A stretch of 64,000 bases of DNA, taken from the NCBI RefSeq assembly GCF_014356525.2, contig NC_052508.1, positions 41,162,613-41,226,612 on the forward strand, in the 5' to 3' direction. Of this stretch, positions 1-64,000 are shown piece after piece; within the stretch, counting starts at the first letter, position 1; every line of letters begins with the position of its first letter. The DNA comes from Nilaparvata lugens (lineage: Eukaryota > Arthropoda > Insecta > Hemiptera > Delphacidae). A program made the translations under genes and the position numbers. Under the pieces are notes generated by a model. It did no database searches and was not told where the DNA came from. It saw only the letters and a list, made by a program, of their open reading frames with translations.

Positions 1-946
1 ATAGTTCAAACTAGTAATGGATTATATAGAATAGCAGCTAAATGTTAGGTATGTAAAACTAATAAAAGTAAATTCATAAAATCACCAGTAACTAAAGAAA
101 TTATTGAAAATAATTTAACTTAGGAAGAAGAAAAAATTGAAGCTATTGAAATACATAAACCATTAAAAAAAAATTTAAAAGAAGAAAAATTTTAACATTA
201 GGAATTGATAATTTATGGGCTATAGATCTTATGATATTTGATAAGTATCATGAACAAAATGATGGATATAAATATATTTTGAATGTTATAGATACATTTT
301 CAAAGTATGTATGGGTTGAACCATTGAAGAAGAAGAATGGATTAGAAGTTTCTAAAGCATTTGAAAAAAATTTAAATAATACTAAAAAAGTTAATCATAA
401 ATCTCCAAATCTTATACATTCTGAGAAAGGTCTTGAATTTAGAAATAAAGAATTTAATCAATTATTAAAAAAATATAAAATAAAATTATATCATACTGAA
501 AATGAAGAAAAAAGTGCAATAATTGAAAGATTAATAGAACATTAAATAATAAATTGAAAATTATTTTTGAAATGAATAAAAATTTCAGATGGATTGATGA
601 CTTACAAAATATTATTATAAATTATAATAATATAAAACATAGTACTATAAAAATGAATCCTATAGATGTTGATGAGAATAAAGAAAATATATTATTGAAT
701 ACTGTTTATAATTTCAAAACTTCAAATAATATTATTAAACCAAAATTTGAAATAGATGATAGAGTTAGAATTCCATCATTTAAAGAATCATTTGAGAATA
801 AATATAAAAATAATTGGACTAGAGAAATTTTTATTATTACTAAAATTATCTATACAGATCCTATAACATATAAATTGTAAGATTTAAATAATGAAGATAT
901 GATTGGTAGTTTTTATGAAGATGAATTGAAGAAAACATTATTATAA
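1..946 (+). pseudogene. Polinton integrase (rve family), frameshifted
   Basis: The DDE integrase would insert the element's DNA into the host genome. A partial Cys-x2-Cys zinc region lies near bases 40-60. The catalytic core follows: the first Asp is in the AIDL motif just before 231, and the third acidic residue is in the IERL motif near 520-535. At the second Asp position (near 420-430) the sequence reads Ser-Glu-Lys-Gly-Leu-Glu-Phe, so Glu stands where the family has Asp. The tail at 740-940 has the DDRVRIP and FYEDEL blocks typical of the C-terminal SH3-like/chromo region. Breaks are TAG codons near 46 and 121, a slip in the A-run near 165-180, another one-base slip near 520-545, and an in-frame TAA at 878-880. 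It is not functional as read. The 5' end is cut by the window. Confidence 0.85.
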
Positions 947-969
947 AATATATAATTTTTTATATATAA

Positions 970-1275
970 ATGGAAAATAAAAATCATATATGTTCAAGAT
1001 GTGAAATAAATAATGAATACATGAAAACATGTTCAAAATGTGCAATAGATAAAACTCATAATAATTTTTATAAAAGTAAAACTTGTAAAAATAATATATT
1101 AAGTTGGTGTAAAGAATGTGATATTAAAAAAGTTAGAAATTACTATTATAAAAATAAAGATAAAATTTTAGAAAAAGTTAGATGTGATGTATGTGATAAA
1201 TTCATTACTAAAACATATATGAAAAAACATCAAGAAATGGAAAGTCATATTTCAAATCTAAAAAAAATAATTTAA
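970..1275 (+). CDS. Small zinc-ribbon/zinc-finger protein of the Polinton
   Basis: This 101-residue ORF has a TATA-like run just upstream and an ATG at 970. It contains three Cys pairs: CSRC and CSKC near the N-terminus and CKEC mid-protein, with an NNFYKS segment resembling the NEFYKN block of viral zinc-ribbon proteins. A C-terminal Cys-x2-Cys...His...His unit (CDVC, KKH, ESH) could be a C2H2 finger. It lies between integrase and ATPase. It is uninterrupted although its neighbours are broken. Its TAA stop overlaps the stop of the minus-strand ORF in a TTAA palindrome at 1272-1275. A DNA- or RNA-binding role is inferred from the fingers only. Confidence 0.6.
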   Translation: MENKNHICSRCEINNEYMKTCSKCAIDKTHNNFYKSKTCKNNILSWCKECDIKKVRNYYYKNKDKILEKVRCDVCDKFITKTYMKKHQEMESHISNLKKII

Positions 1276-1472
1276 GTTTTATTTAAAAGTGAATTTATAT
1301 GTTCAATTTTAGATTCAAAATCTTTTAATTTATCATTTATTTCATTTTTAAGATTATTATATGTATCCTGATTTCTATCTATACTACTTTTATCAAGTTT
1401 TTCAAATAAGATATGAATAGCTTTATTAAGTTTTTCATCTAAATTTTTCATAAAATTTTTAAAATAATCCAT
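1272..1472 (-). CDS. Small coiled-coil protein, function unknown
   Basis: This is a 66-residue ORF on the minus strand, convergent with the zinc-finger gene and divergent from the ATPase, about 65 bases from the ATPase start. It is rich in Lys, Asn and Leu, and hydrophobic residues fall at heptad-like spacing (LDEKLNKAIHILFEKL, then LKNEINDKLKDFESKI), so it is probably a coiled coil. I do not recognise a family. Small coiled-coil ORFs of this kind are common in Polinton-like elements, but the AT-rich composition means chance ORFs of this size are possible. Confidence 0.4.
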   Translation of the reverse strand: MDYFKNFMKNLDEKLNKAIHILFEKLDKSSIDRNQDTYNNLKNEINDKLKDFESKIEHINSLLNKT

Positions 1473-1538
1473 TGTTATAAACTCTTCATTAATTAAGCTA
1501 ATAATTTCATTTATAATAAAATAATTTTGAAATAAATA

Positions 1539-2228
1539 ATGGATATAACAAATTAATTTTTATGAAGAAAAAATTAATAATTCATTATTACCACATCCAT
1601 TGAGAGCTATTATTATTGGTAGTTCTGGTAGTGGAAAAACTAATTTATTATTAAATTTAATTTATAAAGAGAAAGCGGCTTAAAATTTTTATATCTTTAT
1701 GTTTTTAGTAAATCACTAGAACAAAGATCATATACAGATTTAGAAAAGCATTATCAAAAAATTGAAAATAAAATTAATAATAAAATAGTTTTTTTCTATA
1801 ATTCTTGTGATGATTTAATTTCAATAGATGAATGTTATGGAAATGCATTAATTGTATTTGATGATTGTTTAATGGAAGAACAAACAAAAATTAAAGAATA
1901 TTTTATAAGAGGAAGACATAAAAATATTTCATGTATCTATCTAAGACAAAGTTATTGTCATCTAGATTTAAGAGTAATTAGAAATAATGTAAATTTATTA
2001 TTTATTTTCAGACAAAATAAATATTATACTAAACAAATTTATGATGATCATGTAGGATTGGAAATGAGTTTTAATGAATTTCAAATTTTATGTAAAAAAT
2101 GTTGGGATGAACCTTATGGTTTTATCACAATAGATATGACTAGAAAATCAAATGATGAAAAATATAAACTAATGTTGAAAAATGATATATTAAATAAAAA
2201 ACGTACATTTAACATTATAAAAAATTAA
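1539..2228 (+). pseudogene. Polinton packaging ATPase (FtsK/HerA, A32-like), frameshifted
   Basis: This ATPase would drive DNA packaging into capsids. The Walker A motif GSSGSGKTN is at about 1617-1645. After a one-base slip in the A-run near 1670-1680 the frame resumes and carries a Walker B (ALIVFDDC) at about 1845-1870, then the sensor/arginine-finger region (IRGRHKNISCIYLRQSY) at 1905-1955, which is typical of Polinton and poxvirus A32-like ATPases. The ATG at 1539 sits in a plausible context, but another slip lies within its first 20 bases, so start and core are not in one frame. The last about ten codons and the stop are homologous to the units of the tandem array that follows. Confidence 0.82.
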
Positions 2229-2450
2229 TGTTCAAAAACATACATTTAACGTTTAAAAAATTAATGTTCAAAAACATACATTTAACATTTAAAAAATTAA
2301 CGTTCAAAAACATACATTTAACGTTTAAAAAATTAACGTTCAAAAACATACATTTAACATTATAAAAAATTAACGTTCAAAAACATACATTTAACGTTAT
2401 AAAAAATCAACGTTCAAAAACATACATTCAACGTTATAAAAAATTAATGT
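2199..2450. repeat. Tandem array of about 36-bp units, about 7 copies
   Basis: The unit reads approximately AACGTTCAAAAACATACA followed by TTTAACGTTTAAAAAATT. Copies differ by C/T changes (AACGTT or AATGTT) and by TTTAAA or TTATAAA. The first partial unit is the coding end of the ATPase gene including its stop codon, so the array seems to have grown from the gene's 3' end. The AACGTT palindrome recurs in each unit. Confidence 0.9.
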
Positions 2451-2515
2451 TTAAAAAAGTTTAAAAATGTTTATTTTACTTTTTTTTGAATAATAATACA
2501 TTTTTTTATTTATAA

Positions 2516-4054
2516 ATGAAGGATCTAAAAAATGAAGATTTGAAAAAGTTAAATGAAATTGATAAAGATTTATTACAAAGATTCAAAGAAGGTGAAAAAG
2601 AACAAATAAAAGAAAGAGATAAAATTGAACAAAAGAGTAAACTTATTAAAAAAGATCCATATAATGGACCAGAATTTGATGAATTATTATTAATCCAAAA
2701 ATGATGAAATATCATTATCCAAAGCTAAATATGTTTATGATTTAGAAAAAAAACTTAAAGATGAGTTTAAATCTAATCATATTCGTGAAGGACTAGAATT
2801 AAAAGAAAGAGAAAAGAAATATGAACCTATTATTAACGCTTTAAAAGAAAATAGAATTAATGATGATAGAAAAGTTGAAAATTCAAAAGATATTCTAATT
2901 TTTAATCCAAACATAGTTAGTACTCCATTTCGAAAAATTCAATTTGAAGATGAAGATGAAAATGATTTTCATTATAATGAATCTACATCTACAATTGAAG
3001 ATCCAATAACACCTGAAAAAGAAACTTTTAAAACTAATAAATCTTTGAAAAAAATTATGGATTCATCTATTATTAATATTGGATCAATTGCTTCAAAATT
3101 TTTACCAAGAGCACATGATAAACAATTTGGTATTTGGTATGATGAAGATATTGAAGAATGGAAAATTGATAATTATCCTATGACTGTTGATATAGATGAT
3201 ATTATAATAAAATATAATGAAAATGAAGAAAAATATAAAGGTACAGAAGGTTTATGGAGACTTTTAACTAGAAATGATTATTTAGAACGTGAAATGTTTA
3301 CAAATGATGATTGGAATAATTATAAGAACATCATGATAAAAACTTATTCTCTATTTCAAAATAATGATCCAAAAAGTAGGAAACCAAAATCAAGTAAAGG
3401 TAGAAAATGGAAATTAGTTAAAACTATTTGGGAAGAACTTATTAATCAGAAAGGATCTGGAGTATTAGAATTTAATAATAAACCAATTGAATATAGATAT
3501 ATAAATAATTTAAATGAATTAGTTAAAAGACTTAATTATATTTCAGCTCAAGAAAATGCTGGAAATAATAGTTTTCATAATGAAAAAATGTCTTTAGTTA
3601 AATTTATGAATGATAGACTTACAGAAATAATTGATACACCAAATAGTACTAAATATTTAATTAGATGTATGTCTTTATTACCTGAAAATGTTATAGGATC
3701 TGGTTTAGTTAATGATATTATAAATAATCTACCTTTAGAGTTCTATTATCCAGGTGCAAATTTCTGTGGTCCAGGAACAAAACTTAAAGAAAAATTAGAA
3801 AGAGGTGATAAAGGAATTAATCCAACTGATGAATTTTGTAAGGAACATGATATATTTCATTCAAATAATAGAACTCCAGAACAAAGATGGATAGCTGATA
3901 AAAATTAAAAGATCAAGCTTTAAATCATTTATTTTCAAAAGATGCTACTTTAAATGAAAGAGCTATGGATTTAGTTATTGCTCCTACAATGTGGGCTAAA
4001 AGAAAATTAGGATTTGGTTTAAATAGCTCTTCATTAATATATTCCGATAAATGA
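2516..4054 (+). pseudogene. Polinton structural protein with C-terminal phospholipase A2 domain, frameshifted
   Basis: The reading begins at ATG 2516 with a charged, probably coiled-coil N-terminus. It slips by one base near 2697-2702 and then stays open to 3907. It slips again near 3900-3908 and ends at TGA 4052-4054. The middle (about 3110-3440: FGIWYDED..., then YKGTEGLWRLL, then KSSKGRKWK) matches a conserved segment of Polinton proteins. The C-terminus has the parvovirus VP1-type PLA2 signature: the calcium loop CGPGTK (about 3765) and the His-Asp catalytic pair in CKEHDI (about 3838). The last part (DQALNH through KRKLGFGL) is the usual end of this domain. In related virions the domain helps breach membranes. 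Here it is interrupted twice. Confidence 0.78.
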
Positions 4055-4070
4055 AATATTAAATTTTCTG

Positions 4071-4102
4071 AAAAAAATAATTTTATTGAAAAATTATTTT
4101 TT
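4071..4102. terminator. A/T hairpin between convergent genes
   Basis: A 13-14 bp near-perfect stem (AAAAAATAATTTT with its complement) with a 4-base loop lies in the 87-bp gap between the PLA2-protein stop and the polymerase stop. Its position suggests a role in 3'-end formation for both genes. In such AT-rich DNA this could be chance. Confidence 0.3.
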
Positions 4103-4141
4103 AAAAATTTATTCCTCCAATTTTTTTTTAAAAATTATTTA

Positions 4142-4731
4142 TTATTTTATATTTTCATGACCCCATGGTAAAGAATTTATTTTATCTTTTAATATGTATC
4201 TTTTTTCATCTTTTGAACTTAAAGCTAATTTATTCAAAGTTATTGTGTATAATTCATGTTTATAACTTCTAATACAATTCATTTCTCTATAATCCTTTAT
4301 CTTCAAATAAACATTTCTTAAAATTTTCCATTTTTATGTATCTATTTTTAGTATTTTCATCTAATTCATCTAATTTTATATTTTTGTTCATTAATAAACA
4401 TTTTTTAATACCTTTACATTTTACTTCATTTTTATTATTTGAAAACATATAACTATAGCATTTAGATCTTAATCCACAAAACTCTTCTAAAGGTATACCA
4501 TTCAATACATCTTTAAATTTTCCAATTATTTTCTCATTTTTATCCATATAACATTCATGATTCTTATCATAATCACTTGTATCAAATTCATTTTGATTAT
4601 TTTCTATTATTTCATAAGGATCTTCACTCATTTCTAAGAAGAAACTATCTGTATCCATGTATAATAATTAGCATCTGGATCATATTTTTTAATTTTATCA
4701 TAATAAAATTGATACATTAATAATTTAGATT
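4142..4731 (-). pseudogene. Protein-primed DNA polymerase B, C-terminal fragment, frameshifted
   Basis: This is the C-terminal part of a family B polymerase that would replicate the Polinton. On the minus strand from 4731 it reads a KLLMYQFYYDKI segment, then the catalytic motif C (MDTDS, at about 4640-4658), the thumb region with EFCGLRSKCYSY (about 4450-4500), and the end block IRSYKHELY...LPWGH, with TAA at 4142-4144. One-base slips lie near 4660-4668, just before motif C, and near 4285-4295. The N-terminal exonuclease and palm sequences are missing because the similarity stops at about 4731 in an AT-rich junction. It converges on the PLA2-protein gene. Confidence 0.85.
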
Positions 4732-5890
4732 ATATATATATTGTAAAGTATCGAATTGGGTAGATAAAAATCCCTAACCGAAATAGTAATAGGTCTGAAA
4801 ATAAAGTAACTGGCTAATATCGCCAAATAGATAATAACTAAGATTAGATAGCATCAGCTTGTTCTGGCTAAACGGTACAAAAACCTAAAAAGGATGTGAA
4901 GGAATTTGTTGCTAATAAATAGATTATTATATAAAATATTTTGAAGATTGAGGTTAGGTACATGTATTCACGGATCGGTGACCTAGAGATCGATCAAATC
5001 GAGAAACGTAGAATCTGACCAAAACCCCTTGGCAGAGCTCTATTGCAATCAAACGGTATGCAATGTGAAAAAACACCTGATCACGTGGCTAATTATTAGG
5101 TAGCATGAAATTAATATTAATGTATAGAATATTAGCTAGCATGTAAAGAGCATAACCAATAAACCAAATAAAAATAATTAAGTGTATTCAGGAAATAGGA
5201 GGTACCAGGCGCATGAATACCGAATAAAATTTGCATGCACCAATAGCAAAACGGCAGTTAATAGGCGGCAACTGTAGGCCAATTCAAAAATATTTCTATA
5301 TATTTATATAAATGTACTGGATTTTGTGTTAAAACTTTGTATAGTCTATGTTATCGATATGGCTCGAAAGCAAAGAAATTATTAATCGTACAATCTAAGT
5401 AATATTTTGGTATTTTTTGTAAGATCTATTTGAACCTAAATGGCGGAGGACTAAGATATTCAAATTTTATGTTAATTTGAAAGTCGGAAATGAGATTTGT
5501 AAAATTGAGAAAGGAGAACCAGCACTCGCCAACCAAATGCCACCAGGAGAGGACCCCAAATATTTTAGAGCATAGTACCTTGCTAATAAATTTGTAAAAG
5601 TTAAAGTTAAATCACATTATTAAATTTCTTAAAGGACATGAATGTTTATGGTGTGCAATTATTTTTATTCCTCAACACTATAGTATAAGTATCATATTTA
5701 TATATATTTATTTTATTGAATTACAAGAGTTATAGGAGAAGCCCATACCTAGGCCTATCAAGATTTTTTGAGACTGAATCCTATTAAAAAACCACGACCT
5801 AAATATATGATTATATCAAATATCTCATGCTTTACCGACTGATGCCAAGCAGGAGGCTAATCGTTATTTAAATATAAAGAATAACGTGAC
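4732..5890. other. Unrecognised insert between Polinton and BEL/Pao remnants
   Basis: No ORF of note occurs here. The base composition changes abruptly from the Polinton side (more G and C). A short inverted motif lies near 5250-5280 (cggcagttaataggcggcaactg). It may be the body of another mobile element that interrupted the polymerase gene, but no termini could be identified. Confidence 0.4.
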
Positions 5891-5892
5891 AA

Positions 5893-5946
<54 letters not shown>

Positions 5947-5954
5947 TATATATA
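5891..5954. repeat. (TA)n microsatellite
   Basis: Imperfect alternating TA with a few TT or AA interruptions. Confidence 0.95.
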
Positions 5955-5955
5955 A

Positions 5956-6633
5956 TGATTATGACGATTACTAACTATGCTTTTGAGTAGATTCTTCATC
6001 AGTGAGGACTGTAAGCAAATTGGTGGATTCACTGAGGATCGGCAGCCTTGATTGTGGGTTGATTTAGTTTGTGCTTTCCTCCCCTTCCCCTCTCCCAAAG
6101 AGGCAAGATAACCTCTCTCCCTCGCCCCTCCTTCATCCTCCCCATTTATCTTTCTAACCACCACTTCAAGAAGCGTTGTCGAGAAGTCAACATCGTTTTT
6201 CGTTCCGTTCCGTGGCGTTCGAACCGAATGCAATTACCTTGTTTCGTTTCGTGATATATGTGCAATATCATATAGGCCTACGCATAAAGACAGGATATCG
6301 TCAGCAGTAACTTCTACACACGAGATACAGTCCACTCCCTCGCCAGTTCCAAGGTTAGTGCAAATTAAAGACTTACTTTTGGGGTTGTCGACGTTTTCGT
6401 GAATTAAATCTTAACTGTACCCCAATCCATAGGTTTGGGGACAGGATGGGATTACCACATGGTCCACCAGGCCTGGGATACGTTCTATTTCCAAGAGATT
6501 CACTTTTCAATTTAAATTTCAATTCGTTAATAGTAGAGTTACTTGTTGATACATGCACTGATATCCATGTTAAATCCAGTTACAAAGTTCCTTTCCAAAT
6601 CTCCTTGTTTATCTAATCAGTTACTTAGTTACA
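5956..6633 (+). other. Region upstream of BEL/Pao gag, probably part LTR and leader
   Basis: It lies directly 5' of the gag start. A pyrimidine-rich block (about 6075-6165) is followed by the segment ending about 6380 and then a GGGGTTGTCGACG stretch. A 5' LTR and primer site would be expected here. I could not find a second copy of any part of it in the window, so LTR limits cannot be set. Confidence 0.35.
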
Positions 6634-7956
6634 ATGGCAAGCACACAAGCCTTGCTTACTATTCGTGTGAAGAAGAAAGAAATTTTGTTTAGCCGTGTTC
6701 AACAAGCTTATGACTTGTTGAAGGACATCAATGATCCTAAAATTCAATCTCAATTTTTGATAAGAAGTATATCTATTGAAAATACTGTGAAAGAATATTC
6801 TGCAATTGATGAAATCAATGAATTATCCATTCAAGTTGAACCTACTGAAGAACCTGAATATCAATCACTTACCGTTATTGATAATTTATCCTGTGCAATA
6901 ATAAATGCTCGTGATAAATTGAATCAAATGAAAAATGAGAAGCCGAAGGAGAAAAGTGAACCTTCACCTTCAACCTCTCATTCTGCCCGTTTGAACATGA
7001 TATTACCTCCAACTGAAATAAAACCGTTTGATGGCTCTGATATTTCAGACTGGCCTGGATTCAAAAATATCTTTTCATCATTGATTGTGGATGATAAATA
7101 TTATTCTCCTGTTCATAAATCTCATATTTTACATAATTTGTTGAAAGGCGAAGCAGCCCGAGTAGTGAAATCTTTTCAGATAAGTAGTGATTTTGATTTG
7201 GCATGGAAAACTCTATGCAAGCGTTATGAAAGTGATAGGGTGCTAGCTAACTGCTCCGTAAATGAGATTTTGAAAACTAGTTCTATCCCATTTAAACCTT
7301 CATTACAATCGCTTCAAGATTTTCTTGTTAAAGTAGGTGATAGTATTACCACTCTGAAATTGTTGAAAGTTCCTGATTTTGCTGATTATATCTTGAACTC
7401 ATTAGCTATTCGTCAATTAGACAAAATATCACGTGAATCGTTTGAGCTCAAGGTAGCTGATAAGAGCTTTCCTTCTTGTCAACAGTTGATTGATTTCGTG
7501 AATAAGAGAGTTAGATCTTATCAATTATCTGCATCTGATGTGCCATCTGTTAATGAATAAAAATCTATCGAAGAGCCGAAAAATAAGTCTTTTCAGAAAA
7601 AGGTTGTCTTATCTACTCAGGCTGATAACAGCGTTCGAAATAAAAGCAGCTCAGTTACTTCTGAATTAAATGATAGTGCTGAAACAAAATGCTCATTTTG
7701 CAACTCAATGAATCATTTGTTATTCAAATGTCCTGCTTTCTTGAAAAGAGATCCAAAAGCTAGGAATGAATTTATTAAATCATTGAGAGTCTGTTTCAAT
7801 TGTTTCTCCAAATTTCACGCTGTAAACCAATGCAAGTCTAAATCGTTGTGTTATTGTGGTCGTATGCATAATAAATTACTTCATTATCCTCGTAGTAGTG
7901 ATAATAGCCATTCGAATTCTCCTGTTCGTTATCAGAAGTCTACTGATATTTATTGA
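6634..7956 (+). pseudogene. BEL/Pao LTR retrotransposon Gag, one in-frame stop, no Pol
   Basis: Gag would form the retrotransposon's virus-like particle. ATG 6634 begins MASTQALLTIRVKKKEI. Residues about 120-300 form the DUF1759-like core, with LPPTEIKPFDGSDISDWPGF and KSHILHNLLKGEAARVV, both hallmarks of BEL/Pao Gags. An in-frame TAA at 7558-7560 interrupts it. The same frame then continues to 7956 with the paired zinc knuckles of this clade (CSFCNSMNHLLFKC, about 7690-7730; CFNCFSKFHAVNQC, about 7792-7833). No protease, reverse transcriptase or integrase follows, so the copy is truncated or rearranged after gag. Confidence 0.88.
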
Positions 7957-8018
7957 TATCATATAATGATTTTACATAGTATGATCCATCAATACTGAGG
8001 GTTCCTTTTTTGTCGATT

Positions 8019-8215
8019 CTCCTTTATGTTTTCTTCTCATACATAATTATTATCTATTTCAACCGAATACTCTCAGTAATACAACAAGCAAGTGAAACAT
8101 CTAAAACTGTGGAAATTCCATAATCATTCCTTACAGCTTATACAACAATATTGTGTCAGTGTTATCATGATTTGAAAACGTTTATATTGAAATGTACAGT
8201 GAACCATATTCTATT
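8019..8215. repeat. Direct repeat, copy 1
   Basis: About 195 bp around CATAATTATTAT...CTTACAGCTTATACAACAATA...GTGTCAGTGTT, repeated in the same orientation about 760 bp downstream. No coding content was seen between the copies (8216-8770). Confidence 0.85.
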
Positions 8216-8770
8216 CTGAGTGAACTTAGCCGTATCACGAGCTCGGAAACCAGCCCTTAAATAGAGAATTCTTTCAAATTCAAAGCTTCCAATCTGACTT
8301 GAAATGTAGACGATTCTACCTCTCACAATTCAATTATTGTTTTATATATCATATCAATCTTCAACTGCATTAATCAGCTTTAGAATTCAAGCAAGTTTCA
8401 AATAATTCTCATCGATTACAGAATACTAATATTATTGAGAGTTCACTTGAAATATTTACATGTAATAATCGAGTGAATTTCGTCAATTCTATGAATTTCA
8501 AAACAAACTTCTCAATTTGAACATAGCCTACAACTAATCCGAATAGAAAGGGAGATCGCATATAGTATACTCAAGAAATGATCCCTTACTATAATAGACA
8601 ACTCCTGATACATCATACTCATATTATATCAAGCTCTACAATTATATTATAATACAGTGTGAAGTTATCTTGTTCCTCGAGAATTATTGAAGAGTCTCGT
8701 TTTTATAATTTTGATTAGAATTCATCAATCTACATAGAATGAACTCATAATACAAAGCATTCCTCTTCTG

Positions 8771-8980
8771 CCAACTCTTCTCTATGTTTTCCCTTTCGAA
8801 CATAATTATTATTTATCTTAAGTGAATACTTTCAGTAATATAACTTTATTACAATCAAGTGAAAAATCTGAAACTGTTGGAATCCCATACTCATTCCTTA
8901 CAGCTTATACAACAATATTATTGTGTCAGTGTTCCAATAATTTGAAAATTCTTATATTGAAATGAACAGTGAGCCATATC
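8771..8980. repeat. Direct repeat, copy 2
   Basis: Diverged second copy of the 8019-8215 repeat, in the same orientation. The pair could be the ends of a small element, or a local tandem duplication of about 760 bp whose remainder has diverged. Confidence 0.85.
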
Positions 8981-9709
8981 AAAAGTCTCTCTAGAATTCT
9001 GAGCACAATCTAAAATAGCCATGTTGCTTCAGATTGTAGAGAGTTCTAGCTCCCCTCCCTTAGTTTTGCTGGAAACATCAAAGGAGAGGTATGAGGTTTT
9101 TGAATAATTCTTATGTTTTTGAATAGGGCTTGTTATTGATATCCTGTATCTGTGTCTGTATAACACATGGTGTGGAGAGTGTAGAGAATCCATATAGATC
9201 TCGCAGTAGAAGTTATCATTGAATGTATTCATTGACTTGACTATAGACAGTGTTGCCAATTTTCAGTGACTTCCTTTGAAAGAAAAAACCTGTAGACTTC
9301 CACTTTCAAAACATAATAGACCAATATGTGAAGATAAATACCGGTTATGTACCCCATTTAGTAGGATATTAACTCAAAAGGCATACTCAGATCACCTCAT
9401 TTCTTAGGCTACATACTCATGGAGCATACACACTTCAGAGTCCCGTTTAGTAGGTCCAACCGGAAAGAGTGTGTATGAATGTGGCGTGGATCTGGTGGAT
9501 TTTTCTGTAAGTGTAAGTATGTGAACTCTAGATTCGAAACGGGGTGATTCTGGAAAAAAGTGTGTAAAGTAGTAATTCGGATTCAGAACAGTCCTAGAAG
9601 TCGTTTTGAGTGGATGCACACTAAGGTACGAAACGGGCGCACCCCGTCTGGTAACCGCTCCCCGTTTCGTGTCATGCTTGAGCATAATTCTCCCCGTAAG
9701 ACACCTTTT

Positions 9710-9830
<121 letters not shown>

Positions 9831-9984
9831 ACACACACCCAAATATCATGGTTTTGGAAAACAGTACTTTTCTTACCTATGGTATAGTAATAGGGCGAGG
9901 AAAGTAGAAAGGTGAGCTATATTTTTAGAATGTAAGTGAGTAACACCTGAGCTACGTTTCTTCTCTAAATGAACTCATAAACAT

Positions 9985-10125
9985 TTTTCTGACTTCTTAA
10001 TTTGATTCGAAGACAATGTAATCATTCTAGGCAGGATTCGAACACGACTATGTACTCCAGCTTCTTTGTTACAATTCAAACATTGTCTCAGCACAGCGAC
10101 TTTAAATGAACATAAAGCAACCTGG
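9985..10125 (-). repeat. Possible tRNA-derived SINE fragment (Pol III B box)
   Basis: On the minus strand, GTGTTCGAATCCTGCC (complement near 10030-10046) is a perfect tRNA-type B box. Some 65 bases upstream TCGCTGTGCTGAGACAATG resembles a degraded A box. The flanks do not pair as an acceptor stem, so this is not a functional tRNA. A SINE head is the likeliest explanation, but there is no second copy in the window to confirm it. Confidence 0.35.
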
Positions 10126-10199
10126 AATTGAGGCCAGCTTATAAGCGCTTTTTCGCCAAGTACTACTTTCTCACCCACAAAAGTCTTCAAAATAAACAT

Positions 10200-13100
10200 T
10201 TACTTCGCTCGGCTGTTTCAACATGCATTACACGCCTGTTTTATGAGTGGCACATGACTCTCAAAGTTTGTAATGCGTGAAAATTCAAGACAGTGGTGCC
10301 GGCAGCTATGCGCTGCTCTATTGTAGAACAAGCTGCAGCCTATATGCGATCCGATCTTGCAGTGCTACGCCAATTTTATGGGCGTAATGAACCTCCCTTA
10401 TGTGATCACACATTGAATATTCATGGGCAAAGACTCCTTGTTGATAAACTTTCACAGTGGGTGACTTCAATATAAATATGAAGAGGTCGACGCACTAGTC
10501 AACGTAAACTACATTCAAAACTGATCTTTCAATAATCCGTTATTCGGAGTTGGTGGTGGAAGGGAATCACGCAAGTAGTTATCAAACTACTTAATTATTA
10601 ACTGGATACTGTGACAAGATAAAGTAAGTTATTAAAGATTGCTCTTGTCCATACTCAAAAAATCAACAAGAGATCGGTTCACTAGTTGATACATAATATA
10701 CATGATATCTAGCTATTTCCAATGAGTGTCCTCTATATCTGACGTAAGAATCTAATCAAAATAGAGATTCAAACGTTTAATGAGGGTTTAGATGGATTCA
10801 ATCGATTTAATTGTATGAATAGGAGCTTAATTATGGCGTAGTCAATAATCTTAGCAGTAGCAGCTACAGCTCTCACTATAGAACGTGGATAATGTTCAAG
10901 CCACACCCTGTTCATGTGGTCAATCCTTGGAAGTGGTAATGTTTGGATAGATTTTGATTAGATGATTGCAATAATTATCGTGCTCCAATAAAACCTTGTT
11001 GATTTGATGTTCTACATGCACTTATTTATGACTAATTGAAAAGATTCAATCCAATTTCCTCTAATATACTCGTGATTTAGAACAATGTAAACATTACAAT
11101 TGGATAACAAAAAGTTAATGATTTGATTAATAGACATTCACTGTTGATTATTAGAGGAGCAAAGTATTGATCCTACGATTGATATCGAATCAATATGGAA
11201 AGCATTATCCTGAAGGGTATGCGATGCCAAAATAATACTTATTATTCCACAAACTCCTTCAGTAATTTTCGAGTTAGCGACTGATCATTTCAAATGAAGT
11301 ATCACATTTGAAAAGAAAAATATCATGAGCTTTCCAAAATCATCACTTCTATGCTGAACGCCTCAATTGAGTTTTTTATTTGTATTTCCAATACTCACTG
11401 TCATGTATTATCATCCAGAATGAGTATTATCTATTATTCTTAAGAATTTTCGTCTTCATATCATTTCAGTCGAGTTTCAATCGATTTTGCTTATAAGTAG
11501 GGCCCTTAACAGTCTCAGAATGTGTTAATTTCGAAATTTTATCCAATGGACGATTAAAAGCCTCAAATGTGTCTTCAAGCTGCTTTGTATGGATGGATTT
11601 GAAACCTTTCTATTGAGATAATTGCTGGCTTTCATATGATCAATAATCAATATGCTATTCAAATATTTCATTGTCATACACTACAGCGAAATAATTTTGA
11701 TATCATGATATCAATCAACCCTCCCATAGAACCCCGTGCCAATTGATGGATTGATACCAGCTATTCTGAAATACAATATCGATTCATTCAGAGCATTCTT
11801 CAAGGGGTACTTTGCCATGTCTGCTCCTTAGTTACTCTCAAGGGTGAAAATGAATAGAGGCGTTACCAACCTACTAACACCGGTACACAGTGTTTTGAAG
11901 CTTCCGAACTGCGTATTTGAAACCGAGGGAGAAGTCTTAAATTACGGCGACTACACTTGAACAGAATTGTGGCCTACTAAACTGGGTTCCGAAGCGATTT
12001 TGCTGCGTCTGCTACACAAAATAACTCTTGGCCGGGTTGGTGGGGCTGGTCCGCGATGAGCCTCTTGGTGCCTATAACAGCTTCACTGACGACTGCTGTT
12101 CGCGCAAAACTTTCTGCTTTATGAACCAACATTGCAGCTCTCTGCGAAAAACTAGATCATAATATGTTCAGTAAATTTTCAAGCAGACAGTGATTTGTAA
12201 CGGTAAATTATTTTTTTGAGATACCCTTCAGAAACTAGTAATTCACAGATTCCCTGAAAACTGGAAATCGGATCATTAATATCTTATGTTATATATACCA
12301 TGAACGATGCATACTCCATGAGAATTATGGAAATTGAGAATATTTCTGTCATGTACAGTCATTTAGATGAAAGAACATTTGATCAATCTCCAGACAGACA
12401 TTAATGAGTTTAGAGCTTCCCAAGAGAATGAGGTAGTTGATGTCCAGCTATTTTAGTTATAGGTAGACATTATGAGAGTAATAAACGATGTTGAGTTTTT
12501 ACAAAGGATGAGAATAACGGGAATCAATAGAGATAGTTTTAGAATATACTATTTTATTTCTATAGTATACTTTTCAATATTGTAATAGTATTATTTGTAT
12601 AGCATGATTCATTGGCAAACATCGAATGAATACAAACTATGTCTTGAAGTGTTTACTTTCAGCTTCTGTGATGCAGTAGGAATTTGAAAAATCGAAATAG
12701 ACTGATAACGGACAATAATTTATTATTCGTCAATGGAATTCAATTCCCTAATTCCGTTCTTCAATAATCAGGAATATATAAATGCATAGTGAGAGTTTAT
12801 TATTTTAGTCTTTCTCACCAGTAAATTAATAATCGATCCAAATGGAATCCTGTGAATAATCTCAAAACAGCTTACAGCTTCAATAATTTATAAGATGAAT
12901 TTATTCATTATTCCATTTATTTTCAACACCTTCCACTGATGATCTTAATTTTTGAAGAATCTCAATGACTGAACTCGAGGGAGGTAGGGAGGATAGGAGG
13001 TAAGGTATGAACGTACGTTTCATCGTGTAAGAGAAAATCAGTACTCGAAAACCTCTTGCCTGCTCTTGACTTGATAATCCTGATTTGCCAGCCACAATGC

Positions 13101-13830
13101 GAAAATTATATGGTTGACAAGATTTCAAACATGACGCCTTGAGCCGCTGATATATTACGTGTGGGAATAATAATTCGTGAGATGAAGTTGTTGCAGTGAT
13201 GCGAATAATAGATAAACAGAACTTTTGCAAGTGAGTAAGTTTTGTGGTCTCGTGTTCATTGTATAAACCGGTGTAATTTTCTGAAACTCCAGCCCGAGAT
13301 ACTCGAAAAAGTGATTACGCAGTATAAAATACTTGTTTGTGTACAACGAATCGCGAGTGTATACGCGTAAAAGTCAAACACACGCATAAACAAGCTGCAA
13401 GTGCCGGAATGAGAAAGTATAAAACGAGCTTTAGAACACTCTCAGATATTAAAGCCATTTATCTTGCAGCAAAGTCTAACACGGGAACATATTTTGATTT
13501 AGCCCGCACACGCAGACATGAATCGCTGGCAGAGAGGGTGGAGAGGGGTGGGTTTGAGTCGACTCTTCACTTACACAAGCCAAATGCCTCATGCTTTTGT
13601 AGCTGCCACAGCTGATCTCCTTTTTGCCGTTTTCCATTATTTCCTTACCTCTCCTTTCAGAGCCCTTATTCCCATTCCCTTCTTCTTTTCCTTCAACATG
13701 CTCTGGTTCCTTTCCTTTTCGGAATGACAGTTTTCCTATTGACTTGGCTTTTGTCATTCTTTCTTTACTCATCTTTTATCTTTTTGACCTTCCTTGGTCA
13801 AGCTCTTCCCTTTCAAACCCTGGTCCCTCA
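10200..13830. other. No recognisable gene or element
   Basis: Single-copy-looking AT-rich sequence. Short open frames exist (for example 10293-10475 plus, 12901-13230 minus, 13337-13615 plus) without recognisable domains, start context or conserved composition. 13600-13830 is strongly pyrimidine-rich on the plus strand. Nothing can be supported as a gene. Confidence 0.5.
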
Positions 13831-13973
13831 ACCACAAGTTGTGGACAAGGGGCTCTTCTTTCTTTCTTATCCATTTTCTGTCGAAGGCTTTTGGCTGAAA
13901 CGGTCAACCTATTGCTGACCAACAGCTCCGGGTGGAGGAGTCGGTAATAGTCAGAGCACTTCTTTGCTCTAGT

Positions 13974-14231
13974 GTTGAGAAATCGGCCCTGGATGTGGAT
14001 GAACTATACTAGTTTAGTCAACGGCATAGGAATGCGGAAGGCAAGGAGAAATCACCGCATTGAAGGTCTTCAAGGATATTCTTGGATATCCTTCTGTCCT
14101 GGGGTTGAGAAATCGGCTCCAAAGGCGGATAAACCAGTTTGAATGGTAAACAGCATAAGGATGTTGATAGCAACGGGCAACCGCTACATTGAATATCGTG
14201 TATGATTTGCCCTGGTAAAATCATGATGGCA
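13974..14231 (+). repeat. RTE 5'UTR subrepeats, period 130 bp
   Basis: Two diverged units begin GTTGAGAAATCGGC at 13974 and 14104. Each contains a GGATGAAC/GGATAAAC segment and a CAACGGCATA/AACAGCATA segment. Tandem promoter-like monomers in a LINE 5'UTR fit a promoter module duplicated by retrotransposition. Confidence 0.75.
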
Positions 14232-14319
14232 GGCATCAGAATCAAATTTTTCTGAGTTTCAAGTCCCTCATTCAGATCTCCGGGGGGACAGTTTTATGAA
14301 TGCTTCCAAGATTAAAGCT

Positions 14320-17058
14320 ATTTGAAGTAAAGTGAGGATAGGTTCCTGGAATGTAAGAAGTATGCTTGAAATTGGTAAGGTGCACAATGTTATCCAGGAG
14401 ATGAACCGCCTAAGTATTCATGTAGTGGGTGTCAGCGAGTGTAGATGGAAATATAATGGACAAAGATATATTCTTGACAAAACTGTTCATTACTCAGGTA
14501 GTACCGATGGCTCAAACTCCAATGGTGTGGCTGTAATAATAGATCAATCCATTAAGAAAGCAGTAAAGAACTTCTTACCTTTGTCAGATAGAGTAATGCT
14601 CCTTCAATTGAACTTAGACATTGGAACTCTCAACTTCATTCAAGTCTATGTCCCAACTGTGGAAAAGGGAGATTAAATTATTGAGGAATTCTATGAAGAT
14701 GTCAGTAGAGTGATGGAAGTAACCAGACTTCAAGATGTTACTATATTCATGAGTGACTTGAACGCGAAGATTGGACAGTGTCAAACCAACAAATGGATTG
14801 GTCGTTTTGGATTGGGAGAGCGGAATGAGAGGAGACCGCCTCCTTCAGTTTTGCCAGGAGTATAATATGGTTATTACAAATACTCTATTTCAGCTACCTA
14901 AGAGACGGTTGTTTACATGGAGATCACCACAGGACTCAAAAGACAGAATAGTTCGAAATCAGATTGACTACATCATGATTAATCAAAGGTATAGAAATGC
15001 TGTCAAAAGTGCTAAAACATTTCCGGATGCAGATATTAATTCTGATCACAATCTTCTGGTGGCCGAGATCAGAGTAAGAAAAAAACAAAGCGGGAAAATG
15101 TATGTATGCGTATTGATGCCAAGAAGCTCAAGAATGTCACTGTTAAAGCAAGAGTTTTTCGAGAAATGAATGATTAGCTGGGATCTATAAATGATCAAGT
15201 CTGTCTAATGGATGAGCCAGAAATGATATGGGGGGATTTCAAGACTGCACTATTACAACCAAGTAGGGAGTATCTCAAGTATGGAAGGTCAGATAAGAGC
15301 AAACAGTGGATGACTGAAGAAATACTCAATCTCATGGGGGAACGACGTCAGTTCAAAGGTGGTGATCGACAGAAATACAAGGAAGTTAACAACCAAATCC
15401 GATACGAATGTAGAAAGGAGAGGGATGCTTGGTTGAAGCGGAAGTGTGAGGAAATGGTACAGCTGAAAGCCCTTAATGACTCTTATAACATGCATAAGAA
15501 GATGAAACAGTTCACTGGAGAGCAAAGTGAGAAAGGATATTTGATGACTGACGGAAATGGGAATATAATTTTGGATGTGAAGGAGCAACTGAAGTCGTGG
15601 GGAGAATAAATTCGAGGACTTTTTGATGATGTTACGGAGTTTGTTTGCTGTGACATTGATGAGGGCTCTGGTTTGGATATTTTGAAAAGTGAAGTCAAAT
15701 TTGCCATCAAGAATGTCAAAGGTGGAAAAGCTGTGGGTCCAGACGAACTTTCTGGGGACATCCTCAAACTATTGATGAAGAGAATGTGGGAATTCTTACA
15801 CACTTATATAATCAAATCTACAGGACTGGTGTACTTCCCACTCAAGTCAATCTTTATTACTCTTCCGAAAAAGTCCAATGCTAAGGAGTGTAAAGATTAC
15901 CGAACGATCAGCCTGATCAGTCAAACAATGAAGGGATTGCTCAAGATAATTCATAGGAGGATCTACAACAGGCTGGAAGAGGATTCATCATTTACTCAGT
16001 TTGGCTTCAGGAATAGTTTTGGTACGTGGGAGGCTCTGATTACTTTCAATGTCATTGTACAGCGTTGCCTGGATGTGAACCAACCAATATTTGCCTGTTT
16101 TATAGACTATCAGAGAGCTTTTGACAAGGTACAACATAATAGGCTACTTGAAATCTTGAGAGAGTCTCAAATAGATGCATATGACCTTCGCCTGATAGGA
16201 GCTTGTATTATCATCAGAAGGCTACAGTAAGGGTGCAAACAGAGTGTAGTGAGGAGCTGGAAATTAAGAGAGAGGTTCGTCAGAGGTGTGTGCTGTTCTC
16301 TCCAACATTTATTTGGAGAAAATAATCAGCAAGGCCCTGGAAGATGAGACAGGAGGGATAAAAGTCAATGGCATACCCATCAACAACCTGAGGTATGGTG
16401 ATGATACTGTCCCGCTGGCTGAGAACATAGAGGATCTCCAGAGAATGTTGAATAGTGTCATCACTGCAAGTCAGGAAGCTGGTCTAAGTCTCAATGCCAA
16501 GAAGACAGAGTACATGATATTCACTAAAAATACATCCCCTTTGGATGATCTCTTTGCTGGAGATGAGAGATTGGAGCGGGTAGATGCATACACATATCTT
16601 GGGGCCCGGGTAACTTCCAACGCTGATCACTACACTGCAATTAAAATCAGGATAGAGAAGGCACGTGCTGCATTTATCAAATTGAAGAGTTTAATGATAT
16701 CAAGAGATATAAAAATGGATCTCTGAATTCGTCTCCTTGAGTGTTTTTAGTTCTGTTATATGGCATGGAAGCATGGACCTCGAAGAAATCATGTGGAAAG
16801 AGAATTCAAGCCTTTGAGTCTTGGACCTACCGCAGAATGCTGAGAATCTCATATGCAGACCATTTAACAAATGAAGAGGCTCTCAGAAGAATGAAGAAAA
16901 GGCCAGAGCTCATAGGTGAAATAAAGGGACGAAAATTGATGTACCTAGTTTACATAATGAGGGGAAGAAAATATGAAATATTGCACCTCATTATGCAAGT
17001 AAAAATAACTGGCAAGATATCAGTGGGCAGAAGACGAATATCTGGTTGCGCAACTTAA
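14320..17058 (+). pseudogene. RTE endonuclease-reverse transcriptase, multiply interrupted
   Basis: The endonuclease begins near 14330 (RIGSWNVRSM) with the metal-binding Glu in GVSECRW (about 14430), the Asp-x-Asn region around 14757-14775, and the catalytic SDHNLL block at about 15043-15060. The reverse transcriptase has the VGPDEL block (about 15737), motif A FIDYQRAFDKV (about 16100-16130), and motif C reading YGDD instead of YADD (about 16397). The C-terminus (LLYGMEAWTSKK, RMLRISYADHLTNEEAL) is typical of RTE-like proteins. Breaks are a TAA at 14674-14676, a slip before 14771, a stop near 15167, a TAA at 15607-15609, a slip near 16228-16290, and a stop near 16725. It encodes no working protein. 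Confidence 0.88.
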
Positions 17059-17177
17059 GGGATTGGTTCCAGTGTACATCCAATGACCTATTCAGAGTGG
17101 CTGTGAATAAAATTAAAATCGCCATCATGATAGCCAACCTCCGCCATGGAGACGGTACATGAAGAAGAAGAAGATTC

Positions 17178-20100
17178 TTCCCTTACTCTTCACAAGGTTC
17201 CTCCTTTTTCTTGCCCAACCGTGTTTTTTGAGCCTCACACATTTATTCGTCCCCTCTATTCCCCTTCGTTATGTTAAACTCTATTATTTGTCATATTGCT
17301 CATTTCACCTGTGTACTGATGAATTTTGTTATTCGGGGCAGTCGTTTTTTATAACCAGAGCCACATGAAAGATTTCATTGCCTTATACATATTGCCTTAT
17401 ATATTGCATTAAGATACATTGAAGTTCACTATTTGCTGAAAGGCATCAGTAGCCAACTGTATGGGAAGTAACTGGAGGCAGCGGAGAGGACAAGCTTTTC
17501 AATATTAGTAGAAACAATCACAATAACGGATAGTGAAAAGAAATAGTGCAAGAAATAAATCAGGAGCAGTAAGTTATACAACTCAACAAGAAATCCTTCC
17601 AATGTATTATTTGTCGTCGGATCGAACATTAAAGTTTGGAAAATTTTATTATCTTTTCAACTAACGTTCAACTAACAAAACATTACATCCTCTTCATATT
17701 ATTGATCAATAGTGAGGCTGGAGTTGAAGTAATCATCATTATTGAATTCAAGTGTACTTGCAAGTATGAGATAATTGACCAATCAATGCTTTAAGCTTTC
17801 TGCTACCACTCCAAGTAGAGTCTATCGGACTATTTTTGCAAGAAACTATTTTCACTTCTAAGGTTGAACCATTCTCCTGGAATTTAATCAATGATAGTTG
17901 TAAATTAAAAAGATGAGGTTACTGAAGGAAAGCAGCATGAAAATATGTTAAAAATAGTCACTAGGGTACCTACTCATGTTTGCTCCATTATGCAATATTA
18001 AAGTACATTACATGTATATTTTGGAAACAGACAAAGCAATCAGTTCATGTGGGATACAAGCTAGTTGTACCCGAGTGCAATCAAAAGTATCATTTTTGTA
18101 CAAGTTCTTTAATTACAAATATTCAGTAACAACAGTTTAAAAAATATTATGTTTTTTGTATCGAGGTATTATCTCATCTCATGATATGAATGAAATGAAG
18201 AAAGTAACAAACGAGTTCGATGGGAAACAAACAGAAGACTATTTTCCAATTTTGAAAAAATGAAGAGCTAAATGATGATTCTGATTGAATCATTCTGCTG
18301 CATAGAGTGGAATTGTTGAAAGAGTTAGTTTCCATGATTGTAACAGCATTGTTGAGTGCAGAAAACTCAACGTTTTAGACAGTCATAACTCCCAACTGTG
18401 CAATGAATGTATGTTGTTAAATAGCCTGGGGTCAGCAGGCGAGCAATAACATCCCAGTGGAACAATACGTCGAAACGTTGCTAGCCCATTAATAGAGAGC
18501 CGACCCATATAAGCAAAATTTATTGCCATCCGATACTTTTCTTGCTAGCACTCAACGGTCTTGAAAACGGTAACCATGGATAAAAGCCGAATCTGGCTTG
18601 CATCATATGGTCATGTGGAATTAATTCACCACCCTCCGTGATCAGTTTTCCAAATTTGGGATCAATTCTGAAAGAATGTGCATCTATTCATTTCATCTGT
18701 AGTTGATATTATAACCATTAAAGCGCAATGAATAATAATATAGTTTGTAAATAGTAGTTATAACACGCAATAAGCAACTAATTACTTATACACCCCACTA
18801 TAAATTATATTGTGGGGTGTATATTCATTCATTGAAGTTTTTTCATTGAAGATATTGGATCGTTTTTAGTTCATAATTGACACCTACTAGAAATTGTCAA
18901 TTCGGAGATGTACATAATTATACATTCCAGATACCGGCTAGCCCATCCAAATCAGAACCTAAGACCAGTATTCAGAGCAAAGCGCCGCTTATTATCGTCA
19001 AAATGCCGTCCAGGTTAGCCAAGATGACTCAGACTCAATTCAGTCTGTTGAACCATTCAATCTGTTAGCGCTAACTGGTCGAGGGTTCAAATTCCGCCAA
19101 TGGGCATTGATGTTTGATCACTCACGCACTTTCCATTGCCCACGCACAAGCTGAGAAAACATGTGAGCATAATCCCCAAGAAACAAAAATCAGATACAGG
19201 AACAGTTCCACAATAGTATCATTATTCATAGTATATATAAATTTAATAATACCAATTATTGCGTGAGATATTTTCGAGTGCTCAGAAAACTACACAAAAT
19301 AGGAATTTTGGCATTAGCAATTACATAAACATAGTGATCCTGTATTCATTGGCAGATTTGGTTGAATGGACATCGAATCCAAACCTATTCAAGACATTTG
19401 ATTTCCAGATACTGCATGACACTTGATAATTTGAACTCCAATAGTTAAACTCCATAGATCTTGGACATGATTCCTAGATATGTGTCATTACTACAGTACT
19501 CCTCATTATTATAGGATGACTTTTCGAATGTTATGTTGTTCCAAATGTGGGTTTCTATGGACTTTGCAGATAAAACCAGACTCCTCACGTTTTCTTCCAG
19601 CTAGCTTCAGTCTAGCAAGCTGAACATGAAAATCGATGGATGACTTTGAAATAATAGTGGGGTTCACAAGAAATGTCAGCTTCGTAACGCGAACTTCATG
19701 ATATTAGAGATATAATCAGTTATCGAACTCACTTGATGAACACACACCTGTTACTATTGATAGCTCTTGTAGGAATTTCATCTACAGATAATTGGCTCAT
19801 GCTGTTTCAACTACCAAAGTCCATCTAGTGCTCGCGTTGGCAAGGGGTTGGAAGTGAATGGCCAAGGCCGAGAGAGGGAAAGGCATTACTTATATTGGCT
19901 GACATTCCAGTTTTTGTGACCAGGCTGCCTACCGAGAGAATAATGTCTGCATCTGGATATCATTTATTATTCAGTCGGAATGTCTTTTACAGATCTGAAA
20001 CTCGGAAAAGAGACCCGCCTTATTATGGCAGAGATTCCTTTCCTTTTCTCGGCTCTGTTCTTCCTTTCAGCTTTGCGCCAATCGGACGATATTCTTTGGG

Positions 20101-21051
20101 CTAATTCAATTCGTCTCGGATAATGGGCTCTGCAAAGTGAATTTCCCGCCAATAGTAGATTCAACTGGGTTGTATGTCACCCGGTTGATCAATCTCGGCT
20201 GAGTCTCTCGTCTTAGGATTGCTCAACCCAGGTTCCATCTGTTTTATTCCTGATTCCTTGTTCTACAGTTTTCGCTCAATATCGGATATCCAATAAAAGC
20301 GAAAGATTGTTGCCTTTCAATGTCTTTCGCTCACTGGATATTGACAAATGAACTGGAAATTATATTTCATCACTCAAAATTATTAATTGACTTCATGTTA
20401 CATTCTCATAACAGTATAATTATTATCATGACGATTGATACATAATTATTGTACATAGTTACCAGAAAAATCGAAATGATGAAGATGAAAGACTGGAAGA
20501 CATGATGACTTGGCTCCCCTTCACTACCTGAATTTATTATTCATCTTGAAAAAATCGATGAGTTCTTTTGACTCTGGAAACAATAAGTATTGTGCAGCTC
20601 TGATTGGATAGCTTAATTTGTTAATTTTGGTGGAATTATATAACAATTTTCATCGATTAAAAATGTATTCCATCGAATAGAAATTAATAAATTAATAAAT
20701 GTTTTATAGAAGTAGCAAGTGAGAACATCAAAATGCATTACAACGTCAAATGGTAACAACAAAAGTAAACTCATAACAGATGAAAATACAACTCTTAGGT
20801 ACTATAGGTCACAATTGTACATAGATAAATCATTATAAATAATTCTACACCCAGATATTGTTCTCTGATCTCAATGTAACAATCATTGTAACTATTATAG
20901 TCTTATAAGTCTTCAAGACTTATTTGGAAGAATTCATTCATTGTATAAATACAATCCTTTGACAAAATTACATGAATTCATATTTAAATTATTTTGTAAT
21001 ATCCAGGTTTTTGATAGGGGGAGGTGGAAAATTGAATAATTTTATCGCTAT
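17178..21051. other. Mostly unrecognised flank of the gypsy cluster
   Basis: No credible gene occurs. Short frames (17159-17368, 18877-19068, 19895-20104) lack domains. The stretch holds one perfect hairpin (18787-18823) and a weak tRNA-like B box near 19087-19097 (GGTTCAAATTC), described elsewhere. The sequence up to ATAG at 21052-21055 is the left flank of the Y retrotransposon. Confidence 0.5.
18787..18823. repeat. Perfect 12-bp stem hairpin
   Basis: TATACACCCCAC at 18787-18798 pairs with GTGGGGTGTATA at 18812-18823 across a 13-base AT loop. It is isolated in non-coding sequence, and its function is unknown. Confidence 0.8.
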
Positions 21052-21055
21052 ATAG

Positions 21056-23264
21056 TGTGAAATGGTATCTTTTATATATACCAGTGTAGCTGTTAATATC
21101 CCTAGCTTGCAAATAAATTTGCAAAAAGTTAAGGCCGTCCGGCTCGCAAATATACTGGTGTCTGACCACAGCTCTAGCTCAGTAATAGATGCATGAATAC
21201 TCTCAATGTAATGAAACATCATGGGTTTCAGTAACTGATAATTAACAATTCTTACTGCTGCTCTCTTGAAGATATTGAAGATTACCAATAAGGAAATTGA
21301 AAAAATAGTTAGTGACTGATTATCAGTAACCATATACTCAATCGAGGATAATGAAAATCAACTATTATTCTTCTAATTGATTTTCAAAACGCTCGTCATT
21401 AATACAGGTATGCACCAATTTATCCTTTCGAAATTCCTTAAGACTTACAACGCCAGTTCTTGAAGTTCTCTGGATCCTATATGACATTATTGTAGACTCA
21501 TTATTATAAATATCGGTGAAATTTTGCTGGCTGAATAATATGACTATCATCAAAGGATGATAAGTGATAAGTGCTCTGAATAAGATCAATATTGATTAAT
21601 TCACTAATTATATATGCTGCAGAATAAAAATGCTTGGTACCAAGACAGCTCAAACTGTATATCATGAGATGAATTAGGAAAATAATAAAAACCTCTAGGA
21701 TCTTGTATGCTGACATAAAACACAAATATATTCCTATGAAATAATACAGATTTAAAACTTCCTTACAAATATAATTTTTTAATGAATAGATTCTTCAATA
21801 TCTCAGTTATCACAGGAATCGTTAGCATTCACAATATTGTGAGCTGTAAAAATATATATTTATTTATTAATACTTATATGTGAAACTTCAGGTCGAGTCA
21901 GAATTTAACAAATTGGAAACTGTTCAGTCTATAGGTTTGATAAAACATACTTTCAACCAATGAATAATAATCAATAAAATAATAATGCACGGAAATAAGC
22001 TTCCCATAATATCAAATGTATTTCTAAATAGAGTTCTTATTCAATATTATGATAGTGGTCAACAAGTTGCAAATTCCTTAAACTTGAATAAGGATTTATA
22101 TAGCGCTTTAAATAATTCCCCAATTCACTGATAAAGGCCTTTTCAATGAGCTCATTAAGATAACCAGCACCACCTTCAATGATGTTCTGAAGTTCTTGTA
22201 GAACAATTAATTATCTCCAATAATTAATTAGTCGAATCCTTCCGACACCACTGGACTCGTGTATGGTCCAGATTACGTATAAGTTCCTATCAGTATTGAT
22301 GATATATTTACGGAAATAAATTACAGTTAAGAACTCTTGAACAAACACTGAGTTCACAAATAATCAAACATTAATTATACACATTTAATATTTGAAAAGG
22401 GACTGGCTTAAGGCTTTTAAAATTAATTGGAAAGAGACCCTATCTCCATATGCTGCCATATAGGTCGAGATCACAAGCCAGAGAGAAAAAGTTCTCAGAA
22501 AAAATCTCATCTCTTCCTCTAACAATTTGTAAGCCTTCCTCTGATTGGCTTTCTAGTCTTTGTAAAACACGATGTAATTGGTTACTTAAGATTCAGGGTT
22601 TCTCCAACTTTTGTTATACAAAAAATAAATAAGAATATACATGAATAACTTATATAATAGCCTGTGAGCATTCCAAATAAATAAATCACAATATATGATA
22701 CTATAGCACTAAGTACATTTAACTTCTTATGTGAGCTTAGTATACTCTTGAGTTTTCATACTTTTTTAGATTTCAATAAATATTTGAATAACATAATAAT
22801 CGTTGTTTTTCCATAACATAAACCTTCTTTAACATATAATATTCACAATTATCTGAGTAAATTTTAATATAATTCATAATAGTCGAGTGATTAATCAGCT
22901 GATTTGTTTGTATAATAACTCAATAAATTGTCAACTGATCCAAGATCAAGTGACGTATTGAATCAAAACAAAAGATTCTAACCTCAAATTGTACTAGCAT
23001 CACCCTTTTCATAATCTACCAATAATAAATTAAGCCGCTTTATAATTTTATTTCTGCCAAAGAATTTTCATTACTGCATAATTATAATTTTGCATGGTTC
23101 TCTTATGCCTTATTGATAATATGACTACTCCTTATCATAAATAAGATTCAATTTTATTAGAGTGTTACCATGACTAGGCTATCTGTTCTCCAAGTTTCAC
23201 AATTCTATTAGAGATTAGTTGGTTTCTTCAGAATTATTTTATGGTGTCAAAACACATCATCATA
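21056..23264 (-). repeat. Y element 3' LTR, with an extra 807-bp segment
   Basis: It matches 54928-56351 over 21056-21996 and 22804-23264. The segment 21997-22803 is absent from the 5' copy. Similarity ends exactly at ACACATCATCATA on the right and TGTGAAATGG on the left, and the left neighbour is ATAG. Minus-strand frames in it (20989-21333, 21365-21725) are partly conserved between the two LTRs but show no known domain. Confidence 0.8.
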
Positions 23265-23489
23265 TGATTTGCCCTCTGATTCCTGATATAAAACAATAAT
23301 TCGGGAATATAATATAGGTTTCTATGATCCTAGTGGTTTTGGATCAGAAATCACACAAGTTACAAAGCCTGTTGATAAAAATAAGTGAGAAATGTGTCTA
23401 CTGAAAAATTCAACAATACGCATAATAACAAATAAATTCAATTAAAATATATGTGCCATACATCGGTTAACCTTCTACTACATACAATA

Positions 23490-25721
23490 ATATAATAATA
23501 ATAATATATAATAATAAATGCCTTTATTTATTTTCAAATACATTACAAACAAATTAACTTTTGAAATAATAATTATCATGTAGGCTAATTACCCCATGGA
23601 TTGAATCCGTCCGGGGGGAGATGTGAGTGACATATAATTACGAATAACTACTTATATTCAATTTTAAAATAAAGTCAACATTATAATTGAGTTTAAGAAA
23701 GTGCACTAATTTGAACAAGAAAAAACAAATTTGAAAAACCACATAATAAAAATTCAACACAGGTGAATTGTCTTTTCAGAAATTGAACTCGAAACTATTC
23801 TAAGAACATGGCCTTTTCACTACTCTTCTAAACGGATATTTTTGCGGAACTACCATGCGCTATACTAACTATAAATAACTATACTATACTCTATAAATAA
23901 CCTCCACTCGCTTTACAAAATATCAATATCCTGATTAAAAATAAAATATTATAACTAGTAAGCAGTCCAATTTTCAATTAGCTGTGGTGATAATTTTCAA
24001 TCAGGCTCAATTTCTCAGTGATAAGGTGTTGTTTCACATAGTTAAACTCTCTCGTTTTCTCTCAAAAGTCTATGTTGTCAACTTCATTAGCGAATTCAGC
24101 TACATTGTAAGGTGCTACCTTCAAACATTCTAATTCCTTACGGCTTTACCCTACTAATTATTGACGTTCCGAAGGTTTTTTCCACTTTGACTTGCTGCGT
24201 TGTGGACGGAGAAATTGTGTTATGTTGCCTCCAGTTGTAGCTGCACCTCTTGCTGGACTCTGTTCCTGATGGGCGATTCTCTTACTTTTATGCGACGCCG
24301 AGAACGCTGATAACGAGGCCTCTTCCAAGTACTTGTTCAACATGTCTTCTGTTAAATCATTCCAAGTAGCATAATTTCCATTGATTAGAAGTCCGATTCC
24401 CTTGATTTTAACGTCATAGCCAGCATCCCGCAGTTGCTTTTGAGTTGAATATAACTTCTTCTTCTTTTCTCTCGTTTCCTTGTCACAATCTGGATAGACA
24501 GATAGCTTACGAGTCTTTAATCTTATCCCATTATTTAGAATACTTTGTCTCTTCATGTTTGATACCAATGACAACATTATTGGGCGTTTGGTACTGGGAC
24601 CAGCAGTTCCTAATCGTTTGACAAAATCAATATCTGTCTCTTTCAGTTCAACTTCCATCACACTATTACTCAAATCCAGTATTTTCTCCATGATCTGCTC
24701 ACGACTCTCACCCTCTTTCTCCTCCATACCGTAAAATATAAGATTTTTCTCTCTGCGCATGGAATCAATCACTGCCCGTTGCCGCGATACCTCGAGTTTC
24801 AACCTATCATTCTCCTCAGTCAGTTTATCAATTCTTTTATTCTGCTCTCCAAGCAACGATGAAATATTCAATTCACTAATCACTTGTTTGATAGTTGTGA
24901 GCGTATTATCATTGATCTCATTTTTTATTTTCTCCAGCATTGCAAACATAACTTTCTCGCTTAATGCCATCCTAGATTCAGTTTAATACGATATAGCCAA
25001 CTAGGATGTGTATATGTCAATTATTTGCAAATCGAGCACTCTGTAAACTCTTCAACTCAAAATTAAAACTTATTGCAAGATTAAAAATTAGGACTCGGAG
25101 ACAAAGGAAGCTGAGGGAGCGCCAAGAGAGCATTCAAGGCTTTTTGGAAGAAATAGGTAGCTCCTGAGATGACAGGCAAAGGTATCAGGTGTGAGAGAGG
25201 CTAGGGATAAGTAATGTTGTATTATAAAACGAAATAAATTGAGAAACAAGAGGACACTGCCATCTAGAAAACAGTACTGAACCAAAAATTCATAACTTAT
25301 GCCAAAAGTCTGCAGACCATTTTTGGAGCGAGATAGCGTTGCAATCACAAACAACAGCTGGTTGCTGTAATCAACCGTTAGTAGAATTCGGCAGTTTGGG
25401 AGGAGGGTGACGAAACGATGACCCTCTACTCCACCCACTCATCACTCGTGAACGAAGATAAGATAAATTCTTCAATGAAAATAATGGCTTCTTCAATCCT
25501 TGTGTTTCTGAACGAAGTGATCCGAATAAAAAAACCACTATATCTCTGTTAATACTTGAGGAATCGCAAATATATTTGACACACTTGTTCACAGCCCTTA
25601 ATTAAACGGTTATGCCGACTTTTAAATCTCTCACTAGACAACAAACCACTTAAATACCTGGAAATTTTACCAGCAAAAACACCAACGACTATACTTACTT
25701 ATCAGTCACACCCACTCCGAT
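23490..25721 (-). mobile_element. ORF1-only LINE with 15-bp target duplication
   Basis: The target duplication CTACTACATACAATA is present at 23475-23489 and 25722-25736 without mismatch. Between them on the minus strand are about 750 bp of 5'UTR, one complete ORF1 (24970-24158), a 667-bp 3'UTR with AATAAATAAAGGC, and a (TTA)n tail. There is no endonuclease or reverse transcriptase. It resembles the half-L1 (HAL1) arrangement known from mammals. Confidence 0.88.
24158..24970 (-). CDS. LINE ORF1 protein, intact
   Basis: This is a complete 270-residue frame. The N-terminus is alpha-helical, with a coiled coil at about residues 40-75 (NKRIDKLTEENDRLKLEVSRQR). Then comes a segment like the RNA-binding domain of LINE ORF1 proteins: KNLIFYGMEEKEGESREQ, DIDFVKRLG, KRPIMLSLVSNMKRQSIL, and DAGYDVKIKGIGLLING. 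The C-terminus is basic and Ser/Arg/Lys-rich. ORF1 proteins bind LINE RNA as trimers. The frame is unbroken, which is notable because nearly every other element protein in the window is damaged. Confidence 0.82.
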   Translation of the reverse strand: MALSEKVMFAMLEKIKNEINDNTLTTIKQVISELNISSLLGEQNKRIDKLTEENDRLKLEVSRQRAVIDSMRREKNLIFYGMEEKEGESREQIMEKILDLSNSVMEVELKETDIDFVKRLGTAGPSTKRPIMLSLVSNMKRQSILNNGIRLKTRKLSVYPDCDKETREKKKKLYSTQKQLRDAGYDVKIKGIGLLINGNYATWNDLTEDMLNKYLEEASLSAFSASHKSKRIAHQEQSPARGAATTGGNITQFLRPQRSKSKWKKPSERQ

Positions 25722-26129
25722 CTACTACATACAATACTCAAATACAAATGATCTCCTCCTCAACAAACAAACATAAAACATCTTTCAAACAATCCCTTCG
25801 CAGCTATGAGCGGTTCTTTGCAGTATTACGCTGCTGAAGCATTTCAAATGTTGGTGCAAAAACATTGTCAACTTAATGACACAATAAATTCTCAGGCTTG
25901 TAAAACCTAACAGTTCCCTTTGCAACTATCACATCATGATTTGTACATTCAACTTTTCCTTCTATTAACTCATCTGTCACCATCTTGTGATCTTTGGATT
26001 GTTTGGTAAGTTGGCCTTAAATTTAAATAATTACTATTTAATTAGTTTGTGAGTGATGAAGAATTTATAGATGGCTTCTTAATTTTCTATTTCTCTTATT
26101 TCAGGTGCTGGTTTAGCTGATCGAAGTGA

Positions 26130-27202
26130 ATAACTCGTCGACTGAACAACTGCATTGTGTTGTGGTCGGAATAGGTACATATTTCGGCAGCTGGTAATGT
26201 GAGTGACAATTCAATCATGATATTTTTTTTTACTTTTCTTATCTCTGAATGGCCCAATATGGCTCCAGAAGGCTTGAGGTTAGAGATATTTTCCCACCAA
26301 GTTGAATCTGGCTTGCTTTCTTTGTACAGTTGGATTGTGTTATGTTAATTATGGCTGCGACTCTATATGGGCCAGTATAAATACTAAAGAATTTTCTTTT
26401 AGTTTTCCTAGAGCATTCGAGATTCTATAACTTTTCGAGAGTAACTCAACACTGACACTGTATTTGAACTGTTTGGATTTGCTATCATGATAGCACTTTT
26501 GTGAGGTCCCTGACCTTTCTAATCTCTGTTGTACCACGTGACAGATATCTAAGTCAGGATAATTTCCAGCGTTTGATGGTGGGAAGTTCATTAATTTCTC
26601 AATAAATATTTTGTTTCTTTCTCCGAAAATAATTTCTACCGGGGTGTATCCTGTGTTCTCGTTTATACAGTTGTTAGAACACTCTTCTAGGAACGGAAAA
26701 TATCTAACCCAACTTTGATGTTTTTCAGAGCAGTATGCCCTCATAAATTATTGTGAAATCTCGGCCATACGGCGCTCTACTGGGTTCGAGCTGGGAGAAT
26801 ATGTGGAGGTTCAAGATGATTTGATGTCAGCCAGGTCAAGTATTCTTCTCCATTGTTTGCTACAGGAGTATAAAGCATTATCTGACAGAATGCGTTTAGG
26901 CTTTCCCACTTGTGGGGTCCATTTATTCACTACACAATTTGCTTCCCCTGTTAGTTTGCCAATTGGAAAGAACATAGTGTATTTTAAGAATATGCATGTT
27001 AACACGAATATATACTTTTTATCATATTGTGCCATAGTTAGAGGGCCGTAAATGTCTGCTGACACTAATTCTAATGGAACAGTTGGCAATATCGGTATCT
27101 TTTCTCCCCTGACTTGATATTTTTGATGTTTTGTTCTTCCACATAAGTTGCAGGCTTTGGCTACTTTTTTGTGAATGCCTTTGAAATAACATGCTTCTTT
27201 CA
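26130..27202 (-). pseudogene. Y: integrase, second half of zinc domain, catalytic core and C-terminus
   Basis: The minus strand starts next to the X target duplication with TLKEACYFKGIHKKV, followed by the zinc-binding CNLC (about 27145). The catalytic core shows the first Asp in SADIYGPL (about 27050), the second in RILSDNALY (about 26890), and the Glu in SNPVERRM (about 26775). The triad is intact. A stop follows shortly after the Glu (near 26750). The typical HQSWVRYFPFLE, NTGYTPVEIIFGE block (26620-26730) and the tail, with a slip near 26385 leading to YTGPYRV, end near 26220. Confidence 0.85.
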
Positions 27203-27206
27203 GTGT

Positions 27207-27375
27207 TCTGACGTTATGTTTTTAATGAATAACGATTTGCCTTGGCTTGGCGTCAATCGGTAGAGCATGAGAATTAAATACTATAAAATCTGGTCGTGGT
27301 TTTCTAGGATACAATTTCACTAATATCTTTATAGGCTTATTCAGGAGCTCTTGCAATAATTTAATACTGATTATT

Positions 27376-27413
<38 letters not shown>

Positions 27414-29198
27414 ATTTATACTCTATGGTATTGGGGAGTGAAATGAATGGTACACCATAAAAAACTTTATACATATATTGAATGAATAATTTTGAAGAAT
27501 CAGGTCAATATAGAGAATATATAGAGCAAAAAATTATACAATAAAACAAGAACAAATCAAAATAAATATAACAGATCAGTACACTATTTTTCAGTTCTAT
27601 AGCACGAAACTTTACCATGTTCTTTCCAATTCATTGATCATATGCATTTATTTGCATGCACCTTTGATTTTGACTTGTTGTTGCTTGCCAATTTATGTAA
27701 TCTCACTTTATATATTATTTCCCAAATCGAAGAATGATAAATTATTGACGAATCAATAATTAGATATATATTAATTTCTATAGTTCCCAATAAATTTCTC
27801 AATAATAAATATATATATCTCAGGGTGTAAGATTCGGCACCTGATGGAATTAGATAAATCAATTTATCCAAAGATCCAAAGAACCAGAGCTACATTTTAT
27901 TGTTACAAATTGTATTATAAAATCAATGATTGGGTGATCATTAGTATTACAAGTTTAGAACCTTATATTCTTTTAATTGGTGTACTTTTAATATATAATT
28001 GACTCATTCTTATTCAATAAAGTATTTCTTATACCCTTTTAAGACTTGCGCAAGTTTTTGTATTAATTACTTAAAACCTTTCCGACGAGCTAGCTTTCAT
28101 TCTCATTTCACTCGAAGCACTGAGGGCGCCCTAATTTTACTTCAACAATTTTTTTTCACTCACATGCTGAATTTCTATAAGTTTTTGGCGGCGATCTGAA
28201 ATTCCTGGTAGTCCTGGATTGTTGGTGGCCGAAGTCGTCTCTTCCAAGGGATTAAATAAATATTTGGATGACTTTTGCTTTAAAACATCATCACAAAGTC
28301 TTATAGGAAATTAATAATTAGATTAAAACTTCAAGTCTTCAAAATGTACAATGAAGGGTATTGTGCTCTACAAATTTTTGGTGACATTCCATGGTGGTGT
28401 TTGGCAGGCAAGTGGGCTATTTCTCCTTCTCTTTTTCACAATTTTCATTTCCGACTTACAAATTTACATAGAATTTGAATAATTTGCTACTATGCCATTT
28501 AAAGGTTCAAATAGTTTGTGCCAATCTATTAAATTACTACTTATGTCACATATCTGATATTTTATCTGTCCTCGGGCCATATCCAATACATAAACTGAAC
28601 AGTAAACATTCACAAAATCTTATCATTTTCAGAAATATATATAAATACATTTGAATCAGCTCACTATTGCCGCCCATCGATTACTATCATTTAATTGATT
28701 CATGCAAATTTGTTACAGTATACATGCGCCTATGAACATCCTACTTCCTTAATACATTAATTTATTTTTATTTTGGGTTTCAAGTACATTTTTTACATGC
28801 AATACAATTTTATAATCTTTATAGGTTGTTTCTCACTTTATAACAATGAGCCATGTGATTTTTTAGTTCATCTAGTTGCATACCATTTAGTTACAATAAA
28901 TTTCTGCCAAGGTGTCTGGCTAGATTTTACGTTATGCAACTCGATCGATCATTATGTTGCTGATCAATAGATATTTCATGCCTAACCTCAAATTTCCAAT
29001 ACTCTATATAATATTATATAAGTAGCAAATTATATCCATTTCTATTCAGCTGTTCTAAATTTAGCGATGATATCTGATATTATCTAATCTTTAAAAACGT
29101 TATCGCATTTGGCAATACTAGACTATTATTCCACTTCAGACCTATAAATTTCTTTCAAATAGGGATTTTATTTACCCATCAGATTTTGATATGTTACA
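27207..29198 (-). repeat. X element 3' LTR (complete, 1992 bp)
   Basis: The minus-strand start TGTAACATATCAAAATC is shared with 48563 downward. The end GTCAGA is shared with 35955-35960. It contains a (TA)n run at 27381-27410. A GGGGGCG run (polypurine-like) lies just upstream on the element strand at about 29201-29207. The segment 28302-28555 is missing from the 5' LTR. Confidence 0.8.
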
Positions 29199-29661
29199 CA
29201 CGCCCCCGAATTCGAATTCAGAATATTTTGAGAATCAACAATGTTTTTAATACAAATTCTCTCATCAATATATCGACATAACCCATGAATATCCACCAAA
29301 AACACTTTCAAATATCATAATAATTTGCAGACCTTATCTGCTCACACCCCCCTTAACCCTAGAAAGCCAATCTATCGTTTAATTCACGAGCGTGTTTGGT
29401 TATTCATGTGGTACTCCCCTCTGTCTAGCATGATGGACTCGCCCAACCGGTTCTGTGCCTATCTGGCATGCATCTATCAGTCAGTCATCGGTGTACTGTG
29501 TTATTAGAAGCTAGTTTCGCTCAGTGTCAAGATGCTCGTAGAAATCACGATAGATTAGCTTAGCTGTTCGGTTTTTTGAAAAAGTACAATATATTGTTTT
29601 TCATTGAAAACTGATAATATTTTGTTTTTCGGGTAGTTTTAGTGCTAAATAAGTTTTAAAA

Positions 29662-31804
29662 ATGAATCAGAATCTTAATGAAAGTGAAATTAATAAATAT
29701 TTTCAAGAGAGTAGTACAAGTGATGAATCAAACATTGATTCTGAATCAGATGATGAATTGCACCAAATTGAACATGATGATGTTATGAATAGTGATGACA
29801 CTGATAACAACCCGGACTACAATCCTGTTGCAGACCAAGGAAGGCCAGGGATTTTAGAATCAGATGAAGAAGAACCTCTTCCACCAGAAAAGAAGAAGAA
29901 GACTGCTGAAGTAAATACTGTTGTTTCTCACTCACCTGCTGCAATACAACCAATAATCTCAATTCCTGCAAACACATCTTCATCTGTAAGTCAACTTATC
30001 ACAATCGCCAAACAACATGGTTTGCCTCATAACAGAGAGGAAAGGCCCTCAACATCAACAGCTGATCCACACTTGGTAGTTTGCACCAGAGTTAGTCTTC
30101 GAGGGAAAGATGGACATCGTTGGACAAACAAACCAACAACACATATGAATAGATCTTCAGCAGCTAGAAATATTATTCACATATCACCTGGATGCACTGA
30201 TACTGCTAGAAACAAGCTAATACCAGTGGAAGTTTTCAGACATTCCCTAACTCATGAAATAAAAACCAAAATTGTGCATTACACTAATTTGAAAATCAAA
30301 GAAAAAAGTGCAAATTATAACCTTCCTGGGAAAACCGTTGCTGCTATGAGTGATAGTGAGTTTGATGCTCTGTTAGGCTAGTTACATACACATCGATTTT
30401 TGGTCGTACGATATTTTACCGTCCTTATAAATTCTATCAGATTGAACAGATGATTTCAAACATATGATGTTTGCCAAGTTCCATTTAATCTCATAGAATT
30501 CATAGTGACGACAAAATATCGTACAACCAAAATTTGATGTGTGTGTAACTAGCCTTAGGGTTACTGATACTTTCAGCTGCTCAAAAAGACAGTCACCTTC
30601 CATCTTCTAGAATGTTTAACCCACAGATCAGTGGTGAGAGATATCATGCAACCATGAGCTGTGATCGATTCGACTTCTTGTTAGAGTGCTTACGTTTTGA
30701 TGATTATGCTACCAGAGCTGAAAGAAGGGAAACAGACAATTTCGCACCAATAAGAGAAATTTGGGAATTATTTATTACTGCTTGCAAAAGTTCATACAAA
30801 CCTGGCTCATTCCTCACTATTGATGAGCAACTACTTGCATTTTGTGGAAGATATAAATTTAGGATGTACATTCCAAACAAACCAGACAAATATGGCATAA
30901 AGTTGATTTTAATGTGCGACAATGCCACAAAGTACATGATTGATGCTATACCATATACTGGAGAAACAATGTCCACAGAAGGTTTACCTCAAGCTGAGTT
31001 CTTTGTGAAGAAGTTATCAACGACTTGTCATGGATCCAATCGGAATATAACCATTGATAACTGGTTCACGTCTGTTCCACTTGCAACCTCTCTCTTGGAT
31101 GATCCATACAAACTCACTATAGTAGGCACACTGAGAAAAGACAATTGAGAAATCCCTCCTGAAATAAAAAATCCCAAGGGAAGAGCCATAGGGACAAGTA
31201 TGTTTTGTTTTGATGGGCCAAAAACTATGGTTTCTTACAAGGTTAAGAACTCTAAAGTGGTTTTACTTCTATCAATGTGTCATGAGAAACCAGTGATTGA
31301 TCAACACTCCAAAAACCCCAAATAATTCAGACATACAATGCTACAAAAGGAGCAGTTGACACATTAGACCAAATGTGTCACCAGATTTTGTGTAGTCGTA
31401 AGACTAAACGGTGGCCATTGTGTGTATTCTATAGAATCCTGAACATTATTCTAGTGAATTCATATGTCATATATGTGACAAATTTTGTGAAAAGGGGACA
31501 AAAACCACTGTCAAGAAGAAAATTTGCAATGGAGATTCACTACAGCCTCATTGAACCCTGGCTGAAAGAGCGAATAAAGTGTCCAACTTTGACCCAGAAA
31601 CTCAGAGAATCTATCGCCAATATTTTGAAAGTTCCAATGCCAGACAGAGCCCAAAACCTTCCTCAAAACATTCCACGAACCATTTGTGGGATATGTCCAT
31701 CAAAGAAGAGGAGAATGACAGAGAACTGCTGCTGCCGCTGGAGGAAACCAATCTGTGCAGAGCATCGGGCAAAGTGCTGTGTTGACTGTGCCCAGGACTT
31801 GTAA
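29662..31804 (+). pseudogene. piggyBac transposase, split by a MITE and with later breaks
   Basis: ATG 29662 starts an acidic Ser/Asp-rich N-terminus, then the piggyBac domain. A 179-bp MITE with its TTA duplication sits after codon DALL. Deleting it restores the frame exactly. The catalytic Asp residues are all present: TIDEQL (about 30820), TIDNWFTS (about 31055) and VDTLDQM (about 31355). An in-frame TGA at 31146-31148 and a one-base slip near 31320 follow. The C-terminal Cys-rich zinc domain (CGICPSKKRR, CCCRW, CAEHRAKCC, about 31685-31790) is complete. The protein cut TTAA sites when intact. Confidence 0.93.
30376..30554. mobile_element. 179-bp MITE, PIF/Harbinger-like, inside piggyBac transposase
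   Basis: It has TTA on both sides (30373-30375, 30555-30557). The inverted ends are GGCTAGTTACATACACATC and, on the complement, GGCTAGTTACACACACATC, continuing with a TTTTGG(T)CGTACGATATTTT block on both arms for about 45 bp. A 3-bp TWA target and GG-starting ends fit PIF/Harbinger. Confidence 0.93.
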
Positions 31805-31985
31805 TACATCATATCAACACATCAACCTTACTTGTTTGTATTGATATGAATAACCGATTAGTGTTGATTATGGTTTGAATTTGTATCTAGAAACGCTTGT
31901 TTCAATCATTTTTCTACCAAGTCGTGATTTTTACGATAGATTAGCTTCAATGTCACTTTTAGATAGATTAGCTTTCTAGGGTTGA

Positions 31986-32699
31986 ATCTCCATCAAATAT
32001 AATAACAAATTTTCTCCTTATCAACACAAAAATATCACAAATACACCATCTTAAACACATTTTCTCCTCTACAACCTAATACAGTACTTTCAAATTTGCT
32101 GCTTGCCATGGCGCCAACTTATCTTCATACAATACACATCTGACTCTCATATAACAAATTTCTTTCAAAAATAATTTCGATTAACAAATTTTTTGGGGCT
32201 TATACTTCATCACAATTTCTAGGTCTTTAATATTAATAATATTCTATAAATCAGGTACAATTCTTCTTTTTGCTATACATTGGGTTAGGTTTTTTGGTAA
32301 CTCGTTCCAATTTAGGTTTCTCGGTAACAACATGGCATAAATAATGGTAATAAAATATAAAACATAAATAAATATATTAACATTAATAAATACATTAAAT
32401 GACATATATAAATAGCTTTTGGGAACAATCCTCTTTTCAGAAACATATGTTTGAGGGCTATATACTTTCGATCTAGATGGTCTTGACTAGTCTACTGGTT
32501 CTAGATATCCACTTTCTTGACATCATAATTTCTTAGCTTCTACTCCCACAGATACAAAGTTAACCTATTCGTCACAATTTTCACATTTTAAGGTAATTCA
32601 CTCAATTTATTTTTACTATCCCGCTTGTGCCCTTTTTTATACGATGTTGATTACGAAAATACATACTTAAAAATTGTTCTTTTGTTTGTTTCAGGCTTC
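31986..32699. other. X interior without recognisable coding sequence
   Basis: AT-rich, with no gene seen. It lies between the piggyBac's TTGA flank and the X pol remnant. Confidence 0.4.
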
Positions 32700-33180
32700 T
32701 AATGGTTGGAAGGAATCAAAAATTGAATTTGTTGACACGCGGTTGCTTCATCAATATTGAATTTATTTAGAAAGGTCAGTAATTGGTTGATAATAATGTT
32801 TTCATTTGACTTCTTATCATATTTCCTTTCAAATTCTATGATAGTGCATGTAGAATTGTCGTGGTTTTCCCGTATCTTCTTGTGTTTCTGTTTGTAGCTA
32901 TGCTGTAGGCTGGTTAGGTTATCTGCTATCTGTTTGTTATTGATAGATGAGTCTGTCCTAATGATAATTTCCCCTTCATAAATTTAAAACCCCGGTATCT
33001 TGTATACTTCTCCAACCTATTCATTGATCCAGTTCCATTTAATCCATTGTTATGTCCAATCAACTCCTTGGGTTTCATGTCTCTATTTTCGTGTTTGTCA
33101 CTATAATACTCATTTGATATTTCCAACTTACATTTATTATTAATCACCATGATGACAACAATAAGCAATTTAACAATACA
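32700..33180 (-). pseudogene. X: short pol-like remnant
   Basis: The minus strand has MNRLEKYTRYRGFKF (about 33000-33045), similar to the Y linker YLRQYTQYRGFLF. A frame change is followed by an Asn/Lys-rich frame to about 32700 without a domain I recognise. No RT, RNase H or integrase sequence was found between here and the 3' LTR, so most of pol is missing. Confidence 0.4.
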
Positions 33181-33186
33181 GGATTT

Positions 33187-34150
33187 CTAATCGACAATAA
33201 TACCTTCTTCTAACAATAATACAACTTTCATCATCACATTAATATCACAGACTCTAAATAATAAGACAGCCATAATAACAATCATAATACTGTTACCCAA
33301 TACATTTAACATCTCTTTCATAGCATATCCTTTCCATAGATGATAACAATCAGGTGCTTTTATTTTCACTGGATTACTCCTTATTTCTTTCAATTCCACA
33401 CAACATTTTCCATTCATCAGTTCCTCACAGTACTCTTCATCGTTTTCATTCAGGTAGCCATCATTATTTTCAATTTCATTCCATTTATTTTTTCCCCAGT
33501 AGCGGTCACATTGATAAGCAGCTGTCTTAAATTTTATGTGCTGTGGATGAATGCCATCGGTCCCTTCCTGTCCTCCTTGGTGTTGGTTCGGTGTCCTCCT
33601 CTGCCTCTTGAAGCATGCATGTGGCCTCTATCGGCGCGCGCGGTACCTCCCTTGTCACTTCTGCCTCCAGGCCTTGTGGTGCTGGTTCCTTCGGTCCAGG
33701 TCCTCCATGGGGTCCTTGGTCTGCTGTGGGGGGGGTCCATTGATGTGTGGGTGTGGCGTGCAAAGCGGGATGTATGGTGGCAGTCTCCTCCTGGCAACTG
33801 TTTGTGTTCTCTGGTGGTGATGGGTCTTCAGCGGGGAACAGTATACTTGAAATGGGTTGTTGCTTGTGGCTGGTTTTCGGTGGTGTATCTGGTGTTGGTT
33901 TCTGTGTTCTTTGTAAGTTTTATCTGGTTGCATGCGCTAATGTGTAGTTTGCACTTATTTGATGTGGTGGCGGTTTATGATATCTATTATAATTATTGTG
34001 AGCGTAACCATTATTTGTGTTTAATCGATCATGGCCATCATAATAATTTCTGTGATTATTTTGCTGTAAGTAATTATTTGTTGGGCAATTTTGAAAACTT
34101 CTGTTATTCAAATTATTATTTTGTTTATGATCATAGCGGTGTTCAAATTG
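33187..34150 (-). CDS. X: Asn/Pro-rich region plus Cys-rich single-TM ORF
   Basis: Downstream of gag, 34111-33527 encodes Asn-rich and then Pro/His/Arg-rich sequence in overlapping frames. From about 33525 to 33187 a frame reads IKFKTAAYQCDRYWGK, YCEEL, KCCVELKE, DCYHLWKGYAMKEML, then a hydrophobic helix (SIMIVIMAVLLF), RVCDI, and a short tail. It corresponds in order to the Y ORF at 48858-49590. It is unbroken from at least 33525 to its stop. The role is unknown. Confidence 0.5.
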
Positions 34151-34201
34151 AGGAGTAGATCAGGAGCAATCATACGGTGCCAGTCCATAAGCTTGGCTGG
34201 T

Positions 34202-35392
34202 TTACTGATTAATTTTTGAATAATGTTGATTCTGTGTATACATTTGATCTGACCGGTGATTTGATATTGCCATCACAGATTGTATGCCATATAGATGATT
34301 TATTAATTGTTTACAATCAGTTATTGGTTGAGTGGCGAGTGCCATTCTAACTTGATAAGGTAGCTTTTTCAAAATGATACTCGCTAAAGCAGATTCGTTA
34401 ATCAGCTCGTTCAGCTGAGAATTCTTGAACTGTAGAGCAGTGACAAAAGTGGTATATGCACCGTCTAGATTAGGATTGAAATCGCATGATATAATATCTG
34501 CTAGTACATCCAACTGTTTACTTCTGCTCCAATACTGTTCCAGGAAGACAGCGATAAACTCCTCCAATGATGTAAACTCATGGGCTCTACTCCGAAAAAA
34601 CATCAGGGGTTCGCCGCTTAGTAAGCTGGTCAAACGGAGTTGCCACATACTCCAAGAGGTGGGTGCAAGAGTTTGTACTAATTTTATTTGGTCAATGAAC
34701 GGTTGAGGTTGCAAATGGCAATCTGTATTATCAAATTTACTCAGTGTCTGCAGTATACTGTGTGAATTAATGCTGTCTGCCTGAGTTCCATGGGGCTGTT
34801 GCTGGATTTGATTTTCTAATGCTACTATTTTCTCATGTGCCATCTGCCATTGATTACTACTTGCAATTTTATTGGTCTTTACCTCTTGGTTGAATTGTGT
34901 TAGAGTGGACTTTTGTATTTGTAGAGTTCCATTTAAAGCTTTACATGTTTCTGTGTTCTGATTTAGATTACTTTGTGATTGATTCAGTTGTGTGTACATG
35001 TTGGTTTGTTTATTTTGCATAGCTGTGATACTATTAGTATTTTTATCGACTGTAGTTGATAGGTTTTGGTTAGCGGCTGTAATCTATTTTTTGATTTCCT
35101 GTTGGCAATCAGCTTTAATGCTGGTTGCTATTTCTTGAATAGGTGCGGTGGTTTGTATTGTTAGACTATCTATCCTTTCATTTAGTTCACAGGTAACTGT
35201 ATCTAACCTCTCTGATAATCCTGCCGTAACTTTATCCTGACTTTCCCTTTGTAAATTTATCATTACCTTTAGCTCTTTCCTATGATTTTCTACTTTGCTA
35301 TCGATAGCATCTGATCTCTCTTCTATTGATTGTATGGCGTCCGCTGTCTCCTTCATGCCCTGCTCTACTGTTTGTTTATTTGGTCTGTACAA
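34202..35392 (-). pseudogene. X element Gag, one in-frame stop
   Basis: The minus-strand frame runs from about 35392 (MYRPNKQTVEQG) through a long coiled coil, with a single TAG at 35084-35086, and on to 34202. The capsid core (FDNTDCHLQPQPFIDQI, SWQ/SWS region, FLEQYWSRSKQLDVL) is homologous to the Y Gag. The leader between the PBS and the first Met is about 540 bp. Gag would form the particle; the stop prevents full-length product unless read through. Confidence 0.78.
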
Positions 35393-35928
35393 CCGCCGTA
35401 CATGTATGAAACTTCAGAGTTTGTGGGAGTGTGGTTCATTATACTAATGTGTGTCAAGTGTAAATTAAAAAATGATGAATAATATGCAGAGGGTATTTTA
35501 TAAGGACACAAGGAGGATTTACTGCGGAACAGTTGTGTGCAATGTGCTTGGATATCAATTATCAAGGTATTTATTACTTAAGTTTTTATAATACCCTAGC
35601 GCTCATGTATTGGAATGTCGATTCCTGACAAGCTTACAGACTGTGGCTTATACTGTTCTCCAACCGGCTTATATATAAAATATTTATGACTAGACAAATT
35701 TCAGCAGTTTAGGCCCATAAAATGATATAGCTCTCTAAAATATAGTTTCCTCAATAATAATAAAAATTTTATAAAATAATTTCTTCTTGTTTAAAGCTAT
35801 TGTTTCCCAATAAGGTAGTTTTGTTACTTGCCTGTATTCCCCAATACACTCTTACTATCTATTATCCATCCACAACGAATCTCATTAACAGCAATATACA
35901 GTCTTAATGAGCTCTGTTCTCATCATCA

Positions 35929-35948
35929 GTCCCACGTTAAATGCGACA
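35929..35948 (-). promoter_or_regulatory. Degenerate primer-binding site (X element)
   Basis: The minus strand reads TGTCGCATTTAACGTGGGAC six bases after the LTR terminus GTCAGA. It resembles the tRNA-Lys site of Y but with several changes and two extra bases. The spacing of six is the same as in Y. Confidence 0.45.
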
Positions 35949-35954
35949 TGTCTC

Positions 35955-36123
35955 TCTGACATTATTTTTTTAATGAATAACGATTTGCTTCAGCTTGGCG
36001 TCAATCAGTAGAGCATGAGAATTAAATATTATAGAATCTGGTCGTGATTTTCTAGGATACAATTTCACTAAAATCTTAATAGGCTCATGCAGAAACTCTT
36101 GCAATAATTTAATACTGATTATT

Positions 36124-36166
<43 letters not shown>
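35955..36166 (-). repeat. X element 5' LTR, last part
   Basis: It aligns with 27207-27410, including the (TA)n run (36130-36166 here). It is the piece that would follow 47035 on the element strand. It is next to a primer-site-like sequence and the X gag. Confidence 0.82.
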
Positions 36167-36168
<2 letters not shown>

Positions 36169-36363
36169 ACGTTTTTGTGCCTGTTGTGGGTCCAGTAAAA
36201 TTTAAACTCTTATGTAGTTCCCCGGGACCCCCCATTTTAATTTGATCAGATAGTCACAAAATGAAACTATTATGTTATACCTGAAGAACTTGACTTGCTG
36301 AATGGTTATATTCCACTCAATTTATGATATATTCATCCATAATTAATCTAGATCCTTGTAAAG

Positions 36364-36615
36364 TTATTCACCTCATGATGGTCCTTTCTAACCTCCAAAG
36401 TGCTTATATAATTCTGCTATATAAAATCTACTCCTATGTTGGGTCTTGAGTGATTTGGCGCCAACATTATAGTTGCATGCAAATTTTACTCCTCAAGAAG
36501 GTCCTTCAATATTATAATTGCTGCATGAAATGTGCTCCTATGTTTGGTCCGCTGAGCTGTGTTGCCAATTCTCATATAGTAAATAAATTTCACTCCTCAT
36601 GAAGGTCCATCAAAC
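36364..36615. repeat. 103-bp imperfect tandem repeat
   Basis: CTACTCCTATGTTGGGTCTTGAG (36431) recurs as GTGCTCCTATGTTTGGTCCGCTGAG 103 bp later, and TTACTCCTCAAGAAGGTCC recurs as TCACTCCTCATGAAGGTCC at the same spacing. A weaker third version lies upstream (CACCTCATGATGGTCC). Confidence 0.75.
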
Positions 36616-36929
36616 GTTGCCATACTTCGTATTTGTAATAATGATTCGAGATTTGTTTGAATCAACCAGCGACCGGCTCCATGAACTTGTATTGCACATA
36701 ACTCAAAACATTTTGTAGAGCATTGTCAATAAACTAAGATTTTCATGCTGTCAGAATATGTAAAGGGAAAAAATTGTACAAGCACCGTTTTTTTATGCAT
36801 TTAAAGTTGATTTATTTATTTATTTGAGGTTGCATAATAAGTCAAGCATGCTCAATAAATGTAGAAATCTAGGAGATTACCCTGAAAACCCCAATGAGCT
36901 GTATCAGTTGAAAGGGAATTACCGAATTA

Positions 36930-37082
36930 AGAGCCATTTGCACAGTCAAAGCTTAAACTGAATTTAATCAGCTGGTGGCTTAAACTCAAAATGTAACACA
37001 TTATAACAAACGAGACTTGATATGGATTTAATCCAGTTTAAGATGGAATTTTCGTTTAAACTGTCACTGTGCAAATGGCCCT
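36930..37082. mobile_element. 153-bp MITE, TA target site
   Basis: The inverted ends AGAGCCATTTGCACAGT and AGGGCCATTTGCACAGT (complement of the right end) continue with shared TTAAACTG/ATTTAATC blocks. TA occurs on both sides (36928-36929, 37083-37084), so it is Tc1/mariner-like by target. Confidence 0.85.
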
Positions 37083-38539
37083 TAGAGAGACAATAACAAC
37101 TATAGAACAAGTACAGTTTTCACGAAATGAAATTTTTCAAGTTCAAGATGACAGACAAAAAGCATTACATTAGGGAATTTTTGGGGATACAAGGCATGTG
37201 TTCAGGAGCTGCAAGCTTCAGTGGGTGGCAAGGTCGGTGGATGCTAATGGTGTGAGCGACCATAAAGGTTTTAAACATCCCTTCTCTTGAGAATATAAAA
37301 AATGGGCTGTTAATATAAAAGAATTTGACTTTTGGGTATCTATCAATCATTGGAAATTAAAAAAAATGTTTTTGACTTTCTCATCAGAAATTAACCACAC
37401 TTATCTTAAGGTATGAACATCTGAATAAAATTGGGGAATGGTCGTGAAATTCAAACTTATTTGCTGGAATAATATCAAGGTTTCGATTGTTAAAACTGAA
37501 TGAAGACTTTTGGGCAGCATGCCAGGTCTTTGAATGAATTTTAATCACAATACCGTCTTTACCGAACACTGCCTATTGTTATATTGATTTTAGAATTATT
37601 TTGTGTATCAATAAATTCAGTTTATTGCAGTGACATACACAAGAAAGTACAATAATGAAGGACTACTGGAATCATTAAAACAAACTGTTACTACATTTAC
37701 ATTATAATGAGCAATGTACTCCAACATCTTCCAAGTATGACAATTATTCCTTATAGAATATTAGTGAGTCTAACTCCAATCTCTAGAATATTATCAAATT
37801 ATCTGATATTAATTGATTTGTATACGAAGTATTCATCCATAGAAGTGTAGGTTCATTCCTTAACACAAGGTGGGTCTTTTGTTTAAATCTCTACAATTCG
37901 TGTTGGTCTGTTCAATGGTAAGAATATACTCAAGTATGTAATTTATATAATGTATATATTTATTAATTTATATATGTAATGTATGTATTTATGTAATAGA
38001 AATCTTAATTACTGCATCACTGTATATTATATAAATTGTACCTGATTGGATAAAGATATGAAGAAACATTTGAAAAATATGATTCCAAGCTCAGAAATGC
38101 TAAAAATGCATTCATTTTTCCATAGAATAAAATGAGAACTCAAAGTTCAGCTGAATGTCTGGTAGGGAATACGGATATTACTCTATTTTTATTCTTAACC
38201 AGCATCACATTTGAAAATTCTTATAACTTTGTTAAATTTGGACAGATTGATTTAAAAATTTAGAAGAATCTCAAATATATGAAAAAAACGTTCACGACTT
38301 TTTGTAGAATTTTCCCATGACTCCTTCACCTTCCTAAGCCGAAAAAACATAATTATTATGAGAGTTGTGACGCTAGGCAGAAATTTTCAAAAGTCGCGCT
38401 TCGTTCAGCTGTCGCCCGCCAAGGAACTGAATTGGATAACTTTTCCCGCGTAACAACGCTATTGGGTAGTTGAACTTGAACCGGCAAGTTCAAACGATAT
38501 GCATTCATTTTATCTCTCTATAAAAGTGGAAGCTGTAGA

Positions 38540-41345
38540 TAACACCAAGTTACTTGGAATACAAGGTACTGGCCACGTGCATCTCGATCTTTTAATGATC
38601 AGAGTCGGATGATCAGTGTGACATCATTGGTACTCTAAATATCTATTCTTCCTATATTTCCAATGTTAAATTTAGCAGCTTTGTAAGTCTTTTTCTCAAA
38701 AAGTAAATAACTTTCAAGTCCCATCGACATCTCCTACGACTCATACAATATTTATCTTTAATTTTTTTTAGAAATTCAATACTTTTGGACGACTGGATCT
38801 TTCAGAATGATTGATTTTGTAAGAGCCTACATCGAATACCTGTTGCTCTCTTATTGAAAATTAACATGCTTTTCCTGGCTCTTTTGTAATTCAATTACTC
38901 AATGCTAATGAATTCGATAAATCGATCATTGAATAAGGTATTAAAAACATGAAACATTGATTGTACTATTATTTCTTTCACAATCCTTTATCTTGTCTGT
39001 GTACTGTATATCATATGTAGAATCAATAGAACTTCTTGCCTAATCCCTTAGGAGGAACTCTTTTTTCAGGAAAATTATGGCTTTCACATACTTGATGAGG
39101 AAATAGTTTTCTGGTTGAATCTTTCTAATTGAAAACTATAACAAAAAATATAAGGGCGAATATTATATTAAAGCATGGATTGCGCGTGAGGAATTCTCAA
39201 TAATTGTATTGAATACTTGATCTCGTATTCTGAAACACATATTTCTAATTTAATTATTTGTAAGAGGAATTCTCAATTGGTACTTATTGTAGAACTCTCA
39301 TTCTTTATTTATTTGTGAAAGGGAAAATCAACTCTTCATGATTCAATAATAATGAATTTAATGAAAATGAATCATACATTGAAAAGTATGCGTATGAATA
39401 TGAATTCATACTATAAGTATCCTACAATATATTCCTTCTAATAAACTTGATAATTCTATAAGGCAAGTGATCGGTTGAATTCCTGTTTGAAAGAATAGAA
39501 AGGATGACAATCTCTTTAATCAACTCGGAGGGCATTTCAATTCTAGAAATTGAACTCTCATAAACTTAAAACAGGATAATGTGCGTGGTAAATTCCAATT
39601 ATTTTCAATCTCCACATTATTTTCCTATACCGGAAAGATAATATAGTTGGGCATATTTTAAGATATTTTTTCAAATAGCAAATTATTCAGTTTATAATGC
39701 ATTTATGAATGTGAGTGTTATACTATCACCCCATACTTCCTTTTGTTCCATATATTGGGGCTTTCTACCACATAGAGTGTAAGTGATGTATATGTGATAA
39801 AAATTATGTTACTAGATTGTGCCTTGGTCACTGAGTGTAAATAATTTTGAAACCAATAAAGTTCTTTATCGAAAATTAAATTGGAATTTAATTGTTGATC
39901 AATCCAATTGATTGGTAATAACAAACGAAATCATCAAATATCATAATATATCATAAGGGAGGAAAGTGGTGCGCTTATCATCTTCATCCGTTGATCATCC
40001 ACATTCTCCTTTCAAATCACTGATGGAATGCCCTGCACTAACAACCTTTATTCTCTGCAACCGCTCTTGATTTTACTTTTATCTAATTAATATTAGCTTC
40101 TCCTTTATATGTCTTCTGCATTGAGATTGGTATTAGAATCAATTTTGAAAGGATAGATATTGGTTGAGTTTGCAGAAGAATATCACAATGAACAAAGGAA
40201 ACAGCTCGAATGTGTACAACGTAATAAATAACGAGAAAGCTCGAAATAACTATAAAGTATTCAAGCCAAGCCTAATTATTATGCTGATAAAAACAGTGAT
40301 TGAAGAAGTATAGGTCTATATTATCACTCAAAGTATTACTAGGAGAAATAGGCTACATTCAGTACCTTTTTTCAACTTTATAATTGTTGGGGTATTAAAA
40401 CTTTGAATAGAAAACCTCCAGTAGAAAACCTTTGAAGCCATTCATCTTTTCAAATGTTGACAAATAAAATCTATTCATTCATTCTACGAGTATCCCTTCT
40501 CGTAGTAACAAATGAGAGTTCTCTATCTCCAAACCGGTATGCCCTTACATTATCGAGAATTCTGGAAGATCTAGGAGTTCAAAGGTGATGAATTTCTAAA
40601 AAAATTGAAGATAAATATTGTATAAATCGTAGGAGATGTCGATGGGACTTGAAAGTTATATACTTTTTAGAAAAAGACTTACAAAGCTGCTCAAGAAAAA
40701 AGATAAATATTGTATGTGACCGTAACACACAACTATCACCTGGTTAAGTATGTGTATATGTGTATATCATTTTTTTCCTGAATTAAGAGTGCACTCCTAA
40801 AGGATTAAAGATGTTGAACCGGCAAGATGTTCTACTGATTCTATGTAATATACAGACAAGATATGAAGGATGTTGAGAGAAATAATATTATACTCTAATT
40901 AATGTTTCCACGTTTTTAATTCCTTATTCAATGATCGCTTTATCAAATTGATCAGCATTGAGTAATTGAATTACAAAAGAGCCAGGGAAAGCATGTTAAT
41001 TTTCAATAAGAGAGCAACAGTTATTCGATGAGCAGGCTCTTACAAAATCGATCATTCTGAAAGATCCAGCCGTCCAAAAGTATTGAATTTCTAAAAAAAT
41101 TGAAGATAAATTCTTGTATTAATCGTAGGGGATGTCGATGGTACTGGAAAGTTATGTACTTTTTGAGAAAAAGACTTACAAAGTTGCTCAATTTAACATT
41201 GAAAAGATAGGAAGAATATACTTTTAGAGCACCAATGACGTCACACCGACCAGCTGGTTTGGATTTGTCAACGCGCATCTTTTCGTGGCCAGTATCTTGT
41301 ATTCTGTATACCTTGTATTTTGTATACCAGTACCTTGTAGGTACA
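38540..41345. repeat. Large inverted repeat (foldback-like), arms about 400 bp
   Basis: The left arm 38555-38962 and the right arm 40899-41310 are inverted copies of one another, with markers GTGTGACATCATTGGT/ACCAATGACGTCACAC, CTTTGTAAGTCTTTTTCTCAAAAAGTA and TTTTGGACGACTGGATC. The outer ends face away from a 1.9-kb centre with no recognised gene. A third partial copy (about 40585-40720) has the same orientation as the right arm. Confidence 0.85.
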
Positions 41346-41461
41346 TTGGATAACACCTACTTTTTTCCCAACTTTTCTTTTTCTTCTGCTTCTCCTTCTT
41401 TGTCATCTTGTTCTTCTTTTTCTCCAAATTAGAGAATTCTTAATATTTGTCCTTTCATATT

Positions 41462-42002
41462 GAGTGATAGCTCATTTTACTCAGCTCTTCAAGGCGGTTT
41501 CAATGCATATTTCGGTTGCCTGACAAAACCTCACTAGTACCTCTAACCTCACCAGATAGGCTATGTATATTTTAATGAATTGCACTGTTGACTTATTTAT
41601 TACACTGTTGAAGTATTTTTGGAGCAATCCCATTCCAAAAAGTTGAGTTTATAATCATTTCATTAAAATACACATGTCTGGTGAGGTTGGTCGTGGCGAA
41701 GGCATGCGTTAGGGTTAGGTAAGGTTCAATCAGGTAACCGATATGCATTGAACCCACCTTGAAGAGCTGAGTAAAATGAACAAATAATTAAATGAATGTT
41801 TATTTCCCAAAAAAAAAACAAAACTACAAGATCAATTACACAACATATTAGATAAATTACAATAAATTACATACAAAACCTAGTTAGTTACAAAAATAAT
41901 TTATAATGTGTCCTCTATTCTACTTGTTTAGTTTTTTCTGTGTGGAAATTGACCTACTCCACTATGGCATACCATGTTCTAGAGTAAAATGAGCTATCAC
42001 TC
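41462..42002. mobile_element. MITE with long inverted arms, interrupted by a LINE tail
   Basis: The ends are a perfect 21-bp inverted pair (GAGTGATAGCTCATTTTACTC at 41462-41482 and its complement at 41982-42002). The arms continue inward with AGCTCTTCAAGG... The right arm is split by 202 bp (41780-41981) flanked by an 11-bp duplication GAGTAAAATGA (41769-41779, 41982-41992). Confidence 0.88.
41780..41981 (-). mobile_element. 5'-truncated LINE 3' end (202 bp)
   Basis: It is flanked by 11-bp duplications. The minus strand ends GGGAAATAAACATTCATTTAATTATTTGT, with an AATAAA signal followed by an AT-rich tail, similar in style to the tail of the ORF1-only LINE. It is short, non-coding and typical of a dead-on-arrival insertion. 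Confidence 0.7.
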
Positions 42003-43308
42003 GAATTGATAAGATAAATGATATTGAAAATTATTCTCAAATTTGGGACCCCACATCTTTTTGGACAAAAAAAAAATTAATAAGCTCAATAGCTACCATA
42101 CATAACTTGTAGGTTCCGAATATAATAAAAGAGAAAATTCCGATCTACCTGTACAGACAATAGGGATGTCATAATTCCAAGTTCCAACACAAACGGCAAG
42201 TTGCACAAAAGAAAATGTAATTTAATTAACATAAGATGACGTCATCATACAGAGCTGAACAGGGAAGTGGCTGCAGTGGCTCCATTAAAGACGTCATCTC
42301 ATGGTTTGATTTTCTTTTATACAACTGGCTGATAGAATTTAAATTTTTGGTTCTCCGTTCCTTGCGATGTCTGTAAGGATTCTTCCAATAGGCATGATTG
42401 CAGTATTTTCTTTCGATTGAATTTATTGATAATACATAATTTTCCAAGCTGATAGGCTGAGTGCAATTGATTTGTTGATGCACTTCATAGATTCAATTTA
42501 TGATTTTTAAAGTGACATTGGAATTTTTTTCATTGATTTTTATTGTTAGCTTCATTAGTAATTTTGGAAGCTATTCTTCCAATAAGCTAGATTTCTTGTT
42601 TCAGGATTTGTTTAAATGTATAATTCATAGCTTTTCAAGTTTGATTAATTGTTTCCATCTATTTCAATTAAACTAATCTTTCTCGAAGAAAGAGATCATC
42701 ACACTAAATGACACATTATTTTAATTTAGTCTTTGGAAAAAACAACAGCTGAAATACTTTTTTGATACGTATCATCGTTTTTCAATAAAGCATTCAAAGC
42801 TGCAATTTTCAAAAAAAGTTGTTCACAATAAGAAGGTTAGAACCAAAGAAGAGGTAGAGTTTGTAATCTAATAATATTGTATGTGCTAGAACCCACTACA
42901 ATGTGCATTTTCCACAATTGTTTCACATGTATTTTCATGTGATTTTCTAGAAAGTGAATATAAGATACTGTAGCTATTCTCTATCTATGAAATTGTTTAT
43001 ATTGAATATAACAGGAATTATTAGAAAATAAATGAAATAATAAACAGGAATAAATTGTGGAAGTAAAAAAAATACTGAAATTCAAAAACCATTTTCAATT
43101 TCAAATTATTATGGGGGTTATTCATTCACTCTTCCATGTGTTATAAGTTAATTTATTATAAGTGATAAATTTAATTAATGCAGAAAGTATTTGTTCAATT
43201 CTCTCATTACTCACAAAGCTGTAGGAAACTAGAATACAAACAAAAAATAAATATGAAATCCACTTTCAAAAATGAGCAAGCCTTTTTTTGTTCACAATCT
43301 TGAAAGAA
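42003..43308. other. Unrecognised AT-rich sequence
   Basis: No gene, RNA or repeat copy was found. One 85-residue minus-strand frame (42226-42483) overlaps the start of this stretch and has no domain. Confidence 0.5.
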
Positions 43309-46300
43309 TAAGAATAAGAATCTTTATTATCATAGACATTGTTAACAATGCATTGATAAATGTCAAAAATAGGTACTAGATATTACATAATACAATAATT
43401 AGTATATACAAATAATATTAGCCTACAAATATTTGGTCCAGTCAATTACATGAAATTCTTGGATGTTATATAAACTTTCAGCTTTCAGTACAGTTTTCAA
43501 TTTCCTTTTGAAGAGTGTAAGAGGCAGTGCCTTAATTTCTAGTGGTAATGAATTGTACAGTTTAACAGATGTGTACAGAAGATTTTTTTGTGAAGTTGTG
43601 AACCTGAACTGTTGAACTCTGATATTATTCCTATTTCTGGTTTCATTTCCATGAAAGTCACTATTTAATTTTTAAAAAAATCCAGATTACTATGTACTTA
43701 ACTAACAATAAATAATACATACAAAGAATAGACAGTTAATATTCCCAAATTTGTGAAAAAGGTCTACAGTGGGTCCTCATATCAACATTACAAATCAATC
43801 TAATTGCTTTCTTTTGGAGTATAAATATTTTTGAGACATGAGTACTAGAGCCCTATAATAGTATACCATAGGACAGTAAACTTTGTATTTGAGAAAAATA
43901 CACATTTAATAATATATTAATATCTACAGTTAACTTTAACCTTCTCAGCAAGTAGAGTACCTACCTTAGCTATTTTTTTCACTAATTAACTCTGCATGCC
44001 AATTAAGTTTGGGATCAAGAACAATACCTGGAAATTTTAAAAGTTCAGTTCCTACTTCATTGTTTGAATTTCTATTATAGGTGAACATAATTACTAGCAC
44101 AACAATCATTAAGGAGTAGAGAGCTATCAACTAGACAATTTTGTACACCTGCTTCGGATTTACAACTAACTTTGAGACCAAAATCATCAGTAAAGAGAAA
44201 TCCTGCTTTATCAGTGCCTTCTATATTACAAATTATGTTGTTAATATATTTATATATTAGGGAGTATTGATCCAAGTATGGAGCCTAGAGGGACCCCATA
44301 ATGAACCTTTCTGCCCTTAGAGAATTGACCATCTTTGTAAACAAACTGGTTGCGGTCCTTTAAATAGATTGATTTTGAATTGCAGTTATAATAAGAAAAT
44401 TTTTCAAAAAGTATGTTATGCTTAACAGTATTGAAAGCTTTAGACATGTCATATGACCTAAAACTAACAGATAGACCCTTCTCCAAATAATCAACAACAC
44501 TATTAATTCACTAAACTTGTTACTGCATTGCTAGTATTTCTACATGGCCTGAAGCCAAATTGTTTTTTAGTAAAAATACCAAAGTTTTCAAAATTATTTG
44601 AGATCTGTTCTTGCATTATGGCCTCAAATACTTTGGATATCACAGGTACAATTGTTATTGGCCTGAAATAAGGCCTGATTATATTGGCCTGAAGTTTTTC
44701 TTATCACCTTTTTTATGTAGCCTACAGGTATTACCCTAACGTTTTTCAATACACTTGGAAAAATGCCCTTGTATACTAAACAATAATTTAAAAGGTAACT
44801 CAAAACTTCACTTATTTATGGGGCAGATATTTTTAAGACCTTAGAATTAATACCATATATATCTAAAAAACTTGAATTAGGTACTAAGACTATACTTATT
44901 TTCTGGTACACATAATCTGCAGTAACAGGTTGGAAACAAAATGGTACATTAGGCCTATTGCACTTATTGATGTAGTGAGAGCTGAGATGTTCACTAACTG
45001 GCACATTTTCACTGATTTCCTCAACTTTTTCGATGAAAAAGTTGTTAAATGAATCAGCGTTGTTATCATAATGTGAATCAATAGCTTCATTGTTGACATT
45101 TGTAAAAATCTTAACTACCTTCCATGCAGCTTGAGTTTTATTTTTTGAGTGCTCTATTTTGTTGTTGAAATAATTTTTTTTTGCATTCTTAATAGCAATT
45201 CTATACTCTTTCTTACAGCTTTTATATTTATCTCTAAACTGATTAGTCTTAAAAAATTCAGTGAGCTATAATATTCATCACAACTATGTTTGAGTTTCAT
45301 TAAATCAGCAGTATACCATCCATCATCCAGCTTAGGCTTACTAACTTTGAAACCTCTAAGAGGATAAGCAGCATTAACAGCTGACATATACAAATCAAAA
45401 AACTTCTTAAACTTATCATTAGCATCATTAAGCAAATACACCACACTCCAGTGTATGATACTAATATTAGCCTAACAAATAAATAAGTGTTCTGATCATT
45501 AACTAACCTAACTAGCTTTTTGTTTACACTAGAAAAACTTTGAGAGTCATTTTTCACATTTATTATAGATTTAAATAGTAGGGCATGATGATCTGACAGT
45601 AGATGTGTAGCCTATTGATAACTCGGGTCACATGTCTGCTATCATGAATATCAGTCACAACATTATCAATACAGTGGCCTTCATTCAGTGTGCCTGGTCT
45701 AGTGATTTCATTTGTAGAAATATGGATACCAAAACATTCAAACAAATTGCAAAGATCTCTATTAAAATTATCATTCACATTAAAGTTGACATTGAAATCA
45801 GCACATAATATTAAATTATAGTTACATTTATAAATGGCACATAATATATCATTAAGACAGGATAGAGAGTTGTTAAAAAAACTAACATCATTATTATAGG
45901 GTCTGTACAATGACAAAACAATTATTTTCTCATTTGGAAGTTCAATTTCAGCAGCTTCACAAACTATTTCTATAGAAAGTTCCTTTACTATGCTTAATTC
46001 TTTGAACTCCAATTTATTAATTAGAAAAATTGCTGCTCCACCATGAATGGAATTTTTTCTTCCATAGAAGGACCCAAGTTCATAGCCAGGTATTGTAAGA
46101 TAGCTACAGTCATTGTTTGTTAACCAGTGTTCACAAACAGTAAAAATTATCTTAGCATTATAGTTATAACATAAGAGGGAAATATATTTTAATTTGTTTG
46201 ATATACCCTGGACATTCAAAAATGTAGTGTTTAGAAAAGCTTCATTAGCTGTTAATTTATCATTAGTCCCAGGCCCAGGATTGATATCGTTTGCATATTA

Positions 46301-46860
46301 ATTCCTAACTTTCGACCTATTAACAGAGTTATTTATATTAAATTACATGGCTGAAGAGGAATGATTTTAGGACTAACTTGACTTTTATGATCTGAATATT
46401 TATTTACACAAACTTTTACTTTTAATTTCTACTTTTGATGTGTCTTATTCTTGATTTCGTTTCAAAATGTTGATAACCTTAAAGCATTACTAAATCTCAT
46501 AAGGAAATAATTGAACAAGAAGCAAGCTAAATAGTACAAGTAATTATAATAATTCAAGTACAAGTTATAATTCTATAACTGACTTACCTTTCAAAGCTGG
46601 ATTCGAAATTTGATCACTGCTTGAATAATCTTTTTGGACATTTTGACACAATCACAACATCACAAAACACAATATCACTTTCACTCTGCAGGTGCAGACA
46701 ACAGACAGCTGACAGACGAGGCCTAGAGAAGAATATTCCATTCACATTCACAACAGAAACGGCGCGAACTTCAATACATAACCTCAAATCAAGTTCAGTC
46801 TGAATAAATGGCGCGAAAGCTCAGACCCACGGGAGTGAACTATAATACTCCATTACACAA
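43309..46860 (-). mobile_element. CR1/jockey-like LINE, inactive
   Basis: On the minus strand it has an endonuclease, a reverse transcriptase and a 3' end with tandem TTCTTA units (AATAAAGATTCTTATTCTTATTC). The 5' side (46580-46860) is GC-richer and non-coding. The exact 5' end is uncertain. No clear target duplication was found. Confidence 0.8.
43480..46300 (-). pseudogene. LINE endonuclease-reverse transcriptase, broken
   Basis: The minus-strand frame begins near 46300 with NPGPGTNDK and the endonuclease start FLNVQGISNKL. It goes on through CEHWL (metal-binding Glu), HGGAAIFL, LYRPYN and CADFNVNFN. The RT has motif A DMSKAFNTVKHN (about 44440), motif B GVPLGSILG (about 44285), and motif C with LFTDD where most elements have FADD (about 44190). 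The C-terminus resembles IQEFHVIDWTKYL near 43440-43480. Frames are interrupted near 45560, 45150, 44815 and 44486. An NPGP motif at the very start recalls the 2A-like DxExNPGP of related LINEs. Confidence 0.82.
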
Positions 46861-47034
46861 ACGCCATATCATGGTAGGTCTGTGGAGCAACTAAAGATGC
46901 TTGGACCAACTTACTCGAACAGACCAACACGAGTTGTACATATTTATACAAACAACCCACTTTGTAATAAGGAATGAACCTATATATATATATATTATAT
47001 ATATATATATATATATAATATATATATATATATA

Positions 47035-48563
47035 TAAGATTTATACTCTATGGTATTGGGGAGTAAAATGAATGTTACACCATAAAAAACTTGATACATA
47101 TATTGAATGAATAATTTTGAAAAATCAGGTCAATATAGAAAATATATAGAGCAACAAAATATACAATAAAACAAGAACAAATCAAAATAAAATATCACAG
47201 ATCAGTACACTATTTTTCAGTTCTATAGCACGAAACTTTACCATGTGCTTTCCAATTCATTGATCATATGCATTTATTTGCTTGCAGCTTTGATATCGAC
47301 TTGTTGTTGCTTGCCAATTTAGGTAATCTCACTTTATATATTATTTCCCAAATCAGAGAATGATAAATTATTGACAAATCAATGATTAGATATATATTAA
47401 TTTCTATAGTTCCCAATAAATTTCTCAATAATAAATATCTCAGGGTGTAAGATTCGGCACCTGATGGAATGAGATAAATCAATTTATCCAAAGAACCAGA
47501 GCTACATTATATTATTACAAATTGTATTATAAAATCAATGATTGGGTGAACGTTAGTATTACAAGTTTAGAACTTAATATTCTTTTAATTGGTGTACTTT
47601 TGATATATCAATTGACTCATTCTTATTCAATAAAGTATTTCTTATACCCTTTTAAGACTTGCACAAGTTTTTGTATTAATTTCTTAATACTTAAAACCTC
47701 CCCGACGAGCTAGCTTTTATTTTTATTTCACTCAAAGCACTGAGGGCGCCCTAATTTTACTTCAACTATTTTTTTCACTCACGTGCTGAATTTTTATAAG
47801 TTGCTGGCGGCAATCCAAAATTCCTGGTAGTCCTGGATTGTTGGTGGCCGAAATCGTCTCTTCCAAGGGATTAAATAAATATTTAGATGACTTTTGCTTT
47901 GAAACAGCATCACAAAGTCTGATATTTTATCTGTCCTCGGGCTATATCCAATACATAAACTGAACAGTAAACATTTACAAAATCTTATCATTTTTAGAAA
48001 TATATATAAATACATTTGAATTGGCTCACTATTGCCGCTCATCGATTACTATCATTTGATTGGTTCATGCAAATTTGTTACAGTATACATGCGCCTACGA
48101 ACATCCTACTTCCTTAATACATTAATTTATTTTTATTTTGGGTTTTAAGTACATTTTTTACATGCAATACAATTTTATAATGTTAATAGGTTGTTTCTCA
48201 CTTCATAACAATTAGCCATGTGCTTTTTTAGTTCCTCCAGTTGCATACCATTCAGTTACAATAAATTTCTGCCAAGGTGTCTGGCTAGATTTTACATTAT
48301 GCCACTCGATCGATCATTATGTCGCCGATCAATAGATATTTTACGCCTAACCTCAAATTTTCAGTACTTTATATAATATTATATAAGTAGCAAATTATTT
48401 CCATTTCTATTCGGCCGTTCTAAATTTAGCCATGATACCTGATATTATCTAATCTTTAAAACTGTTATCGCATTTGGCGATACTAGACTAATATTCCACT
48501 CCAGACCTATAAATTTCTTTAAAATATGGATTTTATTTACCCATCAGATTTTGATACGTTACA
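47035..48563 (-). repeat. X element 5' LTR, first part
   Basis: It aligns with 27411-29198 from the TGTAAC terminus to the TA run. It has a 254-bp deletion relative to the 3' LTR, with TCT at both edges. It ends at the (TA)n at 46981-47034, where foreign sequence begins. Confidence 0.82.
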
Positions 48564-48567
48564 GTGT

Positions 48568-48850
48568 ACATATCGTTCTTCTCACTCCAAAATGACCAAT
48601 TCTTCCATGGGTTTCTTCAATCACTTCCTCAGCTATCTTTATTGGGATGATAATTCGCCAGTTATAGTTTTGTGGTGTGATATGGTGGAATAGGAATCCT
48701 CGGTATTGTGTGTACTGTCGTAAGTAATCAGGTGGTTCAGACAATTATTTCTCAATGATTCTAGGATCTGGGATAGCTTGGGGTCTTCTCTTTGTGCGTT
48801 TCAAATTCTTCTTGGTGTCAGGGTATTTTTGTGAATTCTGGAATTAATAT
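48568..48850 (-). pseudogene. Y: RNase H-integrase linker and integrase zinc domain, first half
   Basis: The minus strand reads REDPKLSQILESLRNN, then after a slip YLRQYTQYRGFLF...WRIIIP and VIEETHGRIGHFGVRRTICTL. The His pair (ETHGRIGH) is the first half of the HHCC zinc-binding domain of a gypsy-type integrase. It stops exactly at the X element's end. The Cys pair lies 21 kb away at about 27150 in matching phase. Confidence 0.82.
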
Positions 48851-48857
48851 TCTCTGT

Positions 48858-49590
48858 TTATGGCTTGACCTCATTCCTCATCACATCACTAACACATTCT
48901 TTGATTGACATCATAGTCATACCAATAATTATAACAGAGTAAATCAGCATTTTCATTACATTCTCCATAACATAACCTGTTGATAAACAGCAATCATATA
49001 CTCCCGTTTTTAATGAGCAACTCATTCTTTCTTTCAATTTCACTATACACTTTTTATCATCCCATAATTCCTTACAATAATTTCTTCCATCATTTTCTAG
49101 GCACGAATCCATTATTTATTTTCCATTGATTCCAAGCATATTCCTTTTATTTATCCCATAGCTGCAGTCAAAACTGTGAGCTGCTTGCTTAATCGCGTGT
49201 GCTTCGGGTGTATGTTGGTCCCCTCCTTCACTATATCCTGGTGTTGGTCGTCTTCTCTGCCTGTTGCCATCCAACTGCCATCTGGTTCCTTGATATCTTT
49301 TTTGCGGTGTTTGAACCAGGCATGGGGCCGATATCCTCGTTTGCGGGGCTTTCCTTGTCGCTTCCTCCTATGGGCCTTCCTATGCTGAGTCCTATGCTCT
49401 AATCTGATGTCGTCCTGCTGGTCACACACACTGTTTGCCTCGGCAGCAGTTTTTTCTTTGGCTGTAGTGTGCTGTGGGTGGATCCATAGATGCTTGGGCA
49501 TAGGTGAGGCATGTTGCTGCATAAACTTGGTGTGCTGTGGGGGGGTTGAATGCTGGTGCACAGGTTCAATGTATGGGTGTGGTACATCAC
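48858..49590 (-). CDS. Y: basic/proline-rich region plus Cys-rich single-TM ORF
   Basis: Minus-strand 49561-49180 encodes a His/Pro/Arg/Lys-rich segment ending near IHPKHTRL. After a slip the frame reads AAHSFDCSYG. A stop follows, and then the ORF 49112-48858 (84 residues): MDSCLENDGRNYC, KELW, KKCIVKLKE, DCC, GYVMENVMKM, then one hydrophobic helix (LIYSVIIIGMTMM) and a short charged tail. The same order (IHPxH, AA, Cys, YCxEL, KCxVxLKE, DC, GYxM, TM helix) is found in X at 33187-34150. The function is unknown. A small membrane protein or an envelope-derived relic is possible. Confidence 0.5.
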
Positions 49591-49986
49591 TTTTAGATTT
49601 TTTTATTTGTCACTCTTTAATTATATCTGTGTTCATACTGTAGATTTTTTTCGGTGGTGTGATGGTTGCTAGTGGTAAATCTTTGGGGGAAATAGTAGAC
49701 TTAATATGGGTTGCTTTTTATGAACTGATCTTGATGCATGTTTGATTTCTTTATTTGGTGGTGGGTTGTTGCGGTGGTGACTTTGTTCTGGTTGTTGGTT
49801 AATTGCAGGTTGGTGTTGGTTTGTTTTTATTGCATGTGCTACTGTACAAAATGATTTATTGATTCTATTGTGATTTTCATTATGTTGGACCTGTATCCTG
49901 AAATTCACATCCTGTTTATTATTTCTATTCAGATGATCTCTGTTATCATAATATGTTCTTTTGTAATACTGTTTACTATTTTGGTA

Positions 49987-50980
49987 TTAAAACCTATTTC
50001 TGTAATGACTACCAAATGACTGACCTCTGTTAGTATACTCAGCATACTTCGCACTTTGCACATTTGTTCCAGCATTTGCTATATGATTATCATTATCATA
50101 ATTTTGTCTTAAATTCTTGTTATTTTGTTGAAAATGATTGAAGTGTCTTGCTCGATCATCTAGGTGATTTGGCTCAGAAGTAACTGATTGAATGCAGTGC
50201 AAATGTTGCATCAATTCTTTGCAACTAGAGATAGGTGGCACATCCAATGTCATGCTAACACAAAAAGGAAGTTTTCTAAATAATATGTGGGCCAGTGATG
50301 AGTCGGCTGAAGATTTGTCTAACTGATATTTTCTACTCATTAAATCTGCCACAAACTCTGTATAAGATTGTCCATTTCTACTATCATAAGTACATGAAAT
50401 AATTTCTGATAGTGCGTCCAACTGTTTATGCTTGCTCCAATATTGTTGCAGGAACTGGGAGAGGGAATCGTCCAGGCTCTTAAGGTTCCGCATCTGACTC
50501 TGGAAGAACATCAGCAGCTCACCGAGTAGGAGACTAGACAATCGGAAGCGCCATACTAGCCAAGAGGTGGGTACCAGTTCCTGAATGGCTCTTATCTGAT
50601 CTACAAACAGCCTGGGTTGCATGTGACGATATGAATTGTCAAATTTTCCAAGGTTTTGGAAAAGTTGAGCGCCGCTTACAAGTTCAATCGGCTTATAATG
50701 AGCTTGGCCGGCTGGGATACTACCTGTACTTGTCTCTATTCTGGATATCCTTTCATCATTTGCTGCCCATTTACTATTCATACATTTTTTCCTCTCATTC
50801 ATTTCGTCATACAATTGGATTAGTTTTGATTGTTGTCTGCCTGCCTGATCATTCTCTAGCATGCTGTATCTCTTCCTTGATTTCACTCATTCTTCTGTTA
50901 TAGATGTTATGTGTGTTTGCATGCTACTTTGTTCATTATCTTTTCTATTTTATTACGGTTCTCCTCTACTTTTGATCTCT
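49987..50980 (-). pseudogene. Y element Gag, capsid part
   Basis: A 299-residue frame starts at 50886 and is preceded by a further in-frame-like segment to about 50980 with a stop in between. A coiled coil is followed by the capsid core: FDNSYRHMQPRLFVDQI, PTSWLVWRFRLSSLL, QFLQQYWSKHKQLDALSEIISC. These align block by block with the X Gag at 34202-35392 (FDNTDCHLQPQPFIDQI, QYWSRSKQLDVLADIISC), so X and Y are related families. The C-terminus is Asn/Arg-rich. No zinc knuckle was seen. Confidence 0.78.
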
Positions 50981-50999
50981 GTGAAGCTCTTCCTGGGGG

Positions 51000-53500
51000 A
51001 GTCACTCTCACCTCCAAGGATAGGACAATACACGTAGGGTGATGTAATGCTGTATTTAAATGCCTCACGTATGTATGGTGAATCTTGTACTGAGTCAATG
51101 GTGTAGAGGCTATAAATTTTTGCAATGCGTGTGTGGACGCTGAGTGAACACCAGACTGATTGACCCACTACAAGATTCAATACAATTGTCGGAATCGCGG
51201 GAGGCCTAAACGCTCGCTCACCCTTGATTTTTCTAATGACAGATTGTATAATGATGAAATTTTTTATAAGCAGTGTAGCGATCGCTAAACACTGAATACG
51301 GATACCTTAAAATTATTACCTGTGAAGAATGAGCATACAAAATCATACAGGTCGAGCAAAAATCCCGATGTAGATAATTTACGGGACTGCGTCTCTAATA
51401 AGTTCTGAAGGATTAAAATACGGTATTTGGACCAAATATCGTTCAGATATACTTCGAGAACAGAGTCTTGTCGGGTTTTAAGCTCTATTGTAGGAATTAT
51501 ATGATCTCTGGCTGCATCTGCTGTACAATTGGTGTGTTCGCTCCTAAGTCGAGGTTGGTAACAGATAAAAGCTGATATATGAGCAGGTAAGGACAAAGAA
51601 TAAATATCTCGATCTGACCCCACTCACTACATCCACTTAGACCTGTTCCAATATCCAGCTTAATTCAATTATTCCAATGATCGTATTCGATCGGTTCTTG
51701 ATGATATAGAACGTATCAGACACAATAATTGACAGGCTTAAGAAATAATCGAACTCAGAAAACGAATTAACAAAACTGGAATATATTATAATAAAATATG
51801 ATCTCACAGTGCAGATTCAGAATATAATTCACAGATTGAAAGTGATTTAACATTAACAAAATGATTAGCAAATTTCTTGTACTTGCATGATACCATGCGT
51901 GATTCGACAGAATTTTACAATTGATAAAATTTGACAGTTTTGAAAAAATAGTGAAAAATGAGTTATAAAGTATTTTTAAAATGCTCGGGGTCGTGGTTCT
52001 GGCAGCGGAGGATAGCTAATCAACTACAAGTTCTTATAAATTCAATAGGAATAAATTCTAGGCTCTTAATAACTAAAAGCGCTTGTCGGCGTGGCCAATA
52101 ATTTAACGAAGAAAATTTTATATCTTTCTGCACTGAAATATTCTCGAAGCGTAGATTGGGGCCCCGTTAAACTTATAACTCACGTGAAATTCCTTGGCGG
52201 TCGTGGTTTTCTTCTTTAGATCAAAAATCGTTTGATCGGCAGCGGGTCCAGGCTTCGGTTTCAGCACGTGTGGAATTTTTAATTTAATATTTCCTTCACC
52301 AAATTAATTAAGGGATAATTTACTTTAAACTTTTAAATTTATCGATTGATGAAAAATAAATTTACAAAATAACAAATAGATTGGCCTAAAATATCGGCTC
52401 ACAAATAGAACATATAAAATCGAACAAGAAATTTTTACGAATAGGTCTTGGTAACTATAAAGAGATCTGAACGGTGAGGATTTCAAAAGGGAAGTGCTGT
52501 CTTTTTCTCTAAGCTTCTTGGCTAGACCTTTCTTCTGAGAATCTCGATGTAATAATTTGCATGAAAATTTGCCATTGGTAGAACGATTGTGACGTAGACA
52601 TGACGTCAGTGGCAAGCAGTAGAATATAATTCCTTTAATTACAATAATAATTCAATTTATGTAATTCTTAAAACTGCTTAATCTTCTAGACATAGTTCCT
52701 CTCATACAATGTACATGTGCTAGCGTATATGATAAGGCAGGTTTGTTGTCTGATAGTATATTAACATGTGTTGCTTTCAAACGATCACCTTTTGGTGCTA
52801 TTTCTATGCACTATGATTGGCTTAGGCTTGCCAAAGAGATTTAATTACCATGTGGTTCAGCTGAATTAATCATTAATAAATTAATATTCTCATACAATTT
52901 TTATTAGGTTTGAGACTGTTATAATTAATTTCTGCCATTTTATCAATAATATAATTTCATGCTATGACCTAGTTAGTTACAATAAGACCTGACATATAAT
53001 ATAATTTCTTAAATAATAAATAATTTCACGATAATACATACATTTTATTTTTTATTTGAAATTCTTGGTCCTTTATTGATAGTTTTATAATTTTTAGAGA
53101 TGGTATTATATCTTGCATGAAGCCAGCATGACATTTGACAATACTTTGAATCAGTCAGCTGTGTTCAGGCTGCTTTAAACATCTGATCGATAGTAAACAA
53201 AGTGTAACCTCAAATTCAATGAGCAATTCATAAATAATTCGTGCTTTATTTGCAGAATAATTATAATTTTATTGAATAATTTTCTAGAAAATGTTCAGTA
53301 CAGAACGGTACTCTTATCTAATATACAGTTACTGATAAGTAAGCTTTATCGCTCGGTCACTAACTATTCCTTTAGCAAATTCTTTCATTTTAAAAGGTAA
53401 TCACAATTTTTCTCTCTTCTCATGAGATCTATTTGAAAGATTCATCACAATCTCACATTTATTTTCCAATATTTTCTCCATTGTGACTCCCATGATAGTG
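51000..53500. other. Sequence separating the two parts of the Y gag
   Basis: No coding domain was recognised. GC-richer blocks near 51970-52020 and 52180-52290 share the words GTCGTGGTT and GGCAGCGG, reminiscent of LTR/leader sequence, but no paired copy is present. It could be an inserted solo LTR or other element. No flanking duplication was found. Confidence 0.35.
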
Positions 53501-54219
53501 GTACCTAGCTACTTACCTAATATGTCTATTTGTTTTCTAATTCCTTTGGGCACTTCATCCAACCACTCATTCACTTGACAGGTGACTCCATCTATACGAG
53601 TTTAATTCTTTTATAACTGAAGATTGTATACCTATTTTAATGTCCATCATACTTTTCATTTCTTCTTTGGATTCAGAAAATTTTCAATCAACCCTCTCTT
53701 CCATTTTTTCAACACTCCCTTGTACAGCTTCGACATCCTTTTGGATGGTTTTGGTATTTTCTGCCCTTTATCCTGGCTTGCTTTCATTTCTTTCATCAGC
53801 TCTGCCATGGCTTGGTCGAGCATGAGTTCAAATTCACTTGAGGAATCGTTCATCATGTGATGAGTAACATAGCCAATTGAAGAGTCTAATGTAATATTGC
53901 GCTTTTCCAGGTTGGTGGCGGTGGATGATGGTTGACTGGCCACATCAGATGGCGATTGGGTGGCGGGCTTCCCTGTTCCCTCTGCGGTGCTTGGAGTGGT
54001 CTGCAGAGACATTGGTAATGGGTTGGACACCCTCACTCCTTCAACTCCACCAGCTGGACTCTCATCGGTATTCATGGCATCGACGGCATTATCAATCCTA
54101 GTGGAGGACAATTGGGCTAGGCTTTGTGGGTCAGAATTAGCAGAGCATATGCTGCCTCCTTCTCTCACCCATGGGGTCTCCGCTGCATTGTCCTGGGGGT
54201 GTTGATCAGCTGGTGTCAT
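53500..54219 (-). pseudogene. Y element Gag, N-terminal part
   Basis: The minus-strand frame from ATG 54219 encodes 187 residues: an acidic Ser/Thr/Pro-rich N-terminus, then a helical stretch (FELMLDQAMAELMKEMK) and a basic end (KRMSKLYKGVLKKWKRG). A slip near 53656 leads to a segment (MKSMMDIKIG, then DGVTCQVNEWLDEV) that resembles the coiled-coil part of the X Gag (ERLDTVTCELNERID). It ends at a TAG near 53514. Its continuation is expected at 50980, so about 2.5 kb of other sequence intervenes. A GTAAGT splice-donor-like site sits at the break. Assignment as Gag rests on position after the PBS and on the similarity to X. Confidence 0.55.
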
Positions 54220-54903
54220 GTTTGTATGGTTTCGGGGATGGTCATTGAAGTAGGAAATTTGTGCTTTAGTAGGAAATTTTAACTGGGGACTGGTTCATGG
54301 TGACGATACTATGTGGGATACTTCAAATAAATCGCCAAGTGTACTACTAAATTGCAGGAATATTGAAATGAATGTATTGGCAGTGCCCATTCCAGATAAA
54401 ATTGTGTGGTGTTAAGAACTTCAAGTGTCATGTACATAAAATACAGATACATAGACCATCAATATAACTCAGGTATGGCAGCAAACATAGAGAACATTAC
54501 TATCAATATAGCTCTCAAGATTTCATGTAGGGTCTTATCTTCCTTAATATCAATACTAATCTTATATTTAAAATAGCCTATAACCCTGGTCAGCATACAA
54601 TATTTGAATTTAAAAATCAAGATCAATGATTTTACAATAAATTTCATGGAAATTCCCATACAACTTTTCTCTATTATTGAGAATTATGTTATCAAACTCG
54701 TGTGATACAGTTTGTCTGTATTTATGCAGCTTGAAAGATTTCAACTTGATGAGCAACTCAATTATGTTAGCCAGAAACTTGCAATAGATCATCAGATATA
54801 CCTTGTTGAATCAACTTCTGATTATGCTGCTTGCAGCTTTCAGTTTTATTAATGATTTTATTCAGCATTGATAGTAGAGTTGAGTAGGAGAGCTTTTAAT
54901 CAT

Positions 54904-54921
54904 GCCCCACATTGGGCGCCA
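54904..54921 (-). promoter_or_regulatory. Primer-binding site, tRNA-Lys type (Y element)
   Basis: The minus strand reads TGGCGCCCAATGTGGGGC, one base different from the tRNA-Lys(1,2) primer site TGGCGCCCAACGTGGGGC used by many LTR elements. It lies six bases (minus-strand TAAGAA) downstream of the LTR end and fixes both the direction of Y and the identity of 54928-56351 as its 5' LTR. Confidence 0.85.
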
Positions 54922-54927
54922 TTCTTA

Positions 54928-56351
54928 TGTGAAATGGTATCTTTTATGTATAGCTGTTAATATCCCTAGCCTGCAAATAAATTTTCAAGAAGTTAAGGCC
55001 GTCCGGCTCGCAAATATACTGGGATCTGAACAAAGCTCTAGCTCAGTAATAGATGCATGAATACTCTCAATGTAATGAAACATCATGGGTCTCAGTAACT
55101 GATAATCAACAATTCTTACTGCTACTCTCTTGGAGATATTGAAGATTATGAATAAGGAAATCGAAAAAATAGTTAGTGACTGATTATCAGTAACCATATA
55201 TTCAATCGAGAATAATGAAAATCAACTATTATTCTTCTAATTGATTTTTAAAACGCTCGTCATTGATACAGATATGCACCAATTTATCCTTTCGAAATTC
55301 CTTAAGACTTACAATGCCAGTTCTTGAAGTTCTCTGGATCCTTATATGACATATAGTAGACTCATTATTATAGATATTGGTAAAATTTTGCTGGCTGAAT
55401 AATATGACTATCATCAAAGGATGATAAGTGATAAGTGCTCTGAATAAGATCAATATTGATCAATTCACTAATCATATATGCTGCAGAATTCAAATGCTTG
55501 GTACCAAGACAGCTCAAACTGTATATCACGAGATGAATTAGGAAAATAATAAAAACTTCTAGGAAATGCTGGCATAAAACACAAATATATTCAAATGAAA
55601 TAATACAGATATAAAACTCCCTTACAAATATAATTTTCTAATAAATAAATTCTTTAATATCTCAGTTATCACAGGAATCATAAGCATTCACAATATCGTG
55701 AGCTGTGGAAATATATATTTATTCATTAATACTGATATTTGAAACGTCAGGTCGAATCAGAATTTAACAAATTGGAACCTGTTCAGTCTATAGGTTCGAT
55801 AGAACATACTTTCAACCAATGAATAATAATCAGTAGAATAATAATTTTAAAATCTCAGGGTATGTGGATTTGTGCCATGCACGGAAATTGTTTTTCCATG
55901 ACATAAACCTCCTTCAACATATAATATTCACAATTATCTGAGTAAATTCAAATAATATAATTCATAATTTTCGAGTGATCAATCAGCTGATTTGTTCTAT
56001 AATAACTCAATAAATTGTCGACTGATCCAAGATCAACTGACATATTAAATCTAAACAAAAGATTCTAACCTCAAATTGTACAAGCATCACCCTTTTTATA
56101 ATCTGCCAATAATAAACTTAGCCGCTTTATAATTTTATTTCTGCCAAAGAATTCTCATTACTGCATAATTATAATTTTACATGGTTCTCTTATCGCCTTA
56201 TAGATAATATGACTACTCCTTATCATGAATAAGATTCGATTTTTTAGAGTGTTACCTTGACTAGGCTATCTGTTCTTTCAGTTTCACAATTGTATTAAAG
56301 ATTAGTTGTTTTCTTCAAAATTATTTTATGGTGTCAAAACACATCGTCATA
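54928..56351 (-). repeat. Y element 5' LTR
   Basis: About 1.42 kb, matching 21056-23264 in the same orientation with scattered substitutions. The terminal bases on the minus strand are TATGACGATGTG... and ...CCATTTCACA. It is followed (minus strand) by a 6-base spacer and the primer-binding site. Compared with the 3' copy it lacks an 807-bp segment but has about 32 bases the other lacks. A minus-strand open frame common to both LTR copies (54985-55197 here) has no recognisable domain. Confidence 0.8.
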
Positions 56352-56355
56352 ATAG

Positions 56356-57984
56356 ATAGAAGGTGTAATTGAACCTGATCAGACCTGAAGTACTCCTATT
56401 TCTTGTTCTATATGAGTGAAGTGAACCCAACTCATCATGATTGCCCAACCATCATGATTTTTGAAAGCCCAACTTTCAAATGGATTTAGAAAGTTGGAAT
56501 GACATGTAAATTACAAACAAACTTACAATCAATTACGAATACTTTTCTCAGAAAATCTGAATATTATAAATTCAGTATCATATAGTTTTTTTGATGCCCA
56601 GGGAATAGAAATTTTGATGCTGGATAGAAAGAAGCATCAATGATTGAGTAGGTCAGTAAATAGTGATTTGTTTTTCTTACAGCAGTTGGAACTGTGAATA
56701 TAACAGAATTTTGCCTCAAAAACCATCATGATCATTCGTTGAGAACACATTTCAAACGTGAAGCTTATTGTAATGTCTCTTACAACATACTTCATAGTAT
56801 ATCTAGTTATAATGTATGATTTAGTATGACTGTTGTGCGATTTTTCTGTAATGTTTTTCTGAAGCTGACTACATCTATCATTTTGACTGTCAAATAATCA
56901 AGAACTATATTCAGTTCTATCCATAGATGAACAGGGTAGTTACAATGCAAATATCCATGATAAACGAATTGATTCATCGGCATTCCTGGACTTGTTGATC
57001 GAAACATAGTTCGGCTATAATAAACATGTTGTGCATTAAAAACAGTGGCTCCAACATAGAAGCTTGATGAATAAAGTCGGGTGGTGCAAGTGTGAGGTTA
57101 GAAGCCTGCTCTAGCATGGTAAGGTTGAGGTCTGCTGCACGGATTCCAGGTGGATGACGAGACGAGAGCAGAGGAAATGGTGTGAGTGAATGGAAGAGGT
57201 GGGTGGAGTTGGTAGAGAAGAGATTCTCTCTCGTTCCCAGCATCCATCAACATATCCTCGCGCTGCGGGGGAGGCTGGAGTAAACCCATTTATCATATCT
57301 CAACCCGACGACCAGTATGTACAAGTAACCTGTCACGCTCCCTCATTCACTATCTCTTTCATTATTTCCTCTAAAGAAGTAAGGGTTAGAGAGATGGAGG
57401 TAGTCGATGGGAAGAAGATAGAATGGAGAAGGCATGTATGCAAACATCCACACTCACATGAATAAACAAGAATATCGCGGACGGGATTGAAAAAATGGCT
57501 GGCAGAAATATAACATGTTCATACCAAAGAGTGCATGTTGTAGAATAGTAAAGTGATATTCGCAATTGAATTTTCGTAATTCAACAGCAATGCGTTAATT
57601 CTAACATGTCATTTATCTTCATTTCCCCGTGGGTTCAGATTTTACAGGAGAAGCTATTTTTTATATTCACCTCTTATTATTGGTTGGACACAATGAGAAT
57701 TTCATTAGATTGATCATGATATGTGACACGGATGGCTCTCTTTTAGTTAGATTGGTGAATCTGATAGCTGGAGCATTTCCCAATGATTAGGAGCCGGGTT
57801 CAAATGATAATGAAACAGGACTGTAGGAAAATGGTTGGAGATCAGGATAGGAATTTAGTTGAATGGTAAAATTAAGAAAAATCAAGTTTCCTTTCTCAAC
57901 TTTATGAGATTTTCGATTCTTATCACTTTTATTCTTTTTCTATTACTTTCAAAAATCTAAATTATTTTCCACTCCCTCTACTTC
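56356..57984. other. Right flank of Y, no gene recognised
   Basis: AT-rich to 57000. 57040-57470 is GC-richer with overlapping short frames on both strands and no domain. Nothing can be supported as coding. Confidence 0.45.
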
Positions 57985-58511
57985 AGCCTTACAATAAACT
58001 TCTTAAGACCGCCCATCTTGATGTCCAGTCTCTCAGTTGTCACATCGACGAACTCAGAGCAATTTTCCGTTTTCAGGACTTCAGTGAAATAGGTATTTCG
58101 GAATCATTCTTGGAACCTAGCATTCCATCCAACCAAGTTGCACTGCCTGGGTAAAGTCTTTTCCGTAATGATAGGTTGAATAAAGCTTGTAGGGGCGTAG
58201 CAGTGTATGTCAAAGACAGTATAAAAACTGAAATGTTACTCACATCTGAGCCAGTATACTCTGCTAGACCAGAATTCATGTTCCTTAAATTATCTTTGTC
58301 CAGATCTAATAGATTACTTGGAATTTGCTATCGTCCCACGAGAATCAGTGATTTTACTGATTTTGAAAATGCATTACTTTCTCTTATGCCATCTTATTAC
58401 GGTGTCCTTGTCATGTGGGATATGAACACTGACCTCAACATGACTAATCGCAACTTTGACTATTATCAGGTCACTAACAAATTTCAGTATCGATCGAGCA
58501 GTCGTAGCTAG
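57985..58511 (+). pseudogene. LINE endonuclease fragment
   Basis: The plus-strand frame reads LKTAHLDVQSLSCHIDELRAIF, GISESFLEPSI, a TAA near 58151 where the family has Tyr, then RGVAVYVKDSIK, LLGICYRPTRIS, and VLVMWDMNTDLN (the Asp-x-Asn site; Trp replaces the usual Gly). The reverse transcriptase part is missing, since similarity ends near 58490. It is jockey/CR1-like but a different family from the 43-46 kb LINE. Confidence 0.72.
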
Positions 58512-60090
58512 CAGACGTTGTTTTTTGCAGTGAGAGTAGTTGAAATAGTGTATGCAATAATTAAAGTGCTGAGTTCAGTGTTTTGATTGTTGTGTGCGAG
58601 TTCAGTGCCCTGTGCTGAAAAAACAGTTCAGAACTGAATTATCATATAATCTGGCTGAGGAATGTAATGAATGTGAGGAATGTCGACTCCCAAAAGATTG
58701 CCGGCCTTCCTCGTGCCAGAGTTCGGAGAGGAGGAGAAAACAGATGACATCACAACTATGACGAGTCAACTAAGGCTCAATGCACATTTGCGACACTAAA
58801 CACTAGCCAGTAGCGTTTTTACGAGTGGAGCTCGCAACTCTCTGTTGGCAGCCAATTTCAGTTCAGTGCACACTTGTGCATATCACTGTCGAGCGACGCA
58901 ATTTGTACTCAGCAATATTTTCGCGGCTTGGGCAACTTGGCCATTAATCGTGATAGGAAAGTTCTGATTTCGAATTTTCAAAGTTTCTTGTGATACCTGA
59001 TGTCAGCAATTATTATGAAAATCACAATTATTGAAGGGATCAATTATTCATCGGCAGTAGTAAATAAATTAATCGGTTAATAACTAAAATATAGAGATAG
59101 AACAAATGAAGAGGAAATAGTACAGAATTTTTAAAATACCACTTACTCCTTTTTAAAATACAATGAACCTCAAAATTATAAAACCATTAAAATCATTTGA
59201 GAGCACTTACTCCCATCTCCAGGTGAAAATTCAAAATGAATAAACAACAGTGTTGACTTAGTATTCAAAACATTTAACATTAAAAACCTTATATATTATT
59301 ATGTTTTTATAATCAACAAATTGATAGACATTGTTTTAGTAATCTTGAATTAGTCAATACTGATTCAAATTCATTTTATTTTGCCACAACATAATACAGA
59401 TTATAAGATAAATATTCTTACATAATGGCACTACCAGCATACAACTTGTGCGCCGGCAGTGAGTTCGAACAACTAGGTACTGCAAACAAGTCAATAGAGA
59501 GAAAATAGAGCTTATTTAAACCACTAAAATAAATGAAATTACAGGGACTAGGTCACATCTCAATATTTACAAACAACAAGAAAAAGTAACAAAATCACAA
59601 GCAAATGATGAATTCAAAAAGTCAACTATGAGGAAGATATGACATATTATATTATGATGTTTATTTATTTCGAATTTGTACCTGAAGACTGGATAGAAAA
59701 AAGTCCCGAAATGTGTAGTGCTTTAAATTATCAATTGTCTATTGTTCTATGATAATTAAAAAAAACTATATTGTTTGTTTGAAAAATGGTACGGTACTAT
59801 TCCAATTTTATATCTATTAATTCACAGTACATATACAGTACGTTAACAGTATATACACAGCATATACAGTATATAGAATAAGTATATAGTATATAGAATA
59901 ATATTTGCCACCAGAACATGAGATGAAAGAACACCAATAATTCTAAGAACCGGCAGAACAATCATAAAAATTACTTTGAATACTATGTTGCATATACATT
60001 CTTTTTTGTTTATATTACATTCTTTTGTTTCACATCGATGTCGAATATTGCTACTTCAAAGAGCTAGACTATTGTGTTGAATAATAATAC
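58512..60090. other. Unrecognised; G+C-rich patch then AT-rich
   Basis: 58560-58960 contains many short direct and inverted words (GAGTTCAGTG, AGTTCAGTGCACA) and no long frame. The rest is simple AT-rich sequence with a run of ACAGTATATA-type words near 59820-59900. Confidence 0.45.
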
Positions 60091-60095
60091 CATAT

Positions 60096-60276
60096 ACTTT
60101 TTCTCAAAGTCTAACTTCCTTAAAAATATAGATAGAAGATTTCTGATTTCGGATTTGGATTCAGCGACCCCAAAAACTTCTAAAGCGTAAGTCCCATTTT
60201 CAAAAATACCCGAAAACAAGGAAGTTATAGCTGTGTTCAATATAGCTTTCCATTATCATATGATTATATAGTGCGT
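60096..60276. repeat. Partial copy of the MITE arm
   Basis: It matches 61797-61969 (TTTTTCTCAAAGTCTAAC... to CATATGATTATA) in the same orientation, as a one-armed remnant. Confidence 0.85.
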
Positions 60277-60900
60277 ACTAAGATAATAATACTCCCGCCT
60301 CACAAAGGGACAGGCAAAGGTTTTAAGAAGTTTTTGAACACCGGAGAAGTTTATACATAAACATTTTTAATTTTTAAAAGTTCCAGTTTTCCAAAAAAAT
60401 ATTGAACTATGAAAAGATGAATCCAAATATGAAATCATAAATCATCTCCACTCATCACCCAATAAGATAGGAGGAAAAGGAATGTTGTAAAGTAAAATTC
60501 ACTGAATTTCAAATGTCATTCAACAATCCAATTTATCAGGTACAAATCGTTGAATATCACTTTAAATTCCCAGCATTTATTGACTATTTCTTTTTACAAT
60601 CAGAAAAATCTATTATGAACATACAGTATAAACATTGTGCTGATCTGAATCGATCTATGGTAATAATAGGAATTGAAAGAATAGAAAATGTCATGGCATT
60701 CCAAGTAGTGATGTCTGTGTATTAGAACAGCTGAGTTGATAATGCATACTGAAAAAAAGTCATGAATAGCTCAGACCAACCTGGCCTGTGATGAACCTGT
60801 ATAAACAATTCATAGAATTCTTAGAATTCATAGGAACGGTAAAAAAATCAATTTTACGAAAATCGATGTACATGTAACTGGATTTATAAGATCAATACGA

Positions 60901-61155
60901 TAATGTTCTCTATCACAATTTGATCATAGAAATGTTTAAGTTAAAACGTTGGGCGCAAACCTTCTGCCATGAGGAGACAAATAAATTTATGAAAAGCTTG
61001 ATAGCTTGAATAGTGATCTGATATTTGTTACACGTTTTTATTCTAAAACATAATATGTCTTAGACTTATTTTTAATGTTTCTTCAATCGGCAGGAAAACT
61101 TTGGTTTTTCAAAGTTATCTTACTCCCTTATTTTGGGGTATTTTCAGAAATCAAG
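60901..61155. repeat. Dispersed direct repeat, copy 1
   Basis: It contains AAAACGTTGGGCGCAAACCTTC, GATAGCTTGAATAGTGATCTG and CAATCGGCAGGAAAACTTTGG. It recurs at 63771-64000. Confidence 0.9.
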
Positions 61156-61258
61156 ATAAATAACCTACCAAATTTCCTACATGAATACAGTGTAAGTTGT
61201 ATTATAATAGCTACAGTACTTACGTACTGTATAGTACAGTACCTGTTCGTTTTTACCG

Positions 61259-61969
61259 TATAATTATATGATAATAGAAAGCTATATTAAAAACAGCCTT
61301 AACTTCCTTGTTTTCGGATATTTTTGAAAACGGGACTCACGTTTTAAAGAATTTGGGGTCGCTGAATCCAAATCCGAAATCAGAAATCTTCCATCTATAT
61401 TTTTAAGGAAGTTAGACTTTGAGAAAAAGTGATGAGTCATATACTTTGAGCAAACGTCAGCATAGTTGTTAGATCTTGCCTCTGCTTGCCTCGAGGGGAA
61501 AAGACGTGACAAAACGAGGTTCCTGGATAGGAGTCACCATGTGAAAGACACGATTTGACTCAATGTACTTCGACAAAAAAACGTGAACACTGTTCAGTGT
61601 TCAAGTTGCACATCTCCTATCGTGTGAAAGAGGCCTAAGGCCAGTTTCACACGGCAGAGACCTCGCTCCTGGAATATCATATGATGGAAGATCATATTTC
61701 ATATTTTGCCGCTCTCCTGTAATTTCACATGGGGATCTTACGAATAAGCCGACAGATCTAACAACTACGCCAACGTTTGCTCAAAGTATGACTCATCACT
61801 TTTTCTCAAAGTCTAACTTCCTTAAAAATATAGATAGAAGATTTCTGATTTCGGATTTGGATTCAGCGACCCAATATTCTTTAAGGTGTAAGTCCCATTT
61901 TCAAAAATACCCGAAAACAAGGGAGTTATAGCTGTATTTAATATAGCTTTCCATTATCATATGATTATA
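61259..61969. mobile_element. Inverted-repeat MITE, arms about 200 bp
   Basis: The left arm 61259-61475 and right arm 61755-61969 are inverted copies (TATAATTATATGATAATAGAAAGCTATATT against TATAATCATATGATAATGG...). TA at both extremes is consistent with a TA target. The 280-bp centre includes a GGCCTAAGGCC and GTTTCACACGG-type core. Confidence 0.85.
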
Positions 61970-61977
61970 CTAGCAGT

Positions 61978-62275
61978 AACCCATGCTTCGCAAGGGTCTA
62001 TTTTGAAACTTCACAAACTGAAAACTTGACGTAATGAATTCTAGAAGAATTGAATATAGGCCTATGAGAATCCTTGGTTGATTAAGAATTTATAAACAAC
62101 ATTTCAAGTAAATCAGTCCAGTAGTTCAGACGTGATGATGCGTCAAACATAATTTTCCTATCTTTTACACGCCTATACATTTATACATGTTTAAGCCAGT
62201 TCTTTCCTTTATTATATAATATAATATAATAATAGATGGATATATCCATCTATCTATCATGTTCTATACTATAAT
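61978..62275. repeat. Interspersed repeat with CCCATGCTTCGCAAGGG hairpin, copy 1
   Basis: It starts with a GC hairpin word (ACCCATGCTTCGCAAGGGT) and contains CAGTCCAGTAGTTCAGACG, then TGATGATGCGTCAAACATAA, and ends in TTATTATATAATATAATA/GATGGATA. It is repeated at about 62545-62765. The style is common in hemipteran genomes. The class is uncertain (SINE- or Helitron-like end). Confidence 0.7.
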
Positions 62276-62544
62276 AAAGGAAATAAATGAGAATAAATTT
62301 TGAAAGGTTGAGATATCGATGTGCGGTTTTCACCATACCTTTTCTCTGGAAATCCTGTATCGGAATCATGTATCATATGACCACCTTTCAATTAAAAAAA
62401 AGAAGTTGGATTGAAAATGGCGGAAAAAATTTGGGTGCAATGGAAAACCTGATTTTATCATTCGAAAAGGATCCCCAATCATACCTATCTTCTAATTTCC
62501 CTTTTAAGAGAAGTGTACTGCCGCGTCCATACAACAACTGGAAG

Positions 62545-62775
62545 CATGACAAATAATTGAAAACTTGATGTAATCAAATCTCTGAAGAATTCAAAATATT
62601 TCTATAACCATCCTCGGTTAAGCAAGAATCTATATGGAAAATTTCAAGTTAATCAGTCCAGTAGTTCAGACGTGATGATGCGTCAAGCATAATTTTCCTA
62701 TACTTTACACCTGTATACGTGTATAATCCAGTTTTTTCCTTTATTATAGTATAGAAGATGATAGATGGATGGATG
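62545..62775. repeat. Interspersed repeat, copy 2
   Basis: It lacks the hairpin start but keeps CAGTCCAGTAGTTCAGACGTG and the TTCCTTTATTATAGTATAGA tail, in the same orientation as copy 1. The frame 62287-62556 lies between the copies and has no domain. Confidence 0.75.
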
Positions 62776-63770
62776 ATCATTGTTATTCTACTGGAAGATA
62801 GAATAAGTTGAATAGTTTCCCTTTTAGAGGGAGTTTTGACAACCCACTAAACTCATTTTTCATTTGAAGATTTAACAAAAAGGTGCATAATATGACCTTA
62901 TTTTTTTGCTCAGCTTGCCAAAATACCCCTCATTCCAATATTAGGTATAATTTTCGACTGACTGTACAGTGAGTCAGTCATTCTATCAGGACTCGAATAA
63001 TTTTGAAATTTTAATTAAATAAAAATGGAAGAGAATAATTTCTTTATGTAAATATCAACACCTCTATTCAAAGAAATACATACTAACTGCATGCGTTTTC
63101 ATATTGCCGATACAGCATTGATAAAATTGTAGTCGTTTATTTAGCACTTTGTCTCAAAAAAAAAACTATTCTAGCTGAGAAATTAATAATCCATGCCAAG
63201 TGTAGGCCTATACATTCCATCAGGAAAACGAAGTTCAAAACTATGGTTCTCCTAAACATATGCTTTTGAGATAATTTCTTTGATGCAGCCGTTTCACATT
63301 CACCATCACAAATTATACAGAGTTTGTGGAAATAAAAATATTCATTGATTACCAAAACAATACTATTATAATATCGATGATAATAATTAATTATTAAAAC
63401 AATACTTTTATTATATCAATAATAATAATATTATTAAACATATTTATCAATATTATCAGAACAAAATTATTAAGGTTGAGTGGAATCAGGTAGAAAGCAA
63501 TAATAGAACAGATGTTCTTTTTCGAATTTCTATCATATTATTTCGTTATTTCCAATGATAACAACATATGTTAGAATATCACATGTCAATAAATAAATAT
63601 TATCTCATTTCCATATGGCACTCATCTTACCATGTTCATAACCTTACTTAATAGGATCCTTTTTCATCCTTTGAAACCCTTAGAGGCAAAATATCTCAAA
63701 ATCCGTTCTTAGTGCGCGTCTAGCATGTTTGAAGAATATATGTGCAAAGTTAACATAAACACAATCAATA
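62776..63770. other. AT-rich sequence without recognisable genes
   Basis: No gene, RNA or repeat pair was recognised. One 72-residue minus-strand frame (63137-63355) has no domain or context supporting it. Confidence 0.5.
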
Positions 63771-64000
63771 TAATGTTCTATTACAATTTAATCACAGAAA
63801 TGTTCAAGTGAAAACGTTGGGCGCAAACCTTCGGCCATGAGGAGACAAATAAATTTTTGAAAAGCTTGATAGCTTGAATAGTGATCTGATATTTGTTACA
63901 CGTTTTTACTGTAATTTTTAATGTTTCTTCAATCGGCAGGAAAACTTTGGTTTTACAAAGCTATCTTACTCCCTTATTTTGGGGTATTTTCGGAAATCAA
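63771..64000. repeat. Dispersed direct repeat, copy 2, cut by window end
   Basis: Same orientation as 60901-61155. The end of the element lies beyond the window. Confidence 0.9.

What the first reader, a model, noticed from the sequence alone, without database searches (positions are those of the whole stretch)
23475..25736. ORF1-only LINE with a perfect 15-bp target duplication and intact ORF1
The insert has 5'UTR, a complete 270-residue ORF1, 3'UTR with polyadenylation signal and TTA tail, but no ORF2 sequence. The perfect duplication implies retrotransposition as this short form. It parallels mammalian HAL1. The open ORF1 suggests recent insertion or selection.
Basis: partly seen in the sequence, partly recalled or inferred. 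Interest (0 to 1): 0.75.

Follow-up and report, generated by a model that had tools for sequence, protein, structure and literature searches.

The report
Half-LINE family in brown planthopper
This is one copy of a family of jumping genes in a planthopper that has lost its copying enzyme but kept its RNA-binding gene in working order, and it probably spreads by borrowing the enzyme of full-length relatives, as 'half-L1' elements do in mammals.

Summary
The insert is real. On the - strand at 23490-25720 (2231 bp) lies an ORF1-only LINE with a 16-bp target duplication, a ~750-bp 5'UTR, an intact 270-residue ORF1, AATAAA signals and a TTA-rich tail. The host is Nilaparvata lugens. It is not a private deletion: I examined 23 ORF1-only loci in two subfamilies; none has ORF2 in place, and 11 of 22 tested have exact flank repeats of 11 bp or more, against 6 of 462 mismatched flank pairs. 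One correction: the 3'UTR is not free of ORF2; it keeps a decayed start of ORF2, and subfamily B also a piece of its end. A sister family ('LINE1' here) has ORF1 plus endonuclease/RT ORF2 and shares both termini. ORF1 diverged between subfamilies under purifying selection (w about 0.2); the ORF2 relic shows no such sign. A covarying 3' hairpin is shared by half-LINEs, LINE1 and 5 of 6 further relatives with ORF2. Best reading: a HAL1-like family moved in trans by related LINEs, its own ORF1 still needed. Trans-mobilisation is inferred, not shown.

The parts
23474..23489 (.). target-site duplication, copy at the element's 3' side (TCTACTACATACAATA)
   Evidence: exact 16-bp match to 25721-25736
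25721..25736 (.). target-site duplication, copy at the element's 5' side
23490..25720 (-). ORF1-only LINE (half-LINE, subfamily A), 2231 bp
   Evidence: bounded by the duplication; seven near-full-length copies elsewhere in the genome at 89-97%
24971..25720 (-). 5'UTR, ~750 bp, begins CGGAGTGGG..GTGACTGATAAG; presumed internal promoter
   Evidence: same 5' terminus in full-length A and B copies and in four of five LINE1 loci; 86-87% to B and 74% to LINE1 in the pairs compared. Promoter role inferred
24158..24970 (-). ORF1, 270 aa: coiled coil, RRM, C-terminal domain, disordered basic tail
   Evidence: model mean pLDDT 79, and the 8 PDB chains with E <= 0.001 are all human L1 ORF1p
23833..24136 (-). 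decayed relic of the start of ORF2 (approximate limits, the lower one set by eye)
23519..23633 (-). 3' end shared with autonomous LINE1 (about 66-72% identity; approximate limits)
23592..23616 (-). 3' hairpin: 5-bp lower stem, GAC internal loop, 4-bp upper stem, 3-nt loop
   Evidence: covariation over 17 sequences; same minimum-energy core in 5 of 5 folded
23523..23532 (-). overlapping AATAAA signals
   Evidence: sequence
23490..23518 (-). TTA-rich 3' tail
   Evidence: sequence

Best explanation
It is a member of a half-LINE family in Nilaparvata lugens, derived from an ORF1+ORF2 LINE by internal loss of most of ORF2. SHOWN: many copies share the shortened form with independent target duplications; a sister family has ORF1+ORF2 with the same 5' start and 3' end; ORF1 is intact in several copies and was under purifying selection; a base-paired 3' hairpin is kept in half-LINEs and LINEs alike. 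INFERRED: the 5'UTR drives transcription; ORF1p binds its own RNA in cis; the endonuclease/RT of LINE1 or another related LINE recognises the 3' hairpin and tail and copies the RNA into the genome in trans by target-primed reverse transcription.
For: Family: 62 matches in the own genome, a lower bound because 40 of 95 candidates were scored. Of 23 ORF1-only loci examined (13 A, 10 B), none has ORF2 in place; L012 holds fragments of another LINE nested in the opposite orientation. Insertion: exact flank repeats >=11 bp in 11 of 22 copies (L012 left out) against 6 of 462 mismatched pairs; one of the 11, L015, is an AT-dinucleotide run. Intact ORF1: six A loci at 98-100% without a stop (L029-L034). 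Parent: LINE1 loci L024-L028 have ORF1 (72-74% DNA) followed by ORF2 with endonuclease and RT domains. All ten more distant ORF1 loci that I fetched (L056, L058-L066) have an ORF2 match downstream. Tree: A 96/94, B 99/98, A+B 100/99, beside LINE1. Selection: fixed A/B codon differences 23.5 synonymous: 18.5 nonsynonymous (w 0.18) against 64:167 for singletons, Fisher p 3e-4; without two poorly aligned copies w 0.21, p 0.002. Stem estimates 0.15 (A) and 0.20 (B). The ORF2 relic between A and B shows no third-position excess (0.49/0.40/0.43). Hairpin: 96.5% of cells paired, 15 cells changed on both sides, 0 of 500 shuffles.
Against: No transcript, protein or mobilisation data. In one search none of the 11 LINE1-like ORF2 matches (79% identity or more) gives a full-length stop-free ORF2, though only 65 of 22,825 candidates were scored; so the nearest helper may be dead and the actual helper is unnamed. 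Eleven of 22 copies show no flank repeat of 11 bp, among them the four 5'-truncated ones L009, L020-L022. The branch inside A, which certainly postdates ORF2 loss, has only 6 synonymous and 6 nonsynonymous changes (w 0.26, Fisher p 0.11 against singletons). With only the best-kept copies the fixed/singleton contrast loses significance (w 0.21, p 0.15). A and B lost different stretches: B's junction is sharp at LINE1 1074/3855, while for A the best split did not converge (5' side ending at 1271-1373, 3' side starting at 4086-4217). The relic A-B distance (0.67) is larger than ORF1 dS (0.38), so alignment error or a 3' exchange may be present. Hairpin folding energy is no better than shuffles for half-LINEs and LINE1 (z -0.06, 0.33, 0.57), and one of six relatives (L073) lacks the 25-nt form.
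Confidence: 0.85

Rival explanations
1. Private internal deletion of one autonomous LINE copy, with no family of its own.
For: Such deletions do occur in these LINEs: L061 has one, and 1 of 40 scored matches spans it.
Against: Here the ORF1-3'UTR junction is shared by many copies with different flank repeats.
Confidence: 0.02
2. The half-LINE moves in trans, but its own ORF1 is not needed; the open frames only reflect youth or selection in an autonomous ancestor.
For: The certainly ORF2-less branch inside A has only 12 changes (p 0.11); two independent late ORF2 losses are not excluded.
Against: w 0.15-0.26 on the A stem, B stem and inside A, 0.17-0.21 for fixed A/B differences in four data subsets; the ORF2 relic shows no third-position excess between A and B.
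Confidence: 0.12
3. ORF1 was domesticated as a host gene and the copies are retrocopies of its mRNA.
For: NCBI lists ORF1s as uncharacterized proteins LOC120353767 and LOC120354584.
Against: Copies keep the LINE 5' terminus, 3' hairpin and TTA tail, and there are at least six dispersed intact ORF1 copies, not one. Synteny in other species was not tested.
Confidence: 0.03
4. A and B are two half-LINE families that lost ORF2 separately from two LINEs not seen in this genome.
For: Different deletion breakpoints; relic A-B is as distant as relic-LINE1.
Against: No ORF2-bearing locus groups within A+B among those found, so one loss is simpler; the relic looks unselected between A and B.
Confidence: 0.3

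Closest known systems
HAL1 (half-L1) of mammals
   Same: Non-autonomous LINE derivative that encodes only ORF1p; here too the ORF1 fold is L1-ORF1p-like. Passages read: HAL1 'encodes only ORF1p' and 'originated independently several times' (PMC5753468).
   Different: Insect host and another LINE lineage; TTA-rich tail and a paired 3' hairpin, where L1 relies on poly(A) (the latter recalled).
HeT-A of Drosophila telomeres
   Same: Non-LTR element lacking pol, thought to depend on another element's RT (passages of PMC5537684).
   Different: HeT-A adds to chromosome ends; this family is dispersed with target duplications. HeT-A sequences were not compared here.
SINEs that share the 3' end of a LINE (recalled)
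   Same: Share the helper's 3' signal and move in trans.
   Different: This element encodes a LINE protein, ORF1, with signs of selection.

Membership tests
HAL1-like half-LINE (kind) | encodes ORF1 but no functional ORF2 | tested here: met
   0 of 23 loci have ORF2 in place; six A loci with intact ORF1
HAL1-like half-LINE (kind) | multi-copy family sharing the shortened form with independent insertions | tested here: met
HAL1-like half-LINE (kind) | derived from an ORF1+ORF2 LINE of the same genome | tested here: met
   LINE1 sister family and ORF2 relics
HAL1-like half-LINE (kind) | moved in trans by an autonomous LINE | not testable with these tools
   inferred from the shared 3' end and hairpin
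HAL1 proper (mammalian L1 derivative) | descends from mammalian L1 and has a poly(A) tail (recalled) | tested here: not met
   insect genome, TTA-rich tail, sister is an insect LINE
HeT-A | telomeric additions without target duplication (recalled, and passages) | tested here: not met
   dispersed copies with target duplications
named LINE clades (Vingi, RTE, CR1, L1 and others) | position in an RT tree with named references | not tested
   no labelled reference set at hand; ORF2 matches Exo_endo_phos_2 and RVT_1

The most novel reading that the evidence does not exclude
The half-LINE outlived its parent. No intact LINE1 ORF2 was found among the scored matches, and LINE1 copies are older (96.4-97.5% identical) than the young half-LINE copies (98.2-99.4%), which still have intact ORF1s. 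Through a 3' hairpin conserved across the group, the half-LINE may now be moved by distant, intact LINEs (ORF2 about 50% identical): an ORF1-only parasite that changes helpers.
Probability: 0.25. Interest if true: 0.75.

Novelty: new member of a known kind. Interest (0 to 1): 0.5.

Why it matters
Half-LINEs are known from mammalian L1, and a pol-less LINE from Drosophila telomeres. A further case in another insect, with its sister LINE, its deletion relics and a covarying 3' signal in one genome, makes two questions testable: why a LINE parasite keeps ORF1 when it borrows everything else, and whether a 3' hairpin decides which RNAs a LINE enzyme accepts. It also suggests that two protein records of this crop pest (LOC120353767, LOC120354584) are transposon ORF1s.

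Tried and rejected
Private deletion: rejected for this insert. Splicing as the source of deletions: the private L061 deletion has no GT..AG at its borders; the A and B junctions could not be judged. Weak self-matches of the insert in the window: 49815-49886 was read and shows no LINE 3' end; 2510-2596 was not followed. LINE-type frames at 14.7-16.7 kb looked like a possible partner, but the self-comparison shows no similarity to the insert. IMG/VR scan with ORF1: no relative confirmed. Rfam: no match in 23000-26200. Pfam for ORF1: nothing above cut-off; the L1-ORF1p likeness came from the predicted fold. Protein database with an ORF1 alignment: 6 hits, 4 of them N. lugens, one weak coral record and one unnamed. 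ORF2: 43 hits, few named, mostly short contigs. LINE clade not settled. Literature: ten searches; apart from HeT-A no insect half-LINE was recognised among the titles and abstract openings listed. Several lists were cut (15 of 47; 53: 8 of 19; 93: 40 of 345, mostly mathematics), and the library lacks most subscription papers, so this is weak. Bao & Jurka 2010 on HAL1 is not held; I know it only from passages and reference lists of PMC5753468 and PMC4859970. PMC5537684 and PMC2881922: passages only. All other papers: listings only. A full copy count by 3'UTR and an empty-site search were not obtained because the genome search did not complete.

Full report
WHAT IS THERE. On the - strand, 23490-25720, flanked by TCTACTACATACAATA at 23474-23489 and 25721-25736, lies a 2231-bp element: ~750-bp 5'UTR, 270-aa ORF1 (24970..24158), ~640-bp 3'UTR with AATAAA signals, and a TTA-rich tail. 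The ORF1 is 98% identical to an N. lugens protein record, and the window lies in a 1.085-Gb genome.

IT IS A FAMILY. A DNA search of the own genome gave 62 matches (40 of 95 candidates scored; a lower bound), seven of them running nearly end to end at 89-97%. I examined 23 ORF1-only loci: subfamily A (L001-L012, L020) and subfamily B (L013-L019, L021-L023), which is 81-86% identical to the window copy and has a different middle of the 3'UTR. Against LINE1 ORF2, tblastn finds only short relics in them, apart from pieces of another LINE nested in L012. An exact repeat of 11 bp or more between a copy's own flanks was found in 11 of 22 copies (L012 left out), against 6 of 462 mismatched flank pairs; one of the 11 (L015) is an AT run, and the repeats differ from copy to copy. 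Four copies look 5'-truncated (L009, L020-L022), as LINE copies often are, but none of these four shows a flank repeat. A private deletion looks different: for L061, from another LINE, 1 of 40 scored matches crosses its junction.

THE PARENT TYPE. Five loci with 72-74% identity in ORF1 (L024-L028; here 'LINE1', my label, not mammalian L1) carry ORF1 followed by an ORF2 with endonuclease and RT domains. Four of the five begin with the half-LINE's terminal sequence (GGAGTGGGG.TGACTGATAAG); in L026 the 5' part is not conserved. The two whose 3' end was seen (L026, L028) end like the half-LINEs, with AATAAAGGC and TTA repeats. In the ORF1 tree A (96/94) and B (99/98) form one clade (100/99) beside LINE1 (midpoint root). 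Of the more distant matches I fetched ten ORF1 loci (L056, L058-L066); all ten have an ORF2 match downstream.

HOW ORF2 WENT. The 3'UTR of A follows LINE1 from about base 860 to 1100 (counted from the ORF1 ATG), by eye to about 1165, and later resumes in the LINE1 3' end. B follows it from about 848 to 1074 and resumes at 3855, alike in three copies. For A the best single split did not converge (5' side ending at 1271-1373, 3' side starting at 4086-4217). The relics are weak (59-67% identity in A), but their alignments beat all 100 shuffles in each of four pairs with LINE1 and three A-B pairs. The breakpoints differ, so either one shorter loss was trimmed twice or ORF2 was lost twice.

SELECTION ON ORF1. 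Over codons 1-240 with 10 A, 10 B and 5 LINE1 copies (L011 dropped), fixed A/B differences are 23.5 synonymous and 18.5 nonsynonymous (w 0.18), singletons 64 and 167 (Fisher p 3e-4); median pairwise w is 0.25 for A-B and 0.21 for A-LINE1 and B-LINE1. Two copies (L007, L018) are badly aligned in places; without them w is 0.21 (p 0.002), on codons 1-160 it is 0.17 (p 0.002), and with 7 A and 6 B best-kept copies 0.21 (p 0.15). Stem estimates are 0.15 (A) and 0.20 (B); a branch inside A, certainly after ORF2 loss, gives 0.26 on 12 changes (p 0.11). The ORF2 relic (10 A, 8 B copies) shows no third-position excess between A and B (0.49/0.40/0.43), though it does against LINE1. Its A-B distance (0.67) exceeds ORF1 dS (0.38), which I cannot fully explain. 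Taken together, ORF1 was kept while ORF2 decayed; the part of this certainly after ORF2 loss is small.

ORF1 PROTEIN. The model (mean pLDDT 79, residues 223-270 disordered) has a long coiled coil, an RRM-like domain and a C-terminal domain. The eight PDB chains with E <= 0.001 are all human LINE-1 ORF1p (best E 5.9e-7, TM 0.47/0.60, 15% identity).

THE 3' HAIRPIN. A 25-nt hairpin about 75 bases before the tail is present in A, B and LINE1 and in 5 of 6 further ORF2-bearing relatives whose 3' ends I fetched; the sixth (L073) has a different one. Over 17 sequences (16 distinct) 96.5% of cells pair, 15 cells changed on both sides, and none of 500 shuffles reached this; slid versions fall to 58% or less. 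Five of five folded sequences give the same core, but folding energy alone is unremarkable for half-LINEs and LINE1. Sharing this signal is the best sequence evidence that LINE enzymes can take the half-LINE RNA.

HELPER. In one search (65 of 22,825 candidates scored) none of the 11 LINE1-like matches gives a full-length stop-free ORF2, whereas more distant families hold stop-free ORF2 frames of 1100-1135 aa (for example C14:5726579, C3:91406106, C1:88087437), and one such family has copies 94-100% identical over ~230-bp stretches. Young A copies are 98.2-99.4% identical to each other, LINE1 copies 96.4-97.5%. So the present helper may be a distant LINE; this is the bold reading.

PLACE AMONG KNOWN THINGS. 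It works like mammalian HAL1, which encodes only ORF1p and arose several times (passages of PMC5753468), and like HeT-A in lacking pol (passages of PMC5537684). It is not HAL1 proper (other host, other LINE, no poly(A) tail) and not HeT-A (dispersed, with target duplications). Ten literature searches listed no other insect half-LINE that I recognised, which is weak evidence of novelty. I rate it a new member of a known kind.

Noticed in passing
ORF1 C-terminus, window 24158-24230 (-), alignment A1: A short motif IT(Q/H/N)FFRP after a variable basic linker recurs near the C-terminus of ORF1 in several of the LINE families aligned. It resembles a degenerate PCNA-binding (PIP) box; that consensus is recalled, not from a call. 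It reads NITQFLRP in A and TITSYLCT in B.
   Followed up: no
L061 (G000:C2:12128300-12130300): A private internal ORF2 deletion in a LINE whose other copies are up to 100% identical over ~230 bp and lack the deletion, so these LINEs were probably active recently.
   Followed up: partly
window 1-5000, frame 3045-3908 (+): AT-rich stretch with a frame weakly like a phospholipase A2 domain (just below Pfam's cut-off) and a frame at 4287-4658 that looks polymerase-like by eye (no Pfam match); perhaps a Maverick/Polinton-type or viral-type element.
   Followed up: no
window 30612-31148 (+): Transposase fragment matching DDE_Tnp_1_7 (E 2.9e-35), piggyBac-type by recall.
   Followed up: no
window 27381-29198 and 47005-48563; 21056-23264 and 54928-56351: Two pairs of repeats within the window, in pieces of 0.5-0.9 kb that are 92-94% identical.
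   Followed up: no
window 14400-17170 (+): Broken endonuclease-RT LINE, judged by eye from its frames, not similar to the insert at DNA level.
   Followed up: partly
L024 5319-9004 and L025 4081-4875 (sense coordinates): Large frames beside two LINE1 copies that look like a DNA polymerase and a capsid-type protein of a Polinton-like element, by eye only.
   Followed up: no
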